Assembly (NCBI GenBank): GCA_016865035.1
Contig: CP018227.1
Location: 2,261,501-2,325,500, forward strand
Source of the DNA: Kordiimonadales bacterium IMCC3096
GTDB lineage: Bacteria > Pseudomonadota > Alphaproteobacteria > Minwuiales > Minwuiaceae
DNA length: 64,000 bases
Direction of reading: 5' to 3'
A model generated the notes under the pieces. It ran no database searches. It saw nothing but the letters and a program-made list of their open reading frames with translations, and was not told the origin of the DNA. The translations under genes were made by a program, and so were the position numbers. Positions 1 through 64,000 of the stretch are shown here, piece by piece (within the stretch, counting starts at the first letter, position 1; each line of letters begins with the position of its first letter).

Positions 1-20
1 AGGGGGCTCAGCGAACCAGG

Positions 21-1298
21 ATGACAGCGACCGACATGCAGAACAGTGCCGCCGACGCGATCGTCACCGCGGACGGCAAGCCGCTGAAGGTCTCCCTGGC
101 CAAGGCATTGCGCCGACAGCGCATGTTCGCGCTGGCCCTCGTCGCGCCGCTGTTCATCTTCGTTGCCATCAGCTTCATCATCCCCATCGCCGACATGCTG
201 TTCCGCTCCGTCGAGAACGGCATTGTCGAGGAGATCCTGCCGCAGACCGTCAAGGCGCTGGAGTCCTGGGACGAGACCTCCGGTGAACTGCCTGACGAGG
301 CCGTCTATGCCGCCATGGTCGCGGACCTGAAGGTGGCGCGGAAGGAACGGACCAACACCAAGGTCGGTCAGCGGCTGAACTACGAACGCTCCGGCATGTC
401 CAGCCTGTTCCGTGGTGCCGGACGCAAGGCCAGCCGGATCAAGGAACCGCCCTACAAGGAACAGCTGATCAAGACCGACAAGGACTGGGGCAAGGTCGTT
501 ACCTGGCAGGTGATCAAGCAGTTCTCGCCCAATCTGACACCGGGATACTATCTGGCCGCCGTCGACGCGATGCAGACGCCGGAAGGCGATATCCGGTTCG
601 AGGATTCCGAGAAGGCGATCCATACGAAGCTGTTCATACGCACCATGATCATGTCCGTGGTGATCACGCTGATGACCCTGTTGCTGGGCTTTCCGATCGC
701 CTACCTGATCGCCACGCAACCGGCCAAGATCGGCAACCTGCTGATCATTCTTGTGCTGTTGCCCTTCTGGACATCATTGCTGGTGCGAACCACATCCTGG
801 ATCGCCCTGTTGCAGCAACAGGGGGTGATCAACGATATCCTGGTCTTCGTGGGCATCATCTCCGAGGACGGGCGATTGGCGATGATCCACAACGCCACCG
901 GCTCGGTCATCGCCATGACGCATATCCTGCTGCCGTTCATGGTGCTGCCGCTCTACAGCGTGATGAAGACCGTGCCGCCTACATACATGCGCGCCGCGAC
1001 ATCGCTGGGCGCGCATCCGTGGCCGGCCTTCTGGAAGGTCTATTTCCCCAATACGGTGCCGGGGATCGGTGCCGGGGCGATCCTGGTCTTCATCCTGGCC
1101 ATCGGCTACTACATCACGCCGGAACTGGTCGGCGGCACGTCGGGAACCTTCATCTCCAACCGCATCGCGTTCCATATCCAGAACTCCCTGAACTGGGGTC
1201 TGGCGGCGGCGCTGGGCGCGGTGCTGCTGGCCATCGTGCTGGTGTTCTACCTGCTGTACGACAAGATCGTCGGCATCGACAACATGAAGCTGGGTTAG
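21..1298 (+). CDS. Polyamine-type ABC transporter permease (PotB/PotH-like)
   Basis: Inner-membrane permease of a spermidine/putrescine-type importer, 425 aa. A first membrane helix lies at about residues 36-58, and the remaining helices run from about 205 to the C-terminus. The EAA loop that contacts the ATPase is visible as LGAHPWPAFWKVYFPNTVPG near residues 325-345. Between helix 1 and helix 2 lies a charged stretch of roughly 140 residues, much longer than the E. coli PotB loop; long versions of this permease are known in Alphaproteobacteria. The frame before the start reads RGLSEPG and stops at 22-24, so an upstream gene, plausibly the ATPase, may end here with an ATGA overlap. The second permease follows 11 bases downstream. 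The substrate cannot be read from the sequence. Confidence 0.88.
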   Translation: MTATDMQNSAADAIVTADGKPLKVSLAKALRRQRMFALALVAPLFIFVAISFIIPIADMLFRSVENGIVEEILPQTVKALESWDETSGELPDEAVYAAMVADLKVARKERTNTKVGQRLNYERSGMSSLFRGAGRKASRIKEPPYKEQLIKTDKDWGKVVTWQVIKQFSPNLTPGYYLAAVDAMQTPEGDIRFEDSEKAIHTKLFIRTMIMSVVITLMTLLLGFPIAYLIATQPAKIGNLLIILVLLPFWTSLLVRTTSWIALLQQQGVINDILVFVGIISEDGRLAMIHNATGSVIAMTHILLPFMVLPLYSVMKTVPPTYMRAATSLGAHPWPAFWKVYFPNTVPGIGAGAILVFILAIGYYITPELVGGTSGTFISNRIAFHIQNSLNWGLAAALGAVLLAIVLVFYLLYDKIVGIDNMKLG

Positions 1299-1309
1299 GG
1301 GAGAGACCA

Positions 1310-2164
1310 ATGGCTGCCCTTCCACCCTATGCATCGACGCCGGAGCGGATCTGGTACTACGCCTTCCGCGTCATCTGCGCGGCGGTGTTCTTCTTCCTGA
1401 TCTTCCCGCTGATGGTGATCGTGCCGCTGTCGTTCAACGCGGTGCCCTTCTTCACCTTCACGACGGAGATGCTGGCGTTCGATCCTGCCGGCTATTCGAC
1501 GAAATGGTACATGGACTTCTTCACCAACCTGAACTGGCAGGGTGCGGTCTGGAACTCCTTCGTCATCGCGTTCTTCGCGACCATCCTGTCGGCCAGCCTC
1601 GGCACGCTGGCGGCCCTTGGGCTGTCGCGGCCGTCGATGCCCTATCGCACGCTGATCATGAGCATCCTGATCTCGCCGATGATCGTGCCGCTGATCATCT
1701 CCGCGGCGGGCATGTACTTCTTCTATTCCCGCGTCGGGCTGCAGGGCACGCACCTCGGTGTCATCCTGGCCCATGCCGCGCTCGGCACCCCCTTCGTGGT
1801 GATCACGGTGACCGCGACGCTGGTCGGGTTCGACAACAATCTGATCCGGGCGGCCAACAGCCTGGGCGCGTCACCGGCGCGCACGTTCTTCACGGTCATC
1901 GTGCCGCTGATCACGCCTGGCGTGATATCGGGTGCGCTGTTCGCATTCATCACCAGCTTCGACGAGGTCGTGGTGGTGCTGTTCGTCGGCTCCTTCGAGC
2001 AACGCACCATTCCATGGCAGATGTTCTCCGGCATACGCGAACAGATCAGTCCCACCATTCTGGCGGTGGCGACCCTGCTGACACTGGTGTCCATGCTGAT
2101 GCTCTTCGCGCTGGAACTGCTGCGCCGCCGCACCGAACGCCTGCGGGGCATCAAGAATACCTGA
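1310..2164 (+). CDS. Polyamine-type ABC transporter permease (PotC/PotI-like)
   Basis: Second permease of the same importer, 284 aa, with about six membrane helices beginning at residues 15-40. The EAA loop LGASPARTFFTVIVPLITPG sits near residues 183-202, as expected for coupling to the nucleotide-binding subunit. I chose the ATG at 1310 because GGGGAGA lies just upstream and the protein then has the usual PotC length; the frame is open further upstream only because of high GC. It is co-transcribed with the permease gene that ends 11 bases earlier. The neighbouring hydrolase and crotonase genes suggest the imported compound is degraded by their products, which is inference. Confidence 0.9.
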   Translation: MAALPPYASTPERIWYYAFRVICAAVFFFLIFPLMVIVPLSFNAVPFFTFTTEMLAFDPAGYSTKWYMDFFTNLNWQGAVWNSFVIAFFATILSASLGTLAALGLSRPSMPYRTLIMSILISPMIVPLIISAAGMYFFYSRVGLQGTHLGVILAHAALGTPFVVITVTATLVGFDNNLIRAANSLGASPARTFFTVIVPLITPGVISGALFAFITSFDEVVVVLFVGSFEQRTIPWQMFSGIREQISPTILAVATLLTLVSMLMLFALELLRRRTERLRGIKNT

Positions 2165-2284
2165 GCCACCCTTGCGAGGGGCGCGTCGCAGCATGGACAT
2201 GTCTTGGCGATGGAAGGACAGCGGACGCTGTCCCCGCTGCCAAGCTGAATTCGACCTGTCCCTGCTGTCGTCCGGAGACTGCCC

Positions 2285-3538
2285 ATGCCTGAAGATGTCG
2301 CACTGCGTTTCAGCCGCCAGGAATATGCCGACCGGCTGAACAAGACGCGCGCTGCCATGGAATCAGCCGGCATCGACCTCCTGATCCTCAGCGATCCCTC
2401 GAACATGGCCTGGCTCACCGGCTATGACGGCTGGTCGTTCTACGTGCATCAGGCCGTCATCGTCGGGCCGCATGGCGATCCGGTCTGGTTCGGGCGCGGG
2501 CAGGATCTGAACGGCGCCAAGCGTACCGTCTACATGGGCCTCGACGACCTCGTCGGGTACGAGGATCACTACGTCCAGTCGATGGAGCGGCACCCGATGG
2601 AGGTGCTGTGCGCGGAGATCGTGACCCGCGGCTGGGCCGGGGGCACCGTCGGTGTCGAGATGGACAACTACTATTTCTCGGCCAAGGCATTCGCGACGCT
2701 GCAGTCCGGCCTGCCGAACGTCCGGTTCCAGGATGCGACCGCGCTGGTCAACTGGCAGCGCGCGGTGAAGAGCCCGCAGGAACTGGACTACATGCGCAAG
2801 GCCGCACGGATCGTCGAGTCCCAGATGAAACGCATCTTCGATATCGCCGAACCCGGTGTCCGCAAGTGTGACCTGATTGCCGAGATCTATGACGCGGGCC
2901 TGCGCGGCACGGACGGTCATGGCGGTGACTACGCGGCCATCGTGCCGCTGGTCGGTGCGGGTGTTGACGGCTCCGCCCCGCACCTGACCTGGGATGACAG
3001 TCCGCTGCGTGACAACGAGGGTGTCTTCTTCGAGATCGCCGGCTGCTACCACCGCTATCACTGCCCCCTGACCCGCACGGTCCACTTCGGCGCACCGCCG
3101 GAACTGTTCCGCCGGGCGGAGGCCGCGGTGCAGGAAGGCATGGCGCTCGGTCTGGAGAAGGCGAAGGCCGGCAATACCTGCGAGGATGTGGCGCTGACGT
3201 TCTTTGCCGAACTGCGCCGCCATGGCTTCGAGAAGAACAACCGCACCGGCTATCCCATCGGCCTGTCCTACCCGCCGGACTGGGGCGAGCGGACGATGAG
3301 CTTCCGCGCCGGGGACCTGACCGTGCTGCAACCGGGCATGACGTTCCATTTCATGACCGGCCTGTGGCAGGCGGACTGGGGCATCGCGATGACGGAAAGT
3401 ATCGTGATCGGGGAGAACGGACCCGAGTGTCTGGCCAATGTGCCGCGCGAGCTGGTGGTGAAACATGCCGCGGGCGCCACGGTGCAGGTGGCAGACCTGC
3501 CGCCACCGGATCCATCGAAGCAACGCCCGCAGGCCTGA
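2285..3538 (+). CDS. M24-family hydrolase lacking metal ligands (DoeA/creatinase-like)
   Basis: Two-domain pita-bread protein of 417 aa: creatinase-type N-terminal domain about 1-165, catalytic-fold domain about 170-395. True aminopeptidase P enzymes bind two metals through D, D, H, E, E. Here the first aspartate position reads FFEIAGCYHRYHCPLTRT, so the usual D...D pair is E and P, and the histidine region reads GLSYPPDWGE. The metal site is therefore lost, as in creatinase and ectoine hydrolase (DoeA/EutD). The PPDWGE stretch recalls the ectoine-hydrolase group, which opens ectoine to acetyl-diaminobutyrate. No deacetylase (DoeB) is next to it, so the substrate may be another amide or cyclic amidine. 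It sits 120 bases after the permeases on the same strand. Confidence 0.75.
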   Translation: MPEDVALRFSRQEYADRLNKTRAAMESAGIDLLILSDPSNMAWLTGYDGWSFYVHQAVIVGPHGDPVWFGRGQDLNGAKRTVYMGLDDLVGYEDHYVQSMERHPMEVLCAEIVTRGWAGGTVGVEMDNYYFSAKAFATLQSGLPNVRFQDATALVNWQRAVKSPQELDYMRKAARIVESQMKRIFDIAEPGVRKCDLIAEIYDAGLRGTDGHGGDYAAIVPLVGAGVDGSAPHLTWDDSPLRDNEGVFFEIAGCYHRYHCPLTRTVHFGAPPELFRRAEAAVQEGMALGLEKAKAGNTCEDVALTFFAELRRHGFEKNNRTGYPIGLSYPPDWGERTMSFRAGDLTVLQPGMTFHFMTGLWQADWGIAMTESIVIGENGPECLANVPRELVVKHAAGATVQVADLPPPDPSKQRPQA

Positions 3539-3582
3539 TCCGTACTATACTCCTGCCTTTCTGACAGTCAGATGGGGAGGAC

Positions 3583-4398
3583 ATGAACATGGCTGGCGAT
3601 TACGGGAAATTCTCGACCTTCGAGGTGGACTGGCCTGCGGACAGGGTGCTGCGGCTGACCCTGAACAATCCGGCGACGATGAATTCGCTCGACCAGACGG
3701 GTCACAATCACATGACCTACATCTGGAACGAGATCGACGCCGATCCGGACGTTTCAGCCGTCATCCTGACCGGCAAGGGCAAGGCCTTCTCCGCCGGTGG
3801 CGACTTCGCCATGATCGAGGCGATGATCGACGACTACCACGCCCGCGTGCGGTCGTGGAAGGAGGCCAAGGACCTCGTCTACAACATCATCAACTGCGGC
3901 AAGCCCATCGTTTCGGCCATCAATGGCGTGGCGGTCGGTGCCGGTCTGGTCGCGGGCCTGCTGTCGGACATTTCCATCGCGGCGAAGTCGGCGAAGATCG
4001 TCGATGGTCATACGCGGCTGGGTGTGGCGGCGGGTGATCATGCCGTCATCAACTGGCCGATCCTGTGTGGCATGGCGAAGGCGAAATATCACCTGATGCT
4101 GTGCGAGCCCATGACCGGTGAGGATGCCGAACGGATGGGGCTGATATCGCTCGCCGTGGAGGATGACGAACTGCAGGCCAAGGCGCTGGAAGTGGCTGTC
4201 CGGCTGGCCAATGGCGCGCCGTCCGCCATGCGTTTCACCAAGTATGCGCTGAACAACTGGTACCGCATGGCCGGACCGGCGTTCGATGCTTCCGTGGCAC
4301 TGGAAATGCTCGGTTTCACCGGGCCGGAAGTGCGGGAGGGGCTGGCATCCCATCGGGAGAAACGCCCGCCGGTCTTCGACCCGAAGTCCGACGCCTGA
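3583..4398 (+). CDS. Enoyl-CoA hydratase/isomerase-family (crotonase) protein
   Basis: Crotonase-fold protein of 271 aa, normal for the family. The oxyanion-hole segment [16 protein letters not shown] (about 66-81) and the second CoA-site segment [17 protein letters not shown] (about 112-128) are clear. Neither glutamate of classical enoyl-CoA hydratase is present: the GGGCE position reads GAGLV and the QPE position reads DGHT. The enzyme may therefore be an isomerase, hydrolase or other crotonase-superfamily acyl-CoA enzyme rather than a hydratase. The start at 3583 has GGGGAGG seven bases upstream. It follows the M24-type gene by 44 bases and probably shares its transcript, ending 13 bases from the convergent pqqE gene. 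Confidence 0.85.
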
Positions 4399-4411
4399 TC
4401 GTATCCACCGG

Positions 4412-5521
4412 TCAGAGGAAGCGGCGGTAGTCGTATCTGGTGTCCATGGGGGATGCCTCGACTTCGGCTACCGCCGTCTCCGCCAGTTCGATCATGCGGG
4501 CATGAAACGGGGACAGCTGGCAGGCGGGATCGGTCGCCCCGGCATCGCCGGTCATGGCCAGCGCCTGGCAGCGACAGCCGCCGAAATCGACGTCCCGCCG
4601 GTCGCAACTGCGGCAGGGTTCGGCCATCCAGTCGGTGCCGCGATAGGCATTGAAGGCCTCGCTGTGGTGCCAGATGTCGGACAGGGACCGGTCGCGCACA
4701 TTGGGAAACGTCAGGTGCGGAATGGTCTCCGCCGCATGGCAGGGCAGCACCTTGCCGGCCGGGGTGACATTCAGTGAACGCCTGCCCCAGCCACCGACGC
4801 AGGGCTTGGGTCTGCGGGCATAGTAGTCAGGCACCACGGCATCGATGACGATCTGCCCGGCGAAGTCCGCGCGCGCCTGGTCGACCGCTGCGGTCGAGGT
4901 GCGGACCTGTTCCGCCGTGGGCATCAGGGCGTCGCGATTGCGCAGCGCCCAGCCGTAGTACTGGACATGTGCGATCTCGATCCGCCGGGCCCCGAGATCA
5001 ACGGCGAACTGCACCATCTCCCGCACCCGATCAGCATTGCCGCGATGGATGACGGCATTGACGGTCAGCGGCAGACCGAGGCCGGTCACCTGCGCGGCCA
5101 GTTCCAGCTTCCGCGCGTGTGATCCCTGCATCCCCGAGACATGATCGGCGTGGTCCGAAATATCGCCCTGGAACGAGATCTGGACATGATCCAGCCCGGC
5201 ATCGGCGAGCGCATCCAGCTTCGCCCCGGCGACGTTGATGCCGGATGTGATCAGGTTGGTATAAAGGCCGACATCCCGGCAATGGGCGGTGATCTCGACA
5301 ATATCCGCGCGTGCTGTCGGCTCGCCGCCGGACAGGTGCACCTGCATGACCCCCAGGGCTGCGGCCTCGGCGAAGACCCTCTTCCAGGTTTCGGTGTCGA
5401 GTTCGCCGGAGCGGCGGTCGAGGTTCTCCGGATTGGAGCAATAGGGGCAGGACAGGGGGCAGCGATGCGTCAGTTCCGCCAGCAGGCCGAGCGGCGGATC
5501 AATGGCCGTGCCGTCAGTCAT
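4412..5521 (-). CDS. pqqE: PQQ biosynthesis radical SAM enzyme PqqE
   Basis: Cross-links the glutamate and tyrosine side chains of the PqqA peptide, the first step of pyrroloquinoline quinone synthesis. The protein has 369 aa. The radical-SAM cluster motif is C21-x3-C25-x2-C28 (CPLSCPYC), followed by the SGGEPT motif. The C-terminal SPASM region carries many cysteines for auxiliary Fe-S clusters, including [21 protein letters not shown] and [16 protein letters not shown]. Its start overlaps the end of pqqD by 8 bases, so the two are translationally coupled; PqqD is the chaperone that presents PqqA to PqqE. It is the last gene of the pqqA-C-D-E unit. Confidence 0.96.
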
Positions 5522-5798
5522 TGCCGGTCAGGTCCAGCAGGCGCTTGTCCGCCAGCCCCTGCAGCATCGACTTCACATCCCGGTCGATCTGGGCACGGTC
5601 GGCGGCGAAGGTCCGGGCAAGGTCATCGACGATCATCGCAACGGTGGCGGTGCCATCGATGCGTTTCAGGACCTCGTTCGCAATCGGATCAAGCTTCAGC
5701 ACGCGCTCCGGTGCCATCAGCGTGAAGCCGCCGCGGGCCTGATCCTCGCGCAGCCGCACGCCGCGCGGCAGGGCCGGAATGGTGGCATCGCCAATCAT
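5514..5798 (-). CDS. pqqD: PQQ biosynthesis peptide chaperone PqqD
   Basis: Small RiPP recognition element of 94 aa that binds the PqqA precursor and delivers it to PqqE. The sequence begins [19 protein letters not shown] and contains the family pattern [14 protein letters not shown] and a C-terminal helical region with LADKRLLDL. The frame is open 28 codons further upstream, but the ATG at 5798 overlaps the pqqC stop as ATGA and gives the usual PqqD length, so it was chosen. Its 3' end overlaps pqqE by 8 bases. No fusion to PqqC or PqqE is present, unlike in some methylotrophs. Confidence 0.94.
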
Positions 5799-6574
5799 GG
5801 CCGATAGGCGCCCGGCGGAATCTGCCCCGGCGCGACATAGGCAGAGTACAGCGCATCCAGCTGGGCCCAGAGCACGTTGCACTTGAATGTCAGGGCATCC
5901 AGCACCGCCTGCTGCTGATCCGGCCGTACCGCATGTTCCCGCACGTAGTTCAGCGCGAAGTCGGAGTCCCTGGGGGCCTGGGTCAGGCGCTTGCTGAAGT
6001 AGGCAAGAGTCTCCGCATCGACGAAATCGTAGTTGGCCAGCATCCCGGAAACCCGTTCCGAGATGATCGTCGGGGAGAACAGTTCGGTCAGGGAGGAGGC
6101 GATGGCTTCCAGCAGGGGCTTCTCCGCCACGAAATGGACATAGGCCTCCACCGCGAAGCGGGTGGCGGGCAGGATGCCGACCATGTCCCTGACGTAATCG
6201 CGGTCCAGCCCCAGTCCGGTGGTCAGCCGCAGCCAGCGCTCGATCCCGCCATCGTCACCGCCGCGCGGGCCCTCACCCTCATCCTCGCCGTCGTGATCGA
6301 CGATACGGCGGCGCCATTCCCGGCGTAGCTCGACGCTGGGCAGACGCGCCATCAGCAGGGCGTCCTTCTTCGGGATATGGGCCTGATAGCAATAGCGGTT
6401 CAGCGCCCAGGCCTGCACCTGTCCCCTGTTCAGGGCACCATCGTGCAGCAGGCGGTGAAACGGATGCAGGTTGTGGTAGCGACGGGCGCCGATGTCGCGC
6501 AGGGCTGCCTCCAGCCCGTCGGGATCCAGGGGCCGGTCGGCGCTCACATATTGTGGCAGTTCAAAGGTGTTCAT
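5795..6574 (-). CDS. pqqC: Pyrroloquinoline-quinone synthase PqqC
   Basis: Cofactor-free oxidase of 259 aa that catalyses the final ring closure and eight-electron oxidation to PQQ. Family segments are clear: YHNLHPFHRLLHDGALNRGQ near residue 33, the tyrosine-rich NRYCYQAHIPKKDA near 58-71, and YFSKRLTQAPRDSDFAL near 192-208. All-helical haem-oxygenase-like fold and length match the family. It is the first gene after the hairpin that separates pqqA from the rest of the unit and overlaps pqqD by four bases. About 200 bases without a gene lie between it and pqqA. No pqqB or pqqF lies in the window. Confidence 0.96.
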   Translation of the reverse strand: MNTFELPQYVSADRPLDPDGLEAALRDIGARRYHNLHPFHRLLHDGALNRGQVQAWALNRYCYQAHIPKKDALLMARLPSVELRREWRRRIVDHDGEDEGEGPRGGDDGGIERWLRLTTGLGLDRDYVRDMVGILPATRFAVEAYVHFVAEKPLLEAIASSLTELFSPTIISERVSGMLANYDFVDAETLAYFSKRLTQAPRDSDFALNYVREHAVRPDQQQAVLDALTFKCNVLWAQLDALYSAYVAPGQIPPGAYRP

Positions 6575-6717
6575 GCGGTCACGGTCATGCTGTCTGCCAG
6601 CGTTTCACCCCGGGGCGGGCGGACCGGAAACCGGCGCGTGGCTGCCCCGTCCCGTCACACAGCCGCATATGGCGGATGTCCGATCCGGGAATGTCAAACG
6701 GTGGACCTGAAACGAAA

Positions 6718-6745
6718 ACGACCGACCGGTTTCCCGGCCGGTCGT
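6718..6745 (-). terminator. Hairpin after pqqA (partial terminator or processing site)
   Basis: An almost perfect inverted repeat with 12-base arms, one G-U mismatch and a 4-base loop lies about 25 bases beyond the pqqA stop. Read on the minus strand it is followed by TTTTCGTTTC. This looks like an intrinsic terminator that would stop most transcripts after pqqA and let some continue into pqqCDE. In other bacteria pqqA mRNA is more abundant than the rest of its operon, which agrees with this, but the effect here is inferred. Confidence 0.6.
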
Positions 6746-6770
6746 CCCGTCAAACGCCTGAAAGGCGCAA

Positions 6771-6848
6771 TCAGAATTCGGCGGGGAAGTAACCGTTGAT
6801 TTCCATGCCGATGCAGATCTCTTCGATACGCGGTGTGGACCAGGCCAT
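6771..6848 (-). CDS. pqqA: PQQ precursor peptide PqqA
   Basis: Tiny 25-aa peptide, too short for most gene finders, that provides the glutamate and tyrosine from which PQQ is built. It begins MAWSTPRIEEICIGMEINGY and ends with five more residues, FPAEF. The conserved pair is E16 and Y20 in the E-x3-Y arrangement that PqqE cross-links. A strong ribosome-binding site, GGAGG, lies 8 bases before the ATG on the minus strand, preceded by an A/T-rich leader. The gene is transcribed towards pqqC, with a terminator-like hairpin between them. Recognition is firm because the E-x3-Y motif, length and position upstream of pqqCDE all agree. Confidence 0.95.
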   Translation of the reverse strand: MAWSTPRIEEICIGMEINGYFPAEF

Positions 6849-6945
6849 GATGTTTTCCTCCGTTTTTTTGTTTTAGGGCAATCGAACTGGCGTAAATGCT
6901 ACAACACAGGCCGGTCAGCCCCCAAGGACTTTTCTGTATGGATTT

Positions 6946-7740
6946 CTATCCAGCAGCCTTGACGGCACGCTGTGCCATCACGCCGACCAGATGCGCCCGA
7001 TAGTCCGCACCGGCGTGGATGTCGCTGTTCAGGTCATCGGCGGAAACCGAAATGCCCTTCAGCGCGTCGGCGGAGAAATTGCCGGACAGGGCCGTCTCCA
7101 TCTCCGGGACGCGGAACACGGCAGGACCGGCACCGGTCACGGCCACCTTCACGCCGCTGCTGCCCTTGGCGACGAAGACGCCGACGATGGCATAGCGCGA
7201 TGCGGGGTTGGGGAACTTGGCATAGGCTGCCTTCTCCGCCGTCGGGAACACCACTTCGGTGATGATCTCGTCATCCTCCAGCGCGGTCTCGAACATGCCG
7301 GTGAAGAAATCCTCCGCCGCCAGCTCCCGCTTGGTGGTGCGGACCGTCGCGCCGAGTGCCACCAGCGCCGCCGGATAATCCGCCGCCGGATCGTTGTTGG
7401 CGATGGATCCGCCGATGGTGCCGCGGTTGCGGACCTGCGGGTCGCCGATCCCTTCGGCCAGGTCGGCCAGAGCGGGAATGGCAGCCTTCACATCGGCGGA
7501 GGCAGCAACATCGGCATGGCGCGTCATGGCACCGATGACGATGCTGTCGCCATCCTTGCGGATGCCTGCCAGATCGCCGAGGCCACCCAGGTCAACCACA
7601 TCGCTGGGGCTGGCCAGACGCTGTTTCAGCGTCGGGATCAGGGTCATGCCACCGGCCATCAGCTTGCCGTCCTCGGCCCCGGCAATGGCCGACTTCGCGG
7701 CATCCAGGCTTCCCGGCTTCACATATTCAAATTCGTACAT
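6946..7740 (-). CDS. CoxM-like FAD subunit of a molybdenum hydroxylase
   Basis: Medium FAD-binding subunit of a xanthine-oxidase/CO-dehydrogenase-type complex, 264 aa. It passes electrons from the iron-sulfur subunit to an acceptor. The two FAD-binding segments are present: AGGMTLIP at residues 29-36 and TIGGSIANNDPAADYPAAL at 108-126. Length is close to the roughly 285 aa of CoxM. It is the last gene of the unit CoxG-CoxS-CoxL-CoxM on the minus strand, 10 bases after the large subunit. The large subunit is of form II type, so the substrate is probably not, or not only, CO; 'carbon monoxide dehydrogenase' in automatic annotation should be read with care. Confidence 0.88.
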   Translation of the reverse strand: MYEFEYVKPGSLDAAKSAIAGAEDGKLMAGGMTLIPTLKQRLASPSDVVDLGGLGDLAGIRKDGDSIVIGAMTRHADVAASADVKAAIPALADLAEGIGDPQVRNRGTIGGSIANNDPAADYPAALVALGATVRTTKRELAAEDFFTGMFETALEDDEIITEVVFPTAEKAAYAKFPNPASRYAIVGVFVAKGSSGVKVAVTGAGPAVFRVPEMETALSGNFSADALKGISVSADDLNSDIHAGADYRAHLVGVMAQRAVKAAG

Positions 7741-7750
7741 GGTGTCCCCC

Positions 7751-10126
7751 TTACTCGGCAGCCTGGGCGGTCGCGCCCTGATTGACGATGTTCCAGATCT
7801 TCGCCGGTGTTGCCGGCATGTCGATATGCGTGACGCCGTAGTCGCGCAGGGCGTCGACTACGGCATTGATGACCGCGGGCGGTGAGCCAATGGCACCGGC
7901 CTCGCCGCAGCCCTTCACACCCAGCACATTGTGGGTGCAGGCCGTGACCTCGTGATCCACCGTGAATGACGGCACATCATCGGCGCGCGGCATGCAGTAG
8001 TCCATGTAGGAACCACTGAGCAGCTGCCCGCTGGAATCATAGGCCGCATTCTCGAACAGCGCCTGGCCGATGCCCTGCACCAGTCCGCCGTGCACCTGGC
8101 CCTCGACGATCATCGGGTTGATGACATTGCCGAAGTCGTCGGTGGCATGCATGGCCACGATCTCGAGTTCACCCGTGGCGGGATCGATCTCGACCTCGCA
8201 GATGTGCGAACCGGACGGGAAGGTGAAGTTCTTCGGATCGTAGAACGACGTCTCCTCCAGCCCCGGCTCCAGCTCCTCCAGCGGATAGTTGTGCGGGACA
8301 TAGGCCGTCAGGGCCACGTCGCCGAAAGGCACCGCCTTGTCGGTCCCGGCCACCTTGAAGATGCCGTCCTCGAAGACGACGTCCTCGGCGGAGGCTTCCA
8401 TCAGATGGGCGGCAATCTTGGTCGCCTTGTTGATGATCTTGTCCGTCGCGTTGGACAGGGCCACACCACCCACCGCCATGGAGCGGGAGCCGTAGGTGCC
8501 CATGCCGAACGGGATCTTGTTGGTGTCACCATGCACGATCTCGATGGAGCCGATATCCACGCCCAGCTTGTCTGCCACGATCTGGGCAAAGCTGGTCTCG
8601 TGCCCCTGACCATGGCTGTGGCTGCCGGTCAGCACCTGGATGGAGCCGGTGGGGTTCACCCGCACCGTGGCACTTTCGTAGAGACCGGCGCGGGCGCCCA
8701 GGGCACCGGCGATGTTGGACGGTGCAATACCGCAGGCCTCGATGTAGCAACTGATGCCGATGCCGCGCAGCTTGCCGCGCTGTGCGGCTTCCTTGCGGCG
8801 TTCCTCGAAGCTGTCCCACTTGCTGGCGGCCAGCGCCGGGGCCAGCGTCGCCTCGAAATCGCCCGTGTCGTAGGTCAGGGCGACCGGCGTGTCATAGGGG
8901 AACTGGTCCGGCTGGATGAAGTTCTTGCGCCGCAGTTCGATGCGGTCGATCCCCATCTCCGCCGCGGCCTTGTCGACAATGCGCTCCAGCAGATAGGTCG
9001 CTTCCGGCCGGCCGGCACCGCGATAGGCATCGACGGGCACGGTATTGGTGAAGGCCGCCTTGACCTCCGCATAGATCACCGGGGTCGTGTACTGCCCGGC
9101 CAGCAGGGTGGCGTGCAGGTAGGTCGGGATCGACGGGGCAAAGGTGGACAGATAGGCACCCATGTTGGCCAGCGTGAACTCGCGCAGCGCCAGGAACTTG
9201 CCGTCGGCGTCCAGTGCCAGCTCGACCTTCGTGATGTGGTCGCGGGCATGGGCGTCGGACAGGAAGGCCTCGGTACGGTCGGAGGTCCATTTGACCGGAC
9301 GCTCCAGCACCTTGGCGGCCACCGTCATGATGGCTTCCTCGGCATAATGGTAGATCTTGGAGCCGAAGCCGCCGCCCACGTCCGGGGCATAGATGCGCAG
9401 CTTGTGCTCCGGGATCTGCAGCACGAAGGCGCCCATCAGCAGCCGGATCACATGCGGGTTCTGGCTGGTGGTGTAGAGCGTGTGCTCGCCGCTGGCATTG
9501 TCATAGTCACCGATGGCGCAGCGCGGCTCCATGGCGTTCGGCACCAGGCGGTTGTTGATCAGTTCCAGTGTGGTGACGTGGTGCGCCTTCTCGAACGCGG
9601 CATCCACGGCCGCACGGTCACCGATCTCCCAGTCGAAGCACTGGTTGTCCGCAGCCTCGTCATGCACAGCGGCCGGCGCGTTCTGCAGCGCCTCACGCAT
9701 GTCGATGACGGCAGGAAGTTCGGTGTAGTCGATGTCGACCAGTTCGGCCGCGTCACGGGCCTGGGTCTTGGTCTCGGCGATCACCACGGCGACGGGATCA
9801 CCCACATGGCGGACCTTGCCCTCGGCCAGGATCGGGTGCTTGGGCTCGATCATCGGTTCCTCGCCCTTGCCGATGACCTGCCAGCCACAGGGCAGGCCGC
9901 CGAAGGCCGCGAAGTCCTCTGCCGTCAGCACGGCGACGACACCCGGCGCGGCCAGCGCCGCGGCCTTGTCGATGCTGTTGATGGTCGCGTGGGCGTGGGG
10001 AGACCGCACGATGATGGCGTGGGTCTGGTTCAGCAGGTTGATGTCGTCGGTGTACTTGCCGCGACCGCGCACGAACCGAAAGTCTTCCTTGCGCAGAACG
10101 CTGGCGCCAATTCCCTGTTCAGTCAT
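7751..10126 (-). CDS. Form II CoxL-like molybdopterin large subunit
   Basis: Catalytic molybdenum subunit of 791 aa. The active-site loop reads AYRGAGR near residue 368, the signature of form II enzymes; true aerobic CO dehydrogenase (form I) has AYxCSFR with a catalytic cysteine. The [17 protein letters not shown] segment near residue 740 contains the catalytic glutamate shared by xanthine-oxidase-family enzymes. The GGGFGSK motif near residue 250 and other cofactor segments are intact. The enzyme would act in the cytoplasm as a heterotrimer with the CoxS and CoxM subunits flanking it. Form II enzymes are widespread and mostly of unknown substrate, so I leave the reaction open as oxidation or hydroxylation of a small molecule. 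Confidence 0.9.
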
Positions 10127-10252
10127 GTTGCCTCCTCAGGGCCCGTGTCCGCCGTTGAATCCGGCGTTTGTGCCATGGGGCCCGTTTCCTGGGGTTGGGG
10201 TGCGGCGGTCTTCCGCCGCCGTCACCCGATCATGCTACTGCCGCGCGATGGC

Positions 10253-10720
<468 letters not shown>

Positions 10721-10784
10721 GTGACCCCGTCCTCCCTTGGTCGAAGAAATCTTGTGTGCATCCTGTATCGGCTTTGCCTCAGGC

Positions 10785-11525
10785 TCAAGAGACGAGAGCG
10801 ACCAGAACGAGAATCAATCCTGCAGCCCCCAGGAACCAGATCCAGGCAGGCAGTCGCCCGGACCCTGCCGGCTCCGGTTTCGGAGGCTGTGAAGGCGCGG
10901 CCTGCGGCGTCGGGCGCATCTCGGTCTCCGGCTGCGGCACATCGCTGACCGCCACCTCCGGTGCCGGGGTGTCCGCATCCGCCGGATCGGTCTCTGCCAC
11001 CGGCTGAGCCGGTGCCGCATCCGGGGCTTCAGCTTCCGGTGCCGCGGCTTCCTGCGGCTCCTCCGGTGCGCTGCTGTCGTCCGGTGTCTCGACATGTTCC
11101 CGGAAGTTGCTGAAGAACTGGTCGGCCAGCTTCTTGGCGGTGCCATCGATCAGGCGGGAGCCGATCTGGGCCAGCTTGCCGCCGACCTGGGCATCGACTT
11201 CATAGCTCAGCACCGTGCCGCCGCCGTCGCGGGCGTCCAGGCGCACATCCGCGCCGCCCTTGGCAAAACCGGCTGCGCCGCCCTTGCCGGACCCTTCGAT
11301 GCGATAGGACTCGGGCGGGTTGAGATCCTTCAGTTCGACGGAGCCGTTGAACTTGGCCTTCACCGGTCCGACCTTGGCGGTCACCGTTGCGGTCAGTTCG
11401 TTCTCTCCGGTCTTGTCCAGGGACTCGCAGCCGGGGATGCAGGCGCGCAGTACCTCCGGATCGTTCAGGGCTTCCCAGACCTTCTGCCTGTCTGCCTCGA
11501 GTTCGTAGGTTCCGGTGATCTTCAC
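10785..11525 (-). CDS. CoxG-like SRPBCC protein with C-terminal membrane anchor
   Basis: 246-aa protein with an N-terminal SRPBCC/START-type domain (about residues 1-150; opens [20 protein letters not shown]), a Pro/Ala/Glu-rich linker (about 155-222) and a single C-terminal membrane helix (about 224-243). CoxG of Oligotropha anchors CO dehydrogenase to the membrane, and related CoxG proteins can deliver hydrophobic substrates or quinone to the enzyme. The tail anchor and low-complexity linker fit that role. It is the first gene of the unit G-S-L-M. The 176-base gap to the divergent gpsA gene probably holds the promoters for both, though I see no clear match to a sigma-70 consensus. Confidence 0.85.
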
Positions 11526-11701
11526 TGGCTCACCTCCCTGTCAGGTTGGGCTGTTCGGGCGCATGGACACCCGAAGCGATTGTGATTGGCCGGAAACGTA
11601 GTGCGTCCGGAGCCCATTGCCCAATCAGCGGCCCGCCCTTACAGGGATTTGCGTCCCTATGACGCATCCATTCCGGCCGTCGCTGCCGCACCCTGAGACG
11701 C

Positions 11702-12604
11702 ATGAGCTACAAGATAGATATCGCCGTCGTCGGCGCCGGTGCCTGGGGCAATGCCCTGCAGGCCGCCATTGGCCGTGCCGGTCCCGGAACGACTCTTGCC
11801 GGGCGGGACGTGGACCAGCAGCGCAGCGCCATCGCCGGGGCTGACGCACTGCTGCTGGTCGTGCCTGCCCAGACGATCCGGGGCGTCCTGCAGGAACTGG
11901 CCGACAGCATTGATCCCGCTCTGCCCATCCTGATCTGCGCCAAGGGCCTGGAACGTGAAACCGGAGCCCTGTTGCCCGAAGTGGCGGCGGAGATTCTGCC
12001 GCACAATCCGGTGGGCATGCTCTCGGGTCCGAACTTCGCCGGGGAAGTCGCGCGCGGCCTGCCTGCCGCGGCGGTGCTGGCCTTCGACCCGTTGCAGAAG
12101 GCCGAGTACTGGGCCGCCGCCCTCGGGTCACCCGCATTCCGCCTCTACGCCAGCGATGATGTGGTGGGTGTGGCGTTGGGGGGGGCCATGAAGAACGTGC
12201 TGGCCATCGCCGCAGGGGCCGTGACCGGTGCGGGGCTGGGCCTGAACGCCCGTGCCGCGGTGATCTCGCGCGGGCTGGCGGAACTGCGCCGTCTCGGCCG
12301 CGCCATCGGTGCCCGCGATGAAACCCTCGCCGGTCTCTCCGGGCTCGGCGATCTGGTGCTGACCTGTACCGACGAGACCTCGCGCAACTATGCCTTCGGT
12401 GCGGCGCTGGGGCGTGACGGTGATCTGCCCGATGTACTGGTCGAGGGGGTGCATTCGGTCGAACCGCTGGTGCAGCGCGCGGCTGCGCTGGGGGTCGAGC
12501 TGCCCATCGCCATGGCCGTGCATGAGGTGCTGCACCTCGGCACACCGCTGCGTCAGGCGGTGGCCGACCTGCTCGCGCGTCCTGTGGGCGCAGCAGGGAA
12601 CTGA
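11702..12604 (+). CDS. gpsA: NAD(P)-dependent glycerol-3-phosphate dehydrogenase
   Basis: Reduces dihydroxyacetone phosphate to sn-glycerol 3-phosphate for phospholipid synthesis. 300 aa, shorter than the roughly 330 aa typical of GpsA but with no missing core motif. The dinucleotide-binding loop GAGAWGNAL is at residues 11-19, SGPNFAGEVARGLP near 110-123, and the catalytic lysine lies in GGAMKNVLAIAAG near residue 160. GLSGLGDLVLTCTDETSRN near 214-232 is the C-terminal-domain signature. It is transcribed divergently from the CoxG-like gene and converges on an alpha/beta hydrolase gene with 27 bases between stops. In many Alphaproteobacteria gpsA lies near tsaD; that neighbour is not here. 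Confidence 0.93.
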   Translation: MSYKIDIAVVGAGAWGNALQAAIGRAGPGTTLAGRDVDQQRSAIAGADALLLVVPAQTIRGVLQELADSIDPALPILICAKGLERETGALLPEVAAEILPHNPVGMLSGPNFAGEVARGLPAAAVLAFDPLQKAEYWAAALGSPAFRLYASDDVVGVALGGAMKNVLAIAAGAVTGAGLGLNARAAVISRGLAELRRLGRAIGARDETLAGLSGLGDLVLTCTDETSRNYAFGAALGRDGDLPDVLVEGVHSVEPLVQRAAALGVELPIAMAVHEVLHLGTPLRQAVADLLARPVGAAGN

Positions 12605-12631
12605 GTGTCCGCCGTCAGGCTGCCGACGGCC

Positions 12632-13591
12632 TCAGATTTCGGCCTTCAGGAAATCGTGCACGGTGTCGTAGAGCGCGTGGCGACAGCTTTCCAGCAACAT
12701 GGAATGGGTCGCGCCGCCGATCAGGGTGAAACGCTTCTCCTGCGCCGAAGCCAGCCGGTCGAAGACATCGCGGCCCTGTTCCGGTGTCGTTTCATGATCC
12801 CATTCGCCCACCACGACCTGTGTCGGGCAGGTGATGCGTGACGGATCCCACGTCGGGTCATTCTTCAGCCAGTGCTGCTGCACGTCCTGCACCACACCCG
12901 CCGGTGCGCGCAGGAACGGTGGCTGGTGGCTCCCGGCTTCCGGGTCGGTGGCCACGGCGGCGTCCGCCCAGGCGCGCATGGCCTCCGGTGTGCTGATCGC
13001 CGCCTTCTGATCCTCGTCCAGACCGATGCACCAGCGGCTGACCACCGCCTCCGCCTCGACCTTCCGCCACGCGCCGGGGATACCCATTGCACCGATCCCC
13101 TGTGTCGAGACCCGGCACCAGAGCGCCCCGGAAAGCACCAGTCGACGGACCTTGTCCGGGTTGCGTGCCGCGACTCCGCCGCCAATCGCGGTTCCCCAGG
13201 AATAGCCGACCAGGTCGAGCTGCTGAAGGCCGCGCCGGGCCAGAATGAAGTCGATGGCGCGCTCCACGTCCTGTTCGGCCACCGCGGTGCGGATGATCGG
13301 CGGATTGTCCTCCGCCGGGGCTGCCATCTCGGCCGGGCGGTCGGACAGGCCATAGCCGGGCAGGTCAATGCACCAGACATCGAAGCCACGGGCGGCCATC
13401 CAGTCCATCCAGGACACCCCCTCGACCGGATAGTCGAACATGATGGTGGAGGGGTAGGTCGCGCCATGGATGAACAGGACCGCCGGACCTTCCGCGTCCT
13501 GATGCTTGTTGCGCAGGGCCGTCTTCAGTCCCGGCAGGCTGCTGTCGATGAAATGATCCGTGCTGTTCATGCTGTCCGCCGTCGCCATCAC
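12632..13591 (-). CDS. Alpha/beta-hydrolase
   Basis: Alpha/beta-fold hydrolase of 319 aa. The oxyanion segment FIHGATYP lies at residues 40-47, the nucleophile elbow is G-Y-S131-W-G, the acid is probably the aspartate in GEWDHETTPEQG, and the histidine is in GGATHSMLLES near residue 300. The triad is therefore complete. Its start overlaps the stop of the UxaA-type dehydratase by four bases (ATGA), so the two proteins are made together and probably act in one route, such as sugar-acid or lactone metabolism. The exact substrate cannot be read; esterase, lactonase or C-C hydrolase are all possible. Confidence 0.82.
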   Translation of the reverse strand: MMATADSMNSTDHFIDSSLPGLKTALRNKHQDAEGPAVLFIHGATYPSTIMFDYPVEGVSWMDWMAARGFDVWCIDLPGYGLSDRPAEMAAPAEDNPPIIRTAVAEQDVERAIDFILARRGLQQLDLVGYSWGTAIGGGVAARNPDKVRRLVLSGALWCRVSTQGIGAMGIPGAWRKVEAEAVVSRWCIGLDEDQKAAISTPEAMRAWADAAVATDPEAGSHQPPFLRAPAGVVQDVQQHWLKNDPTWDPSRITCPTQVVVGEWDHETTPEQGRDVFDRLASAQEKRFTLIGGATHSMLLESCRHALYDTVHDFLKAEI

Positions 13592-15114
13592 ATCACCGCC
13601 CCGATCTGCCAGGGCAGGAACTCGTCATCGCCGAAGCCCAGCCGCTCCGAACAGGTAAGGTCACCGGAGGCGACCTCTATGATCCGGTCGAAGATCATCT
13701 GCCCCATCTCCTGCACCGATTTCTCGCCATCCACCACCAGACCGCAATTGATGTCCATGTCGTCGGACAGCCGCGAATACATCGCCGTGTTGGTGGCCAG
13801 CTTCATCGACGGCGTCGGCTTGCAGCCGAAGACGGAGCCGCGCCCCGTGGTGAAACAGACGACATTGGCCCCGCCCGCGACGAAGCCGGTGACGGAGACC
13901 GGGTCATAGCCGGGGGTATCCATGAAGACGAAGCCCCTGGCGGTGATCTTCTCGCCGTAGCTGTAGACATCGACCAGGTTCGTCGTGCCGCCCTTGGCCG
14001 CCGCGCCCAGGCTCTTCTCCAGAATGGTGGTCAGGCCACCGGCCTTGTTGCCCGGGCTGGGATTGTTGTCCATGGAGCCGCTGTTGCGGGCGACATAGTC
14101 TTCCCACCAGTGGATCTTGGTGATCAGTTTCTGCGCCACCTCTTCCGATACCGCGCGGCGGGTCAGCAGGTGCTCGGCACCATAGATCTCCGGTGTCTCG
14201 CCCAGACAGGCGGTGCCGCCGTGGCGCACCAGCAGGTCGGCGGCCGCACCCAGCGCCGGGTTGGCCGAGATGCCGGAGTAGGCATCGGAGCCGCCGCATT
14301 CCAGGCCCAGGATCAGTTCGGATGCCGGGATCGGTTCCCGTGCCTTGGCGTTGGCGTGGGGCAGCATCTCCTTCACCAGATCGATGCCCTTCTTCACGGT
14401 GGCTGTGGTGCCGCCGGAGTCCTGGATGGTGAACATGTGCAGCAGCGGCCCGGGTTTCAGCCCCTCCACATCCATCATCATGCCCAGCTGGGCGGCCTCG
14501 CAGCCGAGACCGATGAACAGCAGCCCGGCGAAGTTGGGGTGGCGCGCATATCCGGCAAAGGTGCGCGACAGCATCCGCATGCCCTCGCCGTCGGAGGCCA
14601 TGCCGCAGCCGGTACCGTGGGTCAGGGCCACCACGCCGTCGACGTTCGGGTACGCGGCCAGCATCTCGGGGCTGCGGAAATGGTCGGCGACATAGCGGGC
14701 CACCGTGGCGGAGCAGTTCACGGAGGTCAGCACGCCGATGTAGTTGCGGGTCGCCGCGCGGCCATTGTCACGCCGGAAGCCCTGAAACACGGCGCGCTCA
14801 TGCTCCGCGAAATGGTCCGTGGGCCGCACGTCCTGGCCGATGGCATAGTCCCGCTCGAAATCGCCGAACAGGCAGTTGTGGGTGTGGACATGGTCGCCGG
14901 GCGCGATTCCGCCCTCCGCAAAGCCGATGATCTGATTGTACTTGCGTACCGGATCGCAGGGACTGATTCCGCCCAGCGCGATCTTGTGACCGGCGGGAAT
15001 ATGGTGGTTCGCCGTGACGCCATAGGGCGCGATCCGCGTACCGGGCAGGATGTCCACCCGTGCCACGGCCACGTTGTCGGCCCCGTCAAGCCGGATCGTC
15101 AGAGCTTCGGTCAT
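13588..15114 (-). CDS. UxaA-family altronate/galactarate-type dehydratase
   Basis: Sugar-acid dehydratase family protein of 508 aa with an N-terminal SAF-like domain (about 1-95; contains HIPAGHKIALGGI) and a C-terminal UxaA catalytic domain (from about 105; RNYIGVLTSVNCSATVARY). Conserved segments include GTGCGM, LGLECGGSDAYSGISANPALG and MDNNPSPGNKAGGLTTI. Members dehydrate altronate or galactarate to 2-keto-3-deoxy acids with an iron or other metal centre. The ATG at 15114 was chosen because GGGAGGACGGGGA precedes it; the frame stays open 15 codons upstream without family similarity. It is coupled by an ATGA overlap to the downstream hydrolase. No sugar-acid transporter or regulator is adjacent, so the substrate is open. 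Confidence 0.87.
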   Translation of the reverse strand: MTEALTIRLDGADNVAVARVDILPGTRIAPYGVTANHHIPAGHKIALGGISPCDPVRKYNQIIGFAEGGIAPGDHVHTHNCLFGDFERDYAIGQDVRPTDHFAEHERAVFQGFRRDNGRAATRNYIGVLTSVNCSATVARYVADHFRSPEMLAAYPNVDGVVALTHGTGCGMASDGEGMRMLSRTFAGYARHPNFAGLLFIGLGCEAAQLGMMMDVEGLKPGPLLHMFTIQDSGGTTATVKKGIDLVKEMLPHANAKAREPIPASELILGLECGGSDAYSGISANPALGAAADLLVRHGGTACLGETPEIYGAEHLLTRRAVSEEVAQKLITKIHWWEDYVARNSGSMDNNPSPGNKAGGLTTILEKSLGAAAKGGTTNLVDVYSYGEKITARGFVFMDTPGYDPVSVTGFVAGGANVVCFTTGRGSVFGCKPTPSMKLATNTAMYSRLSDDMDINCGLVVDGEKSVQEMGQMIFDRIIEVASGDLTCSERLGFGDDEFLPWQIGAVM

Positions 15115-15177
15115 TCCCCGTCCTCCCCTGTTTTGCGGGCAAGGATAGGCCCTATCCACGGCTTTGCGAAGGGGATG

Positions 15178-15885
15178 TCACCAGGGGACTGACTTGCTGT
15201 TCTGGTCCAGGAACGCGCCGTTCTCGGCAGGTGTCAGCCTGTCGATCACCGACAGCACCTCCGTTGCGGCGGTTTCGGGGCTTCGTACCTTCAGTCCACG
15301 CGCGGCGAAGGGGGCGGATAGGCTGGTTGCGACCGTGCCGGGATGCAGGGCGACACAGATGGCGTCGGGGTTGCGGCGCTGCAGCTCGATGGAATGCGTG
15401 CGGATGATCTGGTTCAGCGCCGCCTTCGAGGCGCGGTAGCTGGTCCAGCCGCCCAGCCTGTTGTCGCCGATGCTTCCCACGCGCGCCGACAGCGCGGCGA
15501 AGACGGCTTGGCCGCTGGAAGGCAGCAGGGGCAGCAGGTGCTTCATCACCAGTGCCGGGCCAATGGCATTGATGGCAAAGGCCTTCGCCATGTGCTCCGG
15601 GTCGAGATGTCGCCAGGTCTTCTCGGGCCGGTAGCGCGCGTCATGCAGGAAACCGCTGGCGACAAGGACCAGCCGCAGGGGCAGGGATCCAGCCCGGATG
15701 CGCCGCGCCAGGTCGGCGATGGTTTCCTCTTCCAGCAGGTCGACGCGGTTCTTTCCGGCACGGGTGGTGCGCCACACGTCCTGCCAGTTGCCGGACCTTT
15801 CCAGACCGTCGGCCAGCGCGCTGCCGATCCCGCCGCCACCGCCGATGATGACGGCAAGTGCGGGATCGGTCGTTTCCGAGGGCAT
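15178..15885 (-). CDS. Short-chain dehydrogenase/reductase
   Basis: Rossmann-fold oxidoreductase of 235 aa. The cofactor loop reads IIGGGGGIGSALADGL near residues 12-27, and the catalytic Y-x3-K is YRASKAALNQI near residues 155-165, with the serine in SARVGSIGD. The N-terminus was set at the ATG at 15885, which has AGGAG seven bases upstream, because the upstream extension looks like translated intergenic DNA. The segment between catalytic site and C-terminus (HPGTVATSLSAPF) resembles the C-factor-type SDRs found in many Proteobacteria. It is transcribed away from efp, with about 200 bases between them. Substrate unknown. Confidence 0.86.
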   Translation of the reverse strand: MPSETTDPALAVIIGGGGGIGSALADGLERSGNWQDVWRTTRAGKNRVDLLEEETIADLARRIRAGSLPLRLVLVASGFLHDARYRPEKTWRHLDPEHMAKAFAINAIGPALVMKHLLPLLPSSGQAVFAALSARVGSIGDNRLGGWTSYRASKAALNQIIRTHSIELQRRNPDAICVALHPGTVATSLSAPFAARGLKVRSPETAATEVLSVIDRLTPAENGAFLDQNSKSVPW

Positions 15886-16082
15886 GACGGGACTCCTGCG
15901 ACGGTCACCTCCGGAGGCTCCGGCTGCTGTCCGTTCTACGCATCCCGGGCAGGAGGGATCACCGCCAGAGACCCGGTATTGGCGGCAGGCCGCGAACATG
16001 GCTCGACAGCGGCGGGCGGAAAGGATAGGTTCCGCGCCGCTCACCCATATCCAGAACCTTCTCAGCAACCGGATTTTCCAGC

Positions 16083-16643
16083 ATGAAGATCAACGGCAAT
16101 GCGATCCGTCCCGGCAACGTGATCGAACACAAGGGCGGCCTCTGGCGGGCTGTCCGCATTCAGCATACGCAGCCCGGCAAGGGTGGCGCCTACCTGCAGG
16201 TGGAACTGAAGAACCTGCGCGACGGGTCGAAGCTGAACGAACGGTTCCGCTCCGCCGAGACGGTCGAACGCGCCCGGCTGGAGCAGAAGGACTACCAGTA
16301 CCTCTTCACCGACGGTGAGCTGGTGACCTTCATGGACACCGACAGCTACGAACAGATCAGCATCGCCGCTTCCCTGGTCGGGGAGCAGGCGGCCTATCTG
16401 CAGGACGGCATGATGGTGCAGGTGGAGATGTACGAGGAAGAGGCCCTGGGCCTGATCCTGCCGGAGCATGTGACGCTGGAAGTGACGGAGACGGAGCCGG
16501 TGGTGAAGGGGCAGACAGCCGCGAACAGCTACAAGCCCGCCATCCTGGACAACGGCATGCGCTGCATGGTGCCCCCTTTCGTTGGCGTTGGTGAGAAGGT
16601 CGTGATCGCCACGGCCGAAGGCACCTACGTCAGCCGCGCCTGA
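16083..16643 (+). CDS. efp: Translation elongation factor P
   Basis: 186-aa ribosome-binding factor that rescues ribosomes stalled on polyproline stretches. The three beta-barrel domains are of normal size; the modifiable loop reads [11 protein letters not shown] with lysine at position 33, the residue that is beta-lysylated in E. coli. The C-terminal signature region [26 protein letters not shown] is intact. The start follows a purine-rich stretch and yields the family N-terminus [18 protein letters not shown]. It is followed 13 bases later by a SuhB-type phosphatase, a common alphaproteobacterial pairing. Several proteins in this window have long proline-rich linkers (17579-18544 and 28391-30292), which would depend on this factor. 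Confidence 0.96.
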
Positions 16644-16656
16644 GAGGCTGAACGCG

Positions 16657-17463
16657 GTGCGTAAATCCCCCCTGATCAATGTCATGGAGCGCGCTGTCCG
16701 AAAGGCTGGGCGGTCGCTGCTGCATGACTTCGGCGAGATCGAGCAGTTGCAGGTGTCCCGCAAGGGGCCCGGCGACTTCGTCACCAACGCCGACCTGCAG
16801 GCGGAACGGATCCTGCGCGAGGAACTGCAGCGTGCGCGCCCCGACTTCGGTTTCCTGCTGGAAGAAGGCGGGGAAGTGAAAGGCGCGGATCCGGAGAGCT
16901 TCTGGATCATCGATCCGCTGGATGGCACCACGAACTTCCTGCACGGCATTCCGCATTTCGCCATCTCGCTGGGCCTGCAGCAGCATGGTGAACTGGTTGC
17001 CGGCATGGTGCTGGCCCCGGTCGGTGACGAGATGTACTACGCGGAAAAGGGGCGGGGTGCTTTCGTCAACGACAAGCGCCTGCGCGTTTCGGGCCGCACG
17101 CGCATGGATGAATCCGTGTTCGGTACCGGCATCCCGCACATCGGCAAGGACGGCCACGCCACGTTCCATCGCGAGATGCAGGAACTGACCGGACGGGTCG
17201 CCGGTATTCGCAGGCTGGGCGTCGCCTCGCTGGACCTGGCCTATGTCGCCGCCGGCCGGTTCGAGGGATTCTGGGAGCGTGACCTGAAGGCCTGGGACAT
17301 GGCCGCCGGGATTGTCCTGGTCCGTGAGGCCGGTGGCCTGGTGACGGACCTGAACGGTGGCCGCAAGATGCTGCAGACCGGCAGCATTGTCGCCGGAAAC
17401 GGGCAGATGCAGCAACCGCTGCTGCAGGCCCTGAAGGATGCGTCGAAACGCAAGGCTGCCTGA
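16657..17463 (+). CDS. suhB: Inositol-monophosphatase-family phosphatase (SuhB-like)
   Basis: Mg-dependent phosphatase of the inositol-monophosphatase family, 268 aa. Metal-binding motifs are complete: LEEGGE near residue 68, WIIDPLDGTTNFLHGIP near 85-101, and WDMAAGIVLVREAGG near 209-223. In bacteria SuhB also takes part in ribosomal RNA transcription antitermination; which role applies here cannot be told. I use the GTG at 16657 with GAGAGG upstream; an ATG at 16681 would remove eight residues. It lies directly after efp and may share its transcript. The next gene starts 116 bases downstream. Confidence 0.92.
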   Translation: MRKSPLINVMERAVRKAGRSLLHDFGEIEQLQVSRKGPGDFVTNADLQAERILREELQRARPDFGFLLEEGGEVKGADPESFWIIDPLDGTTNFLHGIPHFAISLGLQQHGELVAGMVLAPVGDEMYYAEKGRGAFVNDKRLRVSGRTRMDESVFGTGIPHIGKDGHATFHREMQELTGRVAGIRRLGVASLDLAYVAAGRFEGFWERDLKAWDMAAGIVLVREAGGLVTDLNGGRKMLQTGSIVAGNGQMQQPLLQALKDASKRKAA

Positions 17464-17578
17464 TTTTCGCCACAGGCTTACCGGATCATCGGCAATCCGC
17501 TGGGTACCGGGGGGTCATGGCGGGTTTTGATCTGGACGAGCGATGCAGTAATGTCCGCCCAAACAGGTCTGGAGGGCA

Positions 17579-18544
17579 GTGAACTTGGCAACCTGCGGCG
17601 AGGGCAGGCAGACGCCTGAAACGAAACGTGCGCGCGCGGCATCGATGATGGTGTTCGCGATCGGCATCGGTGCGCTGTCGTTCAGTGCGCCTGTCATGGC
17701 GCAACAGGGTTCGGTCTGGATCAATCCCGACATCGTTGGCGATACCTCTGTCTCGCAGCTGCAGCCGGGCCTTGTGTCTCCGGGTCCGCAACGCTATCGG
17801 CTGCCGTTCAACAAGCCGTCCGGGCCTGTACGGCTGACGCCGCCGGGCGCGCGCAACAGCAATAGCAACAGCAGCAGTGTCGGTGCGACGGCGGGGCGGG
17901 CACCGGTCCTGTCGCCGCCTGCTGCACCACGTGCGCCCGTGACGGTCGCCCGGCAGCCTGCCGCCGCTGCCCCCGCCCCGGCAACATCGCCGGAGAGAAC
18001 CGTCGCAAGACAGGTTGAACCGCCTGCTGCGGTCACGCCTGTTCCGACGCCGCCACCCGTTGCAACCACGACCAGCGAACCTGAGCCGGCCAGGACCGAG
18101 CCGCGCGTCATCCGCCCGACGGCGCCGGCCACGGTGGAGGCTCCGGCGGCAGCCCCGACACCGCCCAGTGCCGAACCTGCGGCCCCGCCCCGCCAGGTTG
18201 CCACCGCGGCACCCGCCGCGACGGCTTCTGCCGCAGCGGGCGCGACGCGTGTGCTGTTTCAGGGGGCGTCCGAGGATCTTGATCCGGCGGGCCGCGCGGC
18301 GATCCGTGACGTTGCCGCAAGCCTGAAGGACACCAGCGACCGTATCCAGATCAGGGCCTATGCCGACAGCGAAACCGAGACAGAGGGCTGGAAACGGCGC
18401 CTGTCGCTGCGCCGTGGCAACAATGTCCGCCTGGCGCTGCTGGACGAAGGTGTCCAGAGTTTCAGGATACTGCTGCGTGCACTGGGCGCACCGACCGATG
18501 GCGGCCCGGGCAATCGCGTCGATCTCATCACTGAAAGCAGGTAG
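17579..18544 (+). CDS. Secreted OmpA-domain protein with Pro/Ala-rich linker
   Basis: 321-aa exported protein, first of a three-gene envelope module. A GTG start at 17579 follows GGAGG by four bases; a hydrophobic signal segment lies around residues 22-41, ending at PVMAQQ. The middle (about 60-225) is low-complexity, rich in proline and alanine, with an N/S run at the beginning. The C-terminal part (about 226-321; VLFQGASEDLDPAGRAAIRD, then IQIRAYADSETET) resembles an OmpA/Pal peptidoglycan-binding domain, though the usual GHTD motif reads AYADSE. It probably spans the periplasm. The next gene, a MotA/TolQ-like channel, begins 3 bases after its stop, so the products probably work together. 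Confidence 0.78.
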   Translation: MNLATCGEGRQTPETKRARAASMMVFAIGIGALSFSAPVMAQQGSVWINPDIVGDTSVSQLQPGLVSPGPQRYRLPFNKPSGPVRLTPPGARNSNSNSSSVGATAGRAPVLSPPAAPRAPVTVARQPAAAAPAPATSPERTVARQVEPPAAVTPVPTPPPVATTTSEPEPARTEPRVIRPTAPATVEAPAAAPTPPSAEPAAPPRQVATAAPAATASAAAGATRVLFQGASEDLDPAGRAAIRDVAASLKDTSDRIQIRAYADSETETEGWKRRLSLRRGNNVRLALLDEGVQSFRILLRALGAPTDGGPGNRVDLITESR

Positions 18545-18547
18545 CGT

Positions 18548-19687
18548 ATGATCCAGCCTTCTGTCTATTTGACACGGATCGCGATCTTTTTGGTCATTGT
18601 CGCGGGTGTCGTGGCGGCTCTGCACGAGGCGCTGCTCGGCATCTTCATGACCAATCCGGTGCTGAACGGGCTGATCCTCGGTGTGCTGCTGATCGGAGTG
18701 GTCTACGTCATACGTCAGGTGCTGCTGCTGCGCCCTGCCGTGCGCTGGGTGGAATCGTTCCGCCGCAATGACCCCAGCCTGTCGATCCAGACCGCCCCGT
18801 CGATGCTGTCGCCGCTGGCCACGATGCTGCAGGAGAAGAAGGGACGGGTCAGCCTGTCCACCATGTCGCTGCGGTCGCTGCTCGATTCGATCAGCTCCCG
18901 GCTGGACGAATCCCGTGACATCTCGCGGTACCTGATCGGGACGCTGGTGATCCTGGGCCTGCTGGGCACCTTCTGGGGCCTGATCGACGCCATTACCTCC
19001 GTCGGCAGCTCGGTGCGCGGCCTGACGGTGGAGAGCGATGACGTCGGCGATATCTTCGAGGCGCTGAAGCTGGCGATCCTGCAGCCGATGGACGGCATGG
19101 GCACGGCGTTCTCGTCGTCGCTGTTCGGTCTGGCCGGTTCCGTCGTCCTGGGTTTCATCGAACTGCAGGCCAGCCAGTCGCAGAACCGGTTCTACAACGA
19201 CCTGGAGGAATGGCTCTCCAGCTTCACGCGCCTGTCCAGCGGTGCCGCGGGCGGCATCGCGGAGGGTGAGGGCTCGGTGCCTGTCTATGTGCAGGCCCTG
19301 CTGGAGCAGACGGCGGACAGTCTGGAGAACCTGCAGCGGATCATGGCACGGTCGGAGGAATCGCGCGTTTCCGGCAACCAGACCCTGCTGCAGCTTTCGG
19401 AACGTCTGGCCAGTCTGACCGATCAGATGCGCACTGAACGTGACCTGATGGTGAAGCTGGCCGAAGGGCAGATGGAACTGAAACCGATCCTGCAGCGCAT
19501 TGCCGTGGCCACGGAACAGGGCTCCGGCGACAGCGCCGCGGATACGCACCTGCGCAACATCGATGTCTATGTGACCCGCCTGCTGGAGGAAACGGTGACC
19601 GGACGGCAGCAGACGGTCGATGAACTCCGTTCCGAGATCAAGGTGCTGACCCGGACCATTGCGGCGATTGCCGACGAAGGTCGCTGA
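18548..19687 (+). CDS. MotA/TolQ/ExbB-family proton-channel protein with C-terminal coiled coil
   Basis: 379-aa inner-membrane protein. Hydrophobic segments lie at about residues 10-32, 38-61, 129-149 and 184-206. The third contains the family motif GTLVILGLLGTFWGL and the fourth carries GMGTAFSSSLFGLAGSVV, the channel-lining helices of MotA, TolQ and ExbB. After residue 235 the protein continues with about 140 residues of charged, heptad-like cytoplasmic helix, which ordinary TolQ lacks. Its stop overlaps the start of the MotB-like gene by one base (TGATG). The pair should form a proton-driven stator; the partner's membrane aspartate supports this. It is not flagellar MotA, which has a different cytoplasmic loop and flagellar neighbours. 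Confidence 0.85.
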   Translation: MIQPSVYLTRIAIFLVIVAGVVAALHEALLGIFMTNPVLNGLILGVLLIGVVYVIRQVLLLRPAVRWVESFRRNDPSLSIQTAPSMLSPLATMLQEKKGRVSLSTMSLRSLLDSISSRLDESRDISRYLIGTLVILGLLGTFWGLIDAITSVGSSVRGLTVESDDVGDIFEALKLAILQPMDGMGTAFSSSLFGLAGSVVLGFIELQASQSQNRFYNDLEEWLSSFTRLSSGAAGGIAEGEGSVPVYVQALLEQTADSLENLQRIMARSEESRVSGNQTLLQLSERLASLTDQMRTERDLMVKLAEGQMELKPILQRIAVATEQGSGDSAADTHLRNIDVYVTRLLEETVTGRQQTVDELRSEIKVLTRTIAAIADEGR

Positions 19688-21036
19688 TGCCCCGGCATCG
19701 CAGGCAACGTGTAGAGAACAACATCTGGCCGGGCTTCGTGGATGCCCTGTCGGCGCTGTTGCTGACCTTCATCTTCATGATGGTGATCTACACGCTGGCG
19801 CAGTTCGTCCTCAGCTATTCGCTGTCCGGCAAGGATGAGGCACTTTCCCGGCTGACGGCGGAACTGTCGGAACTGCAGTCGCTGCTGTCCAGTGAGCGCA
19901 GCGCCAACGAGGACCTGCGGGAGAATGTTTCCCAGCTTTCCGCCGCCCTGAATGAATCGACGGCGGCGCGTGACCTGCTGACGCTGCAGATCGCCGACCT
20001 GCAACGCCGCGCCTCCGATGCCGAGCGCCGCCTGGACGAACGTCCCGAGTTCTCGGAGGCGGATCGGGCCGAGATGGAGGCCCGCATCGCGGAGTTGCTG
20101 GCCCGGGAAGCCGCCCTGGCCCGTCGTCGCGACGAATCCGACAGTGCCCGCGCCCGCTCCGATCAGGAACTCAATGACCTTCAGGCGCTCTATTTCGAGG
20201 CGCAGGACAGGATCACCGAGCTGGAGAACCGTGTGCTGGAACGGCAGACGGAAATCGCCGACCTCAATGCCGATCTGACGGCGGCGCGCAACCGGCTGAC
20301 CACAACCCTTGCCGAGCTCGACCGGACACGCGAGAGCCTGGATCAGGAGCGTGACGCGCGCCAGCAGGGCCAGGCCGAACTGACCGAGGAGCAGCGCATA
20401 TCGGAGGCAGCCCGCCGACAGGTGAACCTGCTGAACCTGCAACTGGCCGACCTGCGCAAGCAACTGGCGCAGATCCAGGCCCTGCTGGACGAGTTCGAGG
20501 CGAAGGATGCCGAGAACAAGGCGACCATTGCCGATCTCGGGCAGCGTCTGAACCGGGCGCTGGCGGCACAGGTCGAGAAGCTGTCGCGCTATCGCTCGGA
20601 GTTCTTTGGACGACTGCGGGAAGTGCTGCGCGGGCAGCAGGGCATCCGCATCGTGGGCGACCGGTTCGTGTTCCAGTCGGAGGTCCTGTTCGGTTCCGGC
20701 AGCGCCGAGATGGGGGTCGCCGGACGCATCCAGCTCACCAAGCTGGCCGAAACGCTGATCGATATCTCCCGCAGGATTCCCGATGACATCAACTGGATCC
20801 TGCGGGTGGACGGGCACACGGACAGCGTGCCGATCAGCACCCCGCGGTTCCCGTCGAACTGGGAACTGTCGGCGGCGCGCGCCATCGCGGTTTCCAAGTA
20901 TCTGATCCTGCAGGGGCTGCCGCCGGACCGTCTGGCCCCGACCGGTTTTGGCGAGTTCCACCCGATCGAGCCGGGTGACAGCGAACTGGCGCGGCGCCGG
21001 AATCGCCGTATCGAACTGAAACTGACGGAACGGTAA
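19687..21036 (+). CDS. MotB-like peptidoglycan-binding stator protein with long coiled coil
   Basis: 449-aa protein. A single membrane helix (about 13-40) begins WPGFVDALSALLLTF; D19 matches the proton-carrying aspartate of MotB. From about residue 45 to 300 there is a long charged coiled coil, and the C-terminal part (about 320-449) is an OmpA-type domain with VDGHTDSVP and RRRNRRIELKL, the peptidoglycan-binding residues. It therefore spans the periplasm and holds the wall while its helix pairs with the upstream MotA/TolQ-like protein. The long coiled coil is far larger than in flagellar MotB and would set a wide reach. A hairpin at 21056-21097 follows. Confidence 0.87.
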   Translation: MPRHRRQRVENNIWPGFVDALSALLLTFIFMMVIYTLAQFVLSYSLSGKDEALSRLTAELSELQSLLSSERSANEDLRENVSQLSAALNESTAARDLLTLQIADLQRRASDAERRLDERPEFSEADRAEMEARIAELLAREAALARRRDESDSARARSDQELNDLQALYFEAQDRITELENRVLERQTEIADLNADLTAARNRLTTTLAELDRTRESLDQERDARQQGQAELTEEQRISEAARRQVNLLNLQLADLRKQLAQIQALLDEFEAKDAENKATIADLGQRLNRALAAQVEKLSRYRSEFFGRLREVLRGQQGIRIVGDRFVFQSEVLFGSGSAEMGVAGRIQLTKLAETLIDISRRIPDDINWILRVDGHTDSVPISTPRFPSNWELSAARAIAVSKYLILQGLPPDRLAPTGFGEFHPIEPGDSELARRRNRRIELKLTER

Positions 21037-21055
21037 GCGACCCGTCGGACTGATC

Positions 21056-21097
21056 GTCGGCCCGGCCCGGCAGCCGTGACTGCGGGGCCGGGCCGAC
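21056..21097. terminator. Strong GC hairpin between convergent genes
   Basis: Perfect 13-base inverted repeat (GTCGGCCCGGCCC and its complement) separated by 16 bases, sitting in the 71-base gap between the MotB-like gene (+) and the peroxiredoxin gene (-). It can serve both directions. No clear T-run follows on either strand, so termination could be imperfect or assisted by Rho. Confidence 0.6.
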
Positions 21098-21107
21098 ACT
21101 TGTCGAA

Positions 21108-21593
21108 TCAGAGGTTGCCCAGGACCGCTTCGGCGCCGGAGACGGACATCTCGCCCGGATTTTCCTCGACGGCAAGGTGCGAGACCTTGCCGTTGTCGAC
21201 AACCATGGCAAAGCGGGTGGCGCGCTTGCCGAGACCGCGTGCGGAGAGGTCAAGTTCCAGGCCCAGCTTCGCGGTATATTCGCCAACGCCGTCGGCCAGC
21301 ATCATGACCTTGTCGCCCACGCCCTGATCCTTGCCCCAGGCGCCCATGACGAACACGTCGTTGACGGACAGGCAGGCCACGGTATCGACACCCTTCGCGC
21401 TCAGTGCCTCGGCATTCGAGACGTAGCTGGGGACGTGCTTGGCGGAGCAGGTCGGGGTGAAGGCGCCGGGCACCGCGAACAGGACGACCTTCTTGCCGCT
21501 GAACAGTTCATCTGTGCTGATCGGTGCGGGTCCTTCGGCGGTCATGCGCATCAGCATGCCTTCGGGCACGGTATCTCCAACCTGGATGGTCAT
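21108..21593 (-). CDS. Peroxiredoxin 5-type thiol peroxidase
   Basis: 161-aa cytoplasmic peroxidase of the Prx5/PGdx group that reduces hydrogen peroxide and alkyl hydroperoxides, usually with glutaredoxin and glutathione. The peroxidatic cysteine is C49 in PGAFTPTCSAKHVPSYV; the conserved SVNDVFVMGAWGK segment and RATRFAMVVDNG follow. No glutaredoxin domain is fused at the C-terminus, unlike the Haemophilus enzyme. The ATG at 21593 has AAGGAGA upstream; the longer open frame upstream is not family-like. The gene lies 141 bases downstream of the DsbD-N-type gene on the same strand; both concern thiol chemistry but in different compartments. Confidence 0.93.
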   Translation of the reverse strand: MTIQVGDTVPEGMLMRMTAEGPAPISTDELFSGKKVVLFAVPGAFTPTCSAKHVPSYVSNAEALSAKGVDTVACLSVNDVFVMGAWGKDQGVGDKVMMLADGVGEYTAKLGLELDLSARGLGKRATRFAMVVDNGKVSHLAVEENPGEMSVSGAEAVLGNL

Positions 21594-21734
21594 CTTGTGT
21601 CTCCTTGAATGGTCACGATGGTGTTCTTGAACGGGGCGCAGGATGGCGCAACGCGTCTGTGGTTGCAAAGCTGAACTGCGCGGCAGTGCCGGTGAAGGCT
21701 GCTGCCGCCCCGAGACATCGAACCGGTGCGCCGG

Positions 21735-22625
21735 TCACGGGTCGGTCTGGATGGCTCCGGTGGTCTCGATCGCCCGACCGGCGCCATGCAGGGTGACGGT
21801 CAGTTCGCTGCCGGGCAGGGCACGCAGGGCGTGGTCGCTGCCGTCGACCGGAACGGTGCAGCGGATCCGCCCCGGTGCCGCCGTGTGACACGCGTCCCTG
21901 CCGAAGACCACGTCACGGCTCCCCTCGATGATGACCGATGGTGACCCGATTTCGAAAGGCGGTGCGAGGTCCAGCAGAAGAATTCCGCGATCCTCGTCCC
22001 CCGTGCGCGAAAGTCTCGCTGCCTGCAGGACACCGGGCATCCTCGCCGGTGTCGCGGCGAGTGAACTGGCGATGGCAATGCCATGCCGGTTCTTCGGCAG
22101 GTCGTCGGCAGGCAGTTCGAGTGACAGTCGGGCCTCGACGGGCACGCAGATGTCGGCGCAGGCGGCGTAGCTGAGGGCGACCCGCACTGTCGTGGGGCGG
22201 TCACGGTCCCGACCATCCAGGGCAACGGGAAGCACCAGGCGATCGGCGTAGCCATAGGTCCGCAGCCCCCAGAACTCGAAGGTATCCGGCAGCGGCCAGG
22301 AGATCGCGCCGGGTGTGACCCCTTCGCTGTCATCCCAGTCCGCGACCGGCGGATAGCCGGCATCGCCGGGACTGCGCCAGTAGACCTTCCACTTCGGGCG
22401 AATGACGAATTCCAGCGCAATCATCTCCTGTCCTGTCGCCGTTGCACCAGCGATGAGCCTGACTTCCGCCTCCGGAATGCCGCTCCAGTCAGACGTGCTG
22501 CGCGCACCAAGAGCCTCATGTCGCCCCAGGGTCAGCAGGACAATGGCGGTGACCAGCAACAGAACTGTCCCGGAAAGCCATCGGCTTCCGCCAGGGGAGT
22601 CATGTGTCTGCTGTATGTGAGTCAT
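21735..22625 (-). CDS. Membrane-anchored DsbD N-terminal-domain protein
   Basis: 296-aa protein. A hydrophobic segment at about residues 17-35 is a signal anchor or signal peptide; the rest is periplasmic. It resembles the N-terminal domain of DsbD/ScsB reductases: WKVYWRSPGDAGYPP near residue 78, WPLPDTFEFWG, and AACADICVPVEARLSL near 157-172 with the C-x3-C pair that would be the redox site. The membrane (beta) and thioredoxin (gamma) parts of DsbD are absent and no second gene supplies them here. The ATG at 22625 was chosen because it gives a normal N-terminal signal; longer upstream starts are possible. Role: probably periplasmic thiol exchange or copper-stress protection, inferred from the family. 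Confidence 0.75.
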   Translation of the reverse strand: MTHIQQTHDSPGGSRWLSGTVLLLVTAIVLLTLGRHEALGARSTSDWSGIPEAEVRLIAGATATGQEMIALEFVIRPKWKVYWRSPGDAGYPPVADWDDSEGVTPGAISWPLPDTFEFWGLRTYGYADRLVLPVALDGRDRDRPTTVRVALSYAACADICVPVEARLSLELPADDLPKNRHGIAIASSLAATPARMPGVLQAARLSRTGDEDRGILLLDLAPPFEIGSPSVIIEGSRDVVFGRDACHTAAPGRIRCTVPVDGSDHALRALPGSELTVTLHGAGRAIETTGAIQTDP

Positions 22626-22788
22626 GCAAAGGCCACCCGTTCTGATCCTGCACTGCAGATTTGCACCGGCGGCTGTCATTGGCCCATGACAATGCAAACA
22701 ACAATACGTGTGAGTGTCTTTTTTGTCTCCCATGGGACAGGGCCGCTTGACCGCGACCCCCGCCCTCGGTAAAGACCGCGTCACCGTG

Positions 22789-22865
22789 GCGGGTGTAGCT
22801 CAGTCGGTTAGAGCGCCAGATTGTGGCTCTGGAGGTCGCCGGTTCAATTCCGGTCACTCGCCCCA
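22789..22865 (+). tRNA. tRNA-His (anticodon GTG)
   Basis: Full cloverleaf: acceptor stem GCGGGTG/CACTCGC with one G-U pair, D-arm GCTCAGTCGGTTAGAGC, anticodon stem CCAGA/TCTGG with loop TTGTGGC (anticodon GTG), T-arm with TTCAATT loop, and encoded CCA at 22863-22865. The 5' G at the start pairs with the C just before CCA, the extra G(-1):C73 pair that marks histidine tRNA; depending on convention the mature 5' end is 22788 or 22789. Confidence 0.97.
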
Positions 22866-23124
22866 TTTTCCTGCGGATTCGCGCGACGGTTGCAACGTGC
22901 CGATGTGGAGATGGTAGCGGGCCTGAGCCAGGCGCCCGACATCGGGCCGAGGCTGCGGTGCTCGACGCTTCGTGCGGGTTTGTCAATTCGCTTTCCCCTT
23001 GTTGCAATCGTCCGTATTCCCTCGCAATGCAATGGGGCAGGCTTGTGACCTTCATGTCAGCTGTGCTAGTTCACGCGAGGGTCGTGGGTCGGTTGGTCAG
23101 GTGGATGACGGGAATCCTGCGCGT

Positions 23125-24432
23125 ATGAATGTGCCTGCTCAGAGGTCGACGCGACCAGACTCTGCCACGCGTGGCATGAGCGGACGACGGCGTTGGCGTT
23201 CGCGCTTGATCCAGTCCTTTCCGGTCCAGCTGATTGCCGGTCTCCTCGTTGCGGTGATTCTGCCGGCGCTGGTGCGCTGGGACATCGGACTCGTTACGGA
23301 AATCAACCCCGGGCAGTATCCTTCCGTTACCGGCACCGCGATCGCATTCGGCTTCGGCCTGCTTCTGCTCAGGCGCTTCAGTCGCTTTCCCGGCGTGCAG
23401 GGGTCCGGCTACATCGTGCCGTGTTTCCTGTTCACCTTCGGCCTGCTGGTGCTGATCATGTTCTTCTGGCGCATCGGCTTCGCGCGCAGCCAGATCCTGG
23501 GCAGTTTCGGCATGTCGATCATCTGGTGCTACATCGTCTGGTATGTGAACCGGTTGCGCAGCACACCCGAACTGGCGGTGGCACCGTTTGGCAGCTATCA
23601 GAGTCTCAGTGAACATACCGGAGGGGTCCGGCTGCATGTGCTGGAGGCGCCGACGCTTTCCGGCACGAGGGCCGATGCCGTGGTGGCGGATCTTCGCTCC
23701 GAGTTTCCGCCCGAGTGGGAGCGCTTCCTTGCCGCCTGTGCCCTGAACGGAACGCCCGTCTACCACATGAAACAGGTCAGCGAGTCGCTGACCGGTCGTG
23801 TCCGTATCGAGCATCTGTCGGAGAACACGCTGGGGGCCCTGATCCCGTCGCCTGAATATGTGGCCATCAAGCGAACTCTGGAATCGGGTGCTGTACTGAT
23901 CGCTTCGCCGCTGCTTCTGCTCGTTGCCGGTATCATCGCCATCATGATTCGCCTGGACAGCAAGGGGCCGGTGATCTTTCGCCAGGTCCGCATGGGATAT
24001 CGTGGCAAGACCTTCACCATGCTGAAGTTCAGGACGATGCGCGATGTGCCGGAGGGGCCGAAATTCACCCAGGCGCTTGACCCACGTGTGACACGGGTGG
24101 GGCGCATGTTGCGGCGCTACCGGCTCGACGAGCTGCCGCAGATGGTCAATATCCTGTGGGGCGAGATGAGCCTGATCGGGCCGCGTCCGGAAGCAGTTGA
24201 ACTCTCGGAGTGGTATGATCGCGAGATTCCCCACTACAGCTACCGCCATATCGTGCGGCCTGGAATCACGGGCTGGGCACAGGTGCAGCAGGGATTCGCG
24301 GCCGAGGTCGAGGATGTCACGGATAAGTTGCATTACGACTTCTACTACATAAAGCATTTCACGCCCTGGCTGGATCTTCTCATTGTTCTCAAGACCATAC
24401 ATGTCATGGCTACCGGGCGGGGCTCACGCTGA
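23125..24432 (+). CDS. Undecaprenyl-phosphate sugar-1-phosphate transferase (exopolysaccharide initiation)
   Basis: Initiates exopolysaccharide assembly by loading a sugar phosphate onto the lipid carrier at the inner membrane. 435 aa from the ATG at 23125; the frame is open upstream but lacks a better start. About four N-terminal membrane helices (to residue 150) precede a soluble region, a further helix (LIASPLLLLVAGIIAIMIRL) and the catalytic domain. Family motifs are clear: FRQVRMGYRGKTFTMLKFRTM, RRYRLDELPQMVNILWGEMS, LIGPRPE and VRPGITGWAQVQQG. The architecture matches WcaJ/ExoY-type polyisoprenyl transferases. Beta-barrel and Wza-like export genes lie 1-2 kb downstream. Confidence 0.92.
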   Translation: MNVPAQRSTRPDSATRGMSGRRRWRSRLIQSFPVQLIAGLLVAVILPALVRWDIGLVTEINPGQYPSVTGTAIAFGFGLLLLRRFSRFPGVQGSGYIVPCFLFTFGLLVLIMFFWRIGFARSQILGSFGMSIIWCYIVWYVNRLRSTPELAVAPFGSYQSLSEHTGGVRLHVLEAPTLSGTRADAVVADLRSEFPPEWERFLAACALNGTPVYHMKQVSESLTGRVRIEHLSENTLGALIPSPEYVAIKRTLESGAVLIASPLLLLVAGIIAIMIRLDSKGPVIFRQVRMGYRGKTFTMLKFRTMRDVPEGPKFTQALDPRVTRVGRMLRRYRLDELPQMVNILWGEMSLIGPRPEAVELSEWYDREIPHYSYRHIVRPGITGWAQVQQGFAAEVEDVTDKLHYDFYYIKHFTPWLDLLIVLKTIHVMATGRGSR

Positions 24433-24757
24433 CGGTCCTGGCGGATTGCCATGCCTGTCCTCAATCTGACGCGGCCATTGCCAGCCGGACGACGACGGGT
24501 ATGCGCTCTTTCTGCAACAATCAGATGAAACAGGTGCCGGGACCGGACCGGAGCTGGGGCACTGTCCCGCGGCCGGAGCATCCGGATTCGCAGGGGTGTC
24601 GTGTAATTGTTTGAAATCACTTCAAGAAATATGTTCCCGCAGAAGGGCGGCGGGTTGCCCCGGATGCGTGAGGGGCGGGGCGGAGATGGACAGTTTTACG
24701 TTGACCCGTCTCCAAGCCGCCGATAAGTTTCCTGCAACTCATATCAGGAGACTTGAG
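24433..24757. other. 325-base gap before the Ala-rich protein gene
   Basis: No convincing gene lies here. The first half is ordinary GC-rich intergenic DNA. Around 24600-24635 there is an A/T-rich patch (TAATTGTTTGAAATCACTTC) that stands out from its surroundings and may bind a regulator. A sigma-70-like promoter is seen near the 3' end (separate entry). A frame in phase with the following gene is open here, but its codons are not family-like. Confidence 0.5.
24701..24729 (+). promoter_or_regulatory. Candidate sigma-70 promoter for the Ala-rich protein gene
   Basis: TTGACC at 24701-24706 and TAAGTT at 24724-24729 are separated by 17 bases, close to the housekeeping consensus TTGACA-N17-TATAAT. 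The predicted start would give a leader of about 20 bases before AGGAG and the ATG at 24758. This is sequence resemblance only. Confidence 0.4.
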
Positions 24758-25288
24758 ATGCGTAAGATTTTGGTTTCGTTCGTACTGCTGCTCGGTCTGG
24801 TTGTCACGGCCCCTCAGATGGCTTTCGCGCAGACCGCTGAACAGGGCCGCGCCGCTCTTCTTGCGGAATTGGAGGCCCTCGGGGTGTCCGAAGCCGATGC
24901 GGCGCCGGAAGATCTGGCTGATGCGGCCGCTGCGGCCATTGCCGCCAACCCGAGCCTGGCGACGGTGATTGTTCAGGCGGCTGTCGCGAGCCAGCCTGCT
25001 TCTGCGCCCTTGATCGTCGGGGGCATCGTTGCTTCTCCGGTCCTGCCCGCAGCAGTTTCCCCGGGTGCTGTTGCTGCCGCCGCAGCGGTCGTCGTGCCTG
25101 AGCAGTCAGCTCAGATTGTTGTCGCTGCTGCGACGTCTTCTGGTGCATCGATCGAGTCGATCGTGTCCGAGGTTGCTGCCTCGACCGGCCAGGACGAAGG
25201 TGATCTTGCTGCAGCCGCGGCCGAGGTTAGTGGCGACGATACCGAGCCGCTGAATTCCGGTGGTGAGGACGAAAGCTCAAGCGCCTGA
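24758..25288 (+). CDS. Secreted alanine-rich protein of unknown function
   Basis: 176-aa protein with a textbook signal peptide (MRKILVSFVLLLGLVVTAPQ, cleavage after MAFA). The mature part is very rich in alanine, valine and serine (for example GAVAAAAAVVVPEQSAQIVV) and ends in an acidic, serine-rich tail, DDTEPLNSGGEDESSSA. The ATG at 24758 has AGGAG seven bases upstream. I recognise no enzyme motif; short helical segments (ALLAELEALGVSEADAAPED and ASIESIVSEVAASTGQDEGD) recur with a similar pattern and may be weak internal repeats. It sits between the polysaccharide sugar transferase and the outer-membrane barrel gene, so a part in capsule or matrix export is possible but unproven. Confidence 0.75.
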   Translation: MRKILVSFVLLLGLVVTAPQMAFAQTAEQGRAALLAELEALGVSEADAAPEDLADAAAAAIAANPSLATVIVQAAVASQPASAPLIVGGIVASPVLPAAVSPGAVAAAAAVVVPEQSAQIVVAAATSSGASIESIVSEVAASTGQDEGDLAAAAAEVSGDDTEPLNSGGEDESSSA

Positions 25289-25389
25289 TAGGCTTGGATT
25301 TCGGTGCCTAACAAAGTTTGTGCCAGGCCGATTGATCGGTTCTCTGGTGAGAGTTCGAAGTTCGAGTAAGTCCGAGGGGGCTGATTGAG

Positions 25390-26604
25390 ATGAAAATTGT
25401 TTGGGGAAGTCTGGTTGCGGTTGCTGCGCTCAGTGTTGCTGGTGCCGCGCATGCACAGTCTCGCGACTATCAGCCGAATGGGGCGCGGGTTGGCAGCTTC
25501 ACGGTCTTTCCGTCCTTGACGGTTGGTCTCGAGTACACCGACAACGCGTTCCTTGAGGATACCAATACGGAAGACGACACCATCGCGCGTGTCCGCCCCG
25601 GTATCCTGGCGCGTTCGAACTTCAAGCGTCATGAGGTCGTGGCATCGTTCCTTGGCGACGCCACGTTCCACAGCACCAACAGCGATGACAATACCCTGGA
25701 CTTTGTTGCGCGACTTGGCGGTACCATCGAGGCGACCCGTGCGCTGCGCATTCTTCCGGAGGTTTCGTACAGGGCTGCATCCGAGCAGCGTGGTGACAAC
25801 AACGTCAACGCTCTTGCTGCCGAACCGTCCACGTTTGACGTGATGGCCGGTAAGGTGGACGCGATCTACAAGGCGGGTCGGGTCACTCTCGAAGCTGGTG
25901 CGGGCGTTTCCTATTCCGATTTCGACGACATTCCCCTTACCGGTGGTGGTCAGGCGGCCCAGAACGATCGTGACCGCCTGCGTCTCGACACGTCGGCAAA
26001 GGTCGCGTACGAGTTCCGCTCGAAGACAGACGTCTTCGTGAAGGGGACGTACTCGATGATCGACTTCGACAATGTTGATGCGGTTGTCGGGCAGAAGCGC
26101 GACTCCGACGTGTTCTCCGCGTTGGTTGGTGTGTCCCACAAGCCGACCGCACGGACGGAAGCCACGATCGGGGCCGGTTACATTGTCGAGAACTTTGACA
26201 ATAACGCGTTCGGCTCGGTTGACGGTTTTGCGGTCAACGGTGTCCTTGCCTGGGAGCTGAGCGCGCTCACCACGGTCACGGGGCGTGTTGAACGCCGCAT
26301 CGATCAGACGACCGACGCGAATTCTTCGTCGGAACTGGCCTGGAGCGGAAGTCTTGGTGTCCGCCATCAGCTGCGCCGCAACGTGGTTCTCGGCGGTGAC
26401 GTCGCGTACTCCAATCGCCTCTTCGAGGGTCGTACGAGCAATCGTGAAGATGACCGTTACGAGGCGAGCGCTCAGGCTGACTACTATATCAACCGGAACT
26501 TCTCCGTCGGTGCCAAGTACCGCTTCGCCCGCCGGATTTCCAACCTCGCAGGCAACGGCTTCTCCGAGAACCGTGTGCAGGCGACCGTCACTGCTCGCTT
26601 CTGA
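25390..26604 (+). CDS. Outer-membrane beta-barrel protein (BBP2-type)
   Basis: 404-aa exported protein with a signal peptide ending AHAQS at about residue 23. The mature chain shows alternating polar/hydrophobic beta strands with aromatic belts and ends in VQATVTARF, with the terminal phenylalanine typical of barrel assembly. The repeated pattern (LTVGLEYTDNAFL, VEAGAG-type strands, VAYEFRSKTDVFVKGTYS, ADYYINRNFSVGAKYRF) fits the 'putative beta-barrel porin 2' family often found in exopolysaccharide loci of Alphaproteobacteria. Next to the Wza-like gene it may be the outer-membrane channel or a companion of polysaccharide export. A terminator at 26616-26650 follows. Codon choice is richer in GTT and GCT than in neighbouring genes. 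Confidence 0.82.
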   Translation: MKIVWGSLVAVAALSVAGAAHAQSRDYQPNGARVGSFTVFPSLTVGLEYTDNAFLEDTNTEDDTIARVRPGILARSNFKRHEVVASFLGDATFHSTNSDDNTLDFVARLGGTIEATRALRILPEVSYRAASEQRGDNNVNALAAEPSTFDVMAGKVDAIYKAGRVTLEAGAGVSYSDFDDIPLTGGGQAAQNDRDRLRLDTSAKVAYEFRSKTDVFVKGTYSMIDFDNVDAVVGQKRDSDVFSALVGVSHKPTARTEATIGAGYIVENFDNNAFGSVDGFAVNGVLAWELSALTTVTGRVERRIDQTTDANSSSELAWSGSLGVRHQLRRNVVLGGDVAYSNRLFEGRTSNREDDRYEASAQADYYINRNFSVGAKYRFARRISNLAGNGFSENRVQATVTARF

Positions 26605-26615
26605 GTTGACTGAAA

Positions 26616-26650
26616 CGGACTGTTCCAAGAGGGACAGTCCGTTTTGCTTT
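26616..26650 (+). terminator. Intrinsic terminator after the beta-barrel gene
   Basis: Inverted repeat CGGACTGT ... ACAGTCCG with a 10-base loop, followed immediately by TTTTGCTTTCT. It lies 12 bases after the stop of the beta-barrel gene, on the plus strand, and separates it from the Wza-like gene. Confidence 0.8.
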
Positions 26651-26696
26651 CTGCGGGACCAGGAGCTTATTTGAACTTAAGGGAGGCAATTCTAGG

Positions 26697-27257
26697 ATGC
26701 GTTGTGTAGTTTGGTTTCGGCGCAGTTTTCTGAGTTGCATTGTCCTTGTCTTCTCGATGGTATCGACCGCCGTTCTGGCGCAATCAAACCTGCAGTACAA
26801 ATTGGGACCCGGTGATAATCTGCGGGTCCTGGTCTTTGGCGAAGAAGACCTTTCCGGCGAGTTCGAGGTCGATGGCAATGGCCGGATCTCGATGCCTCTG
26901 ATTGGTGTCGTCGATCTTCAGGATCGGTCCCTGCGCGAAGCCGAAGCCCGGATTGTCGAATTGCTGCTTGACGGGTATCTGCGAAATCCCAAGGTCAGTA
27001 TCGACGTCCTGAACTACCGGCCTTTCTACATTCTGGGCGAAGTGAACGAGCCCGGAAGCTATCCCTACCGCGCAGGCATGACGGTCCTGAATGCAGTCGT
27101 GCTGGCAGGGGGCTACACCCCCCGGGCCGATGAGGACGATATCACCATCCAGCGGGGAACAGACGCCGTCGATCCGGATGGCAAGGGGCAGCCCGTCAAA
27201 CCGACCACGATCGTGCTTCCCGGCGACATCGTTCGGGTCGAGGAACGTTTCTTCTGA
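26697..27257 (+). CDS. Polysaccharide export protein (Wza-like, Poly_export + SLBB)
   Basis: 186-aa exported protein. The signal peptide ends near VLAQS at residue 29 with no lipobox cysteine in the usual place, so it may be soluble or periplasmic. The Poly_export domain (about 33-105; YKLGPGDNLRVLVFGEEDLS, then GRISMPLIGVVDL) is followed by one SLBB beta-grasp domain (about 110-150; FYILGEVNEPGSYPYRAGM, VVLAGGYTPRADED). It is half the length of E. coli Wza; short exporters of this size are common in Alphaproteobacteria and are thought to work with a separate barrel, possibly the gene just upstream. No tyrosine kinase/co-polymerase gene (Wzc) is adjacent. Confidence 0.88.
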   Translation: MRCVVWFRRSFLSCIVLVFSMVSTAVLAQSNLQYKLGPGDNLRVLVFGEEDLSGEFEVDGNGRISMPLIGVVDLQDRSLREAEARIVELLLDGYLRNPKVSIDVLNYRPFYILGEVNEPGSYPYRAGMTVLNAVVLAGGYTPRADEDDITIQRGTDAVDPDGKGQPVKPTTIVLPGDIVRVEERFF

Positions 27258-27459
27258 TCTCCGGATGGGCGTGTCAGTCGGCCTCCCTATCGCATCCGCC
27301 GTCAGTTTCGCCTTTGGGCCCTTTGTCAGTGTCCCTTGAAGAGACCACGAAGGTCGTGCGCGCCAATCGGCCCGGTCGAAGGGCTTCCGTCAGACGTGAG
27401 CGCAGACCTGCCCTCCTGAAGCTGATGGCCTGCGCAAACTTCGGAAGCCAAGGACCTGC

Positions 27460-28263
27460 ATGCCCACAATAGGTTCCATTCTTCGCTCGCTTGTTCTCGG
27501 TCCGTCCGCCGACGGGGAGACCACGGGACCCGGCCAGGACCGCGCGTCCCCGCAACTGCCTGATCACCGCACGATCTACGCGATCGGCGACGTCCATGGC
27601 CGGGCCGACTGCCTGCAGCGCCTGATCGAAGTGATCAGCGAGGATGTATCCGGCACGGCGGCGGGATCGCCGGTTCTCCTCTTCCTTGGCGACTATATCG
27701 ACCGGGGTGACGAGAGCCGCGCGGTCCTCGACATCTGCACTGACATTGCTGCGTTCTGGCGGGATGAGACCGTCTTTCTCCGTGGCAACCATGAGGACGC
27801 CATGATGACGTTCCTCTCCGACCCCGTCGGGGGTGCGGCCTGGCTCCGTTTCGGCGGCCTGTCCACGCTGATGAGCTATGGTGTCCCCAACGTTTCCGAG
27901 AGCATGTCGGAGGGACGCCTGGTCGAAGCGGCGGCGACGCTGGCCCGCCAGCTGCCGGAAGACCACCTCCACTTCCTGGAGAAGACGCGGCTGACACATA
28001 CCGAAGGCAACGTCCATTTCTGTCATGCCGGTGTTGATCCGGACCAGGAAATCGGAAACCAGTCACCGCGAACCCTGATGTGGGGTGAGGGTACGGCTGC
28101 GCCGGCACCGGACTATCCCTACATCGTGGTCCATGGTCACGTGGTGGTGGACGGGCCTGTCCTGCGGCCCCGTGAGGTCAATGTCGATACAGGGGCATAT
28201 TTCTCCGGCCATCTGACCTGCGCCCGCATCGCCAGCGGCAGTATCCGGTTCCTGCAGACCTGA
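27460..28263 (+). CDS. PPP-family serine/threonine phosphatase (metallophosphoesterase)
   Basis: 267-aa cytoplasmic phosphatase with all metallophosphoesterase signatures in order: GDVHGR (43-48), GDYIDRG (77-83), GNHE (109-112), and histidines in VHFCHAGV and VVHGH. The core resembles bacterial PrpA/PrpB and lambda-type phosphatases. An N-terminal extension of about 36 residues has no recognisable motif. It might reverse protein phosphorylation linked to envelope or polysaccharide control, since it lies between the exopolysaccharide exporter and a caspase gene; that is inference. Both flanking gaps exceed 120 bases, so it may have its own promoter. Confidence 0.9.
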   Translation: MPTIGSILRSLVLGPSADGETTGPGQDRASPQLPDHRTIYAIGDVHGRADCLQRLIEVISEDVSGTAAGSPVLLFLGDYIDRGDESRAVLDICTDIAAFWRDETVFLRGNHEDAMMTFLSDPVGGAAWLRFGGLSTLMSYGVPNVSESMSEGRLVEAAATLARQLPEDHLHFLEKTRLTHTEGNVHFCHAGVDPDQEIGNQSPRTLMWGEGTAAPAPDYPYIVVHGHVVVDGPVLRPREVNVDTGAYFSGHLTCARIASGSIRFLQT

Positions 28264-28390
28264 CCTGTCGCCCTTCATCCGGTTCACGGGAAGTTCTTGG
28301 GTGGTGCCGGTCACAGTTCGGCGGTGAATCGCTGGACTCCTGCGGGTCGGAGGCATATTTTGTCAATTGTTCTATCAGGGGATCTGAAGC

Positions 28391-30292
28391 ATGAGAAAGC
28401 TGACCGGCTTCATTGCAGGCACGATCATCGCGCTGACGCTGTCCGCAGCGGCGCAGGCGGAACGGCGTGTTGCACTCATCATCGGCAACGCTGATTACAC
28501 CAAGGCTCCCGACCTCCGGAACCCGGTGAACGATGCACGGTCGATGGCCAAGCGGCTGAAGGAACTTGGTTTCGAACTCAGCGGCGGCACACACCACGAG
28601 AATGTCACCCGTGTGGAAATGGCCCGGCTGGTCCGGCGTTTCAGCTCTGAGGTCGGACGCGACGACACGGCCTTCATCTTCTATGCCGGACACGGCATTG
28701 GCGCACATGGCACGAACTGGATGGTGCCGACGGACGACTCCGATATCCAGACGGCCCTCGACCTCCCCGACTTCGCGATTTCTGTCAGTTCACTCATGGA
28801 GCGGCTGGAGCGCAGGCAGGGCGGTACCAATATCGTCATGCTCGACGCCTGCCGCGACAACCCACTGCCCAGTGACACCCGATCCTCCGGCGCCACCCGT
28901 GGTCTTGGTCGCATGAAGGCGCCGAATGGCACCTTCATTGCCTATGCAGCTGACCCGGGACAAGTGGCGTTCGACGGCGAAGGCAACAACGGCCTTTTCA
29001 CCGAATCGCTGATGCGTGCGCTCGAGAAGCCTGACCGCCCGCTCTACGAGATCCTGCGTGAGGTTCGCAGGGATGTCCGCCGCAAGACGTCCGGCGCGCA
29101 GACTCCCTGGACCGAGGAATCGCTGAACGACGAGTTCTTCTTCGTGGAGCCGCGTGAGGAATCCACGGTGCGTGTTGCCGCGCTGCAGCCCCAGACGCAG
29201 CCAGTTGCACCGCCGCCCGCAGCCGCGCCGCAGACCAGTGGCTGGCTGAATACGGCGCCCGCCGCCCCGGCACAGCAGCCGGTTGCCGCGCAGGCCCCCG
29301 CACCGGCACCGGTCGCATCTGCTCCGCCTGCCCTGCAGTCGATCGAGACGGCACCGCCTGCCCAGTCCGAACAGGTTGTGGCAATGGTTTCCCCGTCGCG
29401 CACGACAGGTCAGTCCGCAACCTCGGTCGCGCCTGAACCCGCCGTGGTGGCTGCCGCACCCGCTGCGCCTGAGCCGGTACGGGTGGCCGCCGCAACCGTC
29501 GCACCGCCGGCGACTTCCGCGCCTGCCGCACCCAGGATCGATTCGGCGCTGCTCGCTTCGACGGTGGGTGAGATGGTCACGATCAACCCGGCACCTTTCC
29601 AGGTCATGCAGGCTTCGGGCGCTCCCGGGACGACTGTCCGCATCGCCCATCGCTTTGCACTGGGCAAGTTCGAGGTCACGTTCGACATGTGGGATGCCTG
29701 CGTTGACGAGGGTGGCTGCCTTGGCTATCGCCCGAGCGACGACGGCGAAGGCCGTGGCGAGCGGCCGGTGATGAACGTCGAATGGAAGCACACCCAGGCG
29801 TTCCTGGAATGGGCGAACCGTCGTCTCGGTCTGACCGGTCAGCCTGATGCGCTTCGTCTGCCGACGGAGGCAGAGTGGGAGTATGCCGCGCGTGCGGGGT
29901 CGTCCTCGACCTTCTATTTCGGCGACGAACAGGACGAGATCTGCCGCCACGCGAATGTCATGGACTACTACGGTGGCCGTTATTTCCCGATCTTCCCGGC
30001 AGTCGACTGCGATGACGATTATGTCCGTCCCGCGCCGGTCGGCTCCTATGCACCGAACGGTTTCGGCCTGCATGACATGATCGGCAATGTTTCCGAATGG
30101 ACTCAGGACTGCTGGTCCCGCAAGTACGGCACGATTGCCTCCGACGGCAGCGCCTATGTCGCGCAGCGCTGTGACTATCACGTGACGCGCGGCGGTTCGT
30201 GGATGGTGACGCCGAAGAACATGGGCGAGCGCGCCAGGGGCTACAAGGGAACCGAGAACCTGGGCTTCCGCGTCGCTCGCACGCTGCCCTGA
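28391..30292 (+). CDS. Secreted caspase-family protease fused to a formylglycine-enzyme-like domain
   Basis: 633-aa exported protein. Signal peptide 1-23 ends AAAQA. Caspase (C14/metacaspase) domain at about 25-255: catalytic H101 in FYAGHGIG and C154 in LDACRDNP are both present. A Pro/Ala-rich linker spans about 265-385. The C-terminal domain (about 390-633) is of the formylglycine-generating-enzyme/sulfatase-modifying type: LGKFEVTFDMWDACVDEGG, RLPTEAEWEYAARAG, MIGNVSEWTQDC, TRGGSW, LGFRVART. The two catalytic cysteines of real FGE are missing (RGGSW is followed by MVTPKNM), so this part is probably a binding module. A strong terminator follows. Confidence 0.9.
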   Translation: MRKLTGFIAGTIIALTLSAAAQAERRVALIIGNADYTKAPDLRNPVNDARSMAKRLKELGFELSGGTHHENVTRVEMARLVRRFSSEVGRDDTAFIFYAGHGIGAHGTNWMVPTDDSDIQTALDLPDFAISVSSLMERLERRQGGTNIVMLDACRDNPLPSDTRSSGATRGLGRMKAPNGTFIAYAADPGQVAFDGEGNNGLFTESLMRALEKPDRPLYEILREVRRDVRRKTSGAQTPWTEESLNDEFFFVEPREESTVRVAALQPQTQPVAPPPAAAPQTSGWLNTAPAAPAQQPVAAQAPAPAPVASAPPALQSIETAPPAQSEQVVAMVSPSRTTGQSATSVAPEPAVVAAAPAAPEPVRVAAATVAPPATSAPAAPRIDSALLASTVGEMVTINPAPFQVMQASGAPGTTVRIAHRFALGKFEVTFDMWDACVDEGGCLGYRPSDDGEGRGERPVMNVEWKHTQAFLEWANRRLGLTGQPDALRLPTEAEWEYAARAGSSSTFYFGDEQDEICRHANVMDYYGGRYFPIFPAVDCDDDYVRPAPVGSYAPNGFGLHDMIGNVSEWTQDCWSRKYGTIASDGSAYVAQRCDYHVTRGGSWMVTPKNMGERARGYKGTENLGFRVARTLP

Positions 30293-30305
30293 TACCTGAC
30301 CGTTC

Positions 30306-30342
30306 AGGGGCCGGATCATTGCAACATGATCCGGCCCCTTTT
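30306..30342 (+). terminator. Strong intrinsic terminator after the caspase-FGE gene
   Basis: Perfect 14-base inverted repeat AGGGGCCGGATCAT / ATGATCCGGCCCCT with a 6-base loop (TGCAAC), continuing into TTTTCC. It lies 13 bases after the stop codon and should end transcription before the CHASE2 cyclase gene, so that gene needs its own promoter or read-through. Confidence 0.9.
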
Positions 30343-30415
30343 CCGTCTCCGGAAATGAGCATCCTTCCTGACATTGGCGTTTCACCTGGCGCGGCCTGCC
30401 AGCTGCGGTTGCACG

Positions 30416-32413
30416 ATGCTTAGATTTCTGCGTCACCGTCTCGCCCTGACGGTTATCGTCACCCTGCTCACTCTGGCGGTTACGGAGATGGCCTTTCGTG
30501 CCGTACCGGGCCTTGAGTTCATGGATCAGCGCCTGAACGATTTCCTTCTGGTGAATTCGGTTCAGGTCGATCCCGAGTCCAGGCCTGCGGTGGCAATCGT
30601 CACCTTCACCGAGACGACACTCGCCAGCCTGCCTTACCGTTCGCCGCTGGACCGCGGGTTTCTTGCCGACCTGCTGGATGGTCTGGCGAAGGTCGGCGTG
30701 CGCTCGGTCGGGTTCGATATCCTGTTCGACCAGCCAACCGAGCCGGAGAAGGATCAGCGCCTGATCGACGCCATTCAGCGATTTCCGGGGCCGGTGATCG
30801 TCGCCTGGGCCGATGCACGTGCCGGGCTGATCGAGGCCCAGTCCGCCTGGCTTGACGATTTCATCGCACGCAGCGGCGCCATTCCCGGCTTTGCCAATGT
30901 CACGATCGACACGGACGGTCTGGTTCGCCGCTATGATCTCAATCTGCCGCGGACGGATATTCTCAGCCTTCCCGGCGCGATGCTGAAGGCCAATGGTCAC
31001 GGCTTTCCTGCGGCGGAATCAGGACTGATCAGCTGGCGTACGCCAGCCGATGCCAACTCCCAGGCCTTCCCCGTGCTGGCCAGTCAGGGCGTGCTCGCCA
31101 TCTCCAGGATCCGCCCTGCCGCGCTGAAGCCCGCGCTGGAGGGGCGCCTGGTGCTGGTTGGTGCGGATCTGCCGCAACAGGACCGCCACCGCACCAGTCT
31201 GTCCGCATCCCTGAACCCTGCGGTTCCGGTGCTGACGGCGGGTGTCGAGATACATGCAAACATCATCGACCAGATCGTCAATGCGCGCTCTGTCCCCGAA
31301 GCGGACGAGACACAGCGCTGGCTGATCATCATTCTCGTCTCGTTTCTGGGGGCGCTGCTCGGCGTGCTCGAGATGTCGATGGCGGTGCGCCTGCTTGGTG
31401 TCGTCGTTCTGGCTGGCGGCTACGCCTTTCTTGTCTGGTACTCGGCGATCGGCAATCTGCCCTTGCTCCCGGCTTCCCGCCCCGTGGCAATCCTGATCCT
31501 GGCGTTCGTGGCGACGACGACCTTGCGCGCCTATCTTGCGCGGCGTGACGGGCGCTTCATCCGTGATGCCTTCTCGCAATATCTGGCACCGGCACTGGTG
31601 GATGAACTGACCCGCCATCCCGAACGCCTGAAGGTGGGCGGCGAGCGGAAGGAGATGAGCTTTCTGTTCTCCGACATTGCCGGTTTCACCGGACTCAGCG
31701 AGCGCCTGGAACCGGAACGGCTTTCGAGCCTGCTGAATGGTTATCTCGATGGCATGAGCGAGATCGTGCTGAAGCACGGTGGCACGATCGACAAGTTCAT
31801 CGGCGATGCCGTCGTGGCCCTGTTCGGCGCACCGACCGCGATGGACGACCATGCGATGCGGGCCATTCGCTGTGCGATCGAGATGGACGTGTTCTCCGAG
31901 CGGTATCGAATCGAGAATGCGGATGTGACGATGGGAATCACCCGCATCGGTGTCCACAGCGGCGAAGCCATCGTTGGCAACTTCGGGGGCGCCAATCGGT
32001 TCGATTACACGGCCATGGGCGATTCGATGAACATCGCGGCCCGGCTGGAGGCCGCCAACAAGCACTTCGGAACCCGCGTGGCGGTCAGCGAGGCTTCGCT
32101 GTCCCGGGCATTTCCCGAATCGCACGGGGACAAACTTGTCCTGGACGATGCCACGATCCTGCCGATCGGCAATGTGATCCTGAAGGGGAAGAAACAGCCG
32201 GTAACGGTCTATACATGCTTGCAGGATATGGATACCACGGTTGCAGCGGACTACCGGAATGCCTATGTGGCAATGGATGGTGATGCGGCACGGGCCGCTG
32301 CGCTGCTGACTGCGATTGGCGAAGGCCTTGCGGTTCATCCGCTGGCGGCGCTGCATCTGCGGCGTCTTGAGGCCGGTGAGACTGGCGCGACCTTCGAACT
32401 GCTAGAGAAGTAA
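30416..32413 (+). CDS. CHASE2-domain class III adenylate/guanylate cyclase
   Basis: 665-aa membrane signalling protein. An N-terminal membrane helix (about 6-26) is followed by an extracytoplasmic CHASE2 sensor domain (about 30-290; includes VGVRSVGFDILFDQPTEPEK and GRLVLVGADL), three membrane helices (about 305-385) and a cytoplasmic class III cyclase domain (about 415-610). Catalytic features are visible: the metal aspartates in FLFSDIAGFTGLSERL and KFIGDAVVALFGAP, and YTAMGDSMNIAARLE. It should make a cyclic nucleotide in response to an envelope signal. The ATG at 30416 was chosen; a TTG at 30374 is in frame. It lies between the caspase-FGE gene and a secreted protein gene. Confidence 0.9.
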   Translation: MLRFLRHRLALTVIVTLLTLAVTEMAFRAVPGLEFMDQRLNDFLLVNSVQVDPESRPAVAIVTFTETTLASLPYRSPLDRGFLADLLDGLAKVGVRSVGFDILFDQPTEPEKDQRLIDAIQRFPGPVIVAWADARAGLIEAQSAWLDDFIARSGAIPGFANVTIDTDGLVRRYDLNLPRTDILSLPGAMLKANGHGFPAAESGLISWRTPADANSQAFPVLASQGVLAISRIRPAALKPALEGRLVLVGADLPQQDRHRTSLSASLNPAVPVLTAGVEIHANIIDQIVNARSVPEADETQRWLIIILVSFLGALLGVLEMSMAVRLLGVVVLAGGYAFLVWYSAIGNLPLLPASRPVAILILAFVATTTLRAYLARRDGRFIRDAFSQYLAPALVDELTRHPERLKVGGERKEMSFLFSDIAGFTGLSERLEPERLSSLLNGYLDGMSEIVLKHGGTIDKFIGDAVVALFGAPTAMDDHAMRAIRCAIEMDVFSERYRIENADVTMGITRIGVHSGEAIVGNFGGANRFDYTAMGDSMNIAARLEAANKHFGTRVAVSEASLSRAFPESHGDKLVLDDATILPIGNVILKGKKQPVTVYTCLQDMDTTVAADYRNAYVAMDGDAARAAALLTAIGEGLAVHPLAALHLRRLEAGETGATFELLEK

Positions 32414-32483
32414 ACGTGACCGTTGTACGTGAAATCGGGGCAGAGTTCGGATATATTGCCGCTTGGGTCTGGGATAAAGTGTG

Positions 32484-33254
32484 ATGGATATGAAAAAAGT
32501 GCGTGTATTTGGATCTCGACGAGCGCTTGGTTTCGCCTTCGCTGCTCTGATTGCGATCACGGCCTGGGCGCCCCGTGCGCACGCGGCAGATGTGATCGTG
32601 CTTGATTCAACCATCTCCGCGTTTTCACCGGGGACGTCCTTGCCGGCAAATGCCTATGTGGACATTCCCGATGGTGGAAGCATCAGTCTGATGGACAGTG
32701 CCGGCGGCACCCGGGTCTTGCGTGGACCCTATACAGGTGCCGTGGCATCCGACGCGCCTGCGGGCGATGGTGGCGTCATGTCGATGCTCGGACAGCTGGT
32801 CAAGGAAGACGAGCGGGAGCGTTCCCAGCTCGGCGCCGTGCGCGCCTTCTCCAAGGATGACCTGCTGCGGGACCCGCTTGCCATTGATGTTTCGCGCAAC
32901 ACGACATTCTGTCTGCCGCCTGCTGCCAGCCCGAAGTTCTGGCGTCCCGGTTCGCTCGACCGTGATACCCGTTTCTCCGTCAAGGACTGGTCTAGCTCGG
33001 ATGAGCCTCTGGTCGCCTACTGGCGCAAGGGAGACCGGGAACTCGGCTGGCCGCCGACGCTTTCCACCGCTGACGGTACGACCTTCCTGATGAAGGTGGA
33101 GGCTGCGCGATCTGCAGCCGAGGTCACGATCCTGAAGGTGCCGGAACATGTGGGCGGCGATCTGGAGACCATCGTCTGGATGGCCCAGCACGGGTGCCGT
33201 GAACAGGCCCGTCGCATGGTCGGCAGCATCCGCGCACCCGCCGGGACACAGTAA
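32484..33254 (+). CDS. Secreted protein of unknown function, weakly FecR-like
   Basis: 256-aa exported protein: a signal peptide of about 31 residues ends PRAHAADV. Residues 35-85 show a beta-rich pattern (ISAFSPGTSLPANAYVDIPD, GSISLMDSAGGTRVLRGPYT) that resembles FecR-like or periplasmic sensor proteins. The C-terminal half contains two cysteines (NTTFCLPP and QHGCREQ) that could form a disulfide. I see no enzyme motif. The start is one of GTG 32481, ATG 32484 or ATG 32490. It follows the CHASE2 cyclase by 70 bases on the same strand, so it may supply or present the signal sensed by CHASE2. Function is unknown. Confidence 0.7.
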   Translation: MDMKKVRVFGSRRALGFAFAALIAITAWAPRAHAADVIVLDSTISAFSPGTSLPANAYVDIPDGGSISLMDSAGGTRVLRGPYTGAVASDAPAGDGGVMSMLGQLVKEDERERSQLGAVRAFSKDDLLRDPLAIDVSRNTTFCLPPAASPKFWRPGSLDRDTRFSVKDWSSSDEPLVAYWRKGDRELGWPPTLSTADGTTFLMKVEAARSAAEVTILKVPEHVGGDLETIVWMAQHGCREQARRMVGSIRAPAGTQ

Positions 33255-33333
33255 GCCGGACTGCCGTGACGTTCTGATCCGCTTCCGCGTGTCAGGTGGG
33301 TCTGACCGCCGGTCTGCCCCTGCGGCGCGGCGT

Positions 33334-35784
33334 TCAGCCCCTGACGCGTGTCGACTGCGGGTCGTACATCGGTCGCAACGATGCTCTGGCAGGGAAGCGT
33401 CTGCCGGCAATCTCGATCTCGTAGTCGGATCCAAGCAGGTCATCGGAACTCTGTCCGCTACAGGGCACATATCCCATGCCGAGTGTGCCCCCCAGCGTGT
33501 GACCGTAGGCCCCTGACGTGATCGTGCCGATGATCCGGCCATCACGCATGATCGCCTCGTTATGGAAGATCATCGCCTCCGGATCCGTGACGAGAAACTG
33601 CATCAGACGGCGTTCCAGCCCGTCTTCGCGCTTCCGCAGAACGGCCTCACGACCGATGAAGGGCCCCTTGTCCGTGCGCACGGCGAATCCCAGGCCAGCT
33701 TCGAGGACATGATCCTCGTCCGTGATGTCATGGCCGAAATGGCGGAATCCCTTTTCCATGCGGCATGAATCCATGGCGTGAAGCCCGCAGAGGCGCAGGC
33801 CGTGGTCCTGTCCGGCCTGCCGCAGGGTCTCGAAGACATGCATGGCCATCTCCGTCGAGACATAGAGCTCGTAGCCATGCTCTCCGACATAGGAAATGCG
33901 GTGTGCCCGCGCCAGCGCCATCCCGATCTCGATCTGCCGGGCCGTCCCGAAGGGCTGCGCCGTATCCGCGAAGTCATCCGGGGAGCAAGCCTGAAGCACG
34001 GCCCGCGCGTCCGGTCCCATCAGGCAGAGCACCGCCTCCGCCGCCGTCACGTCGGTGAGCGTCACATGCAGATCCGGATCTAGGTGGCGACGCAGCCATG
34101 CCATGTCCCGGACCAGCGTCGCGCCGGGTACGACCAGCAGGAACGCGGTTTCGGAGAGCCGGGTCACCGTCAGGTCCGACTCGATACCACCGCGCGGGTT
34201 GAGCATCTGCGTGTAGGTGATGCGGCCCTCGGCAACATCCATCTGGTTGGCCATGAGAGTCTGCAGGAAGGGCAGGGCGTCCCGGCCCTCGACCCTGATC
34301 TTGCCGAATGAGGACATGTCGTAGAGACCGGCACCTTCGCGCAGGGCCCTGTGTTCCCGCGCCTGACTGGCGAACCAGTTCTGGCGATGCCAGTCATGGT
34401 CATAACGGGCGACTTCGCCCGCTTCGGCGAACCAGTTGGCCCGCTCCCAGCCTGCCGCCTCTCCGAATACGGCACCTTCGGCTGCCAGGGCACCGTGCAG
34501 GGGGGACCGGCGGATGCCGCGCGCGGTGTCGGGCTGGCGATAGGGGTAGTGGTCGGCATACAGCAGACCCAGGCTCTCGCTCACCCGCTCCCGCAGATAG
34601 GTTCGGTTGCGCTGAAACGGCTGGGCGCGGCGGATATCGACCTCCCAGAGGTCGAAGGGCGGTTCCCCCTCCGCGATCCAGTGTGCCAGCGCATATCCGG
34701 CCCCGCCGGACGAGACGATGCCGATGGAATTGTACCCGGCGGCCACCCAGTAGCCCTTCAGCTCGGGGGCCTCCCCCAGATAGTAGCGATCATCGGGCGT
34801 GAAGCTCTCGGGTCCGTTGAAGAAGGTGTGGATCCCGGCCTTCTCCAGCAGCGGCATACGGTTCACTGCCGTGGTGAAGATCGGTTCGAAATGATCGAAA
34901 TCCTCTGGCAACTGGTCGAAGCAGAAGTCCTCTGCAATGCCGTCCATGCCCCAGGGCTTGGCCTTGGGCTCGAAGGCTCCCAGCATCAGCTTGCCGGCGT
35001 CTTCCTTGAAATAGGCATGTTCGTCCGGCACCCGCAGCACCGGCAGCCGACCCAGGTCGGCCACAGGTTCCGTCACCAGATAGAAGTGTTCGCAGGCATG
35101 CAGCGGCAGGGTCACACCGGATTGCGCGGCAAACTCGCGCCCCCACATCCCGGCGCAATTGATCACCACATCGGTCGCAGTGCGCCCCGCTTCCCCTCCG
35201 GCTTCCCAGGTCACGGCACGGACCTGTCCCGCAACGGTCTCGACACCGGTCACCTTCACATGCTCGATCACCGTCGCGCCCGCCATCCGCGCCCCGCGCG
35301 CCAGCGCCAGCGCGATATTGCCCGGATCGCACTGGCCGTCGCCGGGCAGATGCACGCCCGCGGTCACGCCGTCGGTATTCAGGTGCGGATAGAGCGCCTT
35401 GACCTCGGCGGGGGAAATCTCGTGCACCTCCACATCGAAGGCCCGGGCCAGCGTGGCCTGGCGCAGGATCTCCGCACGCCGGTGTTCGGTCAGCGCCACG
35501 GTGATCGATCCGGTGCGGCGCATGCCCGTGGCGATGCCGGTCTCTGCCTCCAGCTTCGCATAGAGGTCAGCGGAATATTTCGCGAGCCGTGTCATGTTGC
35601 GGGACGCCCGCAACTGACCGATCAGGCCTGCGGCGTGCCAGGTGGTGCCGCTGGTCAGTTGCTGGCGTTCCAGCAGCACGATCTCGGTCCAGCCCAGTTG
35701 CGCCAGATGATAGGCAACGGAACAGCCGGAGACCCCGCCACCCACGATGACGGCGCGCGCCTGCTCCGGCGGTCGGATGCTCAT
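33334..35784 (-). CDS. FAD-dependent dimethylglycine/sarcosine dehydrogenase-like enzyme
   Basis: 816-aa two-part flavoenzyme. The N-terminal half (about 1-430) is a D-amino-acid-oxidase-type FAD domain with IVGGGVSGCSVAYHL at 13-27 and TSGTTWHAAGL, where H50 matches the histidine that binds FAD covalently in mammalian dimethylglycine and sarcosine dehydrogenases. The C-terminal half (about 440-816) is a GcvT-type folate-binding domain (MSSFGKIRVEGRDALPFLQ, GPDARAVLQ, YELYVSTEMAMHVF), which captures the released methyl as methylene-tetrahydrofolate. It demethylates an N-methyl amine; the precise amine is open. It ends the two-gene unit started by the VOC-family gene (ATGA overlap). Confidence 0.9.
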   Translation of the reverse strand: MSIRPPEQARAVIVGGGVSGCSVAYHLAQLGWTEIVLLERQQLTSGTTWHAAGLIGQLRASRNMTRLAKYSADLYAKLEAETGIATGMRRTGSITVALTEHRRAEILRQATLARAFDVEVHEISPAEVKALYPHLNTDGVTAGVHLPGDGQCDPGNIALALARGARMAGATVIEHVKVTGVETVAGQVRAVTWEAGGEAGRTATDVVINCAGMWGREFAAQSGVTLPLHACEHFYLVTEPVADLGRLPVLRVPDEHAYFKEDAGKLMLGAFEPKAKPWGMDGIAEDFCFDQLPEDFDHFEPIFTTAVNRMPLLEKAGIHTFFNGPESFTPDDRYYLGEAPELKGYWVAAGYNSIGIVSSGGAGYALAHWIAEGEPPFDLWEVDIRRAQPFQRNRTYLRERVSESLGLLYADHYPYRQPDTARGIRRSPLHGALAAEGAVFGEAAGWERANWFAEAGEVARYDHDWHRQNWFASQAREHRALREGAGLYDMSSFGKIRVEGRDALPFLQTLMANQMDVAEGRITYTQMLNPRGGIESDLTVTRLSETAFLLVVPGATLVRDMAWLRRHLDPDLHVTLTDVTAAEAVLCLMGPDARAVLQACSPDDFADTAQPFGTARQIEIGMALARAHRISYVGEHGYELYVSTEMAMHVFETLRQAGQDHGLRLCGLHAMDSCRMEKGFRHFGHDITDEDHVLEAGLGFAVRTDKGPFIGREAVLRKREDGLERRLMQFLVTDPEAMIFHNEAIMRDGRIIGTITSGAYGHTLGGTLGMGYVPCSGQSSDDLLGSDYEIEIAGRRFPARASLRPMYDPQSTRVRG

Positions 35785-36206
35785 GCGGACGTCTCCGGCG
35801 CGTCACAGACCACGCAGAGCTTGTTGCCCTCCGGGTCGCGAAAGTAGGCACCGTAGTAGTCCGGGTGATAGTGCGGGCGCAGTCCGGGTTCGCCTTCGGA
35901 CGTGCCGCCATGGACCAGCGCCAACCTGTGGCATTCGTCGACGATGGCACGGCTCTCGGCCAGAAAGGCGGTCATCTGACCGTTACCGGGTGTTGCCGGC
36001 TTGCCGTCGAAGGGCCGGCCGATGACCAGCAGCGGACGGAACCCTTCCCCCCTGTTCCAGGCCGCCCAGCCTTTTTCCGCATCGCTGAAGCGCAGGTTCA
36101 GTCCCAGGGCAACAGCCAGAGGCTGATAGAAACCGAACGCGCCTTCGAAATCATTGATCCCGATGAAGATGTGCGAAAACACCTGCCTCGCCCCCTGTGC
36201 GCTCAT
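35781..36206 (-). CDS. VOC-superfamily (glyoxalase/dioxygenase-like) protein
   Basis: 141-aa cytoplasmic protein with two beta-alpha-beta-beta-beta modules: VFSHIFIGINDFEGAFGFYQ (about 9-28) and HPDYYGAYFRDPEGNKLCVV (about 113-132). Potential metal ligands are H12 and the residues near YYGAYF and PEGNKL; the family includes glyoxalase I, dioxygenases and binding proteins, so no reaction is assigned. The ATG at 36206 gives a normal VOC length; an open frame continues upstream into the divergent promoter region. It overlaps the downstream demethylase gene by four bases and is likely translated with it. Confidence 0.82.
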   Translation of the reverse strand: MSAQGARQVFSHIFIGINDFEGAFGFYQPLAVALGLNLRFSDAEKGWAAWNRGEGFRPLLVIGRPFDGKPATPGNGQMTAFLAESRAIVDECHRLALVHGGTSEGEPGLRPHYHPDYYGAYFRDPEGNKLCVVCDAPETSA

Positions 36207-36350
36207 CTGTCGATTACGGCAGGATGCGGGTGATCCGCCACCCGCGCAAGGCAGGGGTGGGTGCAGGCTGCGGCTACTTCCCACCGGGGCGAACCGCCGT
36301 CATGATGCGGGCAGGAATGCATGGTGACGGAATCGGGGGAGGACGCGGAA

Positions 36351-39300
36351 ATGGCCGAGCTGGCAAAGGTGGCGCTGGACGACAAGTACACCGTCGAGAG
36401 CGGGCGCATCTATCTGACGGGTGTGCAGGCGCTTGTCCGTCTGCCGATGATGCAGCGGCAGCGTGATCTGGCCCACGGTCTGAATACGGGCGGCTTCATT
36501 TCCGGCTATCGCGGTTCGCCGCTCGGTCAGTACGACGCGGCGCTGTGGGGGGCGAAGCAGTATCTGGCGGAGAACAACATCCACTTCCAGCCCGGCCTGA
36601 ACGAGGATCTGGGCGTTACCGCTGTCTGGGGTAGCCAGCAGACCAACCTGTTCCCGAAGGCCACGGTCGATGGTGTCTTCGGCATCTGGTACGGCAAGGG
36701 ACCGGGTGTCGACCGCTCCCTCGATGCCCTGAAGCACGGCAATGCCGCTGGCTCGTCCAGGCATGGCGGCGTGCTGGTGCTGGCGGGTGACGACCATGGC
36801 TGCCAGTCCTCCACCCTGCCGCACCAGTCGGAGCAGGTATTCGAGGCGGCGATGATTCCGGTGCTGAATCCGGCCAGCGTGCAGGAATATCTGGACCTGG
36901 GCATGCTGGGCTTTGCCATGTCGCGCTATTCCGGTACCTGGACTGCCTTCAAGGCGATCTCGGAGACCGTGGAGAGCAGTGCCTCCGTCCACGTCGATCC
37001 TAACCGGCTGGAAATCCACATGCCGACCGATTTCGAGATGCCGGCGGGCGGGCTGAACATCCGCCTGGGTGATGCACCGATGGTGCAGGAGGCCCGGCTG
37101 ATGGGGCCGAAGATGGAGGCTGTGGCCGCCTTCGCAAGGGCAAACGGTTTCGACCGTATCGTGCATGAGCCGACCCGGCCCGCGCGCATCGGCATCATGG
37201 CGACGGGCAAGGGCTATCTGGACCTGCGCCAGGCCCTGTCGGACCTCGGCCTGCCGGAGGATCGCCTGAACGAGATGGGCGTGCGCATCTACAAGGTGGC
37301 CCTGACCTGGCCGCTGGAACGCGAAGGCGCACTGAAGTTTGCCGAAGGGCTGGAAGAAGTCATCGTGGTGGAGGAAAAGCGCGGGCTGATCGAGGATCAG
37401 CTGATGAAGCTGCTCTATCATGTCCCCGCCGACAGGCGCCCGAGTGTGGTCGGCAAGACCGACGAACGCGGCAAGCCGCTGATGCCTTCGACCGGCGAGC
37501 TCTCGCCCACCATGGTGGCGCGCGCGATCGCGGAGCGGTTGCGGCAGCGCGATCTGACCGATTCGGCGATGGAACAGCGCCTGGCCCGGATCGAGGCCAA
37601 GGAAGCTGCATTGTCGGCCCCGCCGCCGAAGACCATGCGCACGCCGTTCTTCTGTTCCGGCTGTCCGCACAACAGCTCCACCAAGGTGCCGGACGGCAGC
37701 CGCGCCGGTGCCGGCATCGGCTGTCACGGCATGGCGATCTGGATGCCGGAGCGCCGCACCCAGACCATGACCCACATGGGCGCGGAGGGTGTCACCTGGG
37801 TCGGTCAGTCGCCGTTCACGGAGGAAGAGCACATCTTCCAGAACCTGGGCGACGGCACCTACTACCATTCCGGCCTGCTGGCGATCCGTGCGGCCTCCGC
37901 TGCCGGTGTGAACATCACCTACAAGATCCTCTACAATGATGCCGTCGCCATGACCGGCGGGCAGCCGCATGACGGCACGCTGACGGTCTGGGACATTTCC
38001 CTGCAGGTCTATGCGGAGGGGGCGAAGCGCGTCGTCGTCGTGACCGACGAACCCGACAAGTACCCGAGCGGCCTGCACTGGGCGCCGGGCCTGACCATCC
38101 ATCACCGCGACGAGCTGGATCAGGTACAGCGCGAACTGCGCGCGACGCCCGGCCTGACGGTGCTGATCTATGACCAGACCTGCGCCGCAGAGAAGCGCCG
38201 CCGCCGCAAGCGCGGCACCTTCCCCGACCCGGCCAAGCGCGTCTTCATCAACGAGGAAGTGTGCGAGGGCTGCGGCGACTGCTCGACACAGTCCAACTGC
38301 GTCTCCGTGAAGCCGCTGGATACCGATCTGGGCCGCAAGCGGCGCATCGACCAGTCCGACTGCAACAAGGACTTCTCCTGCCTGAAGGGCTTCTGCCCCA
38401 GCTTCGTCACCATCGAGGGCGGGGGCGTGCGCAAGGGCCGGAAGCCGAACCTGAAGCTGGTGGGGGCCGACGCCGATCCGTTCGCCGACCTGCCGATGCC
38501 GAAGGTGCGCGACCTGACCGAGCCCTATGGCATCCTGATCACCGGCATCGGCGGTACCGGCGTGATCACCGTCGGTGCCCTGATCGGCATGGCGGCGCAT
38601 CTGGAGGGCAAGGGTGCCACGGCGCTGGACTTCACCGGTCTGGCGCAGAAGAACGGCGCGGTGATGAGCCATGTCCGTCTGGCCCCGAAGCCGGAGGATC
38701 TCTACTCCGTGCGCATCTCGGCGGGTGGCTCCAATCTCGTCCTCGGCTGCGACATGGTGGTTGCGGCCAGCCCCAACGCCATCGCGACGATGGAACAGGG
38801 CGTCACCCGCGCGGTGCTGAACAGCGCCCTGCAGCCGACCGCCGCCTTTGTCACCGACAATGACATGGACTTGGGGGAGAAGGAGACTGTGGACCGCCTG
38901 GTGGAGGCCCTGGGCGACGACCATGCGGACTTCATCTCCGCCACCAACCTGGCCACCGCGATCATGGGCGATTCCATCGCCGCCAACCTGTTCCTGCTGG
39001 GCTTCGCCTGGCAGAAGGGGCTGGTGCCGCTGTCCTTCGATGCGCTGGACGAGGCCATTGCCATCAACAACGTCGCGGTCGCCATGAACCGTCAGAGCTT
39101 CGCCTGGGGCCGTCTGGCGGCGCATGACATGGCGGCGGTGGAGAAGGCTGCGGCACCCCGCATGGCCACCCCGGCACGCCGTGAACTGACTCTGGAGGAA
39201 ACGATCGCGGACCGGGTGCAGCGGCTGACCGCGTACCAGAACGCCGCCTATGCCGACCGCTACCGGCAGTTCGTCGACAAGGCGATCCAGGCGGAGAAGT

Positions 39301-39848
39301 CCAGGGCTTCTGGCCGCGATGGTCTGGGACTGGCAGTCGCCCGTTCGCTCTACAAGCTGATGGCCTACAAGGACGAGTACGAGGTCGCGCGCCTCTACAC
39401 GGATCCGGCCTTCAGGGCGAAGATCAATCGCCAGTTCCAGGGCGACTTCAAGGTGAAGTTCCACCTTGCCCCGCCGATTGCCGCCGCCCGCGACCCGGAG
39501 ACCGGTCAGTTGACCAAGCGCGAGTACGGCCCCTGGATGATGTCGGCCTTCGGTCTGCTGGCGAAGATGAAGGGGCTGCGCGGAACGCGCCTCGATATCT
39601 TCGGGCGCACGGAGGAGCGGAAGATGGAGCGCCAGCTCATCACCGACTACATGGCGATGATGGAGGAGGTGCTGGGCAGCCTGGACGCCGCAAACCACGT
39701 GACAGCGGTGCAGATCGCGGCCCTGCCGGAACAGATCCGCGGCTTCGGCCACATCAAGGAAGCCAGTGTGGAAGCGGCAAAGGCCCGCCAGTCCGCGCTA
39801 CTGCACGCCTTCCGCAATCCCGAGACCCGGGCCGCGGCGGCGCAGTAG
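36351..39848 (+). CDS. Single-chain indolepyruvate:ferredoxin oxidoreductase (IorA-IorB fusion type)
   Basis: 1165-aa enzyme that decarboxylates aryl-pyruvates to acyl-CoA with reduction of ferredoxin, used in aromatic amino-acid breakdown. Order: pyrimidine-binding region (about 20-250), thiamine-diphosphate-binding region (about 430-620, with SGCPHNSSTKVP), Fe-S region with VCEGCGDCSTQSNC and CNKDFSCLKGFC (about 640-680), then the gamma-type domain with GIGGTGVITVGAL (about 728-740), and a C-terminal extension typical of the one-chain proteobacterial enzymes. Start ATG 36351 follows GGGGAGGA; ATG 36321 adds ten residues without a ribosome-binding site. Homogentisate dioxygenase at 49.5 kb adds to the aromatic-catabolism theme. 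Confidence 0.93.
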   Translation: MAELAKVALDDKYTVESGRIYLTGVQALVRLPMMQRQRDLAHGLNTGGFISGYRGSPLGQYDAALWGAKQYLAENNIHFQPGLNEDLGVTAVWGSQQTNLFPKATVDGVFGIWYGKGPGVDRSLDALKHGNAAGSSRHGGVLVLAGDDHGCQSSTLPHQSEQVFEAAMIPVLNPASVQEYLDLGMLGFAMSRYSGTWTAFKAISETVESSASVHVDPNRLEIHMPTDFEMPAGGLNIRLGDAPMVQEARLMGPKMEAVAAFARANGFDRIVHEPTRPARIGIMATGKGYLDLRQALSDLGLPEDRLNEMGVRIYKVALTWPLEREGALKFAEGLEEVIVVEEKRGLIEDQLMKLLYHVPADRRPSVVGKTDERGKPLMPSTGELSPTMVARAIAERLRQRDLTDSAMEQRLARIEAKEAALSAPPPKTMRTPFFCSGCPHNSSTKVPDGSRAGAGIGCHGMAIWMPERRTQTMTHMGAEGVTWVGQSPFTEEEHIFQNLGDGTYYHSGLLAIRAASAAGVNITYKILYNDAVAMTGGQPHDGTLTVWDISLQVYAEGAKRVVVVTDEPDKYPSGLHWAPGLTIHHRDELDQVQRELRATPGLTVLIYDQTCAAEKRRRRKRGTFPDPAKRVFINEEVCEGCGDCSTQSNCVSVKPLDTDLGRKRRIDQSDCNKDFSCLKGFCPSFVTIEGGGVRKGRKPNLKLVGADADPFADLPMPKVRDLTEPYGILITGIGGTGVITVGALIGMAAHLEGKGATALDFTGLAQKNGAVMSHVRLAPKPEDLYSVRISAGGSNLVLGCDMVVAASPNAIATMEQGVTRAVLNSALQPTAAFVTDNDMDLGEKETVDRLVEALGDDHADFISATNLATAIMGDSIAANLFLLGFAWQKGLVPLSFDALDEAIAINNVAVAMNRQSFAWGRLAAHDMAAVEKAAAPRMATPARRELTLEETIADRVQRLTAYQNAAYADRYRQFVDKAIQAEKSRASGRDGLGLAVARSLYKLMAYKDEYEVARLYTDPAFRAKINRQFQGDFKVKFHLAPPIAAARDPETGQLTKREYGPWMMSAFGLLAKMKGLRGTRLDIFGRTEERKMERQLITDYMAMMEEVLGSLDAANHVTAVQIAALPEQIRGFGHIKEASVEAAKARQSALLHAFRNPETRAAAAQ

Positions 39849-39952
39849 GCCGGCGCGCGAGGGAGCCTGAATACCCCTTCCCTCTGGAAGGGACCTCTGC
39901 CGTTTGCGGGAGGAGAGCAGGGACAGGCGGTAGCGCCTCTCCATTCGGCGTT

Positions 39953-40022
39953 CCCGGGCTTGACCCGGGTACCCATGGTGCCGCGCTATCGCCTCAGGCT
40001 GGGCACCCGGGTCAAGCCCGGG
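39953..40022. repeat. Palindromic intergenic repeat
   Basis: Two 23-base arms (39953-39975 and 40000-40022) are inverted copies with one mismatch, separated by 24 bases. The core of each is CCCGGGCTTGACCCGGG or its complement, itself a palindrome, so the arms can form a long hairpin. Such CCGGGTCAAGCCCGG elements are common intergenic repeats in Alphaproteobacteria. It lies in the 235-base gap between the convergent indolepyruvate oxidoreductase and luciferase-like genes, where it could act as a bidirectional terminator or mRNA end stabiliser. Confidence 0.85.
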
Positions 40023-40083
40023 CGCGCCGTGGGTTGGGAGCGGCTGTGGTCATTGTCGAGCCATCAACTGATCGAATCCTGCC

Positions 40084-41109
40084 TCACGCCGCCCGCGCGG
40101 CCTGGGTGAAGGCCTGCCACTTCTCGACCGGGTCGCCTTCCGGCACCGGGTAGTAGTAGGCGATGCGGTCGACGACACCGGTGTAGCGCTCACGGACGAT
40201 CCGCCCGGCGTCCTTCAGATTGCCGATGACCGCGACCTGCTCCACGATCCTGTCCGGGATCCTGGCGGCCATCTGGTCCATCTGGCCGGAGCGCATCATC
40301 TGGCTGAGTTCCTTGCCCAGAGCACCCTCCCCGATGTGTTCCAGCACCGCGCGGTAGTTCGGGGTGGAGCCGTAGAAGGCGATCTGCATCCGCACATCCT
40401 CGACCGCCTTGTCGATCTCCGCCTGGGTCTCGCCGGACGCGATCATGACCATCGTCTGGATGTGCAGGTCATCGACGGACTTGCCGCGCGTCTTCGCGCC
40501 CGCGTCGATGGCGGGGCGCACCACGTCACGCAGGTAGCCGATGGTGTGGATCGGATGCGCGTGGAAACCGTCGGCGCATTCCCCGGCGGCGCGGCACATG
40601 CGCTCATTCACCCCGGCCAGATAGATGGGGATGTCGGGATGGTCGATGGGACCGGCGTTGAAGAACGGGTTCATCAGCGTGAACTGGTAGAACTCCCCGC
40701 GATAGTCCGGCTTGGTGTTGTTCTGGAAGTTGTCCCAGATGGCGCGCAGGCAATGCACATAGTCGGTGATGCGCTTTGCCGGCTGGTCGAAGGGCATGGA
40801 GAAACGGCGCTCGATATGCGCGCGGACCTGGGTTCCGATGCCCAGGTGGAACCGCCCGCCCGTCAGCCGCTGCAGGTCCCAGGCGGTCTGCGCCATGGAA
40901 AAGGGGCTGCGCCCGAAGGCGACGGCGATGTTGGTGCCGAGATGGATCTTCTCCGTCTGGCCCCCGGCGAGGATCAGCGGCGTGAAGGCGTCCTGCCCGG
41001 CCTCGAAGGTCCAGATGGCGTCAAAGCCCATCTTCTCCAGCTGCTGTGCGTGGGCACCAACGCGCTTGAAATCAAAGCCGCGCAGCTGCGTATCGATCTT
41101 GAGTGTCAT
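40084..41109 (-). CDS. Luciferase-like (LLM) flavin- or F420-dependent oxidoreductase
   Basis: 341-aa TIM-barrel protein of the bacterial luciferase superfamily. Family segments include QLEKMGFDAIWTFEAGQDAF (about 23-42), IHLGTNIAVAFGRSP near 55-69, LTGGRFHLGIGTQ near 82-94, and IYLAGVNERMCRAAGECADG near 162-181. It resembles the class often annotated as TIGR03617 F420-dependent enzymes; because most Alphaproteobacteria lack F420 synthesis, a flavin cofactor is also possible. The substrate is unknown. It is alone between the palindromic repeat and the sulfotransferase gene on its strand. Start at 41109 gives the normal N-terminus MTLKIDTQLRGFD. Confidence 0.87.
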   Translation of the reverse strand: MTLKIDTQLRGFDFKRVGAHAQQLEKMGFDAIWTFEAGQDAFTPLILAGGQTEKIHLGTNIAVAFGRSPFSMAQTAWDLQRLTGGRFHLGIGTQVRAHIERRFSMPFDQPAKRITDYVHCLRAIWDNFQNNTKPDYRGEFYQFTLMNPFFNAGPIDHPDIPIYLAGVNERMCRAAGECADGFHAHPIHTIGYLRDVVRPAIDAGAKTRGKSVDDLHIQTMVMIASGETQAEIDKAVEDVRMQIAFYGSTPNYRAVLEHIGEGALGKELSQMMRSGQMDQMAARIPDRIVEQVAVIGNLKDAGRIVRERYTGVVDRIAYYYPVPEGDPVEKWQAFTQAARAA

Positions 41110-41191
41110 GTTTCCGTTCCTCCCCAGGGCGTCCGACTGTCAGCCATTGTTTCGGGGGCAGGGGCCTGCTGGCAAAGGAAAAATGCGCGGA

Positions 41192-42214
41192 TCAGGCCCG
41201 CAGCCGGAACAGCACGACCCGGATGCGCCACAGCAGCCGCCCCTCCCGCGCGTATCTCAGCCCGTTGCGCAGCCGTCGGCCCAGGGTCGCCAGCGTCAGC
41301 CGCAGGCGGGTGAGCAGCAGCGTCAGTCGGCCCGCCCGCGCGGCGGCCGTCTCGTCGATGGCATAGCCCTTGGCGCGCAGGACCTCTGCCGCGCCGGACT
41401 GGCTGAGGGCGATCTCGACAGCCGTCAGTTCCGTCCGCCAGGCCTCGATCCGGTCCGCGCGCGGCTTGCGCACCAGGTTCTGGTGCAGGTGGCGCTGGCC
41501 CTCCGGTATGCGCTGCAGATAGGCCTCCCCGTCCATCTCCCCCGGTGCTTCGAGCGCGGGCAGGCCGTCGCGCATCATGAAGGCGCGGATCCCGTCCAGC
41601 GTCGCTTCGTAGTCGGTGATCAGATCCTCGTAGCGGACTTCCAGCAGATCGGGGCCGGCGACCCGGTCAACCCGGCGGGCGTTCGCCGCCCAGCGACGGG
41701 CGGCGTCATGGGCATCCTCGTTCATCGCGGTCGCGGTCTCGGAACCCAGGGACTGCTTCTGGCTGCCGAAGACGCCGCGCGGATCGCGGATGATGTGCAG
41801 GAACCGCGCGCCGGGACTGGCCTGGCGCAGGCGGGCAATATGGTGGGTCAGGCGGGTTCCCTTGACCAGGTAATAGGGAATGTCTGCGCCCTGGAAATAG
41901 AGATCCAGCACGGCACGCAACACCGCGTCGAAGTCGGCAGGACGCGGCAGGTTGCCCAGCGCCTGTCGCAGCGCATCCTCGGTGATCTCCCACTCCTGGA
42001 ACTTCCGTTCCCCCATGAAGATCCGCACCATGCGCTGCAGGTCGGCGTCGTCGCGCAGCACCGGCCCGGTCTCCAGCAGGTCGGCGAAGGTCTCCGTCTC
42101 GATGGTGACCCCGACCTCCGGGTGCAGGTCCAGACGGCTGGCGAGGAACGTGGAACCGGAACGGTTCTCGTACATCAGGAAGATGATCTGGCGATTGGGA
42201 AGCGGAATGGTCAT
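41192..42214 (-). CDS. Sulfotransferase
   Basis: 340-aa sulfotransferase that would transfer sulfate from PAPS to a sugar or lipid. The 5'-phosphosulfate loop is MYENRSGSTFLASRL (about 14-28) and the 3'-phosphate site is FLHIIRDPRGVFGS (near 156-169). The C-terminus is basic (RLRNGLRYAREGRLLWRIRV). The ATG at 42214 overlaps the stop of the flippase gene by four bases, so the pair is coupled. This suggests sulfation of the glycan moved by the flippase, which is inference. The longer open frame upstream is the opposite reading of the flippase gene. Confidence 0.88.
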   Translation of the reverse strand: MTIPLPNRQIIFLMYENRSGSTFLASRLDLHPEVGVTIETETFADLLETGPVLRDDADLQRMVRIFMGERKFQEWEITEDALRQALGNLPRPADFDAVLRAVLDLYFQGADIPYYLVKGTRLTHHIARLRQASPGARFLHIIRDPRGVFGSQKQSLGSETATAMNEDAHDAARRWAANARRVDRVAGPDLLEVRYEDLITDYEATLDGIRAFMMRDGLPALEAPGEMDGEAYLQRIPEGQRHLHQNLVRKPRADRIEAWRTELTAVEIALSQSGAAEVLRAKGYAIDETAAARAGRLTLLLTRLRLTLATLGRRLRNGLRYAREGRLLWRIRVVLFRLRA

Positions 42215-43509
42215 TGCCTGCGTAACATAGCCTTCAGGGCGGACGGCGTCAGCGTTCTTGGATCGGGCAGGGACAGGGCGCCCGTCAGACGCCAGGCGAA
42301 CCAGGTGTGCAGCGCCATGCGCCCGGTGATCGTGCAGGCCGTCACGATGGCGACACCGATCATGCCGTGGTCCTGCACCACCAGCAGGTTGGCGATGACG
42401 TTCACCACGAGGGCGCCGAGTGTAAGTCCAGACATCAGATTCTGGTGCCCGGTCATCTGCAGCATCATGCCTGGCGAGCCGACGATGGCGCTGACGGTCT
42501 GGCCTGCGGCGAGGATGATCAGCACGGTGGCGCCCGCCGCATAGGGCGCGCCGAACAGGATCACCATGATCGGCTCCGCGAAGAACAGCACCACGATGAA
42601 CAGCGGCACCGAGACCACGGTCGACCATGTCGCGGCGGTGCGGGCGATGCGTTCGAAATCCGCGGCACGACCCTGCGCGTGAAGGGTCGCGAGCAATTGC
42701 GGCAGGGCGATATTGATGACGCTGAGGGCGAACAGCACCAGGTTCGTGACCCGGACTGCGGCCCCGTAGAACGCGACATCCTCCGCCGGGCGATAGAGGC
42801 TCAGGATCCAGACATCCGTGGCCTTCAGCACCAGCGCCCCGGCGCTGTGGATCAGGATCGGCGCTGACAGGATCGCCAGCTGCCGCATGCCGAAGGGTTC
42901 GGCGATGGCCGGGCCACCGGTGTGGCGGACCGCGAAACGCAGACAGACCAGCAGGGCCGCGAGCGCGATCAGGGCGGAGGCCGCCGCATAGGTGGTGACA
43001 GTGTCGCGCACGTCGAAACTGCCTGAGGCGAGCAGGACGGCGAGGGCGACGGCGAACACGATACCCTCCCGCGGTGCACTGAGCAGCAGTGCGCCTGCGC
43101 GGGTGCGCCCGACTCCGCGCAGGTAAGCGGCGCCGATTTCCTCCGCCGCCCGGGTCAGGATGATCAGTGCGGTCAGGCCGCCGATGGTCCAGCCGAGCGG
43201 GCGGGCGAACAGGTGCACCTCCAGCGTCGGCCAGAGCAGCAGGAACAGTGTCACGGTCACCACGGCCATGATGGCGAACAGCTTCACCGTGGCACGAAGC
43301 ACATCCCGCGCCCGGTCCCAGGCCTGGATGCCCCCCGCGACACCGGCCAGCTTGGTCACGCCGGTCTGCATGCCGAAACTCTGGATCATCGCGCCCACAG
43401 CCATGATCTGCACGAAGACGGTGTAGAAGCCGAAATCGGCCGGGCTGAGCAGGCGTGTCAGTACCACGGCCACGGCAATGTTCAGCACGCCCAGCGACGC
43501 ACGGTTCAC
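42211..43509 (-). CDS. Polysaccharide/oligosaccharide flippase (MOP superfamily, Wzx-like)
   Basis: 432-aa inner-membrane protein with about 12 helices, the MATE/MOP architecture of O-antigen flippases. The first visible helix begins SLGVLNIAVAVVLTRLLSPADFGFYTVF, a family signature. It should move a lipid-linked sugar across the membrane. The start is doubtful: GTG at 43509 has no clear ribosome-binding site, and the same frame continues upstream with family-like residues (SVFSRLRHGALFGLV) but contains no ATG, GTG or TTG before an in-frame stop near 43700. The true start could be a rarer codon, or the 5' end may be altered. It is coupled by ATGA to the sulfotransferase gene. Confidence 0.85.
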   Translation of the reverse strand: MNRASLGVLNIAVAVVLTRLLSPADFGFYTVFVQIMAVGAMIQSFGMQTGVTKLAGVAGGIQAWDRARDVLRATVKLFAIMAVVTVTLFLLLWPTLEVHLFARPLGWTIGGLTALIILTRAAEEIGAAYLRGVGRTRAGALLLSAPREGIVFAVALAVLLASGSFDVRDTVTTYAAASALIALAALLVCLRFAVRHTGGPAIAEPFGMRQLAILSAPILIHSAGALVLKATDVWILSLYRPAEDVAFYGAAVRVTNLVLFALSVINIALPQLLATLHAQGRAADFERIARTAATWSTVVSVPLFIVVLFFAEPIMVILFGAPYAAGATVLIILAAGQTVSAIVGSPGMMLQMTGHQNLMSGLTLGALVVNVIANLLVVQDHGMIGVAIVTACTITGRMALHTWFAWRLTGALSLPDPRTLTPSALKAMLRRQ

Positions 43510-43642
43510 CAGCCCGAACAGGGCCCCGTGGCGCAGGCGACTGAAGACCGAGATTTCCTGTGGTGGGCGGTCGATGGCGAGATGCTCCGTTGAGCGCGAT
43601 TCAGGCGTGGAGAATCGGTTGCCTGCGTGGCCCTGTCCAGCG

Positions 43643-44437
43643 TCACGATCCGCGCAGGCGGTCGAGCCTGATGCGATGGCGGTTGTCTGTGAGGCGGATC
43701 ACGCCACCCATGACCGCGACGATCAGGCCAAGCCCGGTGGCTCCGGCGATCAGGAACATCACCATCAGCTGATAGCGCACGGCCTGGTGCGGGTCGGCAC
43801 CGGCGAGGATCTGGCCCGTCATCATGCCGGGCAGCGCCACGACCCCGGTGGCGGTCATGGCGTTGATGATGGGCACCATCCCCGCCGTCGCCGCGCGGCG
43901 CATGGCCGGCGTCATGGCCTGCCAGCGTGTGGCGCCGCTGAGCAGATGCGCCTCGATCCCCCGTCGCCGCGCCGTGACTTCTCCGGTCAGGGCATTGAGA
44001 CCCAGGGCGATCCCGGTCATGGCGTTGCCGAGCATCATGCCGAACAGCGGAATGGCATAGCGCGGGGCGTACCAGGGGTCGGGACCGATCTGCACCGTCA
44101 GGGCGAAGACCGTGACGATGGCGGAGCCGAGCAGCATGGTCGTCGCCCCCAGTCCATAGCCCCAGAGGCCGGCGAACCGCCTCTCCTGCCGTGCCATGAT
44201 CTCGTAGCCCGCAACCGCGGCCATGAAGCCCATGACACCGAAGGTCAGCCAGGCGGAGGCGCTGGTCAGGACGACTTCCAGCACCAGCCCGACAAGGGCG
44301 AGCTGTACCGTCATGCGCAGGGCGGCGACGAGCATGCTGCGCACGAATCCCAGTTGCAGGGCCAGCGACAGGCCCGCGTTCAGGACCAGGAAGATCGCTG
44401 CGAGCATGACCGCGCCATTGCCGGGATCGATGGTCAT
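43643..44437 (-). CDS. fetB: FetB-type (YbbM/UPF0014) ABC transporter permease
   Basis: 264-aa inner-membrane permease with about seven helices. It matches the FetB family: GYEIMARQERRFAGLWGYGL near 76-95, IPLFGMMLGNAMTGIALGLN near 128-147, LLSGATRWQA, and INAMTATGVVALPGMMTGQILAGADP near 191-216. In E. coli FetAB exports iron and protects against peroxide. Its start overlaps the ATPase stop by four bases (44434-44437), showing coupled translation with the ATPase gene. The downstream flippase frame opens just after it. No solute-binding protein is present, as expected for an exporter. Confidence 0.88.
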   Translation of the reverse strand: MTIDPGNGAVMLAAIFLVLNAGLSLALQLGFVRSMLVAALRMTVQLALVGLVLEVVLTSASAWLTFGVMGFMAAVAGYEIMARQERRFAGLWGYGLGATTMLLGSAIVTVFALTVQIGPDPWYAPRYAIPLFGMMLGNAMTGIALGLNALTGEVTARRRGIEAHLLSGATRWQAMTPAMRRAATAGMVPIINAMTATGVVALPGMMTGQILAGADPHQAVRYQLMVMFLIAGATGLGLIVAVMGGVIRLTDNRHRIRLDRLRGS

Positions 44438-45033
44438 GTCGCCCCCCTGATCCGGCCACCGTCGATCTCCAGCCGTTGCAGGCCCAGACGTCGCGCCTGC
44501 TCCGGATCGTGGGTGGCCATCATCAGCACCAGCCCGGCGGCGATCATCGGGTCCAGCAGGGTCTCCACCATGTCGCGGCTGGTCTCGTCCAGGGCGGCGG
44601 TCGGTTCATCCAGTAGCAGGGCCTGGGGCTGCCGGGCCAGACCCAGCGCCAGCGCCAGCCGCTGCCGTTCCCCGGTGGAGAGGCGGTCGATGGGCTGATC
44701 CGGCCGGATGTGGTCGAGGCCGAGCGCGGCCCGCGTTCCGGCGCTGTCCGGCCCGGTCAGATGGTCCCCGACACGCTCCCCCCACCATCCGGGTTCGGCC
44801 GGGACATAGACGACGCGCTGGCGCCAGAGCGGCGCGCTCATGCCTGACCGGCTGACGCCATGCAGCAGGATCTCGCCCTCGTTCCGGTCCAGATCGACGA
44901 TGGCCCGCATCAGGCTGGACTTGCCGCTGCCCGACCGGCCAACCAGCGCCACCGGCGCGCCGGGGCGCACGGCAATGTCCGCCACGTCGATGATGGTTGA
45001 CGTGAGGTGTCGGATTTGCAGACCGGTATTCAT
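44434..45033 (-). CDS. fetA: FetA-type ABC transporter ATPase
   Basis: 199-aa nucleotide-binding subunit partnering the FetB-like permease. Walker A is VGRSGSGKSSLMRAI (about 30-44), the ABC signature LSTGERQRLALALGL (about 117-131), Walker B ALLLDEPTAALDE (about 136-148), and the switch histidine in MATHDPEQ. This is a short but complete ATPase. The ATG at 45033 was chosen; the longer open frame upstream is not family-like. The 171-base gap to the divergent argG gene probably holds both promoters. Confidence 0.88.
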   Translation of the reverse strand: MNTGLQIRHLTSTIIDVADIAVRPGAPVALVGRSGSGKSSLMRAIVDLDRNEGEILLHGVSRSGMSAPLWRQRVVYVPAEPGWWGERVGDHLTGPDSAGTRAALGLDHIRPDQPIDRLSTGERQRLALALGLARQPQALLLDEPTAALDETSRDMVETLLDPMIAAGLVLMMATHDPEQARRLGLQRLEIDGGRIRGAT

Positions 45034-45204
45034 AGCCACTCTTGCCAGCCTTCGCTGTCCCCTGGCCGCCACGATAGCCGAAATCACCGCAACGCGATGC
45101 ACGTCCTCGTCTGAAGCGACACCACAGCACTTGCGAGCGGGCACGCGCATCCTGTACTTCCTGCGCCACGGCGACATTCAATGGCTTCAGGGGGACCAAG
45201 GGTC

Positions 45205-46419
45205 ATGGACAAGGACAAGATCAACAAGGTGGTGCTGGCCTATTCCGGCGGTCTGGACACCTCCGTCATCCTGAAATGGCTGCAGACGACCTACGATTGC
45301 GAGGTTGTCACCTTCACGGCTGACCTGGGGCAGGGCGAGGAACTGGAGCCGGCGCGGGCCAAGGCGGAGATGCTGGGGATCCGGGAGATCTTCATCGAGG
45401 ACCTGCGGGAGGAATTCGTCCGCGACTACGTCTTCCCCATGTTCCGTGCCAACGCGATCTACGAAGGCACCTACCTGCTGGGAACCTCCATCGCACGGCC
45501 GCTGATCGCCAAGCGCCAGATCGAGATCGCGCGTGAAGTCGGCGCGGATGCAGTGGCGCATGGTGCGACCGGCAAGGGCAACGACCAGATCCGTTTCGAG
45601 CTGGGCTATTACGCCCTGAACCCGGACATCAAGGTGATCTCCCCCTGGCGCGAGTGGGATCTGACCTCCCGGACAAAGCTGATCGAGTTCGCCGAACAGA
45701 ACCAGATTCCGATTCCGCGCGACAAGCGCGGCGAGGCACCGTTCAGCCAGGACGCCAACCTGCTGCATATCTCCTCGGAGGGGAACATCCTGGAGGACCC
45801 GTGGGAGGAGGCGGACTACGACCTGATCCTGTCGCGCATGGTCTCGCCGATGGATGCCCCGGACACGCCGACCGAGATCACGCTGGACTTCGAGAAAGGG
45901 GATCCGGTGGCAATCAATGGCCAGCGCATGTCGCCCGCCACCCTGCTGGCGAAGCTGAACGAACTGGGCGGGGCCAACGGGATCGGTGCCCTGGACATCG
46001 TGGAGAATCGTTTCATCGGCATGAAGTCGCGTGGCGTCTACGAGACGCCGGGCGGCACGGTGCTGTTCCACATGCGCCGGGCCATGGAGTCGATCACGCT
46101 GGAACGCGGCGCGATGCATCTGAAGGACGAACTGATGCCGCGCTACGCAGAAGTGCTCTACAACGGCTTCTGGTTCAGCCCGGAGCGGGAGATGCTGCAG
46201 GCCGCCATCGACAAGGCATCGGAGCGGGTGACCGGTACGGTCCGGGCCAAGCTCTACAAGGGCAATGTCATGATCACCGGCCGCAAGTCGCCCAGGAGCC
46301 TCTATGACGAGGCCATCGTGACATTCGAGGATGATGCCGGGGCCTATGACCAGCGGGACGCGCAGGGCTTCATCAAGCTGAACGCGCTGCGTCTGCGGCT
46401 GCTGGGCCGGGAAAAATAG
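45205..46419 (+). CDS. argG: Argininosuccinate synthase
   Basis: Joins citrulline and aspartate with ATP in arginine synthesis; 404 aa, the usual length of the short bacterial form. ATP-binding loop [15 protein letters not shown] is at about 12-26; the family motifs [37 protein letters not shown] and [18 protein letters not shown] are all present. I use the ATG at 45205; an in-frame ATG at 45181 would add eight residues. The moaB gene starts 3 bases after its stop, suggesting one transcript, with no evident functional tie. Confidence 0.97.
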
Positions 46420-46422
46420 GCC

Positions 46423-46950
46423 ATGCCCGTTGATACCAGCCGGGAATTCGTCGCCGTCAATATCGCGGTCATGACCGTCTCCGACACGCGAACGCCGGAG
46501 ACGGACAAGTCCGGTGATGCCCTGGTGGAACGCCTGACCGTGGCGGGGCATCTGCTGGCGGCACGGACCATCGTCAGCGACGACATCGACCGCATCACCG
46601 GACAGTTGAACGACTGGATCGCGGACGACGGCATTGACGTCGTCATCTCGACAGGTGGCACCGGGGTCACGGGCCGTGATGTGACGCCCGAAGCCTTCGC
46701 ACTGGTGTGGGAAAAGGAAATCGCCGGTTTCGGCGAACTCTTCCGACAGCTTTCCTACGAGAAGATCGGCACTTCCACGATCCAGTCTCGGTGCACGGCG
46801 GGTGTCGCCGGGGGCACTTACCTGTTCGCGTTACCGGGGTCGCCCGGCGCGTGCCGCGATGGTTGGGACATGATCCTTTCCACCCAGTTGGACATACGGT
46901 TCCGGCCCTGCAATTTCGTGGAGCTGCTGCCGCGCCTGACCGAACGCTGA
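46423..46950 (+). CDS. moaB: Molybdopterin biosynthesis protein MoaB/MogA family
   Basis: 175-aa protein of the MoaB/MogA fold that adenylylates molybdopterin before molybdate insertion. The signature [20 protein letters not shown] is near residues 67-86, followed by the second conserved segment [23 protein letters not shown] (near 125-147). The molybdenum hydroxylase at 7-11 kb would need this cofactor. It lies 3 bases after argG and is probably co-transcribed. Length and residues are complete. Confidence 0.92.
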
Positions 46951-47036
46951 TTGCGGCATGGGGTGTGCATATCCCCTTGAAAAGCCTGTACGAAGCAGTC
47001 TGTTCTGGTATGTTGCGTGACGAGGAGGGACCCACT

Positions 47037-48173
47037 TTGAAAAAAATTCTCGGAATGTGTGTCGCGTCCCTTGCGCTGGCGGGCTTCAGCGCGCCGTCCC
47101 AGGCGGAACTGAGTGGCCCCTACCTGAGCGCCGGAGTTCTCGGGACATCGCCGCGTGACAGTGAGTTGACAGGTGCCAACGTGGGCGACCTGGAACTCAA
47201 CCTCGGGCTGGGCGGACTGGTGGCAGCAGGATATCAGTTCGAGAGCGGTTTCCGCTTCGAGGGGGAGATTTCCTTCCGCCACAACGGTGGCGATTCCTTC
47301 AATAATGCCGCGACCAGTGGTGATCTCAGCAGCCTTGCCGGCATGGGCAACCTGATCTGGGAGTATGACAACAGTTCCGGCATCTATCCCTATATCGGTG
47401 CGGGCATCGGGCTGGCTCATCTCTCCGCCACCGATATCAATCTGGGTGCCCAGACACTGGACGACTCGGACTTTACAATGGCCTATCAGGGGCTGGCCGG
47501 CGTGGCTTTCGCGGTCACGCCCAACCTGTCAATGACGGCGGAGTACCGGTATTTCTTCACCGAAGACGCTGATTTCGTGAATTCGGCGAACGCCAACCTC
47601 CAGTCCTCCTATTCGAATCATACCGCGATGATCGGGATGCGTTACCGCTTCGGCTCCTCCCCGCAACGGGTGGTGCAGGCCGCGGAGAAGCCGGTCGTGC
47701 GTCCGATCGCGCGCACGGAACAGCCGCGTCCGCGGCGTCTTGCGCCGCCCCCGGCCACGCGTGCGGCTGAACAGACCCTGCCCGCCATCCAGGCGCAGGC
47801 CGCGATGCAGTTGCGCCAGACCTATGTCGTGTTCTTTGCCACCGACAGCGCGGCCCTGTCGCCCGAATCGCGGGGAACCGTCGCCAGGGCCAGCAGCCAG
47901 GCAATGGCTGACAAGGCAAAGCTGATCGAACTGACCGGTCATACCGACCGGGCCGGTCCTGCCCCCTACAACCTGCGGCTCTCGCAGCGCCGGGCGGAAA
48001 GTACGGCACTCGAACTGCGCAACAATGGTGTGACGGCAGAGATGAGGCTCTATGCCAAGGGCGAGACCGAACCGGAGGTTCCGACCGCTGACGGTGTCGC
48101 CAATCAGCTCAATCGCCGGGTCGAGATCGTTGTTCAGGGCGATGGCGACGGCATGATGAAGCAGCAGAACTGA
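47037..48173 (+). CDS. OmpA-family outer-membrane porin
   Basis: 378-aa outer-membrane protein linked to peptidoglycan. The start is the TTG at 47037: GAGGAGGG lies a few bases upstream and the resulting N-terminus (KKILGMCVASLALAGFSAP, cut after SQA) is a good signal peptide; an ATG at 47010 is in frame but would bury the signal. An eight-strand-type barrel spans about 24-205 (GPYLSAGVLGTS, AGYQFESGFRFEGEISFRH, YIGAGIGLAHLS, MTAEYRYFFTED, IGMRYRFG), then a proline/arginine-rich linker (about 215-250), then an OmpA C-terminal domain (about 258-378; ELTGHTDRAGPAPYNLRLSQ, NRRVEIVV). It probably joins the outer membrane to the cell wall. Confidence 0.9.
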   Translation: MKKILGMCVASLALAGFSAPSQAELSGPYLSAGVLGTSPRDSELTGANVGDLELNLGLGGLVAAGYQFESGFRFEGEISFRHNGGDSFNNAATSGDLSSLAGMGNLIWEYDNSSGIYPYIGAGIGLAHLSATDINLGAQTLDDSDFTMAYQGLAGVAFAVTPNLSMTAEYRYFFTEDADFVNSANANLQSSYSNHTAMIGMRYRFGSSPQRVVQAAEKPVVRPIARTEQPRPRRLAPPPATRAAEQTLPAIQAQAAMQLRQTYVVFFATDSAALSPESRGTVARASSQAMADKAKLIELTGHTDRAGPAPYNLRLSQRRAESTALELRNNGVTAEMRLYAKGETEPEVPTADGVANQLNRRVEIVVQGDGDGMMKQQN

Positions 48174-48279
48174 TCCTGCACCGCCGCTGTTCCGGACTGA
48201 TCTGACAGATTCCTTGTCCACCATTCCGTTGGTGTGAACGCGGTTGACCGCACCTGCGTTCCATGGTGTTGTTTCCGGC

Positions 48280-49440
48280 ATGGAACAAAAACAGAACATG
48301 ACGGAGGCAAGCCCACGCGACAGGGGCCGGTCGGGGACGGTGGATTTCGATTTCACGACCCGTGCGGCACCCGATGCCGTCCGGGGACGCGGCGCGCGGT
48401 CCAACGCGGTCGGGCGATATGAGAGCGAGCAGCGGCTGACTGTCGATGACGGCTGGGGCGGGCCGGAGGAGTGGCAGGGACAGGGCCGCGCCATCCGCAC
48501 GCAGGTCAGCGTGGATTCCTCGCGCAGCATCATCGCGCGCAACACCTCGCCGGACCTGGGTTTCGACCGCTCCATCAATCCCTACCGGGGCTGCGAGCAC
48601 GGCTGCATCTACTGCTTCGCGCGGCCTTCGCATGCCTATCTCGGCCTTTCGCCCGGTCTGGACTTCGAGACCCGCCTGTTCATGAAGCCGGAGGCGGCGC
48701 GGCTGCTGGAGGCGGAGCTGCACCGACCCGGTTATGACTGCCGGACCATCGCGATGGGCACGAATACGGATCCCTATCAGCCGTTGGAACGGGAGCATGG
48801 CATCACCCGTTCGGTGCTGCAGGTGCTGCAGCGTTTCAACCATCCGGTCGGTATCGTCACGAAGTCGGATCTGATCCGGCGCGACATCGACATTCTTTCC
48901 GACATGGCCACGCGCGGACTCGCCAAGGTGGCGGTTTCGGTGACCACGCTGGATGCCGGTCTGGCGCGGCGGATGGAACCGCGCGCCGCGACACCCCGGA
49001 AGCGGCTGGATGCCGTGCGTGCGCTCAGCGACGCGGGGATCCCCGTCGGTGTGCTGGCCGCGCCGATGATTCCCAGCCTGAACGAGCCGGAGCTGGAACG
49101 CATTCTGGAGGCGTCGCGGGAAGCCGGAGCGACGGAGGCGGGATACATCATGCTGCGGCTGCCGCTGGAGATCGCCGACCTGTTCGGTGAATGGCTGGAG
49201 GATGAGGTCCCGAACCGGGCCGCGCGGATCATGAAGCTGGTGCGGGAGATGCGCGGCGGTCGTGCCTATGACGCCCGCTTCGGCCTGCGGATGGTCGGAA
49301 CCGGTCCCTATGCCGCGCTGGTGGCGAAGCGGTTCAGGGTCGCGACCGCCAGGCTGGGTCTCAACGCCCGCCGCCTGCGCCTCGATCCGTCGCAGTTCGC
49401 GGTGCCGCCGGCGCCGGGGGACCAGCTTCGCCTGCTCTGA
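48280..49440 (+). CDS. PA0069-family radical SAM protein
   Basis: 386-aa radical SAM enzyme. The cluster motif is C-x3-C-x2-C in NPYRGCEHGCIYCFARP, followed by the SAM-binding region and conserved segments MGTNTDPYQPLERE, IVTKSDLIRRDIDIL and VLAAPMIPSLNEPELERIL. This arrangement matches the widespread PA0069/Rv2578c group, distantly similar to spore photoproduct lyase, whose reaction is not known. Start candidates are ATG 48280 and ATG 48298; neither has a strong ribosome-binding site. It is alone between the OmpA porin and hmgA. Confidence 0.87.
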   Translation: MEQKQNMTEASPRDRGRSGTVDFDFTTRAAPDAVRGRGARSNAVGRYESEQRLTVDDGWGGPEEWQGQGRAIRTQVSVDSSRSIIARNTSPDLGFDRSINPYRGCEHGCIYCFARPSHAYLGLSPGLDFETRLFMKPEAARLLEAELHRPGYDCRTIAMGTNTDPYQPLEREHGITRSVLQVLQRFNHPVGIVTKSDLIRRDIDILSDMATRGLAKVAVSVTTLDAGLARRMEPRAATPRKRLDAVRALSDAGIPVGVLAAPMIPSLNEPELERILEASREAGATEAGYIMLRLPLEIADLFGEWLEDEVPNRAARIMKLVREMRGGRAYDARFGLRMVGTGPYAALVAKRFRVATARLGLNARRLRLDPSQFAVPPAPGDQLRLL

Positions 49441-49520
49441 AACGCCACCTTGAGGTCGCGGTCGCGCGGTCGGTATGATCCGACAGGAAACGCGCACCCA
49501 GAACTGGATCGGGCATCGGC

Positions 49521-50876
49521 ATGACGGAGCATACGGCAGAGGCAGGCAAGGGTACCGGGACGGGCTACATGTCCGGGTTCGGCAATGAATTCGCGACGGA
49601 GGCTCTGCCGGGCGCATTGCCCGAGGGGCAGAATTCACCGCAGCGTGCGCCCTACGGGCTCTACGCGGAACAGCTTTCCGGTTCGCCCTTCACCGCACCG
49701 AAAGCGACCAACCTGCGCACCTGGTTCTATCGCATCCGGCCCTCGGTGCTGCATACGGGGGCCATGGCCGATGTCGATCTGCCGCTGTTCCGCTCCGCCC
49801 CGACGGTGGGGGAAAGCAGCCTGCCCCTGAACCCGCTGCGCTGGGACGCCACCCCGCTGCCGGACGGTGCGGCAACCTTCGTCACCGGCATGCGCACGAT
49901 CACGACCGGCGGAGACGTGGGGACCCATGTGGGTTACGCGATCCACACCTATGGCATCACCCGCTCGATGGTGGATGACTATTTCTACAATGCGGACGGT
50001 GAGTTCCTGGTGGTGCCGGAGCAGGGGGGCCTGCGGTTCCATACCGAGATGGGTATCGTCGCGATCCGCCCCGGCGAGATCGCGATCATCCCTCGCGGGG
50101 TGAAGTTCCGCGTGGCGCTGGAGGACTGCGAGACCGCGCGCGGCTACGTCTGCGAGAACTACGGCGCGCCCCTGACCCTGCCGGAACGCGGTCCGATCGG
50201 GGCCAACGGCCTCGCCAACCCGCGTGACTTCCTGGCGCCCGTGGCCGCATGGGAAGACAAGGACGGCATGGATTGCACCGTGACAGTGAAATGGTGCGGC
50301 CGGTTCCAGCAGTGCCAGCTGAAGCACTCACCGCTGGACGTTGTCGCCTGGCACGGCAACTACACCCCCTGCAAGTACGACCTAGATCGCTTCGCCCCCG
50401 TTGGCGCGATTCTGGTGGACCATCCGGACCCGTCGATCTTCACCGTCCTGACCTCGCCCACCAGCGAACCGGGTACGGCCAACGTCGATTTCGTGATCTT
50501 CCCGCCGCGCTGGCTGGTGGCGGAGAATACCTTCCGCCCGCCCTGGTACCACATGAATGTCATGTCGGAATTCATGGGGCTGATCCATGGCGTCTATGAT
50601 GCAAAGCCCGAGGGGTTCGTGCCCGGCGGCATGTCGCTGCACAATTGCATGATCCCGCACGGACCGGATCATGATGCCTTCAACGCTGCGTCGTGGAAGG
50701 AACTCGGACCGGAGAAGCTGGGCAATACCATGGCGTTCATGTTCGAGACGCGGTTGCCGCAGCATCTGACCCGCTATGCCTCTGACCTGCCCACACGGCA
50801 GGAACGCTATTTCGATTGCTGGCGCGGGCTGGAGCGTAACTTCGACCCCGACCGGCGGGACTGGACGAAGGACTGA
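49521..50876 (+). CDS. hmgA: Homogentisate 1,2-dioxygenase
   Basis: Iron-dependent ring-opening enzyme of tyrosine/phenylalanine breakdown; converts homogentisate to maleylacetoacetate. 451 aa, normal length. [20 protein letters not shown] marks the N-terminus. The iron ligands are visible in [13 protein letters not shown] (His and Glu) and [11 protein letters not shown] (His), as in the human enzyme. Its TGA stop abuts the stop of the convergent unknown gene with no base between, forming TGATCA. No maleylacetoacetate isomerase or fumarylacetoacetase gene is adjacent. The indolepyruvate oxidoreductase at 36-40 kb also belongs to aromatic amino-acid use. Confidence 0.97.
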
Positions 50877-51350
50877 TCAGTCGGGGGCCTCGCACCCGGT
50901 CATGCGCCGATGGAGCCGCCAGGGTGTGGTGAAAGGGCCAGCCTCGGTCCCGGTCAGGTGGGCGATCGTGGCGACGCAGGTGAACAGGCCCCGGAATTTC
51001 CACGTCCGGGGCTGCCTTGCATCGACCGCCACGACATGTGCCCGTCCGGCCGCCACGGCAGCCCTCAGTTCGCTGATCACGCTGGTGCTGTGGAGGCAAC
51101 CGACCGCAAGCGTGTCACTTGCCGGATTGACCATCAGCCAGCGATGATCCGGTCCTTCCGGGCTGATGGCCATGACATGCCGGTAACCGGGCCGCAGCGG
51201 ACGCAGAAGCAGGTGCAGCAGCCGGACCCGGAGGCTTGCGCCGGGACCAGGCCTTGCAGGATCGATGAAGATCACCAGCCACAATCGTTGTGTGGGTGTG
51301 GTCGGCAGGGTGATCAGGCTGAAGCGTCGGCTGGCAGGGGCGGCCATCAT
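50877..51350 (-). CDS. Conserved-looking protein of unknown function
   Basis: 157-aa protein with no recognised domain. It has a beta-rich middle (FSLITLPTTPTQRLWLVIFI, then RHVMAISPEGPDHRWLMVNP) and contains a hydrophobic cluster, LLHLLLRPLRPGYRH, that is too short to be a membrane helix. There is one candidate region, VVAVDARQPRTWKFRGLFTC. The ATG at 51350 has GGAG six bases upstream, which decides the start; the longer open frame is the opposite reading of the SDR gene. It converges on hmgA with zero spacing and diverges from the SDR gene. Codon and residue use look like a real gene, but the function is unknown. Confidence 0.7.
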   Translation of the reverse strand: MMAAPASRRFSLITLPTTPTQRLWLVIFIDPARPGPGASLRVRLLHLLLRPLRPGYRHVMAISPEGPDHRWLMVNPASDTLAVGCLHSTSVISELRAAVAAGRAHVVAVDARQPRTWKFRGLFTCVATIAHLTGTEAGPFTTPWRLHRRMTGCEAPD

Positions 51351-51462
51351 CTGAGCTCCATTCACGATGCCGGGTTCATCAGCAGTCATGCTATGCGCGC
51401 TGCCGAATTGCGTACCCGCGCCGGATGGGGAATGCTGTGGACCTATTCCGGGGAGGGACAAG

Positions 51463-52293
51463 ATGACGAAGCTGGCAGGCAAGGTGGCGCTGGTAACCGG
51501 CGCGGGGCGCGGCATCGGCCGCGCGGTGGCCATGAAGCTGGCGTCCGAGGGGGCGCGGGTCTTTGCCAATGACCTGGATGCGGAACCGATGCAGGACGTG
51601 ATCCAGGCCATCGGTGACGCCGGTGGCGTGGCGGCAGGGCTTGCCGGATCGGTCACAGGAGACGGCTTTGCCGACGAGCTGGTCGGCGGCGCGCTGGATG
51701 CACTGGGTGGCCTCGACATCATCGTCAACAACGCGGGCTATATCTGGAACTCGACGATCCAGAACCAGACGGATGAGCAGATCGCGGCCATGCTTGACGT
51801 CCATGCGGGCGCACCGATCCGCATCCTGCGTGCGGCCCAGCCGCATTTTCGCGAACGGTTCAGGGCGGAAAGCGCGGAGGGGCAACGGGTGGTGCGGAAG
51901 GTGGTCAACATCTCCTCCATGGCTGCCGTCTACGGCATGCCTGCCGCCGTGTCCTATGCGGCGGGCAAGGGGGCCGTGGTCGGCATGACGAACGGGCTGG
52001 CGCGGGAGTGGGGGCGGTTGCAGGTGACCGTGAATTCGGTCGCCTTCGGCTATATCGACACGCGCCTGACCCAGAGGTTCGGCAATGCCCACCCGACCAT
52101 CGAGGTCGAGGGCCGGGCGCACAAGGTCGGCTTTCCTGAGGAGCAGCAGGAGGATCTGACACGTCTGATCCCGCTGCAGCGGCTCGGCACTGCCGAGGAC
52201 GCTGCGAACGGGGTCTATCTGTTCTGCATCCCCGAAAGCGATTACATCACGGGCCAGACGCTGGTGGTCGGCGGTGGTCTCACCACCGGCTGA
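51463..52293 (+). CDS. SDR-family oxidoreductase (3-oxoacyl-reductase-like)
   Basis: 276-aa classical short-chain dehydrogenase. Cofactor loop VTGAGRGIGRAVAMKL (near 11-26), NNAG (near 90), catalytic serine in VNISSMAAVYG and Y-x3-K in VSYAAGKGAVVG, and C-terminal PLQRLGTAEDAANGVYLF. The ATG at 51463 has GGGGAGGG upstream. It resembles beta-ketoacyl and hydroxyacyl reductases. Two thioesterase-fold genes and a carrier gene follow on the same strand, so it may reduce an acyl-CoA intermediate whose CoA is later removed. That pathway link is inference. Confidence 0.9.
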   Translation: MTKLAGKVALVTGAGRGIGRAVAMKLASEGARVFANDLDAEPMQDVIQAIGDAGGVAAGLAGSVTGDGFADELVGGALDALGGLDIIVNNAGYIWNSTIQNQTDEQIAAMLDVHAGAPIRILRAAQPHFRERFRAESAEGQRVVRKVVNISSMAAVYGMPAAVSYAAGKGAVVGMTNGLAREWGRLQVTVNSVAFGYIDTRLTQRFGNAHPTIEVEGRAHKVGFPEEQQEDLTRLIPLQRLGTAEDAANGVYLFCIPESDYITGQTLVVGGGLTTG

Positions 52294-52333
52294 GTGCAGG
52301 CCCCACAGGATGAAACGGATCGGCAGGTAGCGG

Positions 52334-52771
52334 ATGACGGGAATGACGGAAACCGTGCGCGGTGTCGTGCGGGCGGACCAGTGCGATCACTTCGGGCACA
52401 TGAACGTGCAGTTCTATGATGCCGCCCTGTCGGACGGTTACTTCCACATGATGTCGCTGATCGGTCTGCACCGGCAGGCGATACAGGACCGAAAGCTCGG
52501 GATCGCGGCGACGAAGATGGAACTGAACTATCGGCGCGAACTGCGCGCGGGGGACCTGTTTCGCGTGGAGACCGGCTTTCTGGTGTTCGAGCCCGGGCGG
52601 GTCATCACGGCGCACAGGATGACGCGTCTGACCGATGGCAAGCTGGCGCTGACGGCGCAATCGATTGGTACGCCGATTGACCTGGCACTGCGTCGTCGCA
52701 CGGAACTGCCCGACGATGTGGTCGCATTGGCCAGCCGTTTCATCTGCACGGCGGAGGATCTGGCGGCATGA
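52334..52771 (+). CDS. Acyl-CoA thioesterase (4HBT hotdog family)
   Basis: 145-aa single-hotdog protein of the 4-hydroxybenzoyl-CoA thioesterase type. The catalytic aspartate is in RADQCDHFGHMNVQFYDAAL (near 14-33), and the second conserved segment is KMELNYRRELRAGDLFRVET (near 61-80). It would hydrolyse a short acyl-CoA in the cytoplasm. ATG at 52334 is followed three residues later by a second ATG (52343); either could be used. Its stop overlaps the next gene by four bases (ATGA). The pair of adjacent thioesterases is unusual. Confidence 0.85.
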   Translation: MTGMTETVRGVVRADQCDHFGHMNVQFYDAALSDGYFHMMSLIGLHRQAIQDRKLGIAATKMELNYRRELRAGDLFRVETGFLVFEPGRVITAHRMTRLTDGKLALTAQSIGTPIDLALRRRTELPDDVVALASRFICTAEDLAA

Positions 52772-53664
52772 GTGACGACACCGGGAGCTGGGAAGGGCTG
52801 CCATCGCTCTGGCGCGGCACCTTCAACCAGTGGCAACGCGGCCTTGGCGTGCATGTGAACATCCAGCATACCGCGCACGCCATCGACGACGCGCGTCAGG
52901 GCTGGCTGCTGCAGGCCGGCATCAATCCCTTTGACGCCCGGTCGGAGGGGGTCGGCTTCGGCGCCCGCCGCCTGCGGATCGACTATCGCCGGGAGATGGC
53001 CGCCGGGGATGCCGGTTTCATCGTTGGCAAGGTGGCCGAAACGGCTGATGGCCATGGAAGACTCAGCGGTCGCCTGCTGCGCAGTCACGATAATGTCGTG
53101 CTGACCTGCTTCGAGACGGGGATCGACCGGTTCGACGTCGAAACCGGTGCGTTCCTCGAGCCGGTGGTCATGGGCGGCGCGGAACCTGTGGCGCCCTTGC
53201 GCGCCATGCCGGAAGTCACGCACCCGCCCGCCCGTGATCCGGCAATGCGGCAGAGCTGGCTCGGGACGGTGGAGACCCGTGATGGCGACCCGTCCGGTCG
53301 CATGACCCCGCGGGCCCTGTTCGATGTGGTGACGCGGGGTCTCTGGGCGACGCAGATCGAGGCTGGTCTGACCCGCGATCTGGTGACCGGGTCGCATTTC
53401 GCATCAGGCGTCAACGCGCTGCAGGTCACCCAGTTCCATGTTCCGGCCATGGGCGATCTGCTGACCGCCCACACCGGCCTTGTCGGTTTCGGCAAGCGGT
53501 CCTGCAGCTTCCGGCACCTGATTCACGACGTGGGAAACGACCGTCCGATTGCTGTGGTCGACTATGTGCTGGCGTTCTTTGACCGGCAGACGGGGCAGCC
53601 CGCAACGCCGGGAGATGAATACAGGAAAAGGGCCGAGAAGCTGTTGATGCAGCCCGTCGCATGA
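52768..53664 (+). CDS. Double-hotdog acyl-thioesterase-like protein
   Basis: 298-aa protein apparently made of two hotdog domains (about 30-130 and 185-285). Segments such as GFGARRLRIDYRREMAAGDA and VTQFHVPAMGDLLTAHTGLV, and HLIHDVGNDRPIAVVDYVLA, parallel each other and the single-hotdog protein upstream. Both hotdog halves look intact. It resembles acyl-ACP/acyl-CoA thioesterases but lacks a clear match to a named family. Overlaps of four bases on both sides (52768-52771 and 53661-53664) place it in one tightly coupled unit with the upstream thioesterase and downstream carrier. Confidence 0.78.
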   Translation: MSDDTGSWEGLPSLWRGTFNQWQRGLGVHVNIQHTAHAIDDARQGWLLQAGINPFDARSEGVGFGARRLRIDYRREMAAGDAGFIVGKVAETADGHGRLSGRLLRSHDNVVLTCFETGIDRFDVETGAFLEPVVMGGAEPVAPLRAMPEVTHPPARDPAMRQSWLGTVETRDGDPSGRMTPRALFDVVTRGLWATQIEAGLTRDLVTGSHFASGVNALQVTQFHVPAMGDLLTAHTGLVGFGKRSCSFRHLIHDVGNDRPIAVVDYVLAFFDRQTGQPATPGDEYRKRAEKLLMQPVA

Positions 53665-54596
53665 CCTCTGTCATCAATGCGGTCCTGCCCCTGTTCGCGA
53701 TGGTTCTGGTCGGTTTCGCGGCCATGCGCTTTCGCCTGATGGGGGAGGCCGCGCTGAACGGCCTCAATACCTTCGTCTATTTCTTTGCCCTGCCGGCAAT
53801 GCTGTTCTTCACCATGGCGCGGGCGCCGATCCTGGACCTGTTCGACTGGCGGGTGATCGTGGCCTACTCCGGCACTTCGGTGACGGTCTTCCTGATTGCA
53901 CTGCTCGGTGGGGCGGCACTGTTCCGCAACACGTTTCAGGAACGCGCGGTGATCGCCGGGGCATCGTCGTTCGGCAATATCGTCTATCTGGGCATTCCGC
54001 TGGCCCTGGCTTCGCTTGGCCCCGCCGCCGGGCCGCCGGCAGGCATGATCGTGGTGGCAGACAATCTGATCATCATCTCCCTGACCATGTTCTGCATGGA
54101 GGCTGCGGCCCCGGGGCCGATTTCCGTACCAAGGCTGTTTGCCCAGGTGTTCAGGGGGTTCCTGCGCAACCCCTTCATGATCGCGATGCTGGTCGGCGTG
54201 GTCATCGGCATCCTCCGGATTCCGATCCCGGAGCCGGTGGATCGCTTCGGCAGTCTGCTGGGCGGTGCCGCCGGGCCGTGCGCCCTGTTCGCGCTTGGCG
54301 GGTCGCTCTATGGCCGCCCCATCGCGGAGGGCAAGGGGGAGGTCGGCTTCGCGGTGGTCCTGAAACTGGCGCTGATGCCCCTGCTGGCCTGGGTGGCGGG
54401 CGCCCTGCTGCTCGATCTGCCCGACGAGACGGTGGCGCTGATCGTTCTGATCGCCGGGTTGCCGTCAGGGGCCAACATCTTCGTGCTTGCAACGCAGTAT
54501 GGCGTGGCCAGCGCACGTGCCTCGACGATTGTCCTGGTCACCACCGGGATAGCTGTCCTGAGCGTCTCCGGCATCCTGATCTACATGGGCGGCTGA
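53661..54596 (+). CDS. AEC-family (auxin efflux carrier) transporter
   Basis: 311-aa inner-membrane carrier with about ten helices, AEC family (malonate, auxin or other organic acid transport). Family residues include NGLNTFVYFFALPAMLFFTM near 33-52, a glycine-rich core with ASSFGNIVYLGIPLALASLG, and SGANIFVLATQYGVA near 270. It ends the SDR-thioesterase-thioesterase-carrier unit and may take in or expel the acid released by the thioesterases; that is inference. It converges with smpB, 19 bases apart. Confidence 0.88.
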   Translation: MTSVINAVLPLFAMVLVGFAAMRFRLMGEAALNGLNTFVYFFALPAMLFFTMARAPILDLFDWRVIVAYSGTSVTVFLIALLGGAALFRNTFQERAVIAGASSFGNIVYLGIPLALASLGPAAGPPAGMIVVADNLIIISLTMFCMEAAAPGPISVPRLFAQVFRGFLRNPFMIAMLVGVVIGILRIPIPEPVDRFGSLLGGAAGPCALFALGGSLYGRPIAEGKGEVGFAVVLKLALMPLLAWVAGALLLDLPDETVALIVLIAGLPSGANIFVLATQYGVASARASTIVLVTTGIAVLSVSGILIYMGG

Positions 54597-54615
54597 GCCG
54601 TCCGCCGGAACCGGC

Positions 54616-55068
54616 CTAACCCTTTTCCCGTATCAGACGCTGTTTCTGGCGGTTCCAGTCGCGGTCCTTCTCCGTGGCCCGCTTGTCATGCAGCTTCTTG
54701 CCCTTGGCGAGACCGACCGACAGTTTCGCCAGCCCGCGATCATTGAAGTAGAGCTTCAGCGGCACCAGGGTCATGCCCTGCTTGTTGCGGGCGCCGGCGA
54801 GCCGCTCGATCTCCTTGCGTTTCAGCAACAGCTTGCGGCGGCGTGTCGGTTCGTGATTGTGGCGGTTCCCTGCCTTGTACTCGGGGATATGCGCGTTGAT
54901 CAGCCAGAGTTCGTCACCCTCCGGTGACGCATAGGATTCCGCGATGTTGGCGCGGCCCTGGCGCAGTGCCTTGACCTCGGTTCCGGTCAGGACGATCCCG
55001 GCCTCCATCGTATCCTCGATGAAGTAGTTGTACCGGGCCTTGCGATTTTCCGCGATTGTCCGTCCCAC
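54616..55068 (-). CDS. smpB: SsrA-binding protein SmpB
   Basis: 150-aa RNA-binding partner of tmRNA in ribosome rescue. Family signatures: [20 protein letters not shown] (near 5-24), [20 protein letters not shown] (near 28-47), [10 protein letters not shown]-like [13 protein letters not shown], and the basic tail [20 protein letters not shown]. The normal length is about 150-160 aa. It lies 77 bases downstream of dapA on the same strand; the pair dapA-smpB is a common alphaproteobacterial arrangement. Confidence 0.96.
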
Positions 55069-55145
55069 GAGGCAGGCGTCCTTGTACCGTGTTGGAAGGT
55101 TCCCGCCGCGATCCCGTCAGCAGCGGGACCGGGGCAGGAGCCCGT

Positions 55146-56021
55146 TCAGTTCAGCAGTCCGGCATGACGCAGCGCGGCGTCAACCCGGTCGCGGGTTTCC
55201 TGGCCGACGGGGACCACGGGCAACCGGACCTCGTCCGACACCTCGCGAACGCGCGACAGCGCATATTTCACCGGGGCCGGGCTGGGCTCCAGGAACAGCG
55301 CGACATGCAGCGGCATCAGCCGGTCCTGCAATTCCAGCGCGGTGGCGTAGTCACCGGCCAGGCAGGCCTCCTGGAAGGCTGCGCAGAGCTTCGGCGCGAC
55401 ATTGGCGGTCACCGAGATGCAGCCTCGGCCACCATGCGCCATGTGCGCCAGCGCGGTCCCGTCCTCGCCCGAAAGCTGGATGAAGCCGGTACCGCAGGTG
55501 ATGCGCTGCAGCGAGACGCGGTCCAGCTTCGCGGTCGCGTCCTTGACCCCGATGACCTCCGGCAGTTCTGCCAGACGGCCCATGGTCTCCGGCGTCATGT
55601 CGACGATCGACCGGGGCGGGATATTGTAGATGATGATCGGCAGGCCGACGGCGGCCACTTCCGCGAAGTGACGGTACATGCCTTCCTGGCTCGGCTTGTT
55701 GTAGTAGGGCGTGACCACCAGCGCGGCGTCGGCACCGGCTTCCTTGGCGTGGCGGGTCAGGGCCACCGCCTCCAGCGTATTGTTGGAGCCCGTGCCGGCG
55801 ATGACCGGCACACGACCGGCCGCAGCCTCGATGCACAGTTCCACCACCCGGCGGTGCTCCGCGTGGCTCAGTGTCGGGGATTCGCCGGTGGTGCCGGTGG
55901 GCACCAGGCCATGACTGCCTTCCCTGATCTGCCAGTCACAATGGTCGCGAAAGGCCTTCTCATCGACGGCGCCGTTCGTGAACGGCGTGATCAGTGCCGG
56001 TATCGACCCCTTGATGTCCAT
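55146..56021 (-). CDS. dapA: 4-Hydroxy-tetrahydrodipicolinate synthase
   Basis: First enzyme of the lysine/diaminopimelate branch; condenses pyruvate and aspartate semialdehyde. 291 aa. [20 protein letters not shown] (N-terminus), [14 protein letters not shown] (pyruvate site), the tyrosine in [14 protein letters not shown], and the Schiff-base lysine in [14 protein letters not shown] are present. The ATG at 56021 has GGGAG upstream and gives the usual N-terminus [10 protein letters not shown]; an open frame upstream is not family-like. It is divergent from the lytic transglycosylase gene with about 140 bases between. Confidence 0.96.
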
Positions 56022-56158
56022 GACTTTCGCTCCCAGGATTTCGTTGACCCGCGCGTCTGCGGGCCGCGCACTTCTAGTGCATTTGTATTTGTACTGGCAA
56101 CACCGCGACAACCGCATTGTGAAGACGGTTGGCGGTTTGCATCGCTATTGTAGCGCGG

Positions 56159-58231
56159 ATGATTCGAATGATGGAGCCATCTGTCGTGTTTCGCATCCGA
56201 CTGTTGCCCGGGCTTGCCGCTCTCTCCGTGCTTGTGGTGCTGGCTGTGCCCGGGGCGTCATCCCGGGCCGGGACCACGCCTGTGCCACCGCCCAACCCCT
56301 TCCGTGCGGACTCGCTTCGCAGTGGTGAGCTCTCCAATGCGGATGTCATCGCCTACCGTGCCGCCTTCGCGGCCGGACAGCGACATTTGTGGGAAACGGT
56401 GCCGCTGCTGCTGGCGCCCGTGCAGGATCGGCGGCTTGTGCCGGTGCTGGACTGGCTGCGGATACGCAACGGACGGCAGGACGATCCGGATGCCATCCGG
56501 CAGTTCATCGCGGAACAGCCGGACATGCCCGGACACACCAGGCTGGCGATCCGCCTGGAAGAGGCCGTGCTGGCGACCGAGGATGCGGCGGCGATCAACA
56601 GCCACTTCGCCAGCCGGCCTGCGCTGACGCGGCTGGGCAAGCTGCATCTCGCCCTGGTACAGAAGTCATCGGACCCGACCGGCGCCACGAAGATCGCGCG
56701 CGACCTCTGGCGCGATGCGGATTTCGACCTGGCTGATGAGCGCAGGCTGCTTTCCGGCTTTCGCAGCGGGCTGACAGCCGAAGATCATGCCGCGCGCCTG
56801 GACCGGTTGCTGTGGTCGAAGCACCGCGCCGCCGCGACCAGGATGTTGCCGCTGGTTCCCGACGACCTGAAACGGCTGGCCAGGGCGCGTCTCGCCCTGA
56901 TGTACAGGCGTCCGAATGTCGACAGCGCATTGGCGGCAGTGCCCGCGCACCTGCAGCGCGATCCCGGACTGCTGTATGACCGGACCCGCTGGCGCCGTCG
57001 TGCGGGGCGGCATGAGGGGGCGCAGGAAATCCTGCTTTCCGGTCCCGACCATGGCGCGCGTCCTGACCTTTGGTGGATCGAGCGGCGCATACAGATCCGC
57101 GAGTTGCTCGCCGATGATGCCTACGAGAAGGCTTGGCGCATTGCCAGCGAACACGGAATGGAGCGCGGTGCGGCCTTCGCCCAGGGCGAGTTCGAGGCTG
57201 GCTGGATCGCGCTGCGCTATCTGGACAGGCCGCGGATTGCCCTGCGCCACTTCGAGACCCTGTTCGACAATGTTGCCTATCCGGTCAGCCGCGCTCGGGG
57301 GGCCTACTGGATTGCCCGGGCGCACCAGGCGCTGCAGGACCCGGCCCGTGCCGCCGAATGGTTCCGTCGCGCCGCCACCCATGTGGGCACCTACTATGGG
57401 CAGCTGGGCCGGCTGGCCATTGGCGGCGGGCGTCTGGAACTGCCGGCGGAGCCTGCGATCAGCGCCGCCGCGCGCGCGGAATTCGACCAGTTGCCGCTGG
57501 TGCAGATAACGCGGCTGCTGGTGGAGGTCGGGCAGGACCATCTGGCCCGCATGTTCCTGACCCACATGGGGCAGTCGGCAACCGGTGCCGAACGCCGTCT
57601 GCTGCTCGGGGACATGGCGCAGCGGCTGGAGCGTGCCGACCTGCAGGTTCTGGCGGGCAAGCTGGCGGCGCTGGATCAGGTCATGCTGCCTTCCATCACC
57701 TGGCCGCTGACTGCGGACCTGACTGGTGATCTGGAGGTCGGACCGGCACTGGCCCACGCCATCGCGCGGCAGGAAAGCGCCTTCAACCCGAAGGCCGTCA
57801 GCCATGCGGGCGCACGCGGGCTCATGCAGCTGATGCCAGGCACCGCGCGGCTGGTCGCGCGGGAGACGGAAGCGGCGTACCAGCCGCGCCGTCTGACGGA
57901 TGATCCGGCCTACAATGCGCGATTGGGCAGCACCTACCTGGCGTGGCAGATCCGTGACTTCGATGGTTACCTGCCGATGGCGATTGCCGCCTACAATGCC
58001 GGGCCGCATCGGGTGAAACGCTGGATCGAGGCACATGGCGATCCCCGCAACGGAACCGTCGACCCGGTCGACTGGGTGGAGCGCATTCCGTTCTCGGAGA
58101 CGCGGAACTATGTCCAGCGGGTGCTGGAGTCGCTTCAGGTCTATCGCGTACGCATGGAAGGCGGTCATGACCTGCGGCTGGCACGTGACCTTGGTATCCG
58201 CTCCGACGGTCTGCGCATCGTGTTGCGTTGA
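56159..58231 (+). CDS. slt: Soluble lytic murein transglycosylase
   Basis: 690-aa periplasmic enzyme that cleaves peptidoglycan to 1,6-anhydro-muropeptides. Signal region about 8-37, then a long alpha-superhelix with many Trp/Leu-rich TPR-like repeats (about 60-490), then the lysozyme-like SLT domain (about 530-690). The catalytic glutamate is in AIARQESAFNPKAVSHAGA, followed by RGLMQLMPGTARLVA and MAIAAYNAGPHRVKRWI. The start is uncertain (ATG 56159, 56168 or 56171; a TTG at 56129 is also in frame). Divergent from dapA. Length and layout match Slt70-type enzymes. Confidence 0.92.
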   Translation: MIRMMEPSVVFRIRLLPGLAALSVLVVLAVPGASSRAGTTPVPPPNPFRADSLRSGELSNADVIAYRAAFAAGQRHLWETVPLLLAPVQDRRLVPVLDWLRIRNGRQDDPDAIRQFIAEQPDMPGHTRLAIRLEEAVLATEDAAAINSHFASRPALTRLGKLHLALVQKSSDPTGATKIARDLWRDADFDLADERRLLSGFRSGLTAEDHAARLDRLLWSKHRAAATRMLPLVPDDLKRLARARLALMYRRPNVDSALAAVPAHLQRDPGLLYDRTRWRRRAGRHEGAQEILLSGPDHGARPDLWWIERRIQIRELLADDAYEKAWRIASEHGMERGAAFAQGEFEAGWIALRYLDRPRIALRHFETLFDNVAYPVSRARGAYWIARAHQALQDPARAAEWFRRAATHVGTYYGQLGRLAIGGGRLELPAEPAISAAARAEFDQLPLVQITRLLVEVGQDHLARMFLTHMGQSATGAERRLLLGDMAQRLERADLQVLAGKLAALDQVMLPSITWPLTADLTGDLEVGPALAHAIARQESAFNPKAVSHAGARGLMQLMPGTARLVARETEAAYQPRRLTDDPAYNARLGSTYLAWQIRDFDGYLPMAIAAYNAGPHRVKRWIEAHGDPRNGTVDPVDWVERIPFSETRNYVQRVLESLQVYRVRMEGGHDLRLARDLGIRSDGLRIVLR

Positions 58232-58282
58232 GGGTTGGGCAAGGGGCAGCCATGGGCCGCCCGCCACCGCCTGGTTGGACGA

Positions 58283-60250
58283 TCAGGTGCGTGAAGCGAC
58301 AACAGTGAGCTTTGGTTGCTTCGACGAATTCGGGACCACGATATCGGCGGGAAACAGCAACCGCACGGTTGTGCCGACACCTTCCTGACTTTCGATGCGT
58401 ACGGTTCCGCCATGCAGGCGCATCAGATTGTCGACGATGGCGAGTCCCAGGCCGGTCCCGGTCTCACCGGTTGCGACATAGTCGTTGCGCGCCTGCTGGA
58501 ACGGCATCATCACCGCATCGAGCTGGGCGCTGGGGATTCCAACCCCCTCGTCGATGACGGCTATCTCGCAGGCGTCCGGTTGCAGCCGCACGCGCAGCAG
58601 GATCTCCCGACCGTTGGGCGAGAACTTGATGGCATTGGAAAGCAGGTTCACCAGCATCTGGCGCAATGCCTGCGGATCGACATTGATCAGCAGGTCCTGC
58701 GGCACGTCCTGACGCAGGGTCAGGCCCGCCGTCTTCAACTGGAACTCGATCAGCGGATGGGTCTCGCGGAGGATGTGGGCAAAGCGCGCATCCTCCCGCG
58801 TCAGTTCCATCTTGCCGGCCTCGATCTTCGAATAGTCCAGCACCTCGTTGATCACGGTCAGCAGATGCCTGCCACTGGTGCTGATGTAATTCGCGTACTC
58901 CTGGTTCCGTTCCGGCTTGTTGACGAAAAGGGTGATCATTTCCGAGAAGCCGATGATGGCGTTCAGCGGTGTGCGCAGTTCGTGGCTCATGTTGGCCAGG
59001 AACATCGACTTCGCCCTGTTGGCCGCCTCGGCCCTGTCGGCCAGGTGTTCGGCATTCAGCTTCGCGTTGCGCAGGTTCTGCTCGCGTTCCGACAGCATGC
59101 CGACGAGATAGCGCAGGGACTGTCCGATATCCGCGATCTCGTCCTGGCCCTGTACCGGGATCTCGACCCTGTCCCCATCGACGTGACGCAGGATTGCCCG
59201 CTGCAGTTCCGAAAGGCGTTTCAGCACGCTCAGCCGCAGGTAGGCGAGCAGGCCGAGGATCAGGGCAACACCGGCCAGAAAGGCAAAGAGCAGGGTCATT
59301 TCGCTCTCCCGCTCCAGCTTGCCAAGTTCCGCGTTCCGGCTGTCGATGCGCTCCTGCATGGTGTGGAACAGGTCGGAGACCGAACTCGTCAGTCGACTTG
59401 AAAGGCGCTTGTTGCGGGAAAGCAGCCCATTTTCCTGCGCCATCAGCGCCAGCCGCACCCGGGCAAGTTCGAAGACATGATGGTTGCTGCCGAGATAGCG
59501 CGACAGCCGCCAGCCAAGCTCCTTCAGTTCGGCGGCGCGCAGGCCCGCCTCCGTGGAATCATCCGCTGCGCCGAAATCGTTGCCGCTCAGGCCCGTGAGT
59601 CCGGCGTGGCGGCTTGTGACATACTTCTGCTGCGCGCGGTCGATCTGGAAGCGGCTCTCGGCATTGCCCACGGAAACCATCGACTCCAGCGCCCAGCCGA
59701 GGTTGATCAGCCATTCTTTTCCGAAGGCGGAATCGCTGGACTGTGACAGGCGGTCCGTGATCTCGTCGGTCAGGCGATCCGCCTGGTCCAGGATGCGCTC
59801 GATCTGCTCCTCAGTCCGGATCCGCCTGGCGACGATCAGGCTCAGTTCCGCAAGGTTCTCGCGCATGCTGTCGCGGTTCTCGCTGACCTGCAGCACAAGG
59901 CTGCGATCTCCGATGCCGCCGGCAAGAGGTCCGAGGTCGAAGGTCTCAAGCGCCTCGTCCAGGGCCTTGATATTGTCGTCGAGCCGGTTTGCGATCGTCA
60001 TGCGCACATAGTCGGACTTGCTTGCCACCAGTCGCGAAGCGGTTGCCCCAATGGAGCTCGAGATGCGGTCAAGACGCGCCGCGCTGGTCAGCTTCGGGAT
60101 GGTCCGGGTCGCGACACTGTCGTAACCGTCTGCCAGACGCGTCAGGGAATAGAGCGCGACACCGCCTGCCCCCACCATGACCATCAGGGTCAGGACAAGC
60201 GCAGCAGAGAACTTGGTCGAAACCGAAACCTTCCGGTCAAGCCGTGTCAA
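58283..60250 (-). CDS. Membrane sensor histidine kinase, TorS-like sensor domain
   Basis: 655-aa sensor kinase. The TTG at 60250 is preferred: GGGAGG lies 7 bases upstream and it gives the N-terminus TRLDRKVSVSTKFSA leading into the first membrane helix (about 14-36). A helical periplasmic sensor (about 37-325), a second membrane helix (about 325-350), a HAMP linker, and a kinase core follow. The H box is SMFLANMSHELRTPLNAIIG near residue 420; N, G1 and G2 boxes read NLLSNAIKFSPNG, DEGVGIPSAQ and GTGLGLAIVDNLM. There is no receiver domain. It sits 43 bases after the gene for a periplasmic amino-acid-binding protein, on the same strand. Confidence 0.9.
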   Translation of the reverse strand: MTRLDRKVSVSTKFSAALVLTLMVMVGAGGVALYSLTRLADGYDSVATRTIPKLTSAARLDRISSSIGATASRLVASKSDYVRMTIANRLDDNIKALDEALETFDLGPLAGGIGDRSLVLQVSENRDSMRENLAELSLIVARRIRTEEQIERILDQADRLTDEITDRLSQSSDSAFGKEWLINLGWALESMVSVGNAESRFQIDRAQQKYVTSRHAGLTGLSGNDFGAADDSTEAGLRAAELKELGWRLSRYLGSNHHVFELARVRLALMAQENGLLSRNKRLSSRLTSSVSDLFHTMQERIDSRNAELGKLERESEMTLLFAFLAGVALILGLLAYLRLSVLKRLSELQRAILRHVDGDRVEIPVQGQDEIADIGQSLRYLVGMLSEREQNLRNAKLNAEHLADRAEAANRAKSMFLANMSHELRTPLNAIIGFSEMITLFVNKPERNQEYANYISTSGRHLLTVINEVLDYSKIEAGKMELTREDARFAHILRETHPLIEFQLKTAGLTLRQDVPQDLLINVDPQALRQMLVNLLSNAIKFSPNGREILLRVRLQPDACEIAVIDEGVGIPSAQLDAVMMPFQQARNDYVATGETGTGLGLAIVDNLMRLHGGTVRIESQEGVGTTVRLLFPADIVVPNSSKQPKLTVVASRT

Positions 60251-60293
60251 CGCGATGCCTCCCGGCCGCAGATGCTGATTCCTGCATGATAGC

Positions 60294-61337
60294 TCAACGA
60301 ATCGGCGGAGCGTAGTGCAGGCCACCATCACGCCAGAGACCGTTCAGCCCCCGTGGAATGCCCAGCCCGCCTTCGCCAAGGTGGCGTTCGTAGATCTCAC
60401 CGTAGTTGCCGAGGTCCCGGATCATGCGATAGGCCCAGTCATTGCTGAGCCCCATGCCCAGTCCGATCTGGCTGTCGGACCCCAGCAGCCGCCGAATTTC
60501 GGGCGTACCGTTCTCGCGCATCTGCTCGACATTGGCGCTCGTGATGCCCAGTTCCTCGGCGGCGACCAGGGCGCGGCTGACCCAGCGCACGATGTGGAAC
60601 CATTCATCGTCGCCACGCTGGATCACCGAAGACAGCGGTTCCTTGGAGACGATGTCGGGGAACAGGACAAAGTTGTCCGAATCATTTGCCCTGGTCTGCT
60701 TCAGGGACGCCAGCGGGGAGAGGTCATAGGTGATGATGTCACAGCGCCGCGAGAAGAAGGCATCGTAGAGCGCTTCGGACGAATTGAACTCGATGGCCCT
60801 GATCCGGCCATTCAGGCCGGCCGTCAGCTCCGACAGGTTCTTCACTGTCGTGGTGCCGCCGGGCACGCAGACCGTGCCGCTCTTGACCTCGGCCAGCGAG
60901 GTTGCACCCAGGGACCGGTGCGCGAGAAATCCCTGTCCGTCATACAGCAGCACATCGGCGAAGGTGATACCCAGCGCCGTGTCGCGCCCGATCGTCCACG
61001 TGGTATTGGCCATCAGGACATCGAACGCCCCATTGGCCAGTGCCTGAAACCGTACGATGTCATCGACCTCAACCGGTTCGAATGCCTCCGGGTCGTCCAG
61101 AACAGCGGAAGCCAGTGCGCGGCAGAAATCGACGAAGAAGCCTTCCCACTTGCCTGAAACGCCAACCTCGGAGAGGCCGACGCCGCTGGCCGTGACGCCA
61201 CACCGAACCACACCATCCACCTGGATGCGTTCAAGCACGGGGCCGGCATCGGAGGGTCTGTGCGGCAGGACGGCAAGGCACAGGCCGATCACCAGGGCGA
61301 AGACCACGCTGTTCTGGCAGTGGAGGCGGCGTATCAT
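60294..61337 (-). CDS. Periplasmic amino-acid-type solute-binding protein
   Basis: 347-aa exported binding protein of the AapJ/BztA-like amino-acid type. The signal peptide ends near PSDAG at residue 32. Ligand-site segments: RIQVDGVVRCGVTASGVGLS, WEGFFVDFCRALASAVLDDP, FDVLMANTTWTIGRDTALGI and CVPGGTTTVKNLSEL. The C-terminal part GLGIPRGLNGLWRDGGLHYA is typical of this family. No permease or ATPase lies nearby; instead a TorS-like kinase gene is the next gene on the strand. It may thus report ligand to the kinase, as TorT does for TorS, rather than feed a transporter. Confidence 0.87.
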   Translation of the reverse strand: MIRRLHCQNSVVFALVIGLCLAVLPHRPSDAGPVLERIQVDGVVRCGVTASGVGLSEVGVSGKWEGFFVDFCRALASAVLDDPEAFEPVEVDDIVRFQALANGAFDVLMANTTWTIGRDTALGITFADVLLYDGQGFLAHRSLGATSLAEVKSGTVCVPGGTTTVKNLSELTAGLNGRIRAIEFNSSEALYDAFFSRRCDIITYDLSPLASLKQTRANDSDNFVLFPDIVSKEPLSSVIQRGDDEWFHIVRWVSRALVAAEELGITSANVEQMRENGTPEIRRLLGSDSQIGLGMGLSNDWAYRMIRDLGNYGEIYERHLGEGGLGIPRGLNGLWRDGGLHYAPPIR

Positions 61338-61515
61338 GAACTTCTCCCGGGCGGCGGCATTCGGGGCGGGATCGCATCATTCCCCACGGTTGGTTAAAAT
61401 ATGATTGCCCGAACAGGCATTGAATGGAAATGCCTGACCGGTTTCAGCCCCGGGGCCGATTGCACTACATTGACGCCGCACCAGGCCGGATTGGCCTGCG
61501 TCATGGAGATTTCGA

Positions 61516-62205
61516 ATGACCGAGAAGCATTTGCCGGGAATACGCGCCTGCGTCTTCGATGCCTATGGCACGCTGTTCGACGTGAATGCAGCCGCCAGGC
61601 ATTGCGCCGACAGTCTGGGCGACAAGTGGCAGCCGCTGGCGGAGACCTGGCGTGCCAAGCAGCTGCAGTACACCTGGCTGCGCGGCCTGATGGGGCATCA
61701 TGCAACCTTCTGGCAGGTGACCCTGGATGCGCTGGACTACGCGATGGCATCGCTGTCGATCCGGGATGATGCGCTGCGCGATGAGCTGGCCGATCTCTAC
61801 CTCAGGCTGGATGCCTATCCGGAGGTGCCGCAGATGCTGCGCGACCTGAAGGCCGCCGGGATTCGCACGGCCATCCTCTCGAACGGGTCCCCGGACATGC
61901 TGGATGCGGCAGTCAGCAACGCGGGGATCGGTGATCTGCTGGATGCGGTGCTGACGGTGGAGGCGGTGGGTGTGTTCAAGCCCCATCCGTCGGTCTATGG
62001 ATTGCCGGAGGAAACCTTCGGGCTGAAGCGGTCGGAGATGAGTTTCCAGTCATCGAATGCATGGGATGCCCATGCCGCAAAGGCCTTCGGGTTCAACGTC
62101 GTCTGGGTCAATCGCTTCGGACAGGCGGAGGAACGGATACCGTCCCGGCCGGACATGCAGATCAGCGATCTGTCCGGTCTCGCGCGCATCGTAGGAGCTG
62201 TCTGA
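61516..62205 (+). CDS. Haloacid dehalogenase, type II
   Basis: 229-aa HAD-superfamily enzyme of the L-2-haloacid dehalogenase type. The nucleophile is D15 in CVFDAYGTLFDVNA. Later motifs are AILSNGSPDML near residue 117 and SSNAWDAHAAKAFGFNVVWVN near 178-198, the SSNxWD signature of type II dehalogenases. It would hydrolyse a 2-haloacid, but many members act on other small substrates. The following gene starts at the base after its stop (TGA then GTG), so the two are coupled. Divergent from the solute-binding gene; the gap contains an AT-rich patch near 61390-61402. Confidence 0.9.
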   Translation: MTEKHLPGIRACVFDAYGTLFDVNAAARHCADSLGDKWQPLAETWRAKQLQYTWLRGLMGHHATFWQVTLDALDYAMASLSIRDDALRDELADLYLRLDAYPEVPQMLRDLKAAGIRTAILSNGSPDMLDAAVSNAGIGDLLDAVLTVEAVGVFKPHPSVYGLPEETFGLKRSEMSFQSSNAWDAHAAKAFGFNVVWVNRFGQAEERIPSRPDMQISDLSGLARIVGAV

Positions 62206-63084
62206 GTGTCGGATTTCAGCACGCATCACTTCTCGGCCCAGGACGGGACCCGCATTCACTACCGGCGATATGGTGACCGCGCGCTCGACGGGACACCCGT
62301 GCTGTGCCTTGCGGGACTGACGCGGAATTCCAAGGACTTCAACAAGCTGGCAACGCGGCTGGGGCAGGACCGGCTGGTGCTCTGTCCCGACTATCGCGGG
62401 CGGGGGCAGTCCGCCCATGCCGACTACCGCACCTATGCGCCCGGCAGCTACATCAGTGATGTCATGCACCTGCTGGCGGTGGAGGACATTCACCGGGTCA
62501 TCGTCATCGGAACCTCGCTCGGCGGACTGCTGGCGATGGCGCTGACCGTGGCCATTCCGGCGGCGCTGGCCGGACTGGTGATCAATGATGTCGGACCGGA
62601 CATATCGGCCGACGGACAGACACGGATCCTCGACTACGTGGGTGTCGATCAGCGCCACGCCACGCTGGCGAAGGCGGCGGAAGCCATGCGCCAGACCTAT
62701 GGGGCCGCGTTTCCCGACTGGTCGGAGGAGGACTGGCTGACCAATGCGGAGGGGACCTATACCCATGACCCGGTCGCGAACAACTGGAAGCTGGACTATG
62801 ACCTGAAGCTGCGCGATGCCCTGGCCGAGCAGGCGAAGTCGGGTGCCCTGCCGGACCTTTGGGCGCTGTTCCGGGGTCTGGCCCATCTGCCGGCACTTCT
62901 GGTTCACGGGGCGCTCTCGGATGTGCTGAAGGCCGAGACCGTCGCCCGCATGCAGCGCGAGAAACCTGATCTGGAACTGGTCACGCTGGAAAACCGCGGT
63001 CATGCCCCCTCCATGACCGAACCTGCCTGCCTGCCTCGAATTCTCGCGTTTCTGGAGCGCTGCGATGACACTGGCCACCACTGA
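62206..63084 (+). CDS. Alpha/beta-hydrolase
   Basis: 292-aa alpha/beta hydrolase. GTG start directly follows the dehalogenase stop. Oxyanion region LCLAGLTRNSKDF, the segment CPDYRGRGQSAHAD, nucleophile S104 in VIGTSLGGLLA, and histidine in ENRGHAPSMTEP form a complete-looking triad. It resembles 3-oxoadipate enol-lactonase-like and related hydrolases. Its 3' end overlaps the next gene by 20 bases. The set dehalogenase-hydrolase-threonine dehydratase may be one transcript; the common role is unclear. Confidence 0.86.
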   Translation: MSDFSTHHFSAQDGTRIHYRRYGDRALDGTPVLCLAGLTRNSKDFNKLATRLGQDRLVLCPDYRGRGQSAHADYRTYAPGSYISDVMHLLAVEDIHRVIVIGTSLGGLLAMALTVAIPAALAGLVINDVGPDISADGQTRILDYVGVDQRHATLAKAAEAMRQTYGAAFPDWSEEDWLTNAEGTYTHDPVANNWKLDYDLKLRDALAEQAKSGALPDLWALFRGLAHLPALLVHGALSDVLKAETVARMQREKPDLELVTLENRGHAPSMTEPACLPRILAFLERCDDTGHH

Positions 63085-64000
63085 ACCCGTTACCGAATTT
63101 GCGCTGTCCGACATACAGGCCGCGGCGGCACGCATCGATGGCATCGTCCGCCGCACGCCCCTGCTGGAATCCGCCCGGCTGAACGACAGGATCGGTGGTC
63201 GGCTGCTGGTGAAGGCGGAATGCCTGCAGCACACCGGGTCGTTCAAGTTCCGCGGTGCCTACAACCGGCTGGCCGCCATGGATCCGGAGGTGCGCGCCCG
63301 CGGGATTCTCGCCTATTCATCCGGCAATCACGCCCAGGGTGTCGCCCGCGCGGCGCAGATGTTCGGCGTCCCGGCGACCATCATCATGCCGCGCGATGCC
63401 CCGGCCATGAAGCAGCGCAACACGGCTGAATATGGTGCCGCAATCGTGCTCTATGACCGGCATGGCGAAAGCCGGGAGGCCATCGGCAGACAGATCGCGG
63501 CGGAGCAGGGGCTGACGCTGGTGAAGCCTTATGACGATCCGCTGATCATGGCCGGGCAGGGCACGTCGGGCCTGGAATGCGCACAGCAGTGTGCGGAACT
63601 GGACGCCGTGCCGGATCTGGCGCTGGCGCCGACAGGCGGGGGTGGCCTGATGGCCGGTTTCTCCACAGCCATGAAGGCGGCCTTTCCCGATCTGGCGCTG
63701 TTCGCAGTGGAGCCGGAGGGATATGACGATACGGCGCGTTCCCTGCAATCCGGAACCCGGGTCGCCAACACGGCCACGCCGGCCAGCATCTGTGACGCGA
63801 TCATGACGCCACAGCCGGGAGAACTGACGTTTCCTGTCAATCAGCGGACACTCTCCGGTGGTCTCACGGTCAGCGACGGGGAAGTCCGGCAGGCAATGGC
63901 AGACGCCTTCGCCGAACTGAAGGTCGTCATCGAGCCCGGGGGCTGCGTCGCTCTGGCGGCGGTCCTGTCGGGCAAGCTGCCGGTCGCGGGCCGGACAGTC
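63065..64000 (+). CDS. Threonine dehydratase-type PLP enzyme (cut by window end)
   Basis: The frame starting at the ATG at 63065 stays open for all 312 codons to the window edge, so the 3' part is missing. The N-terminus is typical of serine/threonine dehydratases: RIDGIVRRTPLLESARLN, the PLP-lysine K61 in HTGSFKFRGAYNR, AYSSGNHAQGVARAAQMFGV, and the phosphate-binding glycine loop APTGGGGLMAGF. It would deaminate threonine or serine to a 2-oxo acid, or act on a related 3-hydroxy-amino acid. It overlaps the preceding hydrolase gene by 20 bases and lacks an obvious C-terminal regulatory domain within the window. Confidence 0.9.
   Translation, partial: MTLATTEPVTEFALSDIQAAAARIDGIVRRTPLLESARLNDRIGGRLLVKAECLQHTGSFKFRGAYNRLAAMDPEVRARGILAYSSGNHAQGVARAAQMFGVPATIIMPRDAPAMKQRNTAEYGAAIVLYDRHGESREAIGRQIAAEQGLTLVKPYDDPLIMAGQGTSGLECAQQCAELDAVPDLALAPTGGGGLMAGFSTAMKAAFPDLALFAVEPEGYDDTARSLQSGTRVANTATPASICDAIMTPQPGELTFPVNQRTLSGGLTVSDGEVRQAMADAFAELKVVIEPGGCVALAAVLSGKLPVAGRTV

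Follow-up and report, generated by a model that had tools for sequence, protein, structure and literature searches.

The window, by which we mean the whole stretch of 64,000 nucleotides analysed here, carries three consecutive genes, as the preliminary description had reported; their reading frames are all intact and open on the plus strand. They encode a caspase-type peptidase joined to an FGE-like domain, a CHASE2 receptor-type cyclase and a secreted protein of an orphan family, referred to below as the orphan or the partner. Their positions, and those of the neighbouring features, are collected in Table 1.

Table 1. Features at the locus, in window coordinates
Feature	Position	Strand	Details
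BBP2 outer-membrane barrel	25390-26604	+	Pfam, NCBIfam; local context
Wza-type polysaccharide export protein	26697-27257	+	Pfam, NCBIfam; local context
PPP-type calcineurin-like phosphatase	27460..28263	+	Pfam Metallophos 2.1e-14; neighbour, not a conserved module part
C14-FGE peptidase gene	28391..30292	+	633 aa; open ORF; Pfam
H101 codon	28691-28693	+	C14-FGE gene
C154 codon	28850-28852	+	C14-FGE gene
FGE domain	about 29570-30280	+	C14-FGE gene
Hairpin, peptidase-cyclase intergenic	30306..30342	+	strong; stem of 14 pairs followed by TTTT; probably a terminator or a processing site
CHASE2 receptor-type class III nucleotide cyclase	30374..32413	+	679 aa from TTG; Pfam
Orphan-family secreted protein	32481..33254	+	257 aa; signal peptide by eye

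The three gene products and their surroundings

The first product matches Peptidase_C14 (1.6e-39) and FGE-sulfatase (2.9e-43) in Pfam, which confirms the proposed fusion of a caspase to an FGE-like domain; H101 and C154 are intact and lie where they had been placed. Its N-terminus is of the Sec type by eye, and a 19-residue hydropathy scan flags no long segment, as expected for a signal peptide. The nearest PDB sequences are the MALT1 paracaspase for the C14 part and PvdO for the FGE part. A MALT1-like alignment puts acids at D48, D152 and D195 of the C14 part, candidates for the pocket residues that matter. True formylglycine-generating enzymes have a copper-binding Cys pair after GGSW. In all 12 of the 12 FGE rows, the 22 residues that follow GGSW/GGSF are free of Cys. 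With the pair missing, true FGE catalysis was not upheld; the domain does have other, conserved Cys. The active-site His and Cys are present in all 20 C14 rows and in all 19 rows of the second caspase-clan type, CHAT, and nearly all rows of both types have an exported-type N-terminus on a lenient score (the best of several starts; two rows are truncated at contig ends). These peptidase rows include the re-fetched duplicates L129, L130, L132, L134 and L136, to which the FGE rows add L131, as well as peptidases that do not lie beside an orphan (L096-L098).

The second product contains CHASE2 (8.7e-32) and Guanylate_cyc (1.2e-18) domains and would measure 665 aa if started at an alternative ATG at 30416. 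By hydropathy, CHASE2 is flanked by a hydrophobic segment at the N-terminus and some three others, so that the sensor should face the outside of the inner membrane; together with the motifs, this agrees with the earlier assignment of a CHASE2 cyclase that senses outside the cell membrane. Motif inspection found the cyclase residues intact. The nearest PDB sequences are adenylate cyclases, the choice of cAMP over cGMP as product being a prediction from sequence. The cue of CHASE2 sensors was stated in 2016 to be unknown (PMC5192318).

The third product matches nothing in Pfam or NCBIfam. It belongs to a conserved family that 41 of the 387 class genomes possess; this count, like those of 25 genomes in the phylum sample and 17 in another search, includes the genome of the window. 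Across a family alignment of 70 rows, C144, C239 and Q242 are invariant, 99% of rows have R121 and 96% have G118, and most other positions of the stretch around the last two vary. Export, as previously suggested, is supported by a Sec-type N-terminus by eye, with no long segment in the 19-residue hydropathy scan. The FecR-like label did not survive: besides the lack of Pfam and NCBIfam matches, hhalign gave 0.3% against two FecR domains, a thin test, and we rejected FecR homology as a label. The orphan profile has no credible PDB relative, and the structural model has no Foldseek match at E 1e-3. The model is poor (pLDDT 58.6), which makes it doubtful to speak of a linker around R121.

Between the peptidase and cyclase genes, the 14-pair stem stands within a fold of 131 nt at -52 kcal/mol (z -2.7). 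Two sister genomes retain the hairpin, and one of these shows a compensatory change of a C-G to a T-A pair; two other sister genomes have other sequences at the site. A strong terminator inside the group had been proposed; the hairpin is real, but only four T follow it and it is absent from a consensus terminator scan.

The PPP phosphatase just upstream was also correctly recognised. We rejected it as a module part, since among the loci covered by the neighbour search (L080-L140) its relatives are confined to the sister genomes of the window. The locus is syntenic in three sister genomes (G001, G002 and G004). Polysaccharide genes were rejected on the same grounds, being found in the sister genomes only, save for two cases: L096, where CHASE2 and C14 also occur together in this genus, has a BBP2 relative, and L127 has a Wza-like fragment at its edge. 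One could imagine that in this genus the caspase-FGE protein, the phosphatase and the cyclase serve the adjoining exopolysaccharide genes: immediately upstream come a sugar transferase, the BBP2 barrel and the Wza-type gene, all of them found again in syntenic order in sister genomes, and L096 has its BBP2 relative. We consider this control of polysaccharide genes improbable, because among the loci searched such neighbours accompany the orphan module in sister genomes alone, apart from the L127 fragment.

Co-occurrence of the genes in other genomes

The orphan search gave 44 match rows and, with a second fragment in G024 left out, 43 places. CHASE2 lies within 8 kb of 38 of these, against 0.55 expected by chance, and a C14 or CHAT gene within 8 kb of 27, against 0.6 expected. 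Counted by family groups, CHASE2 accompanies the orphan in 21/21 and a caspase-clan peptidase in 15/21. As a control within the same 41 genomes, C14/CHAT genes were found near 28 of the 41 CHASE2 genes with an orphan and near only 6 of the 87 without one (CHASE2 rows include contig-edge fragments, and G001, G003, G005 and G008, which are not among the 41, were left out); the Fisher test of this association ignores kinship. The exact combination of C14-FGE, CHASE2 cyclase and orphan recurs in Azospirillum. A phylum sample, which reaches outside the class, showed CHASE2 at 18 of 25 orphan places, C14/CHAT at 14 and either at 23, with five places that have a peptidase and no CHASE2 within 8 kb. 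Its 25 loci were newly taken from 21 of the 25 genomes; G590 (partial matches) and G601 (weak) were left out, and G000 and G150 came from the earlier set. Genes in the fetched loci were called by a home-made gene finder, and C14, CHAT, CHASE2, CRP and ShlB were identified among them with profiles built from those loci.

The association of the genes is far beyond chance. The preliminary description had held that a lack of repeated co-occurrence would speak against a common module; instead, the genes recur together in the class sample, in the phylum sample and as the Azospirillum triple. We found no paper that describes the association of caspase, CHASE2 and orphan. Among 59 nearest pairs of an orphan and a CHASE2 gene, 49 have both on the same strand, and in 21 the two genes overlap or directly adjoin; peptidase and orphan share a strand in only 27 of 44 pairs. 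If CHASE2 and the orphan were the only linked pair, the peptidase might simply lie near because envelope genes cluster. This would fit the hairpin that sets the peptidase gene of the window apart, the local nature of the phosphatase neighbour and the 16 of 43 orphan places without C14/CHAT within 8 kb, some of which are on short contigs (five of the 43 are without CHASE2). Such hitch-hiking is very improbable in view of the excess over expectation, the contrast with the control, the 15 family groups and the recruitment of separate peptidase lineages described below. The 41 genomes contain 147 distinct C14/CHAT places, of which only 28 are near an orphan and 35 near a CHASE2 gene of any kind; the majority of these peptidases thus act in other settings.

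Exchange of parts around the receptor and its partner

A tree was built from 41 linked cyclase rows and 22 non-linked ones, mostly the best CHASE2 matches rather than all 87. The orphan-adjacent cyclases, including that of the window, fall mostly into one group, making up 40 of its 43 rows, and the tree requires 4 label changes against 18.3 when labels are shuffled (0 of 500 shuffles as low). Along this tree C14 replaces CHAT, or CHAT replaces C14, six times; one locus labelled as having neither (L107) does carry a CHAT gene that the gene finder had missed, and another (L082) ends at a contig end. A quick tree places the C14-FGE genes of the Minwuia and Azospirillum-type modules in separate C14 lineages, so that recruitment of a peptidase took place more than once. 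The output changes as well: the receptor at L163 carries HisKA-HATPase-REC-Hpt instead of a cyclase, which points to the periplasm as the common ground of the module parts. As judged from the sequences, peptidase type and output domain are swapped, while CHASE2 and the orphan are mostly constant and are inherited together. These exchanges around one receptor-partner core indicate which parts probably touch.

The six peptidase-linked CHASE2 loci without an orphan nearby encode, next to CHASE2, a small protein of another family, A6. The A6 profile was built from the seven proteins that it describes, and its one independent match is a protein at L128 that was used in building neither profile and matches both (orphan 1e-6 over residues 1-85, A6 4e-56). 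Direct comparison of the two families by hhalign gave 72%, over 45 columns only. On these alignments A6 is likely homologous to the orphan. The A6 member at L184, as called, has no signal-like start.

Possible working of the module

Our data make it very probable that the locus belongs to an envelope signalling module, with a CHASE2 receptor and a small secreted partner as its core and an exported caspase-clan peptidase beside most copies. Such a module had been proposed from the window, and the repeated co-occurrence supports it; a shared function is what we infer from it. To our knowledge, bacterial caspase homologues are numerous and few have a known physiological role. The conserved trio with its dedicated secreted partner offers an exported caspase for which substrate and readout are defined and testable, and it proposes a candidate for what triggers CHASE2.

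How the parts might work together can be outlined as follows. In the periplasm, the partner would be associated with the CHASE2 sensor. The FGE/lectin-like, Sel1/SH3, WD40, cadherin-like or TPR part of the peptidase may recognise a cue at the surface or envelope, upon which the exported peptidase would cut or otherwise engage the partner-CHASE2 complex and alter cyclase activity. The resulting cAMP could act through a Crp/Fnr-type protein (or, at L163, the kinase output) on surface products. At least 9 of the 43 orphan places have a gene for a cNMP-binding protein no more than 8 kb away, and Crp/Fnr genes occur in the annotated Sphingobium and Azospirillum loci; no cNMP-binding gene was found near the module in the genome of the window, the nearest of 11 match rows lying about 280 kb away. 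The hairpin between the peptidase and cyclase genes of the window, the modest share of peptidase-orphan pairs on one strand, the orphan places that have no peptidase or no CHASE2 nearby and the many peptidases located elsewhere speak against such a chain. We give the whole chain from peptidase through receptor to cAMP a little under an even chance, and treat the peptidase as input with the partner as its target as a tentative proposal, somewhat doubtful as it stands.

R121 of the near-invariant G-x-x-R offers a candidate cut site on its C-terminal side, at which the partner would be split into its two halves; orthocaspases cut after positively charged residues (PMC6426788), and MALT1 is the PDB sequence nearest to the C14 part. 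The conservation of R121 may be structural, as it is kept family-wide whether a peptidase is nearby or not. The preference of C14 for basic residues may not extend to CHAT proteases. A caspase-gated receptor, in which a cut after G-x-x-R121 switches CHASE2 and so turns envelope proteolysis into internal cAMP or a phosphorelay, is put forward as a speculation that we think rather unlikely to hold. Were it true, the prokaryotic caspases here would be signalling rather than death proteases, and C14 and CHAT would be interchangeable in one slot.

Gene clustering fits the peptidase as input or as output alike. In the latter case, CHASE2 and the partner would sense the envelope and cAMP or the kinase would induce genes that include an exported peptidase effector, for example in exoprotein maturation or envelope remodelling. 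Several neighbours agree with this: ShlB lies within 8 kb of 4/4 CHAT places of the phylum sample and also in Sphingobium, two-partner-secretion (TPS) exoproteins or ShlB proteins occur in the four CHAT loci of the class sample whose further neighbours were scanned with Pfam (G012, G171, G245 and G134), HlyD or outer-membrane efflux parts are found near some orphan loci, and the cNMP-binding regulators mentioned above could serve as the link. In Sinorhizobium-type signalling by S. meliloti CyaD1/CyaD2/CyaK and Clr, which resembles the module in its receptor-like adenylate cyclases, CyaD1 having a CHASE2 domain, the Clr targets include a FecR-domain protein, a periplasmic protein of unknown function and other non-cytoplasmic proteins, and the authors of PMC5498481 found no support for a role of these in signal perception. 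On a pSymB record a large gene with FecR and TPR domains shares a single base with the beginning of cyaK; local profiles found no orphan member and no C14/CHAT gene in that stretch, and cyaK falls outside the orphan-linked cyclase group in the tree. The repeated joining of new peptidase lineages to the same receptor-partner core stands against an output role, as does the persistence of the link with a histidine kinase receptor (L163) and at loci without a nearby exoprotein gene, such as the window. We regard a peptidase acting as output as a serious alternative that is probably not correct.

A killing protease armed by a cyclic nucleotide, as in bacterial caspase or Pycsar systems, is most improbable. 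It is true that cell death is a frequent theme in discussions of prokaryotic caspases (PMC3501461), and that the locus is matched in PADLOC by a caspase model (1.5e-14) and by PycC cyclase models (5.2e-28 for the best), but these matches are limited to shared catalytic domains and the orphan matches no PADLOC model. Against it also stand the export-type N-termini of the peptidases, the build of the cyclase as a membrane receptor that senses outside, and the synteny of the locus in the three sister genomes named above. With no full-length model match that includes a partner effector, we rejected an anti-phage system of the Pycsar or caspase type.

Comparison with known proteins

TPR-CHAT proteases such as Csx29, and HetF (named in PMC10028731 and PMC8406250), are cytoplasmic or divisome-linked. 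They combine CHAT with TPRs, like the CHAT version of the module, whose proteins differ in having export or lipoprotein-type N-termini (lenient score). The pairing of a periplasmic-type partner gene with a CHASE2 receptor gene is known from the Burkholderia BiofilmReg operon (PMC5192318), which differs in its CHASE2 histidine kinase and FecR-LysM partner, where the window has a cyclase and a partner that matches no FecR model; the words caspase, CHAT and cyclase are absent from the text of that paper. Magnetospirillum MtxA, a signal-peptide protein encoded before a CHASE2 cyclase, is likewise similar in arrangement; PMC4439547 describes it with TPR and Ig-like domains, whereas the orphan profile has no credible relative in the PDB. 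The C14-FGE pairing is itself known, FGE being present in 33 (4.9%) of the metacaspase sequences (PMC3501461, PMC2853523), and the section on operons there names none with a cyclase or CHASE2. The same two sources include a Trichodesmium C14-CHASE2 fusion, which places caspase and CHASE2 in one protein and is read there as a cytoplasmic caspase, unlike the exported peptidase of the module.

The window genes and the orphan family

The preliminary description had proposed an exported caspase with intact H101 and C154, a CHASE2 cyclase and a secreted protein as consecutive genes. Three neighbouring ORFs, the first with C14 and FGE domains and the second with CHASE2 and cyclase domains, are indeed found in the window genome (4.29 Mb, one contig), and both caspase residues are present. 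Among named organisms, the closest relatives identified belong to Minwuia (Alphaproteobacteria). The cyclase retains FSDIAGFT, DKFIGDAV and GDSMNIAARLE, which we take to be its catalytic motifs. The strong terminator proposed within the group is present as a hairpin, with just four T on its 3' side, and is absent from the sites listed by a consensus scan. It is retained in two sister genomes, once with a compensatory pair; two further sister genomes carry different sequences at this position.

Features of the window
Feature	Position	Strand or place	Basis or remark
Exported caspase (C14) and FGE-type domain protein	28391-30292	+	ORF, Pfam
CHASE2 class III nucleotide cyclase	30374-32413 (ATG alternative 30416)	+	ORF, Pfam
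Secreted 257-aa protein (orphan)	32481-33254	+	ORF; no Pfam or NCBIfam match
Hairpin, 14-pair stem	30306-30342	between caspase-FGE and cyclase genes	fold
Ala-rich protein	24596-25288	between sugar transferase and BBP2 barrel	matches no family above cut-off; two sister genomes have relatives at the corresponding place
FAD oxidoreductase and aminomethyltransferase (GcvT) fusion	33334-35784	convergent with the three genes	ordinary enzyme type

Of 96 related genomes searched with the orphan alone, 17 gave a match, counting the window genome. A profile built from 11 sequences matched 41 of 387 genomes in the class sample and 25 of 397 in the phylum sample, 11 of the 25 lying outside the class (one of them a weak match). 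No substitution occurs at G82, C144, C239 or Q242 across the 70 aligned rows. R121 is conserved in 99% of them and G118 in 96%, with most other positions between 88 and 135 variable (L103 and L106 about 70%). A DUF4384 domain follows the orphan part in some members. AlphaFold, given 8 sequences, produced a poor model (pLDDT 58.6) in which two halves rich in beta structure are followed by a pair of helices at the C-terminus; a fold search with this poor model returned no match at E 1e-3.

Recurrence of the neighbourhood

The neighbourhood recurs in other genomes. The class sample has 43 orphan places; a CHASE2 gene was present within 8 kb at 38 and at least one peptidase at 27 (C14 at 13, CHAT at 15), compared to 0.55 and 0.6 expected under uniform placement. 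Counted per family group, the figures were 21/21 for CHASE2 and 15/21 for a peptidase (C14 9, CHAT 11, both kinds 5). As an internal control we used the remaining CHASE2 genes of orphan-bearing genomes: a peptidase lay within 8 kb of 28 of the 41 orphan-linked CHASE2 genes and of 6 of the 87 others (Fisher p 8e-13, kinship ignored). The 25 newly fetched places of the phylum sample yielded CHASE2 at 18, C14 at 10, CHAT at 4 and a peptidase without CHASE2 at 5; 23 had CHASE2 or a peptidase. The remaining two are a place on a contig of only 5 kb and a place whose large neighbour is truncated by the contig start. When each orphan gene was paired with the nearest CHASE2 gene, 49 of 59 pairs shared a strand and 21 consisted of overlapping or abutting genes. 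The gene association is confirmed, and a module is supported, with a function that we infer. Among 147 distinct C14/CHAT places, 28 are near an orphan and 35 near any CHASE2 gene; most such peptidases therefore belong to something else.

The C14-FGE version also recurs. In Azospirillum ramasamyi, genes for an orphan-DUF4384 protein, a CHASE2 cyclase and a C14-FGE protein of 904 aa are consecutive, with a Crp/Fnr gene two genes beyond on the opposite strand, and three further genomes (L120, L121, L123) hold all three in a single fetched stretch. On a quick C14 tree, the C14-FGE proteins that belong to the module form two separate lineages, one in Minwuia and the other in the Azospirillum-type genomes (L120, L121 and L123 among them), so this combination came about or was renewed on at least two occasions.

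Parts kept, parts exchanged and a possible role for the peptidase

A quickly built tree holds 63 CHASE2 cyclases (41 orphan-linked and 22 others, a subset of the non-linked ones); on it, orphan-linked rows make up 40 of the 43 in one group; the label changes 4 times, compared to 18.3 when shuffled, and none of 500 shuffles was as low. On the same tree C14 and CHAT switch 6 times. Within the genus, C14-FGE is the peptidase of the window's group, and CHAT that of its sisters G003 and G006. C14 is joined to FGE, Sel1+SH3, WD40 or a long N-terminal extension in the various partners, and CHAT to TPRs. Outside the class, six loci (L158, L161, L162, L163, L165, L166) have C14 at the C-terminus of 1347-2249-aa proteins adjoining the orphan gene. 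The receptor of L163 ends in a histidine kinase relay, with no cyclase. At L124, minus-strand genes for a CHASE2-EAL protein (10349-12685) and a FecR-domain protein (12801-14759) adjoin each other close to an orphan and CHASE2-cyclase pair; EAL is a possible c-di-GMP output.

Published examples of periplasmic-type neighbours of CHASE2 receptors are S. meliloti Clr/CyaD1D2K (PMC5498481), the Burkholderia BiofilmReg operon (PMC5192318) and MtxA (PMC4439547); C14-FGE proteins and a single C14-CHASE2 fusion have also been described (PMC3501461, PMC2853523). In an S. meliloti pSymB record, a FecR+TPR gene precedes cyaK. What the module shares with these systems, a CHASE2 receptor with a periplasmic-type partner, is already known; the exported caspase-clan peptidase and the orphan family are its novel parts, and searches of an open-access library turned up no account of an exported caspase/CHAT protease beside a CHASE2 receptor with the orphan family.

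CHASE2 and orphan form the most constant pair, so in the simplest view the CHASE2 sensor would have the secreted orphan as its partner in the periplasm. The catalytic pair is kept in 20/20 C14 and 19/19 CHAT rows, and a lenient score assigns an N-terminus of exported or lipoprotein type to nearly all of these peptidases, so that the peptidase would meet receptor and partner in the periplasm, not the cytoplasm. Cytoplasmic output can change while the periplasmic parts stay; for this reason we tentatively favor, at somewhat short of even chances, a peptidase acting on the receptor-partner complex as input, over the somewhat less likely alternative that it is only a regulated product, on the output side. 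G-x-x-R121 of the orphan is a candidate cleavage site, since a positively charged residue precedes the bond that orthocaspases cleave (PMC6426788) and the closest PDB sequence to the window C14 domain is MALT1. Against this site, R121 is retained with or without a peptidase nearby, and the orphan model is too poor for the label 'linker'.

A second small family and further neighbors

In all six control exceptions, a protein of 190-232 aa with two family-wide invariant cysteines (family A6) directly adjoins CHASE2. A protein at L128, in neither alignment, matches both the orphan profile (1e-6, residues 1-85) and the A6 profile (4e-56), and the two families are thus probably distant kin; hhalign gave 72% across 45 columns, weak on its own. 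Within the window's genus, a C14 peptidase and an A6 protein also accompany a second CHASE2-cyclase locus that is present in two genomes (L096 6530-10725; L097 8720-15412). In L097 a CHAT gene sits between the C14 and cyclase genes, and L096 also encodes a relative of the BBP2 barrel (15924-17510).

At least 9 of the 43 orphan places have a cNMP-binding protein within 8 kb; none was found near the module in the window genome. An ShlB transporter lies within 8 kb of all four CHAT places of the phylum sample and also in a Sphingobium locus. Farther upstream, 5 of the 15 class-sample CHAT loci were inspected, and the four with Pfam-scanned neighbors all had a TPS exoprotein or ShlB. Proteins of 2327-3136 aa adjoin the CHAT version of the module at L141, L142, L143 and L144; the three that were Pfam-scanned (L141-L143) all carry a TPS secretion domain, two with MBG repeats.
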